Source of the DNA: Primulina eburnea
Lineage: Eukaryota > Streptophyta > Magnoliopsida > Lamiales > Gesneriaceae
Assembly: GCF_022965805.1 (NCBI RefSeq)
Contig: NC_133103.1
Coordinates: forward strand, 26,836,329-26,900,328
Length of the DNA stretch: 64,000 nucleotides
Reading direction: 5' to 3'
Made by a program: the position numbers and the translations under genes. The notes beneath the pieces were generated by a model. That model saw only the letters and a list, made by a program, of their open reading frames with translations, made no database searches and was not told the origin of the DNA. Shown here piece by piece: positions 1-64,000 of this stretch. Every line of letters starts with the position of its first letter. Positions within the stretch are counted from its first letter, which is position 1.

Positions 1-1481
1 TTCATGGGGCATGGTATGAACCGTGGCTAAGGGCTTTAGGCCAACCAAGATCCACCCCGTTCCACCATACTCGAACAAACACATGCTGTCAAAATCAAAG
101 GGGCCGAGAAGGGGAGGGGCTGTTCTTGCGTTTGATTTAAGAACCGATGCACCATGGACCAATTGACCAAAAGGGCAACTTAGTCACGTCTTTGACATGC
201 TAGGGATGTGATCTAACCATGGATATAGGTCTCGGGGAAGCCATGGTCCGATCCATTCCCTTATGACAGCAACCTCAGATTTTGGAACACAAATGGACAC
301 AAATGGAGTTGCTGTCATTTTCGAATTTCCAGCAAGCATGGGGGCTGAAATAATGGACTAAAGTGATCCTAATCCATCATAGAACATGTCTAGATGTCGC
401 CTTGGGAGCCTGGAATCGAACCATCCACTTGAAACATCACAACAAGCGAAAACCGTGAAGCTGCCAAAGAATTCGAAAAAATCTGCATGTGATGTTTTTC
501 TGAAAATGCTGATGTATTTCGGTTTTTACAAGAAAGGATGATCATGAAACATAAAATATGATAGTATGACTTGATTGAAGAGTCAAGGAAGAATATATGC
601 ATGCCTGGTTTCGTTTTGAAAGAAAACGAACGAAACGACGACGACGCGGCGCAGAGGAGTGGTGCGATCTAGCTACCTTGTTTGCTACCGATTCTCCTTC
701 TTGTTTCTAGCTCTGAACCGCATGGTTTTATCACTGAAATGCTCTCTAATTTTCTGTCATAGGGAGGGGATGATAGTGGTTAAAAGAGTGAGGAGAATGG
801 TGCAAAATATAAGGGACAAATCAAGACTAAGTCTCCCTCATTTTGAATTTGAATTCTTGTTGGACATCAAATGATTTGTTGGGTGATTCTAGAATGTAGT
901 GACCGAACTCTCATGCTATATAGACTAGGATAATGGTCATGAATTAATTAATTAATTAAGGATGGTTAATAATTGAAAAGGCTTGCATGCTAAACTTTAA
1001 CAAAGAATGGGTCAAAGGGTGATGAGTTGGCAAGGAATTGTCTAGATACTAAGAGGGGTGGCCGAATTGCTCAATAAAAATGAAGGGAGGAATGTTGATT
1101 ATCTATTAAATTAATAACCCTTAAAAGCCTCACTAATCCTTTAATTAATTTAGTGAACTAACCCCTTAATTAAGGAACTTAAATGAATTTATTTCTTATT
1201 CACCTCAAGTAATTAAATTAAATCCTCAAACCTCTTTTCTAACTTAAATGAACTTACTTGCTAGCTAAAATAAATTCTGGAAATGTGTCTTGAATCTTAA
1301 ATTTTATCTCTAAACTCCAACTCCAGTTCGGCCTCACTGAAAAAACTGAAATGATAAAATCAAACTGCTGCATGAAATAATAAAATAATTAAATTTAAAT
1401 CCTCGTGCAATAAAAATCATTTTAAATTTAAATACTAGAATTATGCATGGTTTATACGTAGTCTAAGTTACGGGTTCTACA
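1..1481 (-). repeat. Element A 3' LTR (partial)
   Basis: Begins on the minus strand with TGTAGAACCCG at 1481, directly after a polypurine tract, and matches the right-hand copy at 9059-10539 apart from scattered substitutions and a (CGA)n length difference near 640/9690. The remaining part of the LTR is to the left of base 1. Short ORFs here are not conserved genes. Confidence 0.85.
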
Positions 1482-1495
1482 ATCCTTCCCCCCTT
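1482..1495 (-). other. Element A polypurine tract
   Basis: On the minus strand the sequence GGGGGGAAGGAT lies immediately before the LTR start, as expected for the plus-strand primer of reverse transcription. Confidence 0.8.
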
Positions 1496-1517
1496 AAAAG
1501 AAATTTCGTCCTCGAAA

Positions 1518-2864
1518 TTAAAACTCACCGAATGACTCGGGGTATCGATCTCTCATCTTCGGCTCAGACTCCCATGTAGCTTCCTCCTCTGAATGGTTGA
1601 GCCATTTGACTTTAACTCGCCTAACCAGCTTGTTCCGAAGCTTCTTCTCCTGCCTGTCTAAGATCTGCACTGGTCTCTCCTCATAAGATAGGTTCGGATT
1701 AAGCTGCAACGGATCGAAGTTCAGCATATGCGAAGGATTCGCCATATAATTTCTCAGCATAGAGACGTGAAAGACATTTTGTACTCCGGCCAGATTCGGC
1801 GGAAGAGCCACACAATAAGCTAGCGTCCCAACTCTGTCGAGGATATCGAACGGTCCAATGAATCTCGGACTGAGCTTCCCTTTCTTCCCAAATCTCATGA
1901 CACCCTCCATAGGTGCCACCTTCACAAAAACATGATCGCCCACTGCAAACTCTAAATCTCTCCTCCGCTGATCGGCATAACTCTTCAGTCGACTCTGAGC
2001 AGTCCTCATCCTATCACGAATCTTGACTACTACATCTGCAGCCTGCTGAATAATCTTTGGACCCAACTCTGCTCTCTCTCCTACTTCATCCCAATGAACA
2101 GGAGATCTACACTTGCGGCCATACAGTGCTTCATACGGAGCCTTACCAATAGAAGACTGGAAGCTGTTGTTATAGGTGAAATCAACCAATGGTAAGTGCG
2201 ACTCCCAACTCCCAGAGAAATCAATCACACAAGCACGGAGAAGATCCTCCAAAATCTGAATGACTCGCTCTGACTGCCCATCTGTCTGCGGATGGAAACC
2301 TGTGCTAAACAGCAACTTCGTACCCATAGTCGAATGCAAACTCTTCCAAAACGAGGAAGTGAATCTGGGATCTCTGTCAGATACGATAGAAACTGGAATG
2401 CCATGGAGTCGGACTATCTCCCGGATATACAACTCTGCATACTGAACCATGGTGAAATTCGTCTTAATAGGCAAGAAGAGCGCTGATTTGGTAAGACGAT
2501 CTACAATCACCCAGATAGCATTCGATCCTCTGGCTGACCTCGACAACCTGGTCACAAAATCCATGGTGACGTTCTCCCACTTCCACTCAGGAATGGGAAG
2601 AGGCTTGAGCAAACCTGCTGGTCTCTGATGCTCGGCCTTCACTAACTGGCAAGTCAGACACTCGGATACAAATCGCATGATGTCTTTCTTCATCCCTGGC
2701 CACCAATACAACGACTGCAGATCTTGGTACATCTTCGTACTCCCTGGATGAATAGAGTACGGGGACATGTGGGCCTCCGACAGAATATCTGTTCGAATAG
2801 AATCACTGCTAGGAACCCATATCCTATCTCGGTATCTCACAATACCGTCACTGACTGAATACAA
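1518..2864 (-). pseudogene. Element A integrase with chromodomain-like C-terminus (part of broken pol)
   Basis: An open stretch of 448 codons covers the integrase. The zinc-binding H2C2 region is near residues 30-75 (HPGSTKMY, CLTCQLVK). The DDE core follows, with Asp in VDRLTKSA, Asp in VSDRDPRF and Glu in GQSERV. A GPF/DILDRVG module and a C-terminal chromodomain-like segment (VKVKWLNHSEEEATWE) end the protein. The reading frame is the same as the upstream RNase H piece but is separated from it by stop codons at about 2910 and 2880, so a full polyprotein cannot be made from this copy. Family role: inserts the cDNA into the genome; the tail of this lineage is thought to steer insertion into heterochromatin. 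Confidence 0.85.
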
Positions 2865-2909
2865 GACTTGCCCTTGGCCTCATCTCTCTGCTTCTACTTT
2901 GCTAACTGC

Positions 2910-3691
2910 TCATCTGATGACAGAAGACTGAATGGTCAAGGTAGATAGACGGGGAACTCTACCTTGAGGATAAGTCTCAAGATCAAACCTCTGCATCTCA
3001 ATCTGAAAAGGTCTCGACACTGTCAAATGAGCCATCACTGCGACTTTTCTGCTCAATGCATCCGCAACTACATTAGCTTTACTCGGGTGGTAGCTAATGT
3101 CACAGTCATAATCCTTCACAAGCTCCGACCAACGCCTCTGACGCATGTTCAGCTCCTTCTGCGTAAAGAATTACTTGAGGCTCTTGTGGTCGGTAAAGAT
3201 CTGGCACCTCTCTCCATACAGATAATGCCTCCAAATCTTCAAGGCAAAAACTACTGCAGCCAACTCTAGATCATGGGTAGGTAGTTCTTCTCATGAGTCT
3301 TCAACTGTCTAGAAGCATATGCTATCACCTTCCCATGCTGCATCAATACTGCGCCAAGACCGAGCTTCAAAGCATCAGTATACAGAACAAACTCACCGGG
3401 CCCTGACAGCATGGCCAAAACTGGTGCTGAGATAAGAGCTTGCTTCAGAGTATCGAAGCTCTTCTGACACTCCTCGCTCCAAACAAACTTCACATTCTTC
3501 TTGGTCAGTGCTGTGAGTGGAACTGCAATCGAAGAGAATCCCTTAATGAACTTCCGATAATATCCTGCCAAGCCAAGAAAACTGCGGATCTCTGCTGCAT
3601 TCTGCGGCACAACCCAATCTCTGACTGCTGCAACTTTTGCTGGGTCTACCTCAATACCACTGCTGGAAACAATGTGGCCTAAGAACGCCAA
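2910..3691 (-). pseudogene. Element A RNase H region of pol (broken)
   Basis: Two open pieces, 3266-3691 and 2910-3146, encode the RT connection ([16 protein letters not shown]) and RNase [17 protein letters not shown] carries the first catalytic Asp, and [24 protein letters not shown] closes the domain. Compared with the paralogous segments in D and I, there is a one-base loss near 3280 that shifts the frame and a further stop near 3170. The RT half on its right ends in an in-frame TAG at about 3692. Confidence 0.8.
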
Positions 3692-3694
3692 CTT

Positions 3695-4869
3695 CTATAA
3701 CAAGAATTCGCATTTACTGAACTTTGCGAATAATTTATGTTTCTGCAATGTCTGCAACACTGTGGTCAGATGCCTGCTGTGCTCCTCCCGACTCTTCGAG
3801 TAGACGAGAATGTCATCTATGAACACTATCACAAACTGGTCGAGGTATGGCTGAAATATGCGATTCATGAGATCCATGAAGATCGCTGGCGCATTCGTCA
3901 AACCGAACGACATCACAAGGAATTCGTAGTGGCCATAACGAGTCCTGAAAGCTGTCTTCGACACATCAACATCTCTCACCCTCAACTGGTGATAACCGGA
4001 ACGCAGATCTATCTTGGAGAAAATCGAAGCTCCCTGCAACTGGTCAAACAGATCCTCAATCCTCGGAAGTGGGTATTTATTCTTCACTGTAACCATGTTC
4101 AACTCTCGATAGTCAATACAAAGTCTCATAGAGCCATCCTTCTTCTTAACAAACAAGACTGGCGCGCCCCAAGGTGAGAAGCTAGGGTGAATGAACTCTT
4201 TGTCCAGAAGTTCCTGTATCTGCTTCTTAAGCTCTGCCATCTCTATCGGTGCAAGTCGGTACGGCGCTTTTGAGATCGGAGCCGTACCTGGCATAAGCTC
4301 GATGGAAAACTCCACCTCTCTCTCAGGTGGCATACCAAAGACGTCCTCCGGAAAAACGTCTAAGAAGTCTCTAACAATCGGAACATCTGAGGCTGACTGA
4401 CTGGGCGCCTCGGGGACGGATACAAAAGTGGCTAAAAATGCCCGACACCCTCTATGCATGAGCTTCCTAGCCTGTACATAAGGAATAATACGCGGTAAAG
4501 GAAAGTACCTGTCCGGCTCGAATAAGAACTGAGTCATTCCAGGCGGTCGGACTAGAACTGATCTCCGCTGGAAGTCAATCAAAACTTTGTTCCGCAGTAG
4601 CCAATCCATCCCTAGAATGATGTCAAACTCTGGCATCGGCAACACTATAAGATCCGCATAGACAAGATTGCCATGGAGCTCAAGATCTATGTCTCGTATC
4701 ACATTGGTGGCTGTCATCTCTTCGCCTGAAGGCAACACTACTGAATAGGCTATATCTAGCCCGATGGTCTTGACTTTGAGGAAATTGGCAAAGACCTCCG
4801 AAATAAATGAGTGGGTAGCCCCTGAATCTATCAGGGCTTTGGTAGCTGAGCCAGCTATGAAAATTCTCC
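3695..4869 (-). pseudogene. Element A protease and reverse transcriptase (second exon of gag-pol)
   Basis: Reading starts at 4869, the first base after a splice acceptor, and is open to 3695. It encodes a retropepsin with the DSGATHSF active site near residue 15, then [15 protein letters not shown], then RT with [11 protein letters not shown] (motif A), [12 protein letters not shown] (motif B) and [12 protein letters not shown] (FIDD catalytic motif C). A TAG just after KFSKCEFLL separates it from the RNase H piece in the same frame. There is no natural ATG near its left boundary, which fits it being a downstream exon rather than a separate gene. Confidence 0.82.
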
Positions 4870-5071
4870 CTGAAAGTTCGGAACACTAAGCTGAACCCAA
4901 ATACTCACAAGAGCTAAGCTTATAGGCATGTAAAGGTCACAATTCTTCTATCTTAATCCCACAAATAATACTGAGTAGAACATGCAATCCTATCGCAATT
5001 CTAAGTTCAAAATCTAAATCCCGATTCCCAAAACATTGGTATGCAAATGTAAACTTAAAGCTGTAGAGTAC
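4870..5071 (-). other. Probable spliceosomal intron between gag and protease of element A
   Basis: A 202-base AT-rich segment interrupts the polyprotein. On the minus strand it begins ACAG|GTACTC and ends CTTTCAG|GGAG. Removing it joins gag residues DTMLMTG to RIFIAG in frame at phase 1, directly before the DSGATHSF protease motif. That matches the continuous reading in intron-less relatives such as D (ITGMFLISG). The segment has stops in the gag frame. The same position and phase are seen in element G. Confidence 0.7.
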
Positions 5072-5876
5072 CTGTCATCAACATGGTATCGGGGTTCGTC
5101 TCCACAGCATGGAGAGCGAAAACTCTGCCTTGGGTAGGAAGATTCTTCCGGGGGATGTCCCGCTGATCCTGCTCTGCAGTCAAGGCTTTAGAGACAACGA
5201 TCTCATAAGAAGTAGGGTCAGACACCCTAATATCACGGTGCAAGATCGGCCGTAGACCCACCAAGAAATGCATCAACTTAGCTCTGGCATCATTCGCGAT
5301 CAAGGGTACAAAATGACAACCCCTCTCAAACTTACGGATGAACTCCATAACAGTCGAATCTCCCTGTCTCAGGCTCATGAACTCAGTGGTCAACCTGGTG
5401 CGCACCTCCTCCGTAAAATATTTGGAGTAGAACACCTCTGTGAAGCGCACCCAAGACAGTGTAGCCAAGTCAAGGGCTACTGAAGCTCCTTCCCACCATA
5501 AGCGGGCGTCTCCTACGAAAAGATAAGAGGCACAACGAACTCGATCTGCATCCCCAAGCTCCATGAAATCAAAGATAACCTCGAGGGACTTGATCCAGCT
5601 CTCGGCAATCATGGGGTCCGACGTCCCTGAAAACTCCTTTGGACGCATCTTCATGAATCTCTCGTAAACAGCCTCGGGTCCTGTCGGCCTGGTCACCACC
5701 GCATTGTTCCCCGCAAACTGTGCGAAGAACTGAGTCATCCAAGCCAGCATCTGGGCATTCATGTCTGGTGGAGGCGGTGGTGGAGGTGGTAGGTCTCTCT
5801 CTTGCCTTCGCTCCTCCCTGTCCTCTTGGCGAGGCTCCTCATCTCTAGTGCGCTCTAGAATGCGCCTAGGGGGCAT
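5072..5876 (-). CDS. Element A gag (first exon of gag-pol)
   Basis: Starts at MPPRR, 227 bases inside the primer site; a few upstream in-frame codons exist but this start is shared with the I family. Residues about 60-230 form the Ty3-type retrotrans_gag domain (ESWIKSLEVIFDFMEL, ARLWWEGA, WVRFTEVFYSKYF). A proline run (eight Pro) lies near residue 32. The usual CCHC zinc knuckle is missing: QDQRDIPRKN runs straight into LPTQGRVFAL, so a stretch of roughly 80-100 codons seems deleted. The exon ends at a GT donor. Role: capsid of the virus-like particle, probably impaired in RNA packaging here. Confidence 0.75.
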
Positions 5877-6102
5877 ACTGTTCCACACATAACCCATACA
5901 TAACTAACATGCATAATTCCATCATTAATTTAAATTTAAATACTGAGCAATAAAAATCTGGGCGTAAAATATCTCATGAAATCATGCTGTTGAAAATAAT
6001 TCATGCTTTAAATAAAATGCGCAAATGTAAATTTACAGACCGAAGAAGTGACTTCATGAGCTTCTCGCGGTCAGTAGTAGTGCAACCCTATACAGAACCA
6101 CC
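5877..6102 (-). other. Element A untranslated leader
   Basis: AT-rich stretch between primer site and gag ATG with no ORF. A homologous leader occurs in B at about 11510-11703, showing that A and B are related. Confidence 0.6.
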
Positions 6103-6114
6103 GCTCTAATACCA
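6103..6114 (-). other. Element A primer binding site
   Basis: Minus-strand TGGTATTAGAGC, one mismatch from the standard tRNA-iMet site TGGTATCAGAGC, immediately inside the LTR end. Confidence 0.8.
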
Positions 6115-6679
6115 TCTATAAAGGCCTCAAAATCCTTACTTTGAAACTTTACGGGAAATTTAAAATTTTCCTTTTAAAATAAATGGAGTGCCTCATTCAT
6201 ACCAAAAATTGATAAAATGTTTAACGTTCAAAATAGCAGCGGAAGAAATTAATACTTGCCAATAATAACAAATTAAAGTATTCAACAACTGATAAAATAT
6301 TTGAGCATCAAAAATAAAATGGCAAGTGCTGAAACTGAGGTCCTCGGGTGCCACTATAGCCGACCCAAGCTAGCTCACTGGTCCCCGCCCTCAATCCCGA
6401 CATCATCAGTACCTACAACAATCAAGTCTAGTGAGTCTAAAGACTCAACATGCATATATCGTAAATAACGAATAAATAAATAATAAAATTTTGCATGGGA
6501 GTAAAAATATCATGTCATAATGCATATCGTAAAAACTGTCGTGTCAAGACTAATTATAATACGTGCATGGCTGAACTGAAAATCTTAGTGAAACTGTTTG
6601 CTCCTTAGAGCCCTGTACTGAAATAGCTTGTAATAATTTTCTGGTGGGATTATGGTCTACGGAAGTGGTCCCTGAACTG

Positions 6680-6819
6680 AACTGAACTGAGCTGACCGAT
6701 ACTGGGGACCGGACCAATACTGGGGATCGGATTTGCGTCTAATAAGACTACTGCCACAGTACTGGGTGAAACAACTGAATTGACCGGTAACTGGTGACCG
6801 GGCCGATACTGGGGACCGG
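6680..6819. repeat. Minisatellite in A LTR, unit about 18-20 bp (CCGATACTGGGGACCGG)
   Basis: Four to five imperfect units containing ACTGGGGACCGG or AACTGGTGACCGG. A shorter version is present in the B LTR at about 12260-12395. Solo LTR S inserted into the last unit. Confidence 0.65.
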
Positions 6820-7759
6820 TGTTGCGTGTTTTCACTACCGCAAGTATACGGTGTCAAGTTTTAGTACTGGTTAGAATAGAGATATCGATCCCACGAAGAG
6901 TAAATATTTAAAATTGTATATTAATTACCATAATTGACATAGCTCAACTTTATTTAAACAGATCAAATAGTTGGTTTCTAATCAATTCAAATAAAATAAC
7001 AACTCCTGTAATTTTAGCACGCAGCAGAAAATTCACTGAGGAAATACATCTAGAGATATGATTTCATGGAGTCTCCCCTATGCTAAATTAACATTGACTA
7101 ACATTTAATTAAATTTGCACCATGTGTATTAACCAAGAACTCACAATATTTTCTATTCCCTCTGTCGAGCGATAAATAGAAATGTACTACCTATTACTGA
7201 TTTTAATATGTCTATTCAAAATCACGTAACACGTACTAAATGTAAAAAAGGTTCTTTTATGGATTCGTCAGAGTTATACGTCTTTTGCACGTTATAAGTA
7301 TCTAACGATGTGATTTCTTCTGTCCTAATTTCAATCCCCTCTGTCGAGTGTTAGATTTCAATTATGTAATCAATCGAATTATGGCCAGTAATTCAAAAGC
7401 ATTAAAAACAAGAAATCACAAATAAACACGATGAAATAATTCAATGAAAATTCAAATCGTCATTCACATAGGTTCAACCACGACTACATAAATCTCTAGA
7501 AAATAAAATTAGTTCATGCTCGAATTTAAATCACCACAAAACCTGTTTGTAATCATTAAAAACGTAAAAGTAAGAAACCGAATTAATAACGTGTTGGCGA
7601 GAGATGAAAGTGCTTCTCCGTGTCCGGATTCAACGTCTTCTATCTCCGTTCTTCGCGTCCCGTGCTCCGTGTGCTCTCACTTTTTCTCCTTTCTTTCGAG
7701 TGGTGAGACGGCTGTGTGTAAGATATTTTCGGACCCCCCTCAGATTCAACGCCAAAACC

Positions 7760-7768
7760 TATTTAAAT
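7760..7768 (-). promoter_or_regulatory. TATA-like box of solo LTR S
   Basis: Minus-strand TTTAAATAGG lies about 15 bases downstream of the GC-palindrome block in the transcription direction, in otherwise GC-rich surroundings. Confidence 0.4.
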
Positions 7769-7782
7769 CTGGAACTCACGTT

Positions 7783-7994
7783 GCGCGCATATGCGCGCCA
7801 TATGCGGCGCATATGCGCGCTGCTCTCTGGATGTCGCCTGTTGACACTCGCGCATATGCGCGGCTTGAGTGGCGCAGATGCGCGAGTCTCATTGCATGGG
7901 TCGCGCATGTGCGCGGCGTTGGGGGCGCATGTGCGCCGTTCTTTCTGCCAGTTGCGCGCATGTGCGCGGGAATAAGTCGCGCATATGCGCGGGG
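7783..7994. repeat. Array of CGCGCATATGCGCG palindromes in solo LTR S
   Basis: About nine perfect or near-perfect copies of the self-complementary 14-mer CGCGCATATGCGCG (variants with CATGTG or CAGATG in the centre), irregularly spaced. The block is far richer in CpG than its surroundings. It produces spurious Arg/Ala/Met-rich ORFs on both strands. A like array is in the unrelated H LTR. Confidence 0.85.
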
Positions 7995-10539
7995 CTTACT
8001 GCATTCCACTCTTCGGGGCATTGCTCACACTTCTTCTCCTAGGCGCCATTTTAGCTCGTTTTCACGCACGTGTTGTATCCGCACCTAGATTCCTGCAATC
8101 ACACCAAAAAAACAACAAAAGTGCGTAATTCCGCTCAAAAAGACTAACAATCTATATGAAATATAGGAATAATGTAAGTGCACAAAATGCACTTATCAAC
8201 CGGACTTAAGCATGATAGTAAAGTGACCACAAGCAATATCGCATAAATATCAAAATTTGTATTTTATGCACGTAATATAATGAAATAACTGAAATAAATA
8301 TCCTGTAACCATTTATTGATTGGATTGGATTGGATCGCTCCCAGGCTCTCTGCAACCTAATATGCCATGGAAAATATGCAATAGATTTATGGGACCAAAC
8401 CATGCAATAACCTTCAAAAATGTGACAATTACGCCTACCGACTTCGTATTTAATCATGACTCCGAACCAACCCAAACCAACACCGAACCATCATGTATTC
8501 ATGATTAAAATACGCCTAAAATGATAAAATAATGCTCCTAAAATGTTGAGGGCCGAAATCTAGGTGAATGGAGGCCAAAACATGAAACGCTCTTTCGAGA
8601 GTCAATTTGGCACATCTCACCGTAAATTCTCGTACGACCTCAAAAATGATCCGAATGACCAACGGTCAAAAACATGACCTTCCCAACTCAATGAGGCACT
8701 GTTCAGTCCAAGGCCATAGGGCTAAAAGCCAACCGAGAACTCGAACGAGCCACTGAACCGTCACAGCAAGTTGTTGTCCAAAAATACAGCAGCTGTGCTT
8801 GGTTTGCTTGCGTCGTTTGCGAGGCTAATGGCCATTGGGGCTTGAACCACCGACCAAAACCTCTTAACAACATCCCAAGGAATGATTCGAACCATGGCTA
8901 AGGGCTTTATACCAGCCAAAATTCGAAATATTCCAGCAACAATCGAAAAGATTCACCCGAGAGCACCTTGGCGCGCGTGAGGGGTGTTTTGCTTCGCTTG
9001 CTGTCTCGACTCGTTCCAGTGGCCATTTGATTGGCCATGGCACGACCTAGACTTCATGGAGCACGGTGTGAACCGTGGCTAAGGGCTTTAGGCCAACCAA
9101 GATCCACCCCGTTCCACCATACTCGAACAAACACATGCTGTCAAAATCAAAGGGGCCGAGAAGGGGAGGGGCTATTCTTGCGTTTGATTTAAAAACCGAT
9201 GCACCATGGACCAAGTGACCAAAAGGGTGACTTAGTCACGTCTTAGACATGCTAGGGATGTGATCTAACCATGGGTATAGGTCCCGGGGCAGCCATGATC
9301 CGATCCATTCCCTTATGACAGCAACCTCAGATTTTCGAACACAAATGGACACAAATGGAGTTGCTGTCATTTTCGAATTTTCAGCAAGCATGGGGTCTGA
9401 AATAATGGACTAAAGTGATCCTAATCCATCCTAGAACATGTCTAGATGTCGCCTTGGGAGTCTGGAATCGAACCATCCACCTGAAACATCACAACAAGCG
9501 GAAACCGTGAAGCTGCCAAAGAATTCGAAAAAATCTGCATGTGATGTTTTTCTGAAAATGCTGATGTATTTCGGTTTTTACATGAAAGGATGATCATGAA
9601 ACATAAAAATATGATAATATGAATTGATTGAAGAGTCAAGGAAGAATATATGCATGCCTGGTTTCGTTTTGAAAGAAAACAAACGAAACGACGACGACGA
9701 CGACGCGGCGCAGAGGAGTGGTGCGATCTAGCTACCTTGTTTGCTACCGATTCTCCTTCTTGTTTCTAGCTCTGAACCGCACGGTTTTATCACTGAAATG
9801 CTCTCTAATTTTCTGTCATAGGGAGGGGATGATAGTGGTTAAAAGAGTGAGGAGAATGGTACAAAATATAAGGGACAAATCAAGACCAAGTCTCCCTCAT
9901 TTTGAATTTGAATTCTTGTTGGACATCAAATGATTTGTTGGGTGATTCTAGAATGTATTGACCTAACCCTCATGCTATCTAGACTAGGATAATGGTTATG
10001 AATTAATTAATTAATTAAGGATGGTTAATAATTGAAAAGGCTTGCATGCTAAAATTTAACAAAGAATGGGTCAAAGGGTGATGAGTTGGCAAGAAATTGT
10101 CTAGATACTAAGAGAGGTGGCCGAATTCCTCAATAAAAATGAAATGAGGAATGTTGATTATCTTGTAAATTAATAACCCTTAAAAGCATCACTAATCCTT
10201 TAATTAATTTAGTGAACTAACCCCTTAATTAAGGAACTTAAATGAATTTATTTCCTATTCACCTCAAGTAATTAAATTAAATCCTCAAACCTCCTTTCTA
10301 ACTTAAATGAACTTACTTGCTAGGTAAAATAAATTCTGGAAATGTTTCTTGAATCTTAAATTTATCTCTAAACTCCAACTCCAGTCCGGCCTCACTGAAA
10401 TAACTGAAATGATAAAATCAAACTGCTGCATGAAATAATAAAATAATTAAATTTAAATACTCATGCAATAAAAATCATTTTAAATTTAAATACTAGAATT
10501 ATTCATGGCTTATACGTAGAATAAGTTACGGGTTCTACA

Positions 10540-11703
10540 TTCTATATTTCCTTCGAGACTAAATAACCGAAAATTCTTCCTACCATTTAAACAGTTCAAT
10601 TCTCACTTACTACTAAATAAATTCTCAAATCTCTTGAAATTGTAAAATTAATTCTTACTTTCCTCGAATATCGTCCAATTTTTTTTCCTAAATCTCGAAA
10701 AATCCACAATTACCCATGAGTCCTCAGTATTCCCAATTTCATTTAATAGATTTCCCGCATCATAAGGTTCAATAGCCTTAAGTTTATTAAACCCAAAATT
10801 AATTCCCATAACACGTCTTACATTTCTATAAATACTTAAAATCTCAAGTGTTCCTCAAAAGTTCGCATTTAATCCTTAAAATTTTGAAAATTGCAATCTG
10901 ACCCTTACAGTTCTCCAAATTCACATTTTGGCCCTACAACTCTTCGAAATTTGCATCATTTTCCCCATAAAATTTTCCATCTTTACCTCATTAAACTTTT
11001 AGATTCTCGAACTCGAAATTCAATCCCAAAATTTGGTAAATTCGAAAATAGTCCCTTAGAATTTTATTTTTGAACCTAGGTCCTCAAATCATTGGTTATT
11101 ACAATTAGGTCCTTAAAATTCTCAATTCCTGCAATTCAATCCTTAAATCCAACTATGTAGAGCATGCATCATAAATAAATTCTCATAATTAATTTTACAT
11201 TTCCATAGATACTTAAAATCCTCAAATTGTACATTTATAATCCTAAGATTGTCGTAGTATTCGAATCGCTATTGCTTATATGAAATCCTCAAAAATGTAC
11301 TCGACTAACAACCAAGAACCATTAATAATTTTTTAGAAATTCTACAAGTCTCAAAAGCATTCATAATTTTCAAGATTAACTTATAACCCATAAGGAGGAC
11401 ATCAGTATTACTGACCAAAAATTAATATAGTCAAATCAATTTAAACTTCTCCTAAAGCCCAATATTCGGATTCTTAGACAGTTCCAATTCCAAACGTAAC
11501 CAACATGCATAATTACATTATTTCTTTAAATTTAAATAAATACTGCATAACTAAAATCTGAACGTAAAAGATTTCAAGAAAACCTGCTGTTAAAATATTT
11601 CATGCTTTGAATAAAATGCGTAAATATAAAACTTACAGACCGAAGACGCGACTTAATGAGCTTCTCGTGGTCAGTAGTAGTACAACCTTTTACAAGAACA
11701 TAG
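10540..11703 (-). mobile_element. Element B internal region (remnant, no gag seen)
   Basis: Lies between the left-hand A insertion and B's primer site. The first 200 bases inside the primer site match A's leader, but where A has gag B has AT-rich non-coding sequence with no long ORF on either strand. This suggests a non-autonomous (LARD-like) relative of A. The rest of B is beyond the left window edge. Confidence 0.55.
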
Positions 11704-11715
11704 GCTCTGATACCA
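11704..11715 (-). other. Element B primer binding site
   Basis: Minus-strand TGGTATCAGAGC, an exact match to the common plant tRNA-iMet primer site, next to the inner end of the B LTR. Confidence 0.85.
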
Positions 11716-11717
11716 GC

Positions 11718-14700
11718 TATAACGGCCCAGAAATTCATGTTTGAAAATTTGCGGAAAAATTAAAAAATTTTCTTTTTAAAAATTGCCTCATTCACGAACT
11801 AAATTGATAAATCAAGTTTAATGTTCAAAATTTACAGCGGAAGAAATTATTTAAAGTAATCCAACACTGATAAAATGTTTGAGCATAAAAAAATGGCAAG
11901 TGCTGTAAATGAGGTCCTCGGGTGCCACTACTGCCGACCCAAGCTAGCTCACTGGTCCCCGCCCTCGGCCCCGACATCATCAGTACCTACAACAATCAAG
12001 TCTAGTGAGCCTAAAGACTCAACATGCATATATCGTAAATAACGAGTAAATAATATAGTAAAATTTTCATGGGATAAAAATATCATGTCATGAGGCATAC
12101 GTGAAAATGACTTGTCATGAGCAATTATAATACGTGCATAACTGAACTGAAAAATCATGGTAAAATGTTTGCTCCTTGGAGCCCTGTACTGAAATAGCTT
12201 GTAATAATTTTCTGGTGAGATTATGGTCTACGCAAGTGGTCCCTGAAATGAACTAAACTGAGCTGACCGATACTGGGGACCAGACCGATAACTGGTGACC
12301 GGATTTACGTCTGATCCGACTACTGCCACAGTATACTGGGTGAAACAACTGAACTGACCGGTAACTGGTGACCGGACCGGTAACTAGGGACCGGATTTAG
12401 TCATGAAAGTAAAGTGACCACAAGAAATATCGCATAAATCTCAAAATTAATATTTCTATGCACGTAATATAATTAACCAACATAATTAAATATGAACAAT
12501 TTCGATCTTCTTGCCTTGAAATCATGTACCTGCGATATTTAAAAATACCTATATGGCTTGATTGAAGAGTGAAAGAAGATATAAACATGCCTTGGTTTTT
12601 TTTGACAGAAAACAAACGAAATAACAACGCGGCGCGGCGGAGATGGAGTGTTCTTCACTTTCTCACTTTTTATCTCTTAATCCCTTTAAACCAAGCATGC
12701 ACCATAATTATTATAATAGCGTAAAAATCGTAAACGTGATGCATGAACATTTAAAATATCATTAATTTGTGCTCAGGGCGCTGTCTCGAACAAAATCTTA
12801 ATCTGGGTGCAAAATGACCATTTTGCCCCTGAAAACCCAAAAATTATCGTTTCAACCCTGGACCTCTAAAATTGACCCGAAGCTAACCAAACTTCTTAAA
12901 ATTTCCCAAAACATTTTTAAAAGCGTTCCTAAACTTAAACTCGAGCCCAAATCTCAACCTTAATCGATTCGTTTTAAAACTTGAACCGGGGTCCCAGTTT
13001 AAACCCGAATCGACTCAAAACACAACCAATTTTTTCCAACTTATTGTCATATCTTAAAACACTTTAAAGGTCCTAATTCAATGTCATTAGATCCTCCCAC
13101 TCACGACTGCAATTTCCAGAATATGCCCAAAAATCTCGGTCCTATCCTATCTAGCCACCTCATGCAAGCCTTTCTTCCCAAAACTCACGTCTCCTCAAAC
13201 CCGACGCACCAGCCCCGAACCAACCTACTAGGGACCAAGACAAGACTTCAATGGACCTATCAACCCCACGCCACAAGCACCATGCAGGCCACTCACCTCT
13301 AAAAATCGAGAACCCATAAAGAGCACCTACCGCGTCTACTCTTCCTCAACATGTCCCGATCGTTCAAACTGTCACTCCAGCGTGGTTCGAGCCCTTCCAA
13401 GCCCCATATCAGACTCACCAGGGTCTGGTCCAGGTCTGGAGAAGGCCCTCACATAGCTGGATGGACAGAACTCTCTATCGCGTCCCCTCACACAAGCTCC
13501 AACCCGCACAGCCTTTCACTCGTATACGTCCAACAAATATTTCAACATCACCTGACAGCTCTTAGACACACTAGCAACTTCTGGACAATCAAGAACCGTA
13601 TCCCCCTTGCACCAAAATTTCAGAAAGAGTCATGACAGCAACAAAAAAAAAATGCAAGAGTGACAAAAGAACCGAACATCATGCATGCTTATGGATAGAT
13701 CGAAACATGCGTGTATAGGCATTCACAAAAGCATTAATATTGACGTGTATGATTGCAAAAAAGGAGTAAAAGCGTGCCTTAAAGAATGCACATACACGAG
13801 GGACCCGATTGTGAGAGCTGGAGGAAATTCTAGTGCAAGAACAAGACCAAACGATGGGGCCTCTTGCTGCAAATTGTGAAAACGAGAGTGACAGCAGCTG
13901 GGGAGGGTGTCGGCTATTGAGAGGCAATTAGGTTTTAGTGTGGGGCTAATGACTAGGGTTAGGTTAAATAGATAATTAAGCAATATTTAAATAGCTAATA
14001 ATTAAATAATGGGCCAACAATGAGTTTTAAAAGTTTTTAAAAGGGTTCTAAGCCCAATAAACTAATGGGTAGGCCCATTAGGCCCAAAAACTCTTCCGAA
14101 AAATATTTCGAGTTGAAAAGATTTTGAAAATAATAGCCGAACCATTAAAAAGTCACCCGATTCGATAAAATTATCGTACCGCTAAAAATTAAAATCTGCG
14201 GGTAGAAATATCCAAAAATTCCCATTTTTCAAAATTACACTTAAAAATGCTTTAACTTAATTTATAAAAATAATTCGTGAAATAAAATAGTTTTTCCTGA
14301 AAATTCTCCGGTCTCCGATCCTCGTTCGAACGTGAAATGCATCTAGAAATCCTAATGCATGAATTTCATGAATTAAATCTTATCATGCATGAATTATGTA
14401 TAAAATGCATAAAATACATAAACATAAATTGATGAAATAAACATGCATTTAATGTTTTAAAACATTTAAATATAATACCAAAGAATTTTAATAACTTGCA
14501 TGCATGCCAACTTTTTAAATTATATTTACTAACATGCTAAATTACCACTTCTTAAATAAGTCTTTAATAACTTATCTCAATACTCCATCTCCAGTCCGAC
14601 CCTACTTATTTAACTGAAAAGATAACAATTAAACTACTGCGTAAAATAAATAAATTTAAAGAAAAGAATTTAAATACTCATGCAATAAAAATTATTTTAA

Positions 14701-14756
14701 TTTAAATACTAGAAATTATGCATGGCTTATACGCAGTCCAATTTACGGGTTCTACA
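11718..14756 (-). repeat. Element B 5' LTR (about 3.04 kb)
   Basis: Starts on the minus strand with TGTAGAACCCG at 14756 and ends before the primer site. Both ends are homologous to the A LTR, but the central part (about 12650-13950) differs. It contains the GACCGG minisatellite near 12260-12395. Short ORFs near 13080-13640 and 13680-13980 show no recognisable domain. It interrupts an E-borne ORF at 14757. Confidence 0.8.
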
Positions 14757-14934
14757 AGAATTCTTGAAGTTCTTTTGGGTAGATCTCTTGTGATGATTGT
14801 CCCAAGAATGTCCTTAATCCAGCAGTTTCAAGTTTTTGAAAAGCTTTCTTGACATCAGCATCACCGAAGGATAGAATTGATCCAAAATTGATAGCCATTG
14901 CATTCATCATATAAGCAGGAGTTTGATTCGCCAT
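14757..14934 (-). pseudogene. Unknown ORF downstream of E pol, truncated by element B
   Basis: Begins at ATG 14932-14934 (MANQTPAYMMN) and is open for about 59 codons until B's LTR interrupts it. It is on the same strand as E's pol and about 1.1 kb beyond the pol stop, the place of the extra 3' ORF in SIRE-like elements. The visible part is a mix of hydrophobic and polar residues (LETAGLRTFLGQ) with no catalytic motif I recognise. I do not know its function. Confidence 0.45.
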
Positions 14935-15456
14935 TTGGAACTGAATGATTTCCTGGAAAAAAGATAGAAGGATGAAATTTGTTTTTGCGCTCTGGAGTTT
15001 GTGGATGAAAAGAAAACTGAAATGGAGCGGGGAATGGTACATATGTACGTGACGATTCAAATTATGGACACGTGTTAGTCCATAGAAATTTTGAATGACA
15101 ATGTGTGTACGTGTGCTATAAGTGTGTGTAAAATTTAAATTGTTAATATGTGTCCACGTTTTAAAATGAGATTCATCATGAGATATCAGTCAGTCACGTC
15201 ACTAGATTTGGAATATAATATGATTAATTAGTTAACTTATATGAGAAGATTAGTGAAATATTCAACTGAACGATTAGTTTGTAAAACTGTGTCCTTTCAG
15301 TTGAGAATTTACTAACAATTGTTTTCTCAGTTAACCTCTTAAAATCATTATTCCCCCTTAATTGGTGCATAAAATAATTTAAGCGAATAAATAAATATCA
15401 TAGATATTATTTGTTGCTGAAACGTTGACGACCTTTCAGCTTCCTTAATAGTCTGC

Positions 15457-15465
15457 TATAAATAG
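15457..15465 (+). promoter_or_regulatory. TATA box candidate for antisense ORF of element E
   Basis: TATAAATAG in an AT-rich context, 65 bases upstream of the plus-strand ATG at 15530 and oriented against E's own transcription. Confidence 0.5.
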
Positions 15466-15529
15466 AAATAACATTGTTAGTTTCAGTCATATTGGTGAAA
15501 GAAAGAGAAAATATACAAGACAAAAAAAA

Positions 15530-15927
15530 ATGGCAGATGCGAGTTGCTCGAGTGTTTCGCCATTTTCTCTGGAAGCTAAGAAGGCTGCTATCGAAGATGA
15601 AGTCTTCTACAATAGTCTTCCCTACTGGGAAAAGTTACAGGAGCTTGCGTTCTTGTATAATTCTGGAGAGGCTACCACTCCCAGACTTGTGGCACAGTTG
15701 ATAGAAGTGCGGGAGCACTTGAATATAGCTGTGTGGTGGACGTCTTTAAAGATGGTCATATCTATCAGCTGATGCTTCAAAAGGAACTGGAGATTCTTAA
15801 TCGCATAGCTTCTTCTCACAGCTTTTGCAAGACATCTTCCTCAGCTCTATCAGTTTGGTTGAGAATGTGGATAGACGATGTAGAGGACAAATATGAAAAT
15901 GTAATCCAAGCGAATATTTATTGTTGA
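15530..15927 (+). pseudogene. Antisense ORF in element E 3' region (frameshifted)
   Basis: Plus-strand ORF, opposite to E's pol, starting MADASCSSVSPF with a good context (AAAAAAATGGCAG). It runs about 65 codons, then a two-base TG duplication near 15730 shifts the frame. The remainder (VFKDGHIYQLMLQKELEIL... to 15927) is open in the next frame. Helical, Leu/Glu-rich composition; no recognised domain. It fits the antisense accessory ORFs known between pol and 3' LTR in some plant retroelements. A TATA box precedes it. Confidence 0.5.
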
Positions 15928-16065
15928 ATGAAATATTTATTTTGATGTAACTTTGTTTTTCTTTCATCAGTTGAGAGTCATATTAATAAACAACTAACTG
16001 AAGAATCAGTAAATGACAGTAAAGCTGAAAGATGAATTAAGAACCAAGACAACAATAACAACTGA

Positions 16066-16359
16066 TTAGGATAAATCAATTAATCCAAGTATATTGCGAA
16101 AATGAGAAAACTTAGTCTCAGCCAGTGGTTTGGTGAAGATATCAGTTGCTTGCTGCTCAGTTGAGACATATTCCAGTCTGATGTCCTTCTTCAGGGCATG
16201 ATCTCTGATGAAGTGATGTCTGACATCTATGTGCTTGGTTCTGGAGTGAAGAACTGGATTATAGGTGATAGCAATTATACTTGTATTATCACAAAATACT
16301 GGCGATTCTTTAGCATCAATTCCATAATCTCTCAGTTGTTGCTGAATCCAGAGCAGTTG
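16066..16359 (-). pseudogene. Element E RNase H C-terminal part
   Basis: Minus-strand coding continuing from 36165 across D. It encodes LWIQQQLRDYGI, FCDNTS, HSRTKHIDVRHHFIRDH and the terminal TKPL region of Copia RNase H, ending with a stop at 16066-16068. The piece is open but cut off from the rest of pol by the 19.8-kb D insertion. Confidence 0.75.
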
Positions 16360-16963
16360 TGTAATGTCCGGTTACTCGTACAAATGATAATAATGTGTTT
16401 ATGTCGTTTATTATGTAGTTATTTAGCTCATTAGATTTCACGTGATGATTGAGGTATCGATATTGAGATTGAACATGATTTTTATATTGTCTATGGTGTA
16501 TTGAGAATGAATATGTGTTAAAATAGTGGAAGTAAGAGGTGTAGGTAGAAGTAGTACAATGAAAGTTGGTATATGATTGCAGGAAATGAGACGAAATTGT
16601 GGTAGTTGTTACGGGTTTTAGCATAATGGTTTGAATATTGATCCAAATTGTGTGAGGCCTTAACCATTAGAAAGCTAAGATATAATGCTACAACTTTCTT
16701 ATTTTGATTTTTGTCCAAATCATTGTGGAAGACAAGCCAAAAGCGCCCCGAAGTGGGTTGTGTGTATCGTCACTCCTACAGTGACACATGTTGGGCGAAT
16801 GGGCATAACTTTTTACTCAGACCTCCAAATGACATGAAACCAGTGAGAGATTCAAGCCAAGACATAGAGCTACAACTTCCTAGTTTACCACTTTTCCAGA
16901 TTATGAACGAAAGAGACGTTTCTGGAGCGATCTTTGATGAAGCAGTGCGCAGAAGCAGAATAG

Positions 16964-17072
16964 GTGGCGCCCGAGCGGTAAAAAATTACCTCCCGAGCGC
17001 CAATGGTTCTGGATTTTTGGTTTCGGACAGAAAGTGCCGCGCTCGAGCGGTAATTTATGACCGCCCGAGAGC
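16964..17072. repeat. GC palindrome pairs upstream of D TATA box
   Basis: Two inverted pairs built from GCGCCCGAGCGGTAA and its complement (GGCGCCCGAGCGG near 16965 with CCCGAGCGCC near 16992; CGCTCGAGCGGTAA near 17040 with ACCGCCCGAG near 17060). They end a few bases before the TATA box. The 3' LTR has the same block at about 34830-34942. Confidence 0.65.
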
Positions 17073-17079
17073 CTCCCAG

Positions 17080-17087
17080 TATATAAG
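17080..17087 (+). promoter_or_regulatory. TATA box of D 5' LTR
   Basis: TATATAAG directly after the GC-palindrome block; same in the 3' LTR at about 34945. Confidence 0.6.
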
Positions 17088-18327
17088 AAGATAAGTTTCG
17101 AAGTTTTAAACCAATCCATCAGTTTCCTCTCCCTTTTTTCACAGAAAACTCGAAGGAAAACTTAGAAAACTTCTCCATCAGCTCCTTTCTTCATTCCTTT
17201 CAATGTTTTGAAGCTAGAACTTAGTTCTCCATCACAAGAACTTCGTAAGGGTGTAATTTTTCTTCTCTTTTATTTATGGTACATGTAGGTGACAATAAAG
17301 GAATGATTTTCATCTAGTTTATGCAATAGTGACTGAATTATTGGTATATTTGACAGTATAGGAGCGAGAAACATCGTCTCAAACAAGTATTCGTACGATT
17401 GGACTGTAAGCTGGCATGTTCTTGAAGTAATACATGAGTAATATTATGATTTCAAATACTTCCCATTGATTATTGCTATATGTACATTGTTAGTATCTTA
17501 TTGATGAAAACATAGCACCATATTTCATTGTTATGTATTAAATATGTAAGAAACTCATGAATATTGATGATGGGTGCTATGTTATGAACATGAACATGAA
17601 CATTGAAAGAAAATGACTGATTTTTACATGATATAGAGCTTGTTGACATCATGGGTGGTTTTAAGTCCACCAAAGCTATTGGCCAATATATGTTCATGGG
17701 GCGTGGGGTTGCCAAAGGTTGCTCCCTGACGTCCAACACAGTAGTAGCTATATAATAAAGTAAGCACGGTAGTACAGGTCAACTAATGAGGCTCAAGTAC
17801 AAAAATGAACATGAATATATGCTATGATATGACATGGTTTAAAGTTTCATTGTTGTCACGACTTGATATGTATGTTCCTTCGACGCATATTGATACGTAC
17901 AAGTGCCAACTTATTGAGTTTTATAAACTCAAGTAGCTCATGTGTTACAGGATCAGGTAGTGAAGATGCCTAGGATGCCGGTTCGCCAATGGATGCTAGT
18001 GACGTGCCCTACCTCGACAAGAACCGGGACTTCTTATTGTATAGCTTCCGCATATGTATTGTAGTAAATTTTATATGAGGGTTTGAAACAAGTTCCATGT
18101 GATGAATGATGATACAAAGTATGTTTGTATATGAGAATATGCTTGAGGTTGTTGCTTGAGTTGAGTTTTTGGCTTATACAAAATATAGGGACATCATGCC
18201 AAAATTTTTATAAACCATCAAAGTGATGCCTCTTGTTTGATTTGCTTCATACTATAGTTATATCATTCAAACCTTATTTTAATTATGGTAATTATGCTAA
18301 GTATAGAGTAAGGGTGTGACATTTTTA

Positions 18328-18339
18328 TGGTATCAGAGC
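18328..18339 (+). other. Element D primer binding site
   Basis: TGGTATCAGAGC six bases after the LTR end; exact tRNA-iMet type. Confidence 0.9.
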
Positions 18340-18476
18340 CCACGGTTCTTTGACAGGGAAGACACTGCACTTCATCCATACATGGGGAACTCGTCAAGTA
18401 AGTATCATTGTATTCCATAGTTTATGCTAAGTTATGTGTTTCTACGTGACCTACATGTAGGTTAAGATAAGCGACG

Positions 18477-20820
18477 ATGCCACAGAAACGTAAAGTACAA
18501 GAAGAAGAGTCAGGGCAAAGCCCCAGCAGTCGAAGGTGAGGGCAGTGCGCCACGACCTGTAGATGACTTCGGTCAATTAATCCAACAACAAGCAAAAGTC
18601 CATGGTGAACAAATCCAGCAGCTACTGGAGATGCAACAGACTACTCATGAACAGGCACAAGCTCAAGCCATAGTACACAGACATGTGCATGTTCAGACAG
18701 ACGTATATGATCGTTTTAGACGTTTGAATCCTCCGGAATTCATGGGAAGCACAGATCCAGCAGTAGCAGAAGAGTGGATTAAGTCATTGGAGTCCATCTT
18801 CTCCTACCTTCATATGGAAGATTTTGACAAAGTAACTTGTGCCGTCTTTTTATTAACAAAACATGCAAGAATATGGTGGGAGAGTGCAAGGGTCGCATTA
18901 CCGGTTGGACCATTGACATGGGAAACTTTCAAAACTGTGTTTTACAACAAGTATTTCAGTAAAGATGTACGAGCCAAGAAAGCCAGTGACTTCCTGAATT
19001 TGAAGCAAGGGACCATGTCAATGACGGAATACATACAACAATTCGAAGCTGGAGTCCAATACGTACCATATATTGCACAGGATGACACAAGTAAGGGCGA
19101 ACACTTCATGCGGGGACTTCGCTCTGAAATTAAAAGAGATGTACGAATGTCAAAAGTTGCTTCGTATGGGGAGATAGTGGAAAGCGCACTTATGGCTGAA
19201 CAACACGAACAAGACATTGACAGAGATAGGCAACAGCGAAGGCAGCAGTACTTTCAAAAGAGCCAAGGAACAGGACAAGGCAAAAAGACCGATAGCAAAG
19301 GTACCCGACCAGAGGAACCCTGTGGCAAGGGTACCCCTCCACGTAAAAAACAGGACAAGCCACCTTGTCCTAAATGTGGCAAACTCCATGGCGGGGAGTG
19401 TATGCAAGGTTCCAATGTTTGTTATCGTTGCAAAAATCCAGGACATCTCGCCAAGAATTGTCCAGGGAGTTCTGAGAAAGTACAAGGACGCCTTTTCTCG
19501 ATGACCAAAGAGGAAGTGGATGCAGATACATCGATGATTACTGGTATGTTCTTGATTTCTGGTATCACTGCTATTGTTTTACTAGATTCAGGAGCCACGC
19601 ATTCCTTTATTTCGAAATCATTTGTAAAGAGACTGGGCATTACAGCAAGTACAATAGAGACACAACTCGCCATAGCCTTACCTTCTGAGCAAGAATTACA
19701 GACAGATCAGATTGTGCGAGGGTGTCCAATATATGTCCAAGGTCATCAGATGTATGCTGAATTGATTGTTTTGAAAATGACCGATTTTGATGTGATATTG
19801 GGAATGGATTGGCTCTCGAAGTACAGAGTTACTATTGACTATGGCATAAAGATGATCAAGTTTGCACCAGTAGGAGCTGAACCATTCACCGTAGCAAGTG
19901 CACGTATATCCTTACCTCTTCGGATAATCTCTTGTATGAAGGCTTGTAAATTACTACAGAAGGGGTGTCAAGGATATTTAGCATCTGTGTTAACTAGTGA
20001 TCCACCTGTTCGTGAATTAAAAGATACAGATGTTGTTTGTGAATTTCCAGAAGTATTTCCTGATGATGTTACAGGCTTACCCCCAGATAGAGAGATCGAA
20101 TTTGTAATTGATGTTGTGGCAGGAACTCATCCGATCTCAAAAGCTCCTTATCGATTAGCTCCTACCGAAATGAAAGAATTGAAAGAACAGTTACAGGAGT
20201 TGCTTAATAAAGGGTTTATTAGACCGAGCTTTTCACCTTGGGGTGCACATGTTTTATTTGTGAAGAAGAAAGACGGTATCCTTCGTCTATGCATTGATTA
20301 TCGGGAGTTGAACAAAGTGACAATCAAAAATAAGTATCCACTCCCTAGAATTGATGATTTGTTTGATCAACTACAAGGAGCTGCTATCTTTTCGAAAATT
20401 GATTTACGATCAGGCTATCATCAATTAAAAGTAAAGTCAGATGATATTTCAAAGACTGCCTTCCGAACCAGGTACGGGCATTATGAATTTCTTGTAATGC
20501 CATTTGGACTAACGAATGCACCGGCTGCATTTATGGATCTAATGAACAGAATTTTCAAGTCATTCTTAGACAAGTTCGTGATTGTGTTTATAGATGATAT
20601 TTGAATTTACTCACGAACTGTAGAGGAACATCGAGAACATCTGTAATTAGTTTTGCAAACTTTGAAAGATAAACATTTATATACAAAATGGAAGAAATGT
20701 GAATTTTGGCTTGAACAAGTATCATTCTTGGGTCATATCATTTCAAAAGAAGGCATATCAGTGGATCCATGTAAGATTGAAGCTGTTAATAACTGGCTAC
20801 GACCTACCACTGTTACCGAG
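18477..20820 (+). pseudogene. Element D gag-protease-RT (left part of gag-pol)
   Basis: A start ATG at 18477 ([11 protein letters not shown]) goes out of frame after about 20 codons; the main frame is open from about 18540 to 20604. Order: gag domain ([25 protein letters not shown]), CCHC knuckle [14 protein letters not shown], protease [14 protein letters not shown] with [24 protein letters not shown] and IVFIDDI. Stops at 20602 and about 20645 fall directly after the FIDD motif. No intron is present between gag and protease: ITGMFLISG is continuous, unlike A and G. The frame is finally cut by C at 20821. Confidence 0.85.
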
Positions 20821-21378
20821 TGATAAAGATAAAATATTGTATATTAATTAAATGTTTTATTATATAAATATATAGTTTTTTATATTAAAAGTTTAAATAT
20901 TATATGTTTTATAATAAATTGTATAAAATATAAGTTGTTGTGTAATTATAAGTTTTTACTATTTTTACAGGTTCGATAAAACACGAATAAACTTGGCATT
21001 GCAAATGGGATTAAGATGATTCTTGGACCTGTAGAAAGTTGATGTTAATATCTACAATATTGATGGAAAGCATAAGATAAAAATCTTCTCACAAGTGGGA
21101 TCAAATTATGCAACAAATAAAGTTACCAAAGGAGTGGCAGTTTTACCATGCTCTAGTATTTTGACCATATCTCTCAAATTACTTGGTCAAATGGTTTGAA
21201 AAAATTACCACAACTAGAAAACTCAATTATCCACATGTTTCTTTTTATGTGAAGAAGCAAATTCGGAGAAGAAGATTTTCAAAAGTGATGTGTATTAAAA
21301 TATTAATTTCTTGGAACACCAATGAAGACTTATGTGTAAAAAATAATATTTTATTTGTGGTTGTCTCCCCAAATTTGG

Positions 21379-21390
21379 CTATAAATAGGG
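21379..21390 (+). promoter_or_regulatory. TATA box of C 5' LTR
   Basis: CTATAAATAGGG followed about 30 bases later by a purine-rich stretch suitable for transcription start; the 3' LTR copy has TTATAAATAGGG. Confidence 0.6.
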
Positions 21391-21733
21391 GTGCATTGTA
21401 ATGTATTGATATATCCCTCATTCTATGAACAAACCTTTGAGTTCATAATATTTCTCTCTATATTTTTTCCTTTATTTCTTCATTTAAATATAATTAGCAT
21501 GTTAATTTATATTCAAAGTTTTACTACTTTGAATAATGAATAGCTAACTTCCTAAAGTTGAGATGATAAGGTGAAACTCTTGGCATTATAATAAGGTTAT
21601 TAAAAGGTAAGAATCTATGTTTTATATTATTTAATCATTATTTATTGTTTATGTTATATTTATTTCTTTAAGCATTTTTATACCCTACTTATAAGTGGGA
21701 GTTTTGATTTATTGTTGCTATATGTTACACTAA

Positions 21734-22008
21734 TTCTTGGAACCATTTAAATGTTAGTTTGGTATTACCAACCATTTAAAGTGGATGACTTGATTTATTA
21801 TATATAAATATATTATAATATTAAATTCTTGGAACCATTTAAATGTTAGTTTGGTTTTACCAACCATTTAACTTGGATTCCTTGATTTACTATATATAAA
21901 TATATCATAATAATATTTTCTTGGTACCATTTAAATGTTAGTTTGGTTTTACCAACCATTTAAAGTGGGAACCTTGATTTAATGTTTACAAATATATATA
22001 TATAGCAC
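21734..22008 (+). repeat. Three tandem copies of a 92-bp unit in the C 5' LTR
   Basis: Units start TTCTTGG at 21734, 21826 and 21918. Each has ACCATTTAAATG, TTTGGT and ACCAACCATTTAA, so it also contains small inverted repeats. The 3' LTR has the same three units at about 31426-31690. Confidence 0.85.
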
Positions 22009-22405
22009 AATAAATACTTGACCACATTTATAAGTTTTGGTATATATTATATATTTATGAGATAATAATTTATAACATAATATAAATATGATTATTTAAT
22101 ATATTGGAACCATTTTATTAAGTGGATTTCAATATTGTTCGTTAATGTTAACTTTATTAAAATACCAGGAGTGGATCCTTTAATCTCAACTACTTAAATT
22201 AAAATTTGAACAATTAAAATTTACCCATTAAATATTCAAACAATTAAAATTAAAAAGAAACAAAAACAAAACAAACAAAAGACATTGTAGTGGACTTGTA
22301 ATTACCTTAGCTTCCCTGTGGATACGATATTCAGACTCACCGAATTATATTACTTGTGGACAACCTGCTCTTGGGAGTGCAACAATCAAAGTCGCAACAA
22401 GTTTT

Positions 22406-22423
22406 TGGCGCCGTTGCCGGGGA
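22406..22423 (+). other. Element C primer binding site (tRNA-Asp)
   Basis: TGGCGCCGTTGCCGGGGA, complementary over 18 bases to the 3' end of plant tRNA-Asp(GUC), seven bases into the internal region. This site is typical for the Athila/Tat group and unlike the Met-type sites of the other elements here. Confidence 0.9.
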
Positions 22424-22597
22424 AGTATAATTTAATTTCAAGTCTATTTAATATTGTTTATAGTTTATTTTTCTTTATTTGAATTTTTATTGCTTTTGTG
22501 TGCTTTTTTTTTCTTTTTCTTTTGCATTTGCATGAGCATTTGGTCACGTACACTTAGTGGTCGACTCATTCGAAACAACCCTTTATTTTTACAAAAC

Positions 22598-24139
22598 ATG
22601 GCGGAAGAACCCATCCAAGAAAATGAAGATGAAATTCAATCTCAACATGATCATGATAGACGAAGAACACTTAGAGATCACATGAATCCTACACGTACTA
22701 GTGCACGTTCATGTCTAGTTTTTCCCCCTGATGCATCTCATTTTAATTTTAAGCCTGGTATTATCCAACTTTTACCCAATTTTCATGGCTTAGATTCTGA
22801 AAATCCATACATGCATTTACGAGAGTTTGAAGAAGTGTGCAACACATATAATGATCTAAATTGTAGCATGAACACCATTCGACTTAAGCTTTTTCCTTTT
22901 TATTTAAAAGATAAAGCTAAAACTTGGCTACAAAATCTTAGATCGGGATCCATTCGAACTTGGGATGAATTGCAACAACAATTTTTGAAAAACTTTTTTC
23001 CATCTCATAGAACAAATTCTTTCAAAAGGCAAATCATCACTTTCACTCAAAAACAAGGAGAAACTTTTTATCAGTGTTGGGATAGATACAAAGAATTGCT
23101 TAATCTTTGTCCACATCATGGTTTTGAAATTTGGAGAGTTGTTTCTCAATTTTATGAAGGCTTAACACCTAAAGATAGGCAAATGGTTGAATTTATGTGT
23201 AATGGAACATTTGAAGATAAAGATCCAAACGAGGCAATTGAGTATCTCGATTCATTAGCTGAAAATGCTCAAAATTGGGACACTATAGGTACAATCGAAC
23301 CCTCAAACAAGATTCAATCTCCTACATCTGGTGGAGGTATGTACACTCTGAAAGATGAACATGATCTTCAAGCTAGATTTACCTCTTTGGCAAGAAAAGT
23401 TGAGGCACTTGAATTGAAAAAGAATGGTCAGTTAAAATCTGTTCAAGAAATTGTGTGTCACATCTGTGATACAAGTGATCATTTTACAAAAGATTGTCCC
23501 ACTTTGTCCTCTTTTAAAGAATGTCTCCATGAACAAGCCAATGTTTTGAACAATTTCAAAAGGCCAAATTTTGAACCATTTTCTCAAAATTACAATCCAG
23601 GTTGGCGAAATCATCCAAATTTTAGTTTGAGGAATGATAATGCTGCACAATTTTCACAACCACATTTCCAAAATCAACAAAATTTTCAAAATTATGCACC
23701 TTATGTTCCTCCACCTAAAAGAAATTTGGAAGATACATTGAATTCTTTCATTGCAAAGCAAGAGTCTATCAATACTCAAACTGCTCAAACCATGACAGAT
23801 TTGAAAGATACTCTTGCTAAATTTGCATCTGCACTTAATGTTCATGAGAAAGGTAAATTTCCTTCACAACCTCTGCCTAATCCCAAGGATCATCATTCAC
23901 AAACTGGAACTTCTGGAACTCAACCGATGGATCAAGTAAAATCTATTATTACCCTTCGAAGTGGTAAGGTTGTGGAAAAATCCATTCTTGAACCTTGTAA
24001 AGATGATGATAAATCAACTCCAAAGGGTAAGGAAGTGGAACCCATAACTTGCGAAGAGGAGGTTCAACAGACAGTGTCACCACCATTCCCTCATGCATTG
24101 AAAAATACAAAAAAATCAAATTTGAATTCTGATATATGA
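22598..24139 (+). CDS. Element C gag
   Basis: Chosen start MAEEPIQENED at 22598 (ACAAAACATGGCG); an in-frame ATG also occurs at 22532. 513 codons without a stop. Residues about 55-230 form the Athila-type gag domain (FHGLDSENPYMHLREFEEVC, KLFPFYLKDKAKTWL, VSQFYEGL, FMCNGTF). A CCHC-like knuckle CHICDTSDHFTKDCP follows, then an Asn/Gln/Phe-rich linker and a coiled stretch, and the conserved ITLRSGKVVE near the C-terminus. In this lineage gag normally runs into pol; here a frame change at about 24139 separates them. Role: particle shell and RNA packaging. Confidence 0.88.
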   Translation: MAEEPIQENEDEIQSQHDHDRRRTLRDHMNPTRTSARSCLVFPPDASHFNFKPGIIQLLPNFHGLDSENPYMHLREFEEVCNTYNDLNCSMNTIRLKLFPFYLKDKAKTWLQNLRSGSIRTWDELQQQFLKNFFPSHRTNSFKRQIITFTQKQGETFYQCWDRYKELLNLCPHHGFEIWRVVSQFYEGLTPKDRQMVEFMCNGTFEDKDPNEAIEYLDSLAENAQNWDTIGTIEPSNKIQSPTSGGGMYTLKDEHDLQARFTSLARKVEALELKKNGQLKSVQEIVCHICDTSDHFTKDCPTLSSFKECLHEQANVLNNFKRPNFEPFSQNYNPGWRNHPNFSLRNDNAAQFSQPHFQNQQNFQNYAPYVPPPKRNLEDTLNSFIAKQESINTQTAQTMTDLKDTLAKFASALNVHEKGKFPSQPLPNPKDHHSQTGTSGTQPMDQVKSIITLRSGKVVEKSILEPCKDDDKSTPKGKEVEPITCEEEVQQTVSPPFPHALKNTKKSNLNSDI

Positions 24140-27100
24140 TATTTTTAAACAAGTAATAGTTAATATTCCTTTATTAGATGCAATAAAACAGGTACCATCA
24201 TATGCTATATTTTTGAAAGACTTGTGCACTGTGAAAAGAAAATTGAATGTGAAAAAGAAAGCATTTTTAGCCGAACAAGTAAGTGCAATCATTCAAAATA
24301 ATAATACTTTGAAATACAAAGACCCTGGTTGTCCTACTATTTCATGTATTATTGGAGAACGAAAGATTAAAAAAGCCTTGCTTGATCTTGGAGCTAGTGT
24401 TAATTTACTTCCATATTCAGTTTATCAAGAACTCAATCTAGGCGAGTTAAAATCTACTTCGGTAACACTTTTACTTGCTGATAGATCTGTTAAAGTGCCT
24501 AGAGGTATGGTAGAAGACGTGTTGGTCCAAGTTGATAACTTTGTATATCCTGTCGATTTCATAGTTTTAGATACACAACCTATCGAAGCTTGTAATGCAA
24601 TTCCTGTAATTTTGGGTCGTCCATTTTTAGCAACTTCTAATGCTCTTATAAATTGCAGGAATGGAATAATGAAGTTGTCATTTGGTAACATGACCTTGGA
24701 GCTCAATGTTTTTAATCTTTGTAAGCAACCACATGACAAAGGAGATGAAAGTGAAGATGAAAATCTTATTGAAACTCTTGTGGAAGAAAACATTCAAGAA
24801 GGGAGTACTCGTGATCAATTAGATATTTGTTCAATTGAAACTGTTAAAGAAAATATTGAAATTGATCTTGATGATTTTATCAGGTATCACTCGTTACCAG
24901 GATCAGAGAAAGAATTTGATGCAAAATATGAGAACAAAGACGAACTACCCATATTGGAGTTAAAACCCTTGCCAGAAGAATTGAAGTATGCATTTCTTGG
25001 AGAAGATGAAACATATCCGGTGGTAATTTCTTCCAAACTAGAAAGTGATCAAGAAGGTAAATTAGTTGATATGCTTAAAAGACATAAAAATGCAATTGGT
25101 TGGACACTAAAAGATCTCAAGGGCATTAATCCACTAATTTGCACACACAAAATTCATTTAGAAGAAAATGCTAAAACATCTCAACAACCACAAAGGAGAT
25201 TAAATCCACACATGAAAGATGTTGTGAAAACTGAAGTTCTCAAATTACTTGATGTTGGGATTATCTACCATATTTCTGATAGTAAGTGGGTAAGCCCAAC
25301 ACAAGTAGTTCCGAAAAAATCTGGCATCACAGTGATAAAAAATGAAAAAGGTGAATTGTTAACAAGTCGAGTCCCATCTAGTTGGCGGATGTGTATTGAT
25401 TATAGAAAATTAAATGACGCCACTAGAAAAGATCATTTTCCATTACCATTTTTGGATCAAATTTTAGAAAGAGTAGCAGGTCATCCATACTACTGTTTTC
25501 TTGATGGATATTCAGGTTATTATCAAATTCCCATTGCACTCGAAGATCAAGATAAAACTACATTCACATGTCCTTTTGGAACATTTGCATTTAGAAGGAT
25601 GCCATTTGGATTATGCAATGCCCCAGCAACATTTCAAAGATGTATGCTAAGCATTTTTTGCGACATGGTTGAAAATTGTTTGGAAATTTTCATGGATGAT
25701 TTAACTGTCTTTGGGAATACATTTGATAATTGTCTTGAAAATTTGGAAAAAGTTTTAAAAAGATGCGAGGAAAAAGGTTTTATTTTAAATTGGGAAAAAT
25801 GTCATTACATGATTACTTCTGGAATTGTTTTGGGACATGTCGTGTCATCTCATGGAATTGAAGTTGATAAAGCAAAAGTTGATGTCATTGCCAATTTATC
25901 CCCTCCAAAAACCATTAAAGAAATTCGCTCATTTTTGGGACATGCTGGATTTTATAGAAGGTTTATAAAGGACTTTAGTTTAATCTCTAAACCCATTTGT
26001 AACCTCTTAACAAAATACACTGCATTTGAGTGGACTCAAGAATGTCAAAATGCTTTTGATAAAATCATTCGACATTTAACATCAGCTCCTATCATGCAAC
26101 CTCCTGATTGGTCTTTACCATTTGAAATCATGTGCGACGCGAGTGATTATGCAGTCGGTGCAGTACTGGGTCAAAGAATAAACAGTAAGCCTTATGTGAT
26201 ATATTATAAAAGTAGAACTTTAAACAATGCTCAAATGAATTACTCCACAACTGAAAAAGAACTACTTGCTGTAATATTTGCATTAGATAAATTTCGATTC
26301 TTATTTGATTGGATCAACGACTATTGTGTTTACTGATCATTCTGCTATTAGATATTTGTTGACGAAACAGGATGCAAAGCCACGACTGATACGATGGATT
26401 TTGTTGCTCCAAGAATTTGACATTGTGATCAAAGATAAAAAAGGAACCGAGAATGTCGTAGCCGATCATTTATCAAGACTAGTAACAGGATCATCTTGTG
26501 AAATGACACCAATTAACGATAATTTTCCTCGATGAACATCTATTTTCAGTTACTACTACACCTTGGTTTGCTAACATAGTAAATTTTCTTGTGACAGGAA
26601 AAATGCCACCGCAATGGAGTTCTCAAGATAAAAGAAAATTTTTGAATGAGGTAAAAAACTTTTATTGGGATGATCCATATCTGTTCAAGTATTGTCCGGA
26701 TCAAATTTTTCGACGTTGCATACCCGAAAATGAGGTAAGTAGTGTCATTAAATTTTGTCATTCAGAAGCATGCGAATGACATTTTTCTTCAAAGAAAACG
26801 GCTGCAAAAATCTTGCAGTGTGGATTTTATTGGCCCACTTTGTTTAAAGACACCCACGAAATCTGCAAGATCTGTGAAAATTGTCAAAAATTGGGTGCGA
26901 TTTCAAAAAGAAACATGATGCCTTTGAATCCTATCATTGAAATTGAAATTTTTGACTGTTGGGGAATTGATTTTATGGGACCTTTTCCACCGTCGTTTGG
27001 ATACTTGTATATTTTAGTTGCAGTTGATTATGTTTCCAAATGGATAGAGGCATTCCATGTCGAACAAATGATCATAAAATCGTCATCAAATTTTTAAAAG

Positions 27101-27844
27101 AAAATATTTTTAGTAGATTTGGAATTCCTCGAGCCATGATAAGTGATGGGGGAACTCACTTTGTTAATAAACCATTTGCTTCATTAATGAAAAAATATGG
27201 TATTACTCATAAAGTAACTACTCGTTATCATCCCCAAACAAATGGACAAGTTGAATTAGCTAATAGGGAGATAAAGCAAATTTTGGAAAAAAACTGTTAA
27301 CTCAAATAGAAAAGATTGGTCTCTGCGACTTAATGATGCACTTTGGGCATATCGAACAGCTTTTAAAACATCATTGAATATGTCTCCCTATAGGTTGATT
27401 TATGGAAAACATTGTCATTTGCCTGTGGAATTGGAACATAAAGCTTATTGGGCGATCGAAACTTTAAATTCAGGCATGGATGATGCCAACAAATTGCGTA
27501 AATTGCAACTTAATGAACTTGATGAACTCAGAAATGACGCGTATGAGAATTCAAGGATTTATAAAGCAAAAATCAAATCATTTCATGATAAAACAATTCT
27601 TAGAAAATCTTTTGAGATTGGTAAAAAAGTTTTGCTTTATAATTCTCGACTTCACATATTCTCAGGAAAATTACGATCAAGATGGACAGGCCCATATGTT
27701 GTAAAGCATGTGTATCCTTATGGAGCTGTGGATATTGAAAATCCTAAAAATGGTGATGTTTTTAAAGTAAATGGACAAAGGCTTAAACCATTTTTGGAAA
27801 ATGAAATCTTTCAAGAAGAGTTTATTTCCCTTTCTGATCCTTAA
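24140..27844 (+). pseudogene. Element C pol: protease, RT, RNase H, integrase (frameshifted)
   Basis: The main open stretch 24213-26336 holds protease (LLDLGASVNLLPYSVYQEL), RT (CIDYRKLNDATRKDHFPLPF, CNAPATFQRCM, FMDDLTVFG) and RNase H (MCDASDYAVGAVLGQ). The frame then changes at about 26305-26336, 26530, 27090 and 27297, and there is a TGA at about 26777. The later pieces encode the RNase H end (VVADHLSRL), the integrase zinc region (CKICENCQKLG) and the DDE core (WGIDFMGPFP, AMISDGGTHF, NGQVELANRE), ending with a GPYVV-type module and a stop at 27842. Several changes are one-base indels in A- or T-runs, so some could be assembly errors. Confidence 0.85.
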
Positions 27845-27870
27845 ATTTTTATGTTGCATTTAATTTTGTT

Positions 27871-27884
27871 TGTTTTTATTTCAG
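27871..27884 (+). promoter_or_regulatory. Splice-acceptor-like site before the first accessory ORF of C
   Basis: TGTTTTTATTTCAG, a pyrimidine-rich tract ending in CAG, 30 bases after the pol stop and 135 bases upstream of ATG 28019. Athila env-like genes are thought to be expressed from spliced RNA, so this could serve the same purpose. Confidence 0.35.
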
Positions 27885-28018
27885 GTTTCCTTAATCTTTT
27901 TATTTTCCCGGTTAAATGGCGGATAACGGTACTCCGTGACTCTCATAGTCGGTTAAATCAGTTTCCCACAATTGCTGATAACAAAAATTAAAAAAAAATC
28001 ATTTCTTTTCTTTTCAAA

Positions 28019-28564
28019 ATGGATGAAATTCTCTCAAAAATTTGTAAATATTTTCCTTCTGTTTCTGAAAATGTTCTAAGAAAAATTTATGCAGGAAGGT
28101 GTGAAAGATTGAGATTGCTAATGCAAAAAGGAATTCCAGAAGATATTCGTCTTGTAATAGAAGCTAAGGTCCGATTAAGAGCAGATGTTCCACAATCATT
28201 GCTCATTCGGTATTTGCCTGGATTAGGAAAAAGCACTTATGCGAAAAAACGAAGGGCCAAAAGTTTAGGGGTTTGTCATAAGTGTGCGAGATGGACTTGT
28301 GACAAACGATGCAGATCTTTGGGATGTGTTTCCAATAACAGAGAAGATAAAATTGGTTTCATTAAGAATTGGCTGAGTAAGGAGTCTTTAGATAACATCT
28401 TATTGACTCTTGAGACGCATTCTAGTGGACATGTGGATATTGAACTTCTCCGTTTATGGAAACAATTCCAAGATGAGCGTCATAGTCTTGGGAATCCGAC
28501 TAAAAAAGACCATGTTTGCCAATTTATAAGAAAATTGGATGGGAAGCATATCCTCGACTCATAG
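28019..28564 (+). CDS. Accessory ORF 1 of element C: Cys-rich basic protein, viral NABP-like
   Basis: 181 codons, ATG in context TTCAAAATGGATG, no stop or frameshift. Residues 1-65 are helical and mixed-charge. Residues 72-84 hold STYAKKRRAKSLG, followed by a Cys cluster C86-x2-C89-x4-C94-x3-C98-x4-C103. The order of an S-x-Y-A motif, an Arg/Lys run and C-x2-C-x8-C-x4-C resembles the small nucleic-acid-binding proteins of carla- and trichoviruses, which bind nucleic acid and can suppress silencing or alter host transcription. The C-terminal 75 residues are charged and unassigned. It follows pol and is seven bases before the LOG reading frame. Homology is my recognition from the motif layout and has not been searched. 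Confidence 0.6.
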   Translation: MDEILSKICKYFPSVSENVLRKIYAGRCERLRLLMQKGIPEDIRLVIEAKVRLRADVPQSLLIRYLPGLGKSTYAKKRRAKSLGVCHKCARWTCDKRCRSLGCVSNNREDKIGFIKNWLSKESLDNILLTLETHSSGHVDIELLRLWKQFQDERHSLGNPTKKDHVCQFIRKLDGKHILDS

Positions 28565-28714
28565 AAGGCGTTGAAGCCGTTTCTGGACGTAAAACCAGAG
28601 GAAAATTGTGAGCCACAATCACACTACTGTTTATATGCATGTGTGTCATTATTGTTTTTACTATTTATTCTGTTTACAGCTGTGACCCATAGTTTTGTCA
28701 TGATAACATATTAC

Positions 28715-28752
28715 CCCTATAAAATCTCTCATCTTTCTCTCTATTTTCGCAG
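28715..28752 (+). promoter_or_regulatory. TATA-like box and splice-acceptor-like site before the LOG ORF
   Basis: CCCCTATAAAATCTC is followed by a pyrimidine tract and TTTTCGCAG ending at 28752, 19 bases before the ATG. The segment could be a retained core promoter, or the 3' splice site for a subgenomic RNA, or both. A further CTGTTTACAG lies near 28680. Confidence 0.4.
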
Positions 28753-28771
28753 AAAAAAAAGAAGTAAAAAC

Positions 28772-29410
28772 ATGGCTGGATCCTCTGCACAAACATTGAA
28801 AAATATTTGTGTATTTTGTGGGTCGAGTCCTGAAAAAAATGAAGTGTTTGTAGAAGCAGCGAATAATCTTGGAAAGATATTGGCTGAGAGAAAAATTCAC
28901 TTGGTATATGGGGGAGGTAATATTGGGTTAATGAGATCTGTTTCAACATCTGCTCATCTTGGAGGTAGTCAGGTTTTGGGTATTATTCCTACAGCTTTAG
29001 CTGAAGGAAATATTACAGGTGTTACGATTGGGGAAGAATTAAAAGTTTCTTCTATGTATGAAAGAATCACCAAAATGATTGAAAATTCTGATGCTTTTAT
29101 CGCACTACCAGGTGGTTTTGGTACATTAGAAGAAATTTTTCACACTGTTTCTTGGGCACAACTTAATATCCATAATAAACCTGTGGGCTTGTTGAATATC
29201 AATAATTATTATGACAGTTTGTTGACATTTCTTGATAAAGCTGTGGAACAGAATTTCATTTCAGAAAATTCACGACGGATGCTCATCTGTGCTTCGACTG
29301 CCGACCAATTAATTGATGATTTGGAAGCTTTTGTTCATAAGCCTGATCCGATGATAGAAAATATCAATTGGTCGCAATCAAGCAGTAAGAAAAGGAAGTT
29401 GGATCATTGA
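28772..29410 (+). CDS. LOG-like: Accessory ORF 2 of element C: LOG-type cytokinin riboside 5'-monophosphate phosphoribohydrolase
   Basis: Complete 212-residue protein. Start at 28772 chosen because AAAAACATGGCTGG is a strong plant context and the LOG fold begins 12 residues later (ICVFCGSS). Further marks: LVYGGGNIGLM (45-54), VLGIIP, an M-x-x-R motif with Arg98, and PGGFGTLEE (113-121) with the phosphate-binding Gly pair and catalytic Glu. Length equals plant LOG proteins (about 210-230). Family reaction: releases the ribose-phosphate from cytokinin nucleotides to give the active free base, in cytosol or nucleus. Unlike host LOG genes, which have several introns, this reading frame is continuous. 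The tail SSSKKRKLDH looks like a nuclear signal. It lies between pol and the 3' LTR, on the element's strand. Confidence 0.88.
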   Translation: MAGSSAQTLKNICVFCGSSPEKNEVFVEAANNLGKILAERKIHLVYGGGNIGLMRSVSTSAHLGGSQVLGIIPTALAEGNITGVTIGEELKVSSMYERITKMIENSDAFIALPGGFGTLEEIFHTVSWAQLNIHNKPVGLLNINNYYDSLLTFLDKAVEQNFISENSRRMLICASTADQLIDDLEAFVHKPDPMIENINWSQSSSKKRKLDH

Positions 29411-30500
29411 TTCAAACGTCGTGGATTGGTTTGCGTTTGTTTCAGTTTGTTATCTTCAATAAAATTCTAGGTGATATCTCTTTCATTATGTACTCTTTAT
29501 TAATAGTTATTTTGACATTAGGGACAATGTCATATTCTGACTAAGGGGAGAAAACTTAAAAAAAAAATTAAAAAAAAAACTTAAAAATAAAAATAAAAAA
29601 TATATATTATTTTAAAATAAAATCATGTTTATTGTTTGTATCATAGTAATTTTTGCAAAAATGTCATACATTACATGTTTGAAAGGTTTAGATTAGAACT
29701 TGTAATAATCTATTTAAGTATGTTTAAATTTTTATTTGAAAAAAAAAGTCAATTTTAATATTTTGATCACTATAAAAATATGATTTATGAAATCTTTTTG
29801 ATTGATTAACCATTGTGATAAAATCAGTTATTAAAGTATGTGGCCCATGATATACCTGATAAGAGTGCCTAAATTTTTAAACTCGCACATATTTTGTGAG
29901 TGAGTGGAGAGGATTGAGAAAACAGCTTGCGAGCCTTTATTGATCATCAGAGAAGCTATCTATTGTTTAGCCTTTAAGTTACATGCTGCGAAGAAAAAAA
30001 AGAAAGATGTTAAATAAATATGTGGCCAAGAAGCATAAACTTAGTCTGATTTCATGATGTAAAAAAAAAATCAGGAAAAAAAAAATATAATAAGAACAAC
30101 TGGATTTTAAATCAATGGATTTCCTATCTTTTGATTAGTTTGGCTCGTTTGTCTGTCTGCATTTTGTAAACCATTTTCCTGAGCATTTATCTGTATTCCA
30201 ACTCCATGAGAGAAATCATTCCCATAAATTGAAACACTTATTAACCTGTGAGAATATGGAGTTGGGACTCTTATTAGGAATTTCTGAAGGCCATGTACAT
30301 TTAATTACCAGAAAATAAGCTTTGAATTGATCAGTTCAGATTATTTCATAAATTATAATTATAATGATCTTGATATAACTTTGACAGTTTTTAAATTTAA
30401 TTTAAACACTTGGATAGTTTTGATTATATTTCTATTTAAATTAATCAATATGTTTTGTGTTGCTATTAACGCTTAAATTGCTAGGGACTAGCAATAAGCT
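29411..30500 (+). other. Element C 3' non-coding region
   Basis: About 1.1 kb of AT-rich sequence without a convincing ORF on either strand. It has several A-runs and, near 29525-29555, TTAGGGACAATGTC followed by AAGGGGAGAAAAC, of the sort often seen downstream of Athila coding regions. Confidence 0.6.
29458..29463 (+). terminator. Poly(A) signal candidate after LOG ORF
   Basis: AATAAA 48 bases after the LOG stop codon, preceded by a T-rich stretch (TTTGTTTCAGTTTG). It could end a short LOG transcript independently of the LTR. Confidence 0.4.
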
Positions 30501-30512
30501 GGTTGGGGAGTG
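30501..30512 (+). other. Element C polypurine tract
   Basis: GGTTGGGGAGTG directly before TGATAAAG of the 3' LTR. Confidence 0.75.
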
Positions 30513-32086
30513 TGATAAAGATAAAATATTGTATATTAATTAAATGTTTTATTATATAAATATATAGTTTTTGTTTTATTAAATGTTTAAATATTATATG
30601 TTTTATGATAAATTGTATAAAATATAAGTTGTTGTGTAATTATAAGTTTTTACTATTTTTACAGGTTCGATAAAACACGAATAAACTTGGCATTGCCAAT
30701 GAGATTAAGATGATTCTTGGACCTGTAGAAAGTTGATGTTAATATCTACAATATTGATGGAAAGCATGAGATAAAAATATTCTCACAAGTGGGATCAAAT
30801 TATGCAACAAATAAAGTTACCAAAGGAGTGGCAGTTTTACCATGCTCTAGTATTTTGATCATATCTCTCAAATTATTGGTCAAATGGTTTGAAAAAATTA
30901 CCACAACTAGACAACTCAATTATCCACATGTTTCTTTTTATGTGAAGAAGCAAATTCGGAGAAGAAGATTTTCAAAAGTGATGTGTATTAAAATATTAAT
31001 TTCTTGGAACACCAATGAAGATTTATGTGTAAAAAATAATATTTTATTTGTGGTTGTCTCCCCAAATTTGGTTATAAATAGGGGTGCATTGTAATGTATT
31101 GATATATCCCTCATTTATGAACAAACCTTTGAGTTCATAATATTTCTCTCTATATTTTTTTTCCTTTATTTCTTCATTTAAATATAATTAGCATGTTAAT
31201 TTATATTCAAATTTTATACTTTGAATAATGAATAGCTAACTTCCTAAAGTTGAGATGATAAGGTGAAACTCTTGGCATTATAATAAGGTTATTAAAAGGT
31301 AAGAATCTATGTTTTATATTATTTAATCATTATTTATTGTTTATGTTATATTTATTTCTTTAAGCATTTTTATACCCTACTTATAAGTGGGAGTTTTGAT
31401 TTATTGTTGCTATATGTTACACTATTTTTGGAACCATTTAAATGTTATTTTGGTATTACCAACCATTTAAAGTGGATGTACTTGATTTATTATATATAAA
31501 TATATTATAATATTAAATTCTTGGAACTATTTAAATGTTAGTTTGGTTTTACCAACCATTTAACTTGGATTCCTTGATTTACTATATATAAATATATCAT
31601 AATAATATTTTCTTGGTACCATTTAAATGTTAGTTTGGTTTTACCAACCATTTAAAGTGGGAACCTTGATTTAGTGTTTAAAAATATATATATAGCACAA
31701 TAAATACTTGACCACATTTATAAGTTTTGGTATATATTATATATTTATGAGATAATAATTTATAACATAATATAAATATGATTATTTAATATATTGGAAC
31801 CATTTTATTAAGTGGATTTCAATATTGTTCGTTAATGTTAACTTTATTAAAATACCAAGAGTGGATCCTTTAATCTCAACTACTTAAATTAAAATTTACC
31901 CATTAAATATTTAAACAATTAAAATTAAAAAGAAAAAAAAAAAACAAAAACAAAAACAAAACAAAAAGACATTGTAGTGGACTTGTAATTACCTTAGCTT
32001 CCCTATGGATACGATATTCGGACTCACCGAATTATATTACTTGTGGACAACCTGCTCTTGGGAGTGCAACAATCAAAGTTGCAACA
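30513..32086 (+). repeat. Element C 3' LTR
   Basis: 1574 bases, near-identical to 20821-22399, including the three 92-bp units; ends GCAACA before the duplicated CCGAG. Confidence 0.92.
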
Positions 32087-32091
32087 CCGAG

Positions 32092-34195
32092 GTACGTAGT
32101 TTTCTTGGGCTAGCTGGTTATTACCGTCGGTTTATAGCGGGATTTTCTAAGATAGCATTGCCTTTGACTGCTTTAACTCGAAAGAATGTGAAATTTGTAT
32201 GGGACGAAGCATGTGATCGCAGTTTCCAAGAGTTAAAGGCAAAATTGACTTCAGCACCGGTCCTTGCTATTCCAGAAGGATCAGGAGAATTTGTAGTATA
32301 CAGTGATGCTTCTAAACAAGGTTTAGGAACAGTCTTGATGCAACATGGGAAGGTGATTGCTTATGTCTCTAGATAATTGAAAGAATATGAAAAGAACTAT
32401 CCCACACATGATTTAGAACTGGCAGCAGTGGTATTTGCGTTGAAAATATGGCGCCATTATCTGTATGGTGAACGGTGTGAAATTTACACGGACCACAAGA
32501 GTCTGAAATATTTATTCACGCAAAAAGAACTGAATATGAGACAACGACGCTGGTTGGAATTGGTGAAGGATTACGATTGTTTTATTAATTATCATCCAGG
32601 TAAAGTCAATGTTGTTGCGGATGCATTAAGTCGAAAGTCCAGTTCTATTGCTGCAATGCAAATACAAGAACAAATTTTATGGGATTTACAGAACTTTAAG
32701 ATTGATGTTATTCCAAAAGGGGTTGTAATCCAGTTATCATCCCTCATGATTCGACCAACGCTTGCAGACAGAATTAAGGCCGAACAAAACACAGATAATG
32801 AATTACAACAATTGAGGCAGCGAGATGAATAAAAAGAAATTTGAACTTTGAATTGGATGGGGAAGGAATATGGACATATCAAGGGAGATTGTGTGTGCCA
32901 AAGCAAGGAACGATCAGAACCGACATTCTTATTGATGCTCATGCTACTCCCTATTCAATCCATCCAAGAGGCACAAAAATGTACAAGGATTTGAAACCAT
33001 TATTTTGGTGGCCAGGTATGAAAAGGAACATTCCTCAATTTGTTGCACAATGTCTAACTTGTCAACATGTCAAGACTGAACATCAAAGACCAGCAGGACT
33101 TCTGAAACCACTACCCATTCCTGAATGGAAATAGGAGCATATTACGATGGATTTCATCTTAGGTTTGCCAAGAACACAAAGAGGATTCAATGCTATATGG
33201 GTTATTGTGGATCGACTAACAAAGTCAGCTCACTTTCTTCCGGTGAAGACCACATACACGATGAATCAATATGCTGAAGAATACATCAAAGAGATAGTGA
33301 GGCTTCATGGCATCCCAGTGTCCATTGTATCAGATAGAGATCCCAAATTTACATCTGCATTTTGGAAAAGCTTGCATCATACTATGGGAACTCGATTTTC
33401 ATTCAGCACAGCATTCCACCCTCAAACTGATGGACAATCAGAATGAGTGAATCAGATATTAGAAGATATGTTGAGGGCATGTACTATTGACTTCCCGGGT
33501 AGTTGGGACAGTAAACTACCGTTGGCTGAGTTTACATATAACAATAGCTATCAGTCAAGCATTGGAATGGCACCATATACTGCATTATATGGTAGAAAAT
33601 GTCGATCTCCAGTACATTGGGATGAAATAAGAGAAAGGAAATTATTAGGACCTGAATTGGTACAACAGACAGCTGAATTGGTAACCAAGATCAGAGAAAT
33701 AATGCACACTGCCTAGAGTCGACAGAAAAGCTATGCTGATGTGCGACGTCGTCGATTGGAACTTCAGGTTGGTGACCATGTATTTGTAAAGATATCACCA
33801 TTGAAGGGCATCTTGCGTTTTGGTAAGAAGGGAAAATTGAATCCAAGATCTATCGGTCCATTTTAAATCTTGGAAAGAATAGGAGATAGAGCCTACCGAG
33901 TTGCTTTACCTCCAAACTTGTCAAATGTTCACAATGTTTTTCACGTTTCCTTGCTACGAAAGTATTTGTCCAATCCTTCTCACGTTCTTCATTACGAACC
34001 ATTAGAGCTTGCATCGAATCTCACATATGAAGAACGACCGGTCCAAATCCTCGATAGGAAATCAAAAGTGTTACGAGCAAGGAAATACCCTTGGTGAAAT
34101 TATTATGGCGCAATCATGCGATTGAAGAAGAAACTTGGGAGCGAGAAGACAAGATCCAACAGAGATATCCTGAACTATATGGTATGTCAAATTTC
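32092..34195 (+). pseudogene. Element D RNase H, integrase and chromodomain-like tail (right part of pol)
   Basis: Continues D's pol after C: RT connection ([16 protein letters not shown]), RNase H ([24 protein letters not shown]), integrase zinc region (HPRGTKMY, CLTCQHVK), DDE core (VDRLTKSAHF, VSDRDPKF, GQSE), GPF module and chromodomain-like end. Stops at 32374, 33132, 33444, 33714 and 33864 and frame changes near 32832 and 34090 break it. Four of the five stops are single C-to-T or G-to-A changes relative to the paralogous codons in A and I. Confidence 0.85.
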
Positions 34196-34211
34196 GAGGA
34201 CGAAATTATTT

Positions 34212-34226
34212 GAAGGAGGGGAGAAT
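34212..34226 (+). other. Element D polypurine tract
   Basis: GAAGGAGGGGAGAAT immediately before the 3' LTR start. Confidence 0.85.
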
Positions 34227-36159
34227 TGTAATGTCCGGTTACTCGTACAAATGATAATAATTCGTTTATGTCGTTTATTATGTAGTTATTTAGCTCATTA
34301 GATTTCACGTGATGATTGATGTATAAATATTGAGATTGAACATGATTTTTATATTGTCTATGGTGTATTGAGAAAGAATATGTGTTAAAATAGTGGTAGT
34401 AAGAGGTGTAGGTAGAAGTAGTGCAATGAAAGTTGGTATAGGATTGCAGGAAATGAGACGAAATTGTAGTAGTTGTTACGAGTTTTAGCATAATGATTTG
34501 AATTTTGATCCAAATAGTGTGAGGCCTTAACCATTAGAAAGCTAAGATATAATGCTACAACTTTCTTATTTTGAGTTTTGTCCAAATCATTGAGGAAGAC
34601 AGGCCAAAAGCGCCCCGAAGTGGGTTGTGTGTATCGTCACTCCTACAGTGACATGTTGGGAGAATGGGCATAACATTTTACTCAGACCTCCAAATGACAT
34701 GAAACCACTGGGAGATTCAATCCAAGACATAGAGCTACAACTTCCTAGTTTACAACTTTTCCGGATTATGAACGGAATAGACGTTTCCTGAGCGATCTTT
34801 GATGAAGCAGTGCGCAGAAGCAGAATAGGTGGCGCCCGAGCGGTAAGAAATTACCGCCCGAGCGCCAATGGTTCTGGATTTTTGGTTTCAGATAGAAAGT
34901 GCCACGCTCGAGCGGTAATTTATGGCCACCAGAGCGCCGCCCAGTATATAAGAAGATAAGTTTCGAAGTTTTAAACCAATCCATCAGTTTCCTCTCCCTT
35001 TTTTCACAGAAAACTCGAAGGAAAACTTAGAAAACTTCTCCATCAGCTCCTTTCTTCATTCCTTTCAAAGTTTTGAAGCTAGAACTTAGTTCTCCATCAC
35101 AAGAACTTCATAAGGGTGTAAGTTTTCTTCTCTTTTAGTTATGGTACATGTAGGTGACAATAAAGGAATGATTTTCATCTAGTTTATGCAATAGTGACAG
35201 TGTAGGAGCGAGAAACATCGTCTCAAACAAGTATTCGTACGATTGGACTGTAAGTTGGCATGTTCTTGAAGTAATAAATGAGTAATATTATGATTTCAAA
35301 TACTTCCCATTGATTATTGCTATATGTACATTGTTAGTATCTTATTGATGAAAACATAACACCATATTCTATTGTTAATGTATTAAATATGTAAGAAACT
35401 CATGAATATTGATGATGGGTGCTATGTTATGAACATGAACATTGAAAGAAAAAGACTGATTTTTACATGATATAGAGCTTGTTGACATCATGGGTGGTTT
35501 TAAGTCCACCAAAGCTATTGGCCAATATATGTTCATGGGGCGTGGGGTTGCCAAAGGTTGCTCCCTGACGTCCAACACAGTAGTAGCTATATAATAAAGC
35601 AAGAACGGTAGTACATGTCAACTAATGAGGCTCAAGTACAAAAATGAACATGAATATATGCTATGATATGACATGGTTTAAAGTTTCATTGTTGTCACGA
35701 CTTGATATGTATGTTCCTTCGACGCATATTGATACGTACAAGTGCCAACTTATTGAGTTTTATAAACTCACGTAGCTCATGTGTTACAGGATCAGGTAGT
35801 GAAGATGCCTAGGATGCCGGTTCGCCAATGGATGCTAGTGACGTGCCCTACCTCAACAAGAACCGGGACTTCTTATTGTATAGCTTCCGCATATGTATTG
35901 TAGTAAATTTTATATGATGGTTTGAAACAAGTTCCATGTGATGAATGATGATACAAAGTATGTTTGTATATGAGAATATGCTTGAGGTTGTTGCTTGAGT
36001 TGAGTTTTTGGCTTATACAAAATATAGGGACATCATGCCAAAATTTTTATAAACCATCAAAGTGATGCCTCTTGTTTGATTTGCTTCATACTATAGTTAT
36101 ATCATTCAAACCTTATTTAATTATGGTAATTACGCTAAGTATAGAGTAAGGGTGTGACA
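34227..36159 (+). repeat. Element D 3' LTR
   Basis: Begins TGTAATGTCCGG, ends GTGTGACA before duplicated AGTTG; 1933 bases, somewhat shorter than the 5' copy because of small deletions. Confidence 0.9.
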
Positions 36160-36164
36160 AGTTG

Positions 36165-37484
36165 AGCACAGCAGCTTCCAGCAGCAAGATATTCTACTTC
36201 AGTTGTGGAAGTTGCTATGGATGTTTGCTTCTTGCTGAACCATGAGATCGGTCTGTCCCCTAGAAACTGACATGATCCACTAGTACTTTTATGATCAAGC
36301 TTACATCCTGCATAATCTGCATCTTAATATCCAACTAAATTGAAAGATGAGTCTTTAGAATACCATAACCTAACACTTTGTGTGCCCTTAAGATATTTCA
36401 AAATACGCTTGGCAGCGGTAAAATGTGATTGCATAGGATTTGCTTGAAATCTAGCACACATGCATACAAAAAATACAATATCAGGACGACTAGCAGTTAG
36501 GTACAGTAATGAACCTATTAAACATCTGTAAAGTGTCGTCTCAACTGATATTCCCCCTTGATCAGTATCCAATTTTACTGATGAGCTCATGGGAGTACTT
36601 GCAGCTGAACTCGATTCCATGCCAAACTTCTTCAGTAATTCCTTCGTGTATTTAGTTTGACTAATGAAAGTGCCCGACTCGAGTTGCTTCACTTGTAATC
36701 CAAGAAAGAAGGTCAGTTCACCCATCATGCTCATTTCAAATTTCTCCTGCATTAACTTAGCAAACTTCTCGCATAATTTGGGGTTAGTTGACCCAAAAAT
36801 AATGTCATCAACATAAATTTGAACGAGTAGAGTATGATCATTCTTGGAGAATTTGAACAATGTCTTATCAACTGATCCAACAGAAAAATCGTGATCAGTT
36901 AGAAATTTCTAAAGGGTTTCATACCAAGCTCTTGGAGCTTGCTTAAGACCATATAAGGCTTTGTTCAAATGGTAGACATGATCAGGAAGGTGATGATTGA
37001 TAAAACCTGGAGGTTGTTCAACGTAGACTTCTTCCTGCAACCGGCCATTCAGAAATGCACTCTTTACATCCATTTGATAGGCTTTGAAGTTTTTGAATGA
37101 AGCATATGCAAGGAATATTCTGATTGCCTCCAGTCTTGCAACTGGTGCATATGTCTCATCGTTATCAATTCCTTCTTCTTGCCTATATCCTTGTGCTACT
37201 AGCCTTGCTTTGTTGCGCACAACTGAACCATCTTCGTTCAGTTTGTTCCTGTACACCCATTTTGTACCTATAACAGTTTTTGAAATTGGTCTTGGAACTA
37301 AGTTCCAGACATTGTTATGGATAAACTGATTTAGCTCCTCTTGCATTGCATTTATCCAATTTGGATCAGCAAGAGCTTCATCAATTTTCTTGGGTTCTAG
37401 TTGTGATACGAAAGTTGAATGAATGAATAGATTGAGCATCCGAGTTTTTGTTCTTACTGGATCAGATGGATTACCTATTACCAA
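36165..37484 (-). pseudogene. Element E reverse transcriptase and RNase H (Copia)
   Basis: Open pieces 36909-37484 and 36324-36860 encode the Copia [33 protein letters not shown] (motif A), [14 protein letters not shown], and the catalytic VQIYVDDIIFG. RNase H follows (STSGSCQFLGDRPISWFSKK, EVEYLA) up to the D insertion at 36160. Stops near 36906 and 36322 interrupt the frame. Confidence 0.85.
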
Positions 37485-37505
37485 CTCTGGAGGATGTGAT
37501 TTCTT

Positions 37506-38129
37506 TCATCTGAGTTCAGCATTTGTTGTTTCTATATCAGCAATTTCTTCAGTAGGTAACTGAGAGTATTCAGTTTCTGTTGGAGCTGATTCAGTTGACA
37601 ACTGATTCACATTTGGTTGCTCTATTAACTGATCATTAGGAACAGCTTCTGGTTCTTCTGGTTGATCTAATACTTCTGGTTCAGGTGTTTGGAGGTTTCT
37701 TTGATTGATATGAATGTCTTCTTCATCATCATCATTCAAGCTTATATCTGTAAATCTATCAGCTAGCTCAACTTGATCAGTTGGCTTATCAGTTAGTACA
37801 GTTTCATCAAAAACAACATGGATAGATCCCTCAACATTTAAAGTATTTTTGTTGAAGACTCTATAAGCTTTACTCACTGAAGAATAACCAAGAAATATTC
37901 CTTCTGCAGATTTAGCATCAAAAGCTTTTCAATGAGTTTTACCATTGACAAGTATAAAGCATCTGCAGCCGAATATTTTGAAGTAGGAAACCACACTTTT
38001 TCTTCCATGCCAGATCTCATAAGGTGTTTTCATATGATTCTTATTAATCATTGATCTGTTTTGAGTGTAACACGCAGTGTTCACTGCCTCTGCACAAAAC
38101 CTTTGAGAGATACTAGAATCAGCAATCAT
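37506..38129 (-). pseudogene. Element E integrase C-terminal part and linker
   Basis: Two open pieces. 37929-38129 carries ISQRFCAEAVNTACYTQNR and PYEIWHGRKSVVSYFKIFGC, the conserved Copia integrase C-terminus. 37506-37877 carries KAYRVFNKNTLNVEGSIHVVFDE and then a Glu/Pro/Gln-rich linker before RT. A frame change and stop lie near 37925 and the catalytic Glu region near 38160 is disrupted. Confidence 0.75.
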
Positions 38130-38230
38130 TATTCTAGCAGCCTCTTTGAGGGTCCGATTTCTCCTTTCAGCTACTACCTATTTTGCTGAGGAGTTCTAGC
38201 TGCTGAAAGCTCATGCTTGATTCCGGTATT

Positions 38231-39049
38231 CTATAAATAATTTGAAAGAATTTGAATGATAAATTCAGTTCCTTGATCGGATCTGATTCTGTCAATTCCA
38301 ACTAATTTTTCATTTAATAATCCTTTGAAAAGCTTAATCAGTTGAGCAGCAGTTTGGTCTTTGGACTTGAGAAATATAACCCAAGTGAATCTTGAAAAGT
38401 CATCTACAACCACCAAGGTGTATTTCATTCCCCCTAAGCTCATGACTGGTATTAGACCAAATAGATCCATATGTAACAGTTCTAAGCATCGGGTAGAAGA
38501 TTTACGACCCTTTTTCTTAAAAGAAGATTTGATTTGTTTACCAAACTGACATGCTGAGAAAATTTTGTCTTTAATAAAATCCATTTTGGGCAATCCAGTA
38601 ACAAGATCGTGGTTACTTAAATATGCAATAGACTTGAAGTTCAAGTGGTTTAATCTCTTATGCCACAACCAGTTTTTAGAGGATTTTGAAGCAATAAAAC
38701 ATACTGGTGCATAAGGTTGATCATTCCAGCTGACTTTATAAGTGTTTCCACACCTTTTGCCAGTTAGGATGATCTCTTCAGTTGAGCTTTTGACTGAACA
38801 AGAATGTTTGTCAAACTGAACTGAGAATCCATTATCGCATAATTGACTGATGCTGATCAGATTATACTTGAGATTCTCTACTAATAATACATCATTAATG
38901 GTGAAGTTACCATGGATAAGCTTACCCTTACCCACAGTTTTACATTTAGAATTATCTCCAAAACTGATGTTTGGTCCAGTGCACTTAACCAGTTGAGATA
39001 ATAATTTTGAATCTCCTGTCATGTGGCGTGAACATCCACTATCTACCAT
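38231..39049 (-). pseudogene. Element E protease, GAG-pre-integrase and integrase N-terminal part
   Basis: The open stretch begins at the Copia protease motif VDSGCSRHMTGD, followed by ISISQLCDNGF, the zinc region LWHKRLNHLNFKSI, then integrase with LHMDLFG (first Asp) and GTEF (second Asp region, IRSDQGTEF). It is in Copia order, protease-integrase-RT. It ends in a frame change near 38231 and is separated from gag by a degraded stretch at about 39050-39340. Confidence 0.82.
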
Positions 39050-39344
39050 ATAGATTCAATGCTGGTACCTGTTACCTGCAATCACACACAAGATAAGATT
39101 CTGGTACCCCTTTTTCTATTTGGGTCCAAAGTTGATTAGTCCTTTAGGAATCCAGACTTGGATCAGTCTAACTGACCGTCCAGTTGCTGTATTCCAGATG
39201 GTCTTTCCCGGTCTGTGTGTGCGTGGTGCATGGTGTGCAGGAGATACAACATGTGATTTGCCCTTTTTCAACTGATTGTTCAGCCAATATCTCTTCTGAA
39301 CTGGCTTCCTGTTATATTAATTTGAGTAGCCATTTGAGTTATTT

Positions 39345-41054
39345 TTACTTGAAAATTTTTGGTGGCTGACTTCGTGAGTCAGTCACAACTTTTGGGCTAT
39401 AACCAATACGACATCTTTTGCCCGTGTTCATACTTTGAGTTGGCTGTTCAATTGGTTTACTTGGCTCAGCTTTTTCTTGTACCATAACTGATTTGACAAA
39501 GTGAATGTATTTCCCTTTATCCATATTCAGTTTTGGTCGAGTATCTTTGAGAGACATTTCATCTTGGTTACTGAACCCTAAACCAGTTTTATCAGTAACT
39601 GATTTTTGTGAGTTCCGTATATCAGTCAATGCCACAGATGATTTGTTCCAAGCCCGAATAAGCTCATTTTGGTTTGAATTTTCAAGCATTAACTTTTGAA
39701 TCATTAATTGATCCCTGCTTCTTTCATTACTGAGCTCAGAAATCTCCCTTCTCAGACTCAACATATCAACTGATTCATCAGTTTTTGTTTTATCGTCTTT
39801 GGGATCAGTTTGCTTTGCTCTGGCTTTTTCAAAAGATAAAGCAAGGTTTTGATACTCACTAACCATGTCATGAAGAGTCGAAATAAGTTCTTCTCTTGTG
39901 AAATCAGTGGAGCTAAAGTCAAATACCTGTTGACTGCTGGACTCCAGTTCTGTATCACTAGCCATCAGACATTTCACTTCTTCTTCATTGTCACTAGAAC
40001 TGCATGAAGTTTCTGGTTCTGACTCCTCGCTGTCAGTGTCTGCCCACTTTGTTTCGCTCTCTTCAGCCAAGAGCACTTCATGTTTCTTCCTGGAGAACTT
40101 CTTATCATCTTTGGATCTCTTTTTGTGCTCATATAGTTTCTTTCTTCTTTCAGTTGAGCCTTGACTGTCTTTCTTTGGTTTGGTACAGTTGTAGCAAGCG
40201 TTTGATTCTTCCTTGGAATTGCTTCTTTGATATCTATTTTGAAAGTTTCCTTGAGTTTTCCTCATAAATCTTCCAAACTTTTTGATGAACAATGACATGG
40301 CATCATTGCTTAGTTGATCAACAGCTTTTTCAACTGAACCAGTTGGTTCTGTTCTAACAGGAGCTATGGCAGTGGTGACTGCTGAAGTAGAAGATTCTCC
40401 TTCTCGAGTTTGCAACTCAAACTCGTAGGCTTTCAAATCAGCAAATAGATCATGAAGCTCAACTTTGTTCAGATCCTTGGATTCCCTCATTGCCATGGTC
40501 TTCACATCCCACTCCTTGGGAAGACCTCTGATTATCTTCAATGCAACTTCTTTGTTTGTCTACACTTTTCCAAGTGCATTTAATTCATTGATGATGCAGC
40601 TGGTTCTTTCATCATAATCATGCATCGTTTCACCAACTCTCATTTCGATATTGTCAAACTTCTGAACAGCAACAGAAAGTTTGTTTTCTTTGGTTTGTTC
40701 GTTCCCTTCGCAGAGCTGGATCAGCTTCTCCCAAATCTCTTTGGCTGTCTTGCACATTTTGATTTTGCTGAAAGTTACTTTATCCAGCGTCTTGTATAGT
40801 ATATCCTTTGCCACATTATCCAAGTTGGCTTTTCTTTTATCCTCTTTGGTCCATTCTTCTCTGGGCTTTTCTATACGATGAGGTGCCCCATCTGTAATGG
40901 CAACAACTGTGTTGGCTTTCAAAATCTTCATGGTTCCGTCAGTTATAACGTACCACATATCATCATCTTCTGCAGCTAGGTGAACATGCATCCTAATCTT
41001 CCAATCATCGAAGTCTTCTCTAGAGAACATAGGAATCTTGTTGAATGAAGACAT
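39345..41054 (-). pseudogene. Element E gag
   Basis: Starts at MSSFNKIPMFSREDFDDWKI. The piece 40560-41054 encodes the UBN2/retrotran_gag-type Copia capsid domain (WEKLIQLCEGNEQTKENKL, ELNALGKV). A one-codon break near 40560 is followed by 39345-40541 (IIRGLPKEWDVKTMAMRES). The latter holds a partial zinc knuckle (CYNCTKPKKDSQ, distal His/Cys lost), a Glu/Ser-rich acidic stretch, and a coiled-coil region (EISELSNERSRDQLMIQKLMLEN split over the text). A very long gag of this kind is typical of SIRE/Maximus elements. Confidence 0.8.
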
Positions 41055-41097
41055 AATGAAAAATTTGAGTATAGATATTATGAGACGAGATACAACC

Positions 41098-41112
41098 GCT
41101 CTGATCATACCA
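41098..41112 (-). other. Element E primer binding site (with 3-base insertion)
   Basis: Minus-strand TGGTATGATCAGAGC. The two halves of the standard tRNA-iMet site (TGGTAT and CAGAGC) are separated by GAT. It lies two bases inside the LTR end. Confidence 0.65.
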
Positions 41113-41114
41113 CT

Positions 41115-42031
41115 TGAAAGGATCGGTTAATCGAATAAAGAGTGTTTAGAAGGGGGGGTTGAATAAACACTGCTCAAATTTAAATATTATTCGACAAAAT
41201 GAGTTCAGTTTTGCTACAAACTGAAACTAGATATCCCGTCGGTCAATAGCAATCAGTTAAAGTGAATAAAACATTTGCGGAAAATAAACTGACTTAAAGA
41301 TAGAGTATCTAACTGAAAATAACAACTGAAGTAATGACACCACAATTTGTTTCTGGATGTTCGGAGACTTGAAGAACTCCTACGTCACCCCTTCTATCAC
41401 GAAGATAGGATATTCACTGAAAGACTTTGATCAAATACAAAATACTGTACTGACCCACTTCAGATTGGACTTATCACTTTGCCAAAACTGAAACTCTTAG
41501 TATACAACACTTTAACAGATCGTAACTGATCTTAACACAACTTAGAAAATCTATCAACGTTTACAAAGTGCTATGTAAGCTCGAGAATGTAGTCTTGAAT
41601 ACTACTGATATAACTGATAAGTGTGAGCTTTGATTTCTGAATGCAAGTAGATATTTTTGCAGCGTGACAACACGTAAAATGAGATAACTGAAAGTCGGTG
41701 TTTCTTCAGTTGCTGCCTTCGACTATTTATAGACTCTCCTCTCAACGGTAACATTAAAGAATATTTGAATATTCTAACCGTTTATTGCCACGTCGATAGA
41801 CTCTGACAGTCGTACACTGTTCATTCTGAAATGCGGCGTTCCACTACTAGTTGCAGGTTTCCGCTTTCAACTGATGACGTGTACAGCTGAGAGATCAGCT
41901 GGTAAAGAAACTTCAGTTGTATCGAACAGTTAACTGAATTCCGCTGATGACATGTTCAGTTGACGATCAATCCAGTTGCTTAGTTCAGTTGGTTCATCTT
42001 TTGTCAAAAAACCGGAATTAAGTTTCCAACA
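41115..42031 (-). repeat. Element E 5' LTR
   Basis: 917 bases. The minus strand starts TGTTGGAAACTTAATTCC and ends CGATCCTTTCA, next to the primer site. No second copy is in the window. TATA box at 41723-41731. Confidence 0.8.
41723..41731 (-). promoter_or_regulatory. TATA box of E LTR
   Basis: Minus-strand TATAAATAG in the middle of the LTR, with AGTCTATAAATAGTCG context. Confidence 0.55.
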
Positions 42032-44818
42032 ATATATCGTGAATAACAAGTAAATATATATCATAAGGTTTCATACCGTGTAAAGATTTCATATCGTGAA
42101 GCGTAAAGTGAAAATCGTGTCATGAATAATTATAAATACGATCATAACTGAAAAATCGTAAGTGAAATGTTTGCTCGATAGAGCCCTGTCATAAAATAGC
42201 ATATCATAATTTTATGTTGAGATTATGTTCTACGCAAGTGGCCCATAACATGAACTGAATATTCTGATCAGACTAAACCACATTATACTGGGCGGCAGAG
42301 ATCATCACAGCCCTTGGACTGGATATCCGTACCCATACCTGAACATGAACCGGTCAGTAGCCACCAGATGAAGTAATAATCCCATAAGCTTCAATCCCAT
42401 GAGTGTGAAGTGTCCACAAGACATATCGCATAAATCTCAAAAATAAACTTTTATAATTTATGCACGTAATATAATTATTATCCTGTTTTATTTTACCAAT
42501 GGAGTTGGATCGTTCCCAGGCTCGCTGCGACTTAATTTTAACATGAAATATGCAAATGATTTTTCCTGAGAATAACTTAGTCATTGATCCCAAAAACGGG
42601 CCAACTAGACCAACAACTAGATTTCTAACCATAACTCCGTACCAACACCGAACCATCGTTTAGCCATGGTCAAAATAAGCCTAGCATAATGAAATAATGC
42701 TCCTAAAAATTTTGATGAATGGAGGCCAAAATCGTGAATCGCTCTTTCGAGAGTCAATTTGGCACATTGCACCGTAATTTCTCGTACGACCTCTAAACTT
42801 AACCAAATCACGAACTGCCAAAAACATGACCTTCCTAACTCAATAAGGTACTGTCCAGTCCAAGGTCATAGGCTAAAAGCCCACCAAGAACTCAAACGAG
42901 CCTCTGAACCGAAGCACAAAGTTGCTGTCAAGAAAATTACAGCAGCAGCTGTTGTGCTTCCTTGCGTCGTTTGCAAGGCTAATGGCCATTGTGGCTTGAA
43001 CCACTGACCATAGCCTCTTACCAACATCCTAAGGTATGTTCTGAACCATGGCTAGGGGCCTTAGGCCAATCATAATCCAAGCAACCCCCGAAGACAACCG
43101 AAACTGAAACGAGAACACCAAGAAAATTCTGTACTATGCGATTGTTTGGATCGCTTGCTGTCATGTGTCGTTCCAGTGGTCATATGTTCGACAATGGCTC
43201 GATCTAGACATCATGAGGTATTGTGTGAACCATGGCTAAGGGATAGAAGCCAACCAAGATGCACACCAAACCACATAAAACCGAAACCACTCACACACAC
43301 AAAATTAGAAACTTGGAAACCGAGGGGCACTTGTCTTGTTTTGTTTTAAATTCCGATGGGACCATGAACCAAACCATGAAAAGACATCTTGCTCACGTCC
43401 TAGACAAGTCAAGGAGATTTTCTAACCATGGCTACAGCCCCTAGGGCAGCCAAGATCAGAACACTTGCCTTAGACAAGCAACACAAAAATTCGAGACTCA
43501 TAAATTGCCATAAGAAGAGTTACTGTCAAATCTCTTCCTCCAGCGTGTAGGGGCTGGTACCAGTGGACTAACACGACCATAACATGCCCTAGTACATGTC
43601 TAGATGCAACCTTGGGTGCCTAGAATCGAGCCAACCTCCTGAAACCACAAAACCAACAAAAACGTGAAGCACAAGTGGGAGGGCCAAAAATCTGTGCAGT
43701 ATGTTTATAAAACTTGTTGTCCATTTTCGGTTTTCACCATGAAATCGAGATCATGTAATGTTTTAAAATGTTTATATGACTTGATTGAAGAGCAAAGAAA
43801 CCATATATACATGCCTGGAAATTTTGATGAATAAGAAAACAAACTAGTGCTACGACACGACGCGACGGAGACGGAGTGTTCTTCTTTTGTTTCTTATTTT
43901 TTTCTCTTGTTTCTCCCTTGCTTTCTCACGATTTTTCTACTTATTATTCTCTGAAATTTTGAGAATATGGATGGAGGAAATGGCTAGGGAATGAAGGGAA
44001 GTTTAATAAATAAAAAGGGAGATTTGAAAGGCAAAATGAATCTTGCTATCCTAGTTGTTTGTTAGATAGGAAAAGATGTAATATATTATGGGATTTAATG
44101 GAGTGATTGGAGATGAATGGCCGATTCTTAGCTATCCAATAAGTGTAGATATTGCTTATTATATAATTTTTTTGGTGATTAAAAATGAAGGGATTATTAT
44201 GGCAAGAAAAAGATTAAGGAAAGATATCAATGAAAATGAGTTGTCAAATTTAATTCAAATCTTAAATGGCAGGTGGTCGAAATTTGCTATTAAAAATATG
44301 GGAGGATAATGCTTAATTGTTATTTAGTGGGGATTTAAAATGAAGGAATTATTCTACCATGAAGGGATAGAGAAAGATATCAAAAATGGAGAGTTGACAA
44401 ACTTATATCAAATCTTATAAGGTTGCTGATTTTTACTTATTAAAAATGGGGTAGAATATTGCTTAAATTTACATTAAATATTTTAGTGAATTGATAAATT
44501 AATTATTGAATCTAAAAGAATTTATTTACTACTTATCTCAAATTACTTAAATAATTCCTTAAACATTCTTGTACATTAAATTAACTTATTATTTATCTTA
44601 AATAAATTCTAAGAATGTTTTCTTAATATTAAATTTTATCTTCATACTCTAACTCCAGTCCGGACTCACTTAAACTGAAAAGATAAATTTAAACTACTGC
44701 GTAAAATACTAAACAATTTTTAAAGAAAAGAATTTAAATCCTCATGCATAAAATCATTTTAATTTAAATAATAGTAATTATGCATGGTTTATATGTAGTC
44801 TGATTTACGGGCTCTACA
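42032..44818 (-). repeat. Element F LTR (5' or solo), related to A and B, interrupted by E
   Basis: Minus-strand start TGTAGAGCCCGTAAATC at 44818. Blocks at 42330-43900 follow the A LTR at 8210-9720, and 42045-42245 follows A near 6440-6670. No polypurine tract lies to the right, so this is a 5' or solo LTR. The inner end is cut by E at 42031 and should resume left of the window. Short ORFs inside (e.g. 44088-44309) have no recognised domain. Confidence 0.75.
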
Positions 44819-45901
44819 AGCTGTATCTATGATCCATTGGGAGCTACACAAGTATCGGATTCTATGTTACTGCTAAGATAGTCAAGTTCAAAGAGTTAAA
44901 TTTAACTTCTGTAGTTTGATAGATATCAAACAAATTGCTTATAAAGAAGTTTATAATTGGATTCTATGTATTGAAAGTTGTGGAAGCTTAGCTGCTAATT
45001 AAGTTAGAAGAATAAAACTACCTGTTTTGGTAAAGGAGCTCACAAAACTGGCAGCTACCAAAACTGGATCAATCGAAGTTTTGATATTCGAAATATTCAA
45101 TTTTCATTATATGAACAATATTTGTATTTTCGATATATCGGTGTTGTCTGATCATCGATCGATGTTATAGTGAGTTCATAAGTATTGTGTCGTTTGGGTA
45201 TTAATACGTCATTATGACCGAGCTTTGTGAGGGTTAGATTAGGTTATGTGAAGCTTGATTAGGAATCTTTGAATTATGGTTTAAGTGTGGTCATCTTCGG
45301 GTCGAGTTAGCAGTCCTGTCAGCGCCCTAAACATGATTCTGACATGTTCTTAAATTTTTACGTATCACATATATGATTTTTTATGAAATTATGAAAATAC
45401 GTTTCATGCTTGATTTTAAGGAAAAACTACGTATATGCATGATTTTTATAAGTGAGGAAAATGATGATTTTTTGAAGGATGAGAGTTTGTTGTGACTGAA
45501 GATATATGTATACGATGAGCTGTAAGGCCAAGGCTCAATGGATGGGCAATACTGTCGCTAATGTCTCCGCCGTCGGGTACCACGATTATATGTTGATGGA
45601 TCCATAGAATAGAGTTGATATGAATAGAATTGATACGAAAGTGACAACTAACAAAATGAATTCAATTAAAGAAAATGAACAAGTATATGATGTTATGATG
45701 ATATGTTTTACACGTTATGCTTTTACGACGTGTATACGTTTACGCTTTTAAGTTCATGAAATGTATTTTTAGTACGGTACTTTTCACTGTTTTATGTTAT
45801 GTATATTAACTTACTCTTAATGTTACAGGTGTGTTGAGTCGTCTTTAGACTCATTAGGTGTGAATGATGCATGCGACCATGTTGATTAGGAGGGTGGAGG
45901 T
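44819..45901 (+). repeat. Region K: unassigned, partly LTR-like sequence
   Basis: About 1.1 kb without a convincing ORF. The right part (about 45300-45900) has the composition and phrases of Gypsy LTR ends, such as TTACAGGTGTGTTGAGTC and TTTAGACTCATTAGG. It appears to be the plus-strand end of another, older LTR into which F and G inserted. I can assign no family. Confidence 0.4.
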
Positions 45902-47099
45902 GTAACTTACCGTACTTTTAAACTATTTTAAAATTTATGGAAAAATAAAATTTTCTTGAACAAATAATAAACTTTCAATTTGAGATAAAAATACACTGCT
46001 CGTCTAAAAATATTCGAAGTAGAAACAATTGCAACCAAAGTTTGCAAAAAAGTAAACGTTTAAACAATGTAAACAATCTCGTCAAAATCAGAGCATTTGA
46101 ATCAACATTCATAAATTCTTAAAACATGGGCAGTCATAGGGTTTAGCCTCCTGAGCAGTATAAGCCGACTCATTGGTCCCCACCCCTCATCTCCTAAAAC
46201 TCGTCCTCACCTGCATCGATCAAGCCTAGTGATTCTAAAAACTCAACAAGTATAAATTGGGAATAATAAGTAATACGTAATAAAACCACAAGCATCGTTA
46301 AAGTAGAATATACATACTTAAACTTGAACATAATAACATAAACATAGACGTACAATCATCATGAAACTTTTCTTAAACATATTTGCATCATGCATACTTG
46401 ACCATGCATAAATTTCATCATTTTGCATAGAGATATGTTTCAAAGCAAATGACGCATACATAAATGTGCCAGATCAGACTAAACCACAGTATTGGGCTAG
46501 CAAGAAAAATCCACTACCACTACATGAGATCTCAGTCATGCTTTACTAGGTGGATTGGTTCCTGGTCATGCTTTACCGCTTTCCAATCCAGATCTAAACC
46601 TTGTCATGCTTTACCAGGGTGGAGAGGTCCCCGACCATGTTCACCGTCTTCCGAACCCGTTCATAATTGGTCACAAGAAATTTATCATACCTCAAACACA
46701 TAAAATATTTTCTTTTGCACGTCGAACATAATTAAATGGCATTGAGGGATTCGTTGGATCTTGCTTGGGGCCATTGCTGCACATACTAACATGATTTCAT
46801 GCACTTAATTACCATAACTTAGACGTAATGGTCATGCTCGTCACCACCCGAAATGACAATTTACTTATGACATTCTAAATCACTCGGGGCTTGACCTCGT
46901 TTAATCGTCGTACTAAACCATGACATCGAACCCCAAACAATCTCTATATGAAGTGTAAACCTTTCCCCAAACATGGAAGACATGTACCTAAAAATAGTTG
47001 TTTAAAAAGTCATGGACAAGTGTAGTGCTGCGCTGTAGCGCTAGCATGGCCGTAGGTATAGCGCCGCGGCGCCACAAAAGCAGTGTCGTTGCGCTAACA
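45902..47099 (-). repeat. Element G 3' LTR
   Basis: Minus-strand start TGTTAGCGCAACG at 47099, directly after purine-rich AAGTGAGAGAGAAAT; a TG/CA end fits at 45902. It carries three copies of GTCATGCTTTACC in 46530-46620 and a GC-palindrome patch (GCGCCGCGGCGC) at about 47060. The left limit is approximate because no second copy is visible. Confidence 0.55.
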
Positions 47100-47125
47100 A
47101 TTTCTCTCTCACTTAAATAAATTCC

Positions 47126-48060
47126 GTCCTCGAAATTAAGTCTTACCATACAGCTCCGGGCAACGGTTCCTGAAATCTGCCTCAGCCATCCAGTTTGCTT
47201 CCTCCAATTCTTGATTCAGCCGCTGGATTTTGACCAACCTAGTCACTTTGTTCTGAAGCCTCCACTCTTGTCTGTCTAGGATCTGGAGCCAACTGCAACG
47301 GCTCAAAACTCAAAACATGCGAAGGATTTGCTATATACTTTCTCAGCATCGAAACGTAGAACACATTTTGTAGGGCTACATGATAAGATAGTGTCCCAAA
47401 CCTGTCAGGTATTTCAAACGGCGAATCTCAGACTCAGCTTGCTTCTCTTCCCAAACCTCATAAAACCCTTTATGTTTGCTTTCTTCACGAATACGTGATC
47501 TCCTATGACAAACTCAAGATCCCTCCTTCTATTTTCAGCATAACTATTTTGACGACTCCGAGCGGTCTTCATCCTGTCTTAGATCTTTACCACCACATCT
47601 ACAGTCTGCTGAACAATCTCTGGACCTAGTTCTGATCTCTCACCGACTTCATTCCAATCGGTGATCTGCACTTCCTTCCATACAGTGCCTCGTAGGGAGC
47701 CATACCTTTAGACGATTGGAAACTGTTGTTGTAGGTAAACTCCACTAGAGGTAGCTTTGATTCCCAATTCCCATGGAAATCAATCACAAAAGCTCTCAAC
47801 AAATCCTCCAAAATCTCACTCGCTCAGACAAGCCATCTGTCTGAGGGTGAAATGCTGTACTGAATAGCAACTTCGTCCCCATGGCTGCATGTAAACTCTT
47901 TCAAAAGGACGATGTGAACCTCGGGTCCCTATCAAACACAATATAAACTGGGATCCCGTGCAATCGGACTATCTCCCGAATATAGAGCTCTGGATATTGA
48001 GTCTTGGAGAAAGTTGTCTTCACTGGCAAGAATTTGCTATATACTTCCTCAACTATACTC
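47126..48060 (-). pseudogene. Element G integrase remnants
   Basis: Minus-strand pieces with homology to A: the chromodomain-like tail ending CPELYGKT at about 47150, the APYEALYGRKCRSP segment (47626-47811), and the integrase core with IVRLHGIP and DRDPRFTSSFW near 47900-48000. Frame changes occur throughout. The zinc region and the start of the core are missing because of a deletion near 48050 that joins RT to integrase. Confidence 0.7.
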
Positions 48061-48515
48061 GATTCATCAAGTCCATAAAAATTGTTGGAGCATTCGTCAG
48101 TCCAAATGGCATTACTAAGAACTCGTAGTGACCATATCTGGTTCTGAAGGCTGTCTTATGAACATCTGCATCTTTTACTTAAAGCTGATGATACCCTGAT
48201 CGCAGATCTATCTTATGAAAGTCAATAAGAACTTTGTTCTTCGTCAGGCAGTCCATTCCCAATATAATATCAAATTCTGGCATTGGCAACACAATAAGAT
48301 CGACATACACTAGGTGGCCTTGCACTTCTAGATCAATGTCTCTAACCATGCTAGTAGTTGATAATTCTTCCCCTGATGAGACTGTCACTGAATAGCTCAC
48401 ATCGAGTCCAATAGACTTGACTTCCAGATGATTAACGAATGTCTCCGAAATAAAAGAGTGAGTGGCCCCAGAATCTATCAAGGCCTTCATGGAGATTCTC
48501 TTTATGAAAAATTTC
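48061..48515 (-). pseudogene. Element G protease and RT remnant with internal deletions
   Basis: Protease is recognisable ([27 protein letters not shown]), then a deletion of about 600 bases relative to A joins LIDF to [11 protein letters not shown] of RT. RT continues to [12 protein letters not shown], and a second deletion removes the FIDD catalytic motif and all of RNase H. This copy cannot make a working polymerase. Confidence 0.75.
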
Positions 48516-48696
48516 CTGAGAGATGTTAGCACAACACACAAAAATTATATCCCAAAATTCTAATCTTACCACAAACATAGTAAAAAATATCTACAAAATT
48601 CACCAAAATACTATCTAACACGCTAATAATCTCAAAAAAAAAAAAAAATCGAAACATGCATAGAAAAATAATGCGGTGCTGAATTAAATAAGTTAC
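48516..48696 (-). other. Probable intron between gag and protease of element G
   Basis: 181-base AT-rich segment, minus strand GACTG|GTAACT ... GTGCTAACATCTCTCAG|GAAA. It sits after the LLTG codons at phase 1, exactly where A has its intron. GCTAAC is a good branch-point match 12 bases from the acceptor. Confidence 0.65.
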
Positions 48697-49163
48697 CAGT
48701 CAACAGGGTCGTGTCTGGGTTCGCCTCCTTTGCCTGCATGGGGAACACTCTCCCATGGGTCAGCTTCCTCCAATGTGGGCAGTACTTTAGCATATGATCG
48801 CTGGCTCCGCATTTGAACCAATTGCCCGATCCCCATAAACACTGTCCTGGATGCTGACAGTTCCATTCCGGGCACACCGGGTGCTCTCCCGGCCTCTGAA
48901 AAGCCTTATGCTGTGGGATAGGACCCTACCTTTTGGAGGTCCCTGAAATGGCATATTTCTCTGCTGTCTCTGGAAAGGCCTCTTAAACTAGGGTCGTTGC
49001 TGTTGCTGATGAGGTGCCTAATAGGGCCTCTTGCCCTGTCTATCAATCTCTATATCCATTTGGTCCTGCCCAGCCGCCAAGGCTCTAGACACGGCAACAA
49101 CATAGGTGGTCGGACCATCAACTCTCACATCATGGCGCAAGATCGGCCGCAATACATCAATAA
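48697..49163 (-). pseudogene. Element G gag C-terminal part, cut by element H
   Basis: Encodes the end of the gag domain (LRHDVRVDGPTTYVVAVSRAL), a Gln-rich linker, and the zinc-knuckle area (FKCGASDHMLKYCP) with the first Cys apparently replaced, then GRVFPMQAKEANPDTTLLTG before the intron. Frame changes and stops are present. H interrupts it at 49164 with AATAA at 49159-49163. Confidence 0.65.
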
Positions 49164-49291
49164 TGTAATGCCCAAAATTTATTTATCTGTTGATCTACGA
49201 TTATTTAGTGATGAACTGATATGATTTTGAAAGGATCAACCAAGACACAAAATGAGTTGCTTGTGAGACGTGTTTGTGCGAAGAACAAGCC

Positions 49292-49609
49292 CTCGCGCAT
49301 ATGCGCGACCATGCAGGGCGCATATGTGCGAGATGGGCATAGAACCTCGCGCATATGCACGAGGAGTGTGCGAGCATATGCGCGAGCTGTGCGATGGTTC
49401 AAGTTCAATTCCAGAGAACCTCGCGCATATGCGCGACGTGTATCCGCGCATGTGCGCAAGGGTATCCGGGAGTTGTGAAGAATTGTGCATGACCTCGCGC
49501 ATATGCGCGGAAGAGGTGTGTGCATATGCGCGAGCTGCCGTGAAGGTTGCGTGCCGAGACATTATGTCTCGCGTATATGCGCCAAGGATGGTCGTGCATA
49601 TGCGCGAGA
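49292..49609. repeat. Array of CGCGCATATGCGCG palindromes in the H LTR
   Basis: About ten copies, often as CTCGCGCATATGCGCGA, spaced by roughly 15-45 bases; some have one changed base (CATGTG, GTATATG). The array stops about 45 bases before the TATA box. It gives false Arg/Ala/Met-rich ORFs on both strands. Confidence 0.85.
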
Positions 49610-49654
49610 CGTGTAGTTTGTAGGATGAACCACCTATCTTTGGCATGCAAGGTG

Positions 49655-49662
49655 ATATATAA
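49655..49662 (+). promoter_or_regulatory. TATA box of H LTR
   Basis: TATATAAA in GGTGATATATAAAAAAACG, in the same place relative to the shared downstream sequence as TATATAAA in the I LTR. Confidence 0.6.
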
Positions 49663-51143
49663 AAAAACGTAACTTTCCTTCATTCTTTCTGAAAAAGAAT
49701 CGAGGTTCTCTTCAGGGAATTCAAAAACTTCCTCTTACCTTGAAATTGTGATTGTGCTTAATTCGGTTGTCAGAATTTCAATCCGATTGCGGTATCGCAT
49801 CCCTCTCGACACAATCTACCACTTGACGTAAGTTTTGTTACGTTTGGTTATGATTTGAAATTATGGTATTGCCAGAATCAGATATGATTCATATATGATG
49901 TTCTTGACATGTTAGACATCGTAGAATCAAAGTCAGATTGAGAAATAGATTGATTATGGAATTGTTATGATTTTTCAGAGTATATCGATTGATATTGGAC
50001 AGATTTGGATTGTTGATTGACTACAGATTGTATTGAATATTGGTTATGGATTGTAATTAATATATGTTGAGATTGTATTGACCGGGATATCGGGATTGTG
50101 CCGTTATGCCGTTGATTTTGAGTTAAATCCAGATTTATCAGATTGGTATTGATATGAGCAGTATATTGATATAGTATTATTGATATTGTCATTGCTCGAT
50201 TGAGTGTTGACAGACTTTGAATTCCAAACAGGAACAACGTTATAACTGCAATAAAAGAAAGGTATAAGTCTATGTGGTACCGGGAGAACGACTCGAGTAT
50301 GATATACTTGAGTTTCCCTAAATCACATACTTATTGTTATTGTGTGCATTGATTTGAATTGATATGCTTGTTCTATTGATTTATAGAAAGCATGTATTAG
50401 ACGAGTATTAGACGAGTGATCTTGTGACATAAGTGCCGATAGTGATGGAATTGTCACTGACACATTACACATTGTCACAAGATAGTGAATTGACGATAGT
50501 GCCAATGTCTGTGACGGATAGGTCAAGACACGTGATGTTTGGTTATATCGATGTTGAACAGAATTGGAGTTTCTTCTATTACTGAAAATCGATTTAGGAA
50601 TGTAAACGTCTGGAAACCGGGATCCCTAGATTAGGATTGAGTCTAGTCTGAGACGTGGAGTCACGAGTCTGATTGACAGTTTTATATTGATTGTGTTTTC
50701 AGATTTGATACATATTACTGATATCTCTTACATGCTTTTACATTGTTATATGATTGCATATTTCGTTGATTTATACTGGGATGTATTTCTCACCGGAGTT
50801 ATCCGGCTGTTGTCGTGTTTGTATGTGTACATGACAACAGGTGGGATAGGATCAGGGTCGAGGAGATGATGATAGATCGTGATTAGAGTGGATACTACGG
50901 ACTTTGATGTTGCTGTAGATAGGATTCAGCACTGTACATTTAGTTGTTGAACTTTAGTTTAAGTTTGATGTATGTTGTAAAAGACTTGTACTTTTATACT
51001 GATATGTATATTAGACTGAATTCCATTACGTTCCGCACTTAATACTATATTTTTAAAAAAAATTAGACTCTGTTTATTATAAATGATTAAATTGTCTCAT
51101 TAATGATTAAGAAGATGATTAGCGTCCGGGTCCCCACAACAGG

Positions 51144-51155
51144 TGGTATTAGAGC
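51144..51155 (+). other. Element H primer binding site
   Basis: TGGTATTAGAGC, one mismatch to the tRNA-iMet type, five bases after the LTR. Confidence 0.8.
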
Positions 51156-51391
51156 GATAGATCCTTTTGACTGAGATAAGAGCTAGTGAGCGGGGTAGAA
51201 TGAGTTTTATTTTCCTTGCTTTTTATTGCTAGCATGTTCTACTGCTTTATAATGCATGTTTATCTGATTTGATTTGGAAATATGTGTTATTGAGCATGGA
51301 TCAGAACCGATTCTTGATCAGAGGTAAGATGATCAGAAAGGGACTTAGACAGAATTGTTAATTGTGATGGCTAACTCTTTTGATAATCAGA

Positions 51392-52225
51392 TATGCCTCT
51401 CGCAGAGTACCAGAACAGGGTAGCACTTCGAATACTCCAATGGATGTAACAGCAACACTGATGGAGACATTGCTGAAGAGATTTCAGTCATTCCATCCAC
51501 CGACTCTGAAGGGTACTGAGACTGCAGTTGATTGCGAGAGTTGGTTAGACTACATTGAGATGCTGTTCGAGTCCTTGGATTACACCGATGAGCGGAGAGT
51601 GAAACTGATAGGGCACCAGTTGCATGATGTTGCAAAGAACTGGTGGATTACAACAAAGCGGGCCTTGGAGCATCGAGGTACAGTTATTACCTGGAATGTA
51701 TTTAGAACTGAGTTTTATCAAAGATTCTTTCCAGTGTCAAACAGGAAGGATAAGGGAGCAGAGTTTGCAAACTTGAGACAGGGCCAGCTGAATATCGAAG
51801 AATATGTGGCCAAGTTCTCTACACTGCTACAATTTGCTCCACATGTGGCCGAAAATGACTGAAGCCGTTGCTGATCAATTCATTAATGGCCTGAATCCCG
51901 AAATCTTTACCTTGGTGAACACTGGGAGGCCGAACAACTTTACTGATGCTACAGAGCGAAGGGAGCAGAAGCCGGTCTGATGAAACAGAGAGGAGCTTCG
52001 TTTGTGCCTCCATCACCGAGACCACAGCAACCACTTCCCCCGATTTGAGAGTGGCAGCAGTAGTGGTGGAAAGAAAGAATTCATAAAAGTTAGAGGAAAG
52101 CAGTTCAAAAGATCTTGAAGTAGTTCATCAAGTTCTAGCGGCTCAAGACAGACCGGTCCAGGCCAGAGTTATAAAGGACCTTACTGTAGCACTTGTGGAG
52201 GGAAGCATTCCACAGAACAGTGCCG
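51392..52225 (+). pseudogene. Element H gag
   Basis: The ATG at 51392 corresponds to the I start but a lost base puts the following RRVPEQGSTSNTP into another frame. The gag domain (CESWLDYIEMLFESLDY, HDVAKNWWI, VFRTEFYQRFFP) is open to 51862, where a second frame change follows HVAEND. The rest of the domain (FINGLNPEIFTLVNTGRP) and a Gly/Ser linker continue in broken frames. Confidence 0.75.
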
Positions 52226-53713
52226 AGGAGTGTTTGACAGTTGCCGAATTTGTAGACAGCAGGGACACTTTGCTAGAGTTTGTCCCCAGAGAGATTCTCA
52301 GAGATCTCAGGGTTCCGTGTCATCGAAATCAGTAGCTCAGACTAGTAGACGACTAGCTGCAGTACACTTCTTTCAGCCAGCACCAGCTCAGTCACAGCAG
52401 AGGCCAGGGGGAAGCAAGACACTTAGCCAGCCTCCTAGAAAGCATGCCAGAGTGTTCGCTTTGACTGAGGAGCAGGCTCAGGACGCACCAGACGATGTTG
52501 TTGCAAGTAACTGTTTTATTTCTGGTTACCCTGCTTCTGTATTGATAGATACTGGTGACCGCATACATTCATATCTGAGCGATTTGTATTGAGTCATGCA
52601 TTGCCTGTTGAGTCATTATCTAGTGTAGTGTATGTCTCTCTTCTCCTTTGGGGACAGATTTGATATCAGTGAAATCTGTGAAACATTGTGTGCTGCAGTA
52701 TGATGGGCATGAGATTGAGTTAGATTGTATTGTTCTTGGGTTGTCTGATTTTGACTATATTATCGGTATCGATATGTTAACCAAGTACAGAGCCACTATT
52801 GATTGTTTCCACAAGATTGTGAAATTCAGACCGGAGATGGCTGATGAGTGGAAATTTTATGGTAAGGGTTCTCGAGCCATAATTCCTTTGATATCTACTA
52901 TGAATATGACTCGATTATTGCAGAAAGGAGCGGATGGATTCCTTGTTTATTCAGTTGGTTTACTGAAATCGAGTCCATCATTGGCGTACTTGCCAGTGGT
53001 GAGTGAATTTGCTGACGTCTTCCCAGATAAGATTCCTGGTTTGCCTCCAATTCGAGAGATAGACTTCAGCTTTGAGTTGATGCCAGGTACAGTTCCGATT
53101 TCGAGGGCTCCGTACAGAATGGCACCGATTGAATTGAAAGAGTTGAAAGAACATTTGGAGGATTTATTGGCCAAGGGATATATCAGACCGAGTGTGTCTC
53201 CTTGGGGTGCTACAGTACTGTTTGTGAGAAAGAAAGATGGTTCGATGAGACTTTGATCGATTACCGGCAACCGAACAAAGCAACAGTAAAGAACAAATAT
53301 CCTTTGCCTCGTATTGATGATCTGTTTGATCAGTTGCAGGGTTCATCTGCATATTCCAAGATTGATCTGAGATCTGGATACCATCAGTTGAGAGTCAGGG
53401 ATTCTGATATCTCGAAGCTAGCATTTAGAACCAGGTATGAACACTATGAATTTATTGTCATGCCATTTGGTTTGACGAATGCACCGGATGTATTTATGGG
53501 GTTGATGAACCGTGTCTTTCAGAGATATCTTGATGATTTCGTTATTATATTCATTGATGATATTTTGATTTATTCAAAGAATATGATTGAACATGCCGAG
53601 CATTTGAGAACTATTTTGAAAATTCTCAGGGCTGAGAAACTGTATGCTAAACTGTCGAAATGCGAGTTTTGGTTGAGACAAGTTGTATTTCTGGGCATAT
53701 TATATCCGGAGAT
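52226..53713 (+). pseudogene. Element H zinc knuckle, protease and RT
   Basis: CCHC knuckle CRICRQQGHFARVC, then protease with VLIDTGD (the normal ASHTF motif is altered by a frame change), ILGLSDFDYIIGIDML, and RT with [24 protein letters not shown] and [13 protein letters not shown]. Frame changes lie near 52590, 52650 and 53255. I interrupts the frame right after VVFLG-like codons at 53713. Confidence 0.78.
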
Positions 53714-55293
53714 TGTAAGGCCCGAGATTATTTAATTTACAAATTTTGGAAGTATGAATTAAATTCCATAAATTTTGTGATTAATTAGGATTGAAATGGA
53801 ATTAAAAAGAGTTTTGAGGACTGAATTGCAAATAGTGAAGAATTCAGGGGCTAAAGTGCAATTATGACTTGAGTGGGACACTTGTCACCACCATGCATTT
53901 GGATATATAAAAATACCATTCTTCCTTTAGATGAAACAGCAAGAACGAAAGAAAGCTTCAAGGAATTCTCAAATTTCTTAATTTGTTTCGAATTTGATTT
54001 TATAAGCTCCGGTTATCAGAATTTTGATCTGAACACAGTTCTGTGATTCTCTCGTCGACAGCTACTACAAGACGTAAGTTTTATTGAGTTCTATTATCAT
54101 TTGAAATTATGATATTGGAGGAATTATTATTTGATCATTATTATGTGTTCTGGGAATACTAGACATTGCATAATCGAAGTCAGATCGAAAAACAGACCGA
54201 TTATGGAATTGTTATGATTTTCTAATTATATTGATTGGAGATTGGTCAGATTTGGATTATTGATTGATTACAGATTGTATCGGACATGAGTTATGATTTG
54301 TAATTGATGTCTGTTGATTTGGTATTGACGGAGATACTGAGATTGTGCTGTTATGTCGTTGATTTGACTTAAATCCAGATTAATCAGATTCAGTGTTGAA
54401 TTGAGAATAGAACATTGATATTATGATTCTCGATATGTCATTTCAGATTTACAGAGACAGTCTTGAGTTCAGAACTGATATTGCTTCAGACCGGGACTAC
54501 AAACGAAAGGTATAAATAAATGTTGATTCGGGATTGCACAACTCGAGTTAGGTTTGACTTGAGTTTCCCTAAATCACATACTTTATTTTATTGCATTGAT
54601 ATTTGCAAATTATCAGATTGATATGTTAATGTATTGACTTAGAACAGAGTCAGAGTCCGAGTCTAGGGCAGACAGCCTAGCTAGGGCAGAACCGCCGAGT
54701 CTTTCTCAGAACCGATAAGACTCTAGACTTACGGTGTATCGAAGAGCTTTAGATGTAGATCGACTTCTATCTCAGACACTCGATACAGCATACCAAAGTC
54801 TAAATTAGATTGGGATCCCTAGATTTGAGATAAGATAAGATTAGATCACGAGTCATTAATTCATGTAATCAGATTAGATACATGTTTTGATGTTTGTTTA
54901 TGCTTTTATATATGTTTTATATGATTGAATTTAATACATTGTTTATACTGAGATATTTATATCTCACCGGAGTTATCCGGCTGTTGTCTTGTTTGTATGT
55001 GTGCATGACAACAGGTGGGACAGGTACAGACTCACAGAGATGAAGACAGACTGAGATTAGAGTGGTGATACCGGACTTGGACTAGAGCTAGGGTTTAAAC
55101 ACTTGATAGTAGTTGTTGAACCTGAGTATGTATGATTGTATATTTTATCAGATTTATACTTTTATACTGATATGTATAGGAGTTTGATTCCATTACCTTC
55201 CGCATTTTAAAAAAAAATTAGACCATGTTTATTATAATGTATTAATTAGTCCCAATCATGATTAAAAAGATGATTAGCGTCCGGGTCCCCACA
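53714..55293 (+). repeat. Element I 5' LTR
   Basis: Begins TGTAAGGCCCGAG and ends GTCCCCACA; TATA box TATATAAA at about 53904. Confidence 0.93.
53904..53911 (+). promoter_or_regulatory. TATA box of I 5' LTR
   Basis: TATATAAA in GGATATATAAAAATACC; no GC-palindrome array precedes it, unlike H. Confidence 0.6.
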
Positions 55294-55298
55294 ACAGG

Positions 55299-55310
55299 TG
55301 GTATCAGAGC
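55299..55310 (+). other. Element I primer binding site
   Basis: TGGTATCAGAGC, exact tRNA-iMet type, five bases after the LTR. Confidence 0.9.
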
Positions 55311-55551
55311 GATAGATCCTTTAGATTGAGATAGAAGAGGCTAGTGAGCGGGGTAGATTGAGGTTTTCTTTCCTGCTTTTGAATGCTAGCATGTCTTACT
55401 GCTTTATTACATGTTACTTGTTTATCTGATTGATATAGTAATATGTTTTATTGAAATTGGATCAGTACTGATTCTAGATCAGCAGTAAGATGATCAGAGG
55501 AGGTTGCAACAGAATTGTTGTATCTGTTACTAATCTATTTGATTATTAGAT

Positions 55552-57714
55552 ATGCCTCCGAGACGAGTACCAGAACAGGGAAGTACATCAAATACTCCAA
55601 TGGATGTCACACCGACTCCAATGGAAACGTTATTGAAACGATTTCAGTCATTTCATCCGCCGACCTTGAAAGGCACAGAGAACGCTGTGGAATGCGAGAG
55701 TTGGCTCGATGATATAGAGATGTTGTTCGAATCCTTGGAGTATACAGATGAGAAGAGAGTGAAATTGATCGGACACCAGCTGCACGATGTGGCCAAGGAC
55801 TGGTGGATTACGAGGAAGAGAGCCATGGAGCATAGAGGTACGAATATTACCTGGAATATATTTAGAACTGAATTTTATCAACGATTCTTTCCAGTGTCGT
55901 ACCGGAAGGATAAGGGGGCGGAATTTGCCAATCTAAAGCAAGGACTGATGAACATAGAAGAATACGTGTCCAAGTTCTCCTCCTTGCTGAAATTTGCTCC
56001 ACATGTGGCTGACAACGAAGAAGCTACTGCTGATCAGTTCATCAATGGCCTGAACCCCGATATTTTCACATTGGTGAACACAGGGCGACCGAATAATTTT
56101 ACTGATGCCCTGAACAGAGCCAAGGGAGCAGAAGCCGGTCTGATGAGACAGAAAGGGGCTTCATTTGTGCCTCCAGCACCGAGACCACAGCAACCACCTC
56201 CCTGATTTGAAGGTGGCGGCAGTAGTGGAGGAAAGAAAGAATTTTTGAAAGACAGGGGAAAACAATTCAAGAAATCTGGCAGTAGTTCTTCCAGCTCCGG
56301 TGGTTCCAGACCGAGCCAGAGTTACACTGGAGTTTATTGCAAGACTTGCGGAGGAAGACATGCTACTGAGCAATGCCAGGGAGTGACTGGTAGTTGCAAT
56401 TTCTGTAAACAGCCGGGACACTTTGCTAAAGTGTGTCCACAGAGAGGTTCGCAGAGAACTCAGGGGGCCGAGTCATCGGGATCAGCAGCACAGACTGAGA
56501 GACGATCAGCTGCTGTTCATACATTCCAGCCAGCGCCAGCTCAGTCACAGCAGAGGCCAGGAGGAAGCCAGATAGTTGGCCAGCCTTTGAGACAGCAGAC
56601 CAGAGTCTTCGCTTTGACAGAAAAGCAGGCCCAGGAATCACCAGATGACGTTGTGGCAGGTAACTGTTCTTTATGTGGTTATCCTGCTTACGTATTAATT
56701 GATACCGGTGCTTCACACACATTTATTTCTGAACGATTTGCATTGAGTCATGCATTGCCTGTAGAGTCTTTAGCTACTGTAGTGTCAGTATCTTCGCCTT
56801 TGGGGATAGGTTTGATATCCGTGAATTCGGTTAAACGTTGTGTACTACAGTATGACGGGCATGAGATTGAGTTAGATTGCATCGTACTTGGATTGTCTGA
56901 CTTTGACTGTATTATCGGTATTGATATGCTGACCAAGTACAGAGCGACTGTTGATTGCTTCCACAAGATAGTGAGATTTAGACCAGATATGGCTGAAGAG
57001 TGGAAATTTTACGTTAAGGGTTCTAGATCGAGAATTCCTTTAGTATCCGTATTATCTATGACTCGATTATTACAGAAAGAAGCAGAAGGATTCCTTGTAT
57101 ATTCAGTAGATTTACTGAAGTCGAATCCAGCATTGGCAGATCTGCCAGTGGTACGTGAGTTTGCTGACGTCTTCCCAGATGAGATCCCGGGATTACCTCC
57201 AGTTAGAGAGATAGACTTCAGCATTGAACTGATGCAAGGTACAGTACCGATTTCTAGAGCTCCGTACAGAATGACACCAGTTGAATTGAAAGAATTGAAG
57301 GATCAGTTGGAAGATTTACTGGCCAAGGGGTACATCAGACCGAGTGTTTCTCCTTGGGGTGCTCCAGTACTGTTCGTAAGAAAGAAAGATGGTTCGATGA
57401 GACTCTGCATCGACTATCGGCAACTGAACAAGGCAACGATAAAGAATAAATATCCTTTGCCTCGTATAGATGATTTATTCGATCAGTTGCAGGGTTCTTC
57501 AGTATATTCCAAGATCGATTTGAGATCGGGATATCATCAGCTGAGAGTCAGAGATTCTGATATCTCAAAGACAGCATTCAGAACCAGGTATAGACACTAT
57601 GAATTTATTGTCATGCCGTTTGGTCTGACGAATGCTCCAGCTGTGTTCATGGGATTGATGAACCGTATCTTCCAGAAATATCTCGATGATTTTGTGATTA
57701 TTTTCATCGACTGA
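55552..57714 (+). pseudogene. Element I gag, zinc knuckle, protease and first half of RT
   Basis: Starts MPPRRVPEQGSTSNTP. Gag domain at residues about 20-200 (CESWLDDIEMLFESLEY, DWWITRKRAMEHRG, FRTEFYQRFFP). An in-frame TGA at 56203-56205 replaces what is probably an Arg codon. The same frame then continues through the CCHC knuckle [14 protein letters not shown], protease [13 protein letters not shown] and RT ([24 protein letters not shown]) up to IIFID, where one extra base at about 57711 ends the frame within the catalytic FIDD motif. No intron separates gag and protease. Confidence 0.88.
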
Positions 57715-57718
57715 TATT

Positions 57719-58904
57719 TTGATTTATTCAAAGAATATGAGTGAGCCTGCTGAGCATCTAAGAACTATGTTACGAATTCTAAGAGCTGAGAAGTTATATG
57801 CTAAACTGTCGAAATGTGAGTTTTGGCTAAGACAGGTAGTATTTCTGGGTCATATTATATCTGGAGATGGTATATCAGTTGATCCCAGTAAAGTGGAAGC
57901 CGTGATTTCTTGGCCAAGACCGACATCAGTGCCTGAAATTCGCAGTTTCATGGGTTTAGCAGGATACTACCGTCGTTTCATTAAAGATTTCTCGAGTATA
58001 GCTAAACCAATTACTCAGCTGACTCAGAAGAATGCTCCATTTGTTTGGTCTGAAGAATGTGAGACCAGTTTTCTGGAGTTGAAGAAGAGGTTGACCAGTG
58101 CACCGGTGTTGACTATTCCATCCGGTACTGGTGATTTTGTGGCTTATTGCGACGCTTCTCACAGAGGATTGGGATGTGTGTTGATGCAACGAGGGCATGT
58201 TATCGCTTATGCCTCAAGACAGCTTAAACCTACATGAGACCCGCTATCCAATTCATGATCTAGAATTGGCAGCCATTGTCTTTGCATTAAAGATATGGCG
58301 ACGCTATCTTTATGGTTAAAAGTTTGAGATATATTCTGATCATAAGAGTTTGAAATATCTGTTTTCACAATCTGAATTGAATATGAGACAGCGAAGATGA
58401 CTTGATTTGCTTAAAGACTTTGATTGTGAAATCAAATACTATCCAGGAAAGTCTAATACAGCAGCTGATGCACTGATTCGAAAGGTATGTTCTTTATCCT
58501 TATCGATGATTGGTGTTTCAAATTTGATAGAAGACTGCTGTTTGTCTGGATTAGCATTTGACACAGATTATAGACCGTTGAGACTTTATACGGTGCAAAT
58601 AGAACCAGAGCTGATTATGAGAATTAAGGCAGCTCAGAAAGTTGATCAGAATGTACAAAAATCTGTAGCAATGGTCAGAACAGGACATCGATCAGAGTAT
58701 CAGGTACGTGATAACGTCTTGTACGTGAATCATCGTCTGGTTGTGCCGAATGTTTCAGACTTGAGACGACAGATATTGTCAGAAGCGCACAACAGTCGAT
58801 TTAGTATTCATCCTGGTGGCAGAAAGATGTACAATGATTTGAAAAGACAGTTCTGGTGGAAACAAATGAAGAATGATATTGCAGAATTGTTTCCAAATGT
58901 CTAA
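57719..58904 (+). pseudogene. Element I second half of RT, RNase H and integrase zinc region
   Basis: RT continues ([21 protein letters not shown]), then the connection [15 protein letters not shown], RNase H ([17 protein letters not shown]) and, after lesions near 58234, 58316 and 58397, KSNTAADALIRK. The integrase zinc region (HPGGRKMYNDLKRQFWW) follows, and a frame change at about 58900 removes its two Cys residues. Compared with H (61719-62215) the lesions are private to this copy. Confidence 0.85.
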
Positions 58905-58993
58905 ATTGCCAACAGGTGAAAGCAGAAAGAAAGAAACCAGGAGGATTATTACAAAGTTTGTCCATTCCTGAATGGAAATGAGATCACATTTCC

Positions 58994-60035
58994 ATGGACT
59001 TTGTGACACGGTTGCCACGTTCCTCCAAGGGTTGTGATGCGATTTGGATCGTGATTGACAGGTTGACCAAATCCGCATGTTTTATACCGTACAAGATGAC
59101 GTACAGATTTGACCAGATGGCAGAGATCTATGTCAGAGAGGTGGTCAGATTGCATGGAGTGCCGAAGTCGATTGTATCAGATCGTGATCCTCGATTTACT
59201 TCACACTTCTGGCAGAGTTTGCAGCAGGCTCTCGGTACGAAGTTACATCTGAGTACCGCATATCATCCACAGACCGACGGACAGTCAGAGCGGACTATCC
59301 AGACACTGGAAGATATGCTGAGAGCAGTAGTGCTAGATTTCAGCACTAATTGGCAAGATGCATTGCCGCTTTGTGAGTTTTCGTACAACAATAGCTATCA
59401 GACGAGTATTGAGATGGCACCATTTGAAGCGTTGTACGGAAAGAAGTAGCAGATCCCCTCTCTATTGGGATGATATCTCTGAAGTGCCTAAAATTGGACC
59501 AGATATGATCAGAGATATGACAGAAAAAGTGAAGCTAATTCAAAAGAAAATGAAGGCAGCACAGGACAGACAGGCCAAGTATGCCAATGTTCGACGTAGA
59601 CCATTGGTGTTTGAAGTGGGAGATCAAGTATTCTTAAAGATTTCACCTTTCAGAGGAGTTGTCAGATTTGGCAAGAAAGGGAAATTATCTCCACGATACA
59701 TTGGGCCTTATGAGATCCTCGAGAAGATAGGAGATCGTGCCTATCGACTTGCACTACCGCCTTCATTATCTGGAATACATGATGTCTTTCATGTATCGTT
59801 ATTGAGGAAGTACCTTCCTGACGCTTCACATGCTATTCAACCAGACGAGGCCGAACTGGATGAGACATTGAGCTATGTTGAAAAACCGATTCAGATTATT
59901 GATCGTAAAGAAAAACAGCTCAGAACGAAGACAATTCCACTTGTAAAAGTTCAATGGACTCGTCATGGCACTGAAGAAGCAGCATGGGAAACTGAATCAG
60001 ATAGGAGACAAGAATTCCCAGAGTTATTCCACTGA
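58994..60035 (+). pseudogene. Element I integrase core and chromodomain-like tail
   Basis: Two overlapping open pieces separated by one extra base at about 59448. The first has VIDRLTKSACF, VSDRDPRF and GQSERTIQ (DDE). The second has VGDQVFLKISPF, GKLSPRYIGPYEIL, DVFHVSLLRKYL and ends with VKVQWTRHGTEEAAWETE, a chromodomain-like fold. A stop at about 58979 lies just upstream of the core. Confidence 0.87.
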
Positions 60036-60121
60036 TGGGAGTTTACTATTTAGTTTCTGTTATTTCTGATTTGATTACCTGTGATATGATTTCTTGAGAT
60101 TTCGAGGACGAAATCATGTCT

Positions 60122-60135
60122 CAGAGGGGGAGGAC
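60122..60135 (+). other. Element I polypurine tract
   Basis: CAGAGGGGGAGGAC right before the 3' LTR. Confidence 0.85.
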
Positions 60136-61713
60136 TGTAAGGCCCGAGATTATTTAATTTACAAATTTTGGAAGTATGAATTAAATTCCATAAATTTTGT
60201 GATTAATTAGGATTGAAATGGAATTAAAAAGAGTTTTGAGGACTGAATTGCAAATAATGAAGAATTCAGGGGCTAAAGTGCAATTATGACTTGAGTGGGA
60301 CACTTGTCACCACCATGCATTTGGATATATAAAAATACCATTCTTCCTTTAGATGAAACAGCAAGAACGAAAGAAAGCTTCAAGGAATTCTCAAATTTCT
60401 TAATTTGTTTCGATTTGATTTTATAAGCTCCGGTTATCAGAATTTTGATCTGAACACAGTTCTGTGATTCTCTCGTCGACAGCTACTACAGGACGTAAGT
60501 TTTATTGAGTTCTATTATCATTTGAAATTATGATATTGGAGGAATTATTATTTGATCATTATTATGTGTTCTGGGAATACTAGACATTGCATAATCGAAG
60601 TCAGATCGAAAAACAGACCGATTATGGAATTGTTATGATTTTCTAATTATATTGATTGGAGATTGGTCAGATTTGGATTATTGATTGATTATAGATTGTA
60701 TCGGACATGAGTTATGATTTGTAATTGATGTCTGTTGATTTGGTATTGACGGAGATACTGAGATTCTGTTGTTATGTCGTTGATTTGACTTAAATCCAGA
60801 TTAATCAGATTCAGTGTTGAATTGAGAATAGAACATTGATATTATGATTCTCGATATGTCATTTCAGATTTACAGAGACAGTCTTGAGTTCAGAACTGAT
60901 ATTGCTTCAGACCGGGACTACAAACGAAGGTATAAATAAATGTTGATTCGGGATTGCACAACTCGAGTTAGGTTTGACTTGAGTTTCCCTAAATCACATA
61001 CTTTATTTTATTGCATTGATATTTGCAAATTATCAGATTGATATGTTAATGTATTGACTTAGAACAGAGTCAGAGTCCGAGTCTAGGGCAGACAGCCTAG
61101 CTAGGGCAGAACCGCCGAGTCTTTCTCAGAACCGATAAGACTCTAGACTTACGGTGTATCGAAGAGCTTTAGATGTAGATCGACTTCTATCTCAGACACT
61201 CGATACAGCATACCAAAGTCTAAATTAGATTGGGATCCCTAGATTTGAGATAAGATAAGATTAGATCACGAGTCATTAATTCATGTAATCAGATTATATA
61301 CATGTTTTGATGTTTGTTTATGCTTTTATATATGTTTTATATGACTGCATTTAATACATTGTTTATACTGAGATATTTATATCTCACCGGAGTTATCCGG
61401 CTGTTGTCTTGTTTGTATGTGTGCATGACAACAGGTGGGACAGGTACAGACTCACAGAGATGAAGACAGACTGAGATTAGAGTGGTGATACCGGACTTGG
61501 ACTAGAGCTAGGGTTTAAACACTTGATAGTAGTTGTTGAACCTGAGTATGTATGATTGTATATTTTATCAGATTTATACTTTTATACTGATATGTATAGG
61601 AGTTTGATTCCATTACCTTCCGCATTTTAAAAAAAAATTAGACCATGTTTATTATAATGTATTAATTAGTCCCAATCATGATTAAAAAGATGATTAGCGT
61701 CCGGGTCCCCACA
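60136..61713 (+). repeat. Element I 3' LTR
   Basis: Near-identical to 53714-55293; followed by duplicated GAGAT and H pol sequence. Confidence 0.93.
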
Positions 61714-61718
61714 GAGAT

Positions 61719-62215
61719 GGTATATCAGTTGATCTCAGTAAGGTTGAAGCCGTGATTTCTTGGCCGAGACCGACTTCAGTACCTGAGATTCGCAGTTTTA
61801 TGGGTTTTGCGGGATATTACCGTCGATTTATTAAAGATTTTTCTAGCATTGCCAAGTCGATTACGCAGTTGACTCAGAAGAATGCTCCGTTTATATGGTC
61901 TGAAGAATGTGAGACCAGCTTTCTTGAATTAAAGAAGAGATTGACCAGTGCCCCGATACTGAATATCCCCTTAGGTACTGGTGATTTTGTAGTTCATTGT
62001 GATGTTTCTCACAGGGGATTGGGATGTGTATTGATGCAGCGAGGCCATGTTATCGCTTATGCTTCACGACAGTTGAAGCCACACGAGACTCGCTATCCAA
62101 TTCATGATCTTGAATTGGCAGCCATCGTCTTTGCATTAAAGATATGGCGACATTTTCTGTACGGTGAAAAGTTTCAGATCTATTCTGATCACAAGAGCTT
62201 GAAATATCTCTTAAC
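61719..62215 (+). pseudogene. Element H RT connection and RNase H (continuation)
   Basis: Continues H after [24 protein letters not shown], RNase H with [17 protein letters not shown] (the usual CDAS is CDVS here), [19 protein letters not shown] and [11 protein letters not shown]. The homology ends at about 62210-62215, where J begins, so the last part of RNase H and integrase are not seen. Confidence 0.8.
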
Positions 62216-64000
62216 TGAAAGGGATCGTATTAGGTGACCGAAATGCACAACAGAAGCTCAAAAATTTGGATTTTTACATGTAAAAATTCGGCCCACCCTA
62301 GTACTAGGTGTAGCATATACAAAATCTCAACTTTGTCATACATAGGGTGTTGAGAAAATCGTGACCTATAAACCTCTTGAGGTTGATGATGGCTCCAACT
62401 AAGGTGTAAACACCTTAGCTCTTGAATGGCAAGACAATCTTCAAGCTTCCTTTGAGCCCACCTTGCTCAAATATTAAGCCCACCAACAACTAGCTAGAAC
62501 AACTCTAATTTTGCACTAGAAAAATTAGATCATTTTTCTTTGAGAAGTGTATTGTTTCCTCAATAATTGAAGAACAAAAATTGGAGAGAATTGAAGAGAA
62601 ATTTCGGCCATGAGGTGTGTGGAGTGAAGGGGAGACTTTTCTTGGTTGGTGAAAAAGGTGTTGTGGTGTCCCAAAAGCATGCCATGCCTTGGACATAGAA
62701 AAAGTTGTCTCCAACCCTTCACCTCCCTTGCATGCCTTCTACTTGGGCTTGTAACAAATACAAGGCCCATGGAGTTTTATTTAAATGTCCCAAACACTTT
62801 TGAGACCATTTAAACTTTACTTGATTCTACTCAAGCCCACTAGTTTAATAATTATTTCTAAATGGGCTCTACAAGGCCTAATGTTATTTAATTAATCCAA
62901 CACTTAATTTAATTATTTGGACTCTACTAGGTCCACTAGTGTTTAATTAATTCAACACTTGAATTAATTTAATTTAGTCCATAATAATGTATATGAAAAT
63001 CACAATTTTCAAATACATTACTCGTTTGGCCAACTTTTAATTTAGGAACACTTCCTCAAATAAAAAGTTACATTCTCCTTATAGAAGTCATACTTCTATT
63101 TTTATTTACGCTTATAAACTCCTTTATAAGCCGTTCAACAAATTGAACTATTTTACTTCTCAACAGGATCTAGAAACCTAGTACTTGTGTGGCCCTCAAT
63201 GGTTTATTGATACAACTAGCCGTGGGTTCACATCTCCATGTGATTCGGACTAAACATGTCCTTATACGAGCATACCCCAATTGCTCCATTCTTACTTATC
63301 AACCCCTTGATAACAAGAACGTCAGAACTCAAGTCTGACAGTACCCAACCAATCATGTTAAATGCCTAGCAGCATCGCTTAAATGATTCCCTAGGTATCA
63401 AATGATAGTGCCTGCAAAAATCATTTAATTATGGTTAGCGTACAGTACGGTCCCTTCAACTTATATATCCCGACCGATTCGACAACCATTGGTATATCGA
63501 GAGTTGTCAATGAATCAATACTATGTCTCATGTTGTAGTTGCATCGATGGTGTAATATATGAAACCCCTTTAATAATTACCACCATACTCTGATCAGAGA
63601 TTTTATACTACATACACATAGGATATCCATACCAGAAGGTAAGCGGTGAATCCCAGACTACAATGCATCGACTCCTATATGTTTCGACAAAAACACCCAA
63701 CCTTGCCACCTGATGACCCCTTGAGAGTCGGTAAACAAGTCAAAGTGCAATGCTAGCACATAGATTCTCAATGTTGTCCCGGGTCATAAGGACTAATGGT
63801 GTACAACCATAAACTAGGACGTTTCCACTCGTTAAGTGAGAACCACTTGGAAAGTCCTTTATGGAGGGTTGTTCAGTGCACTCTACCAGGAGCACCTATC
63901 TGCATGCTCGGACATCACAATGTCCCCTACCAATGAAACATGGTACTCACATCGCAGATACTAGTCTCGAACTCGAGCGGCCTATATCCTTCTTAGCGGC
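62216..64000 (-). mobile_element. Element J: LTR of a further, probably Copia-type, element (left end)
   Basis: Homology to H pol stops at a TG at 62216. The first bases TGAAAGGGATCG resemble the inner LTR end of E on the plus strand (TGAAAGGATCGG), so J is likely the 3' LTR of a minus-strand Copia element whose body lies right of the window. The remaining 1.7 kb is non-coding, with AATTAA-rich parts near 62880-63000. No ORF with a recognised domain was found. Confidence 0.5.

Follow-up and report, generated by a model that had tools for sequence, protein, structure and literature searches.

The window, a 64,000-nucleotide stretch of the Primulina eburnea genome, holds an Athila-like Ty3/gypsy element of 11.27 kb (20821..32086; features lie on the plus strand unless stated otherwise) that carries a complete LOG-type ORF of 212 residues (28772..29410) and, directly upstream of it, an ORF of 181 residues (28019..28564) related to the nucleic-acid-binding proteins (NABP) of carlaviruses. 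LOG is the enzyme by which plants activate the growth hormone cytokinin. The element has TG...CA ends, its 5′ LTR of 1579 bases (20821..22399) and 3′ LTR of 1574 bases (30513..32086) align with each other, and the target-site duplication CCGAG flanks it on both sides (20816-20820 and 32087-32091). A primer-binding site, TGGCGCCGTTGCCGGGGA, which we take to be of the Athila type, follows the 5′ LTR (22406..22423) and has the same core in a second group of elements, family B, described below; a purine-rich stretch precedes the 3′ LTR. The name Athila-like rests on this site, on the layout, and on the call made by an earlier, sequence-only reading, which had also placed the LOG ORF inside a full element with LTRs and a CCGAG duplication. 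That placement is borne out by the LTRs, the duplication, the primer-binding site, and the purine-rich stretch. The two LTRs are 97.3% identical over 1569 aligned bases (K2P 0.027), and the insertion age obtained from this divergence is roughly 0.9 to 2.9 Myr across the four rates tried.

Within these bounds, gag (22598..24139, ATG start checked; Pfam PF03732, 3.9e-21) is followed by the protease-RT-RNase H part of pol, which forms a separate ORF in the window copy (24213..26336; RVT_1 3.6e-29, RT_RNaseH_2 4.4e-31), and by an ORF of 156 aa for the C-terminal part of integrase (27374..27844). The latter has no match of its own in a Pfam scan; it aligns with the end of a 466-aa integrase-type ORF, and its identity reaches 78% to family B and 66% to L089. 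L089, the only match in a scan of genome contigs, is a contig on which the 466-aa ORF is followed by an NABP, and it is probably a plant-type contig that entered a Candidatus Nomurabacteria MAG record by contamination. In the window copy gag and pol are broken into several ORFs, yet the LOG and NABP ORFs are both open; over 1.2 kb, this by itself means little. On the minus strand, antisense to gag, positions 23016-23124 give a sub-threshold Rfam match to snoR71 (38.4 bits against a cut-off of 40, E 6.3e-5).

A second Ty3/gypsy element is interrupted, within its RT/RNase H, by the LOG-bearing one, and the translated flanks of the insertion are neighbouring parts of one RT/RH. The remainder of the window (1518-5897, 36324-41108, 51380-62237) consists largely of ORFs of other LTR elements, many of them short or interrupted.

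The identity of the LOG ORF is clear. Its product matches PF03641 at 4.4e-38, its best solved relative is Arabidopsis LOG3 (2a33, 3.7e-60), and the motifs that the sequence-only reading had listed for a complete 212-residue protein, FCGSS, GGGNIGLM, Arg98, and PGGFGTLEE, are all present. An AlphaFold model (pLDDT 86.9) has the LOG fold, with 2a33 chain B as its best PDB match (rmsd 1.3); the tail, residues 202-212, falls below pLDDT 50 and is disordered in the model. Codon use is AT-rich like that of gag, as had been stated (GC3 0.268 for LOG, 0.214 for gag). The viral-type ORF immediately upstream was absent from the earlier account.

Copies and selection in two families

A six-frame search of the 812-Mb genome for LOG gave 1463 first-look candidates, the best 150 of which were scored. 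Every one of these 150 family A copies, the window's included, is full length and 95-100% identical, and 147 are stop-free, in a sample that favours intact copies. As a counter-check, copies were picked by NABP rather than by LOG, and 20 of 150 NABP matches were examined as loci. LOG sequence lies downstream in all 20, and in 16 it is full length and stop-free; these loci hold the best NABPs and are therefore also young copies. The four exceptions are L109, with a one-base gap in LOG; L110, with an altered LOG 3′ end; and L111 and L113, some 66 kb apart, which have lost most of LOG and retain the same last quarter. Either duplication in place or movement of a subline without LOG would account for the last two.

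A second family, B (P0023 type), has 80 matches in the same genome, P0023 itself being found at 100%. Its LOGs are 65-68% identical to those of family A, and 57 of the 80 are stop-free over the matched stretch. The order integrase C-terminus, NABP, LOG holds at eight of eight family A loci, the window's own included, and at 12 of 12 family B loci. Integrase is spread over two frames in L002, L095, and L096, and L007 retains just a fragment of it; in L003 and L005, NABP is split over two frames. LOG is multi-copy in this genome, and in sister copies it keeps its place in the element (20/20 loci); the sequence-only reading would have been undermined by a LOG confined to one copy or lying outside the element elsewhere. 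That LOG is not element-borne at all, and is instead a host gene that adjoins or underlies a retrotransposon, or else an artefact of assembly, might be suggested by the names of ordinary host LOG enzymes given to at least six of the 120 relatives listed (e.g., LOGL10 of Populus and a LOG3-like protein of Primulina). With the same order after integrase at all 20 loci of two families, and with LTRs and a target-site duplication enclosing LOG, we give this explanation almost no credence.

Between the families we compared the window copy with the family B copy L099 by the Nei-Gojobori method, in which divergences above 1 are rough. LOG gave a dN of 0.259 and a dS of 1.24 (ratio 0.209; Fisher's test on rounded counts, p 2.6e-17), the integrase C-terminus a dN of 0.138 and a dS of 1.525 (ratio 0.09), and the first 150 codons of NABP a dN of 0.269 and a dS of 1.664 (ratio 0.162). 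For NABP of the window against that of L089, dN/dS was 0.269 for the ORF as a whole and 0.215 when only the first 150 codons were taken. Purifying selection has maintained LOG between the two families, less tightly than integrase, and the LOG ratio of about 0.21 is not that of the neutrally evolving, frequently interrupted ORF that would have counted against the earlier account.

Recent copies look different. Within family A, N/S values relative to a mutation-matched expectation, which are biased in that copies were picked by protein similarity, came to about 0.65 for LOG variants seen in a single copy and to about 0.47, only mildly low, for those that copies share (79 ungapped copies, the window's included, with L051 and L086 of 80 left out; a stop in three of the 79). 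The corresponding NABP values, subject to the same bias, were 0.92 and 0.76 in 53 ungapped copies, five of which have a stop, and gaps or truncation affect 24 copies beyond these 53. Recent copies thus look nearly neutral, above all in NABP, which, given its near-neutral N/S, its stops, and its gaps, is decaying freely in them.

The selection data also bear on whether LOG is a captured passenger that hitch-hikes without function. Such a passenger would fit L089, in which no LOG match occurs in the 983 bases after NABP, and the two copies from which most of LOG has been deleted. It is disfavoured by a ratio of 0.21 at a dS of 1.24 and by motif residues that are nearly fixed while other sites have changed, and we regard it as very improbable. 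Since NABP is found in L089 without LOG, NABP may be the older of the two accessory genes.

Substrate pocket, tail, and origin of the element LOGs

In CgLOG, catalysis depends on an Arg and a Glu, and the prenyl-group site consists of Met96, His97, Lys100, Glu125, and Trp129 (PMC4979012). Mapped by motif, these correspond in the window protein to R98 and E121 (catalytic) and to positions 95, 96, 99, 124, and 128 (pocket). We compared an element-type set, the window LOG plus 120 relatives among the matches listed (n = 121), with 120 host LOGs among the matches listed. The catalytic pair is retained almost throughout the listed element-type LOGs (R98 in 117/121, E121 in 116/121), as are W128 (120/121) and M95 (106/121). 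The rest of the pocket has changed: position 99 is Leu, Ile, or Met in 118 of the 121, Glu persists at position 124 in only three and His at position 96 in only 37, whereas H96, K99, and E124 occur in every one of the 120 host LOGs listed. The window copy conforms, with R98, E121, M95, and W128 present and Y96, I99, and H124 substituted.

With H96, K99, and E124 gone, the ability to act on cytokinin nucleotides may have been lost; the element LOG is probably an active nucleotide hydrolase, the substrate of which is uncertain. The sequence-only reading had held that the enzyme activates cytokinin, and as stated that claim is not supported, given the substitutions in the window copy and most of its listed relatives. 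An ordinary cytokinin-activating phosphoribohydrolase, from which the element would gain through cytokinin-driven cell division, nevertheless has points in its favour: the catalytic Arg and Glu, the PGGxGTxxE motif, and the LOG fold are retained, and each of the first-branching Xanthoceras proteins has one or more LOG units in which MHERK and the pocket Glu persist. The loss of the host Lys and Glu in nearly all listed element-type proteins speaks against it, as does the location of the matching CgLOG residues, which line the adenine/prenyl pocket (PMC4979012). We consider such an enzyme a possibility to be entertained, if not the one to be expected.

The tail sets the element proteins apart as well. 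Among the matches listed, a basic cluster occurs in the last 25 residues of 110 of 121 element-type LOGs and one of 120 host LOGs, and an LxLxL sequence in the last nine residues of 103 of 121 and none of 120, respectively. We take the LxLxL end to be an EAR-type repression motif. Five of the 18 LOGs that have no LxLxL, namely the window copy, P0002, P0005, P0023 (family B), and P0026, carry the basic part by itself; the other 13 are odd gene models, are truncated, or are one substitution off. From these features we infer that the basic tail could serve as a nuclear import signal and that the EAR-like end could bind a co-repressor. Taken further, the tail would allow the LOG fold to be mainly a non-enzymatic nuclear scaffold, imported by its basic part and binding TOPLESS-type co-repressors through its EAR-like end, so as to regulate element or host chromatin. 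The contrast with host LOGs at the C-terminus favours such a role; a catalytic dyad kept in 116-117 of 121 listed proteins is unexpected for a dead scaffold, an EAR-like end is lacking in both the window copy and the protein of family B, and we judge the scaffold improbable.

Where the element LOGs came from was approached with a tree of 40 element-type LOGs (drawn from the window and the 120 listed), 22 of the 120 listed host LOGs (sampled from the listed LOG1/3 and LOG8 types), and one bacterial LOG. All 40 element-type LOGs fall on one side of a branch with support 99/97, set apart from the 22 host LOGs. Element-borne status is shown or suggested for only some of the 40, the rest being placed by the tree and by the shared pocket and tail. 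The two Primulina families are element-borne by layout. The gene model of P0003 (Xanthoceras) also includes 21 residues that resemble a gag-pol junction (E 0.004), and in P0007, P0011, and P0060, LOG lies on contigs as long as NABP-bearing ones. In this comparison, which took in 83 LOG and 95 NABP matches out of 120 listed for each gene, the matching lengths of 2128, 4511, and 8723 suggest contigs that carry both genes. Two further coincidences of length were set aside, a contig of 905 being too short for both ORFs and 21981555 being a Xanthoceras chromosome.

The named hosts among the matches listed are Xanthoceras, Melia, Diplodiscus, Reevesia, Populus, Paulownia, and Primulina, and some of the element-type LOGs of the tree come from named rosids and lamiids. 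The simplest reading is that a plant LOG transcript was captured once. Capture of a host LOG, as the sequence-only reading proposed, stands in that the protein is closest to plant type-I LOGs and is encoded by a single open ORF; its cytokinin-activating role is the part that is unsupported. Two proteins from Xanthoceras branch first among the 40, and in three checked from this plant one LOG unit or more still has both MHERK and the pocket Glu; the captured enzyme may therefore have been canonical, its pocket having changed later. Compared with type-I LOG phosphoribohydrolases (AtLOG3, 2a33; AtLOG8, 1ydh; CgLOG), the element LOG shares the fold, the catalytic Arg and Glu, and PGGxGTxxE, and differs in its replaced His96, Lys99, and Glu124, in its basic and often EAR-like tail, and in being borne by an LTR element. 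Scans of IMG/VR returned no relatives of LOG or NABP; the sole match there to a DNA pattern (L108) has ORFs that read as phage-type and was taken as chance.

The NABP ORF, a conserved stretch, and splice signals

The protein encoded upstream of LOG matches PF01623 (Carla_C4) at 3.9e-6 (27.2 bits, cut-off 20.9) over residues 64-104, and reaches 20.2 bits with PF05515 (Viral_NABP), under the cut-off of 23. Among the window protein and 40 of the 120 relatives listed (n = 41), PF01623 is found in 32 and PF05515 in 34, and public sequence data contain 244 relatives at E<=1e-3. One of these, P0199 (Rhamnella), has the integrase C-terminus and NABP joined in one gene model. With a pLDDT of 58, the model of NABP is too poor to prove homology by fold, and its top three matches in BFVD, which are weak (E 1 to 2.5), are suggestive only. 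All three come from plant viruses: two are suppressors of RNA silencing and the third is a nucleic acid binding protein. Like the carlavirus NABPs (PF01623, PF05515; e.g., p12 of chrysanthemum virus B), the element protein has a PF01623 match and a basic stretch before a Cys-rich motif; unlike them, it is encoded by an LTR element, is 181 aa long, and is covered by the profile only at residues 64-104. The p12 protein is described as a nuclear transcriptional activator and silencing suppressor (PMC7588395).

A stretch of about 120 nt (28505..28623) that overlaps the 3′ end of NABP and the non-coding DNA beyond it is more conserved than the NABP coding DNA. Around 28505-28623, families A and B agree at 112 of 117 positions and family A and L089 at 105 of 115; in the first 150 NABP codons the figures are 306/447 and 320/447. 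Across the three lineages, then, this stretch is 91-96% identical and NABP coding DNA 68-72%. The family B NABP carries extra codons, and in L099 a stop ends it after 176 codons, behind which the conserved 3′ stretch persists. Since the conservation continues beyond the NABP stop codon and, in family B, lies behind an earlier one, selection on the protein does not explain it. The window contains a single copy of the 17-base core of this stretch.

Four small stems pair in all six distinct sequences from which they were themselves read off, and one shows compensatory double changes in two pairs, with a covariation score that 13 of 500 shuffles reach and that comes from three lineages only. In minimum-energy folds the stems appear together only in family A, the family B and L089 sequences folding otherwise when taken alone. 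An Rfam search of 20800-32100 assigned the conserved stretch to no family, the sub-threshold snoR71 match being the only return. We take 28505-28623 to be a likely cis-acting element, perhaps acting as RNA; export of unspliced RNA, packaging, and control of splicing are candidate roles.

Some env-like accessory ORFs of plant elements are expressed from spliced RNAs, and the window copy offers predicted signals for the same route. A candidate TATA box in the LTR, TATAAATAG (21380..21388), is followed 227 bases further on by a candidate 5′ splice donor, GTAAG (21607..21611), the only GTAAG or GTATG in 20821-23000. A family B LTR has a similar TATA box and then two GTAAG donors. For acceptors we applied an untrained rule (CAG, no AG in the preceding 13 bases, and at least 15 pyrimidines in 20), which four of the 416 AGs in 22400-30512 pass. 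One candidate (27884..27885, exon start 27885) lies 135 nt before the NABP ATG; another (28752..28753, exon start 28753) lies just before the LOG ATG, with a third, 28679, also before LOG; the fourth, 27665, is inside the integrase ORF. We regard the predicted acceptors before the two window ORFs as strong candidates. In the family B copy L107 the same rule passes one of 423 AGs (7244, upstream of NABP). When it is relaxed to 14 of 20, five family B sites pass, among them one about 110 bases before NABP, another in the LTR, and a pair in gag/pol. The family B acceptor site before LOG is poor.

The accessory genes, the host cell, and known systems

We suspect, with rather more confidence than doubt, that LOG and the carlavirus-type NABP form a two-gene accessory module of an Athila-like lineage and act on the host cell. 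The lineage would have taken up a plant LOG transcript and kept it as an accessory gene beside NABP, and both proteins would be made from RNAs spliced from the LTR donor to the acceptors before each ORF. NABP would shield element RNA from silencing and, by its likeness to the carlavirus relative, might act on host transcription. LOG, entering the nucleus by means of its basic tail, would cleave a nucleoside 5′-monophosphate, either a cytokinin nucleotide or a changed substrate, and its activity would bring the cell into a condition in which the element is more readily expressed or transmitted; in many relatives, the EAR-like end may also recruit a co-repressor. Several findings run against this account: neither the window copy nor the protein of family B has the EAR-like end; LOG is not universal, with no match in L089 and most of it lost in L111 and L113; H96, K99, and E124 are replaced; N/S within family A is only mildly low for LOG, and NABP decays in recent copies and is truncated in L099; the fold matches of NABP are weak; and in family B a single AG passes the strict acceptor rule, the site before LOG being poor. 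A more specific proposal for host manipulation combines a viral-type silencing suppressor, a LOG-derived nuclear hydrolase with a new substrate (possibly a host nucleotide signal rather than cytokinin), expression of both from spliced RNAs, and a structured cis element for the unspliced RNA. All of this together we would call unlikely.

In position, the two genes resemble the env-like accessory sense ORFs of Athila and Bagy-2, which also lie between pol and the 3′ LTR (PMC7264820); here a LOG-type enzyme and a nucleic-acid-binding-type protein take their place. Word searches of the accessible text of that review of aORFs (PMC7264820) and of a 2019 survey (PMC6317226) returned no occurrence of LOG.

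A LOG-type domain in plant Ty3/gypsy elements has precedents. The 2011 work of Steinbauerova et al. is said to have described two Athila-like elements with similarity to LOGL4. In a later study, LOG/YgdH domains are recorded in the consensus sequences of LTR elements from Populus and two species of Citrus, a finding said there to agree with Steinbauerova et al. 2011 (PMC9289625). Since LOG in Citrus and Populus LTR elements is already in print, the phenomenon itself is not new. For these elements the accessible text gives the domain only, with no pocket change, tail, selection, NABP, splice sites, or RNA element, and "carla" and "PF01623" have no occurrence in the main text (PMC9289625). Among the papers listed by searches of one open-access library, no title or abstract opening describes an NABP beside LOG, a changed pocket, or such a tail. 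Added here are the two families and the selection on them, the changed pocket, the tail, the NABP partner, the ~120-nt element, and the candidate acceptors.

The extra ORFs of plant LTR elements are mostly without known domains, according to the same study (PMC9289625). The element described here has two that adjoin, each with relatives of known role and both pointing to control of the host, through RNA silencing in one case and nucleotide or hormone metabolism in the other; with such relatives at hand, the question of why elements keep accessory genes becomes testable. The relation of NABP to carlavirus proteins suggests that genes have passed, in one direction or the other, between LTR elements and the RNA viruses of plants. 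Finally, element LOGs that are named as host LOG enzymes would inflate counts of the LOG gene family.
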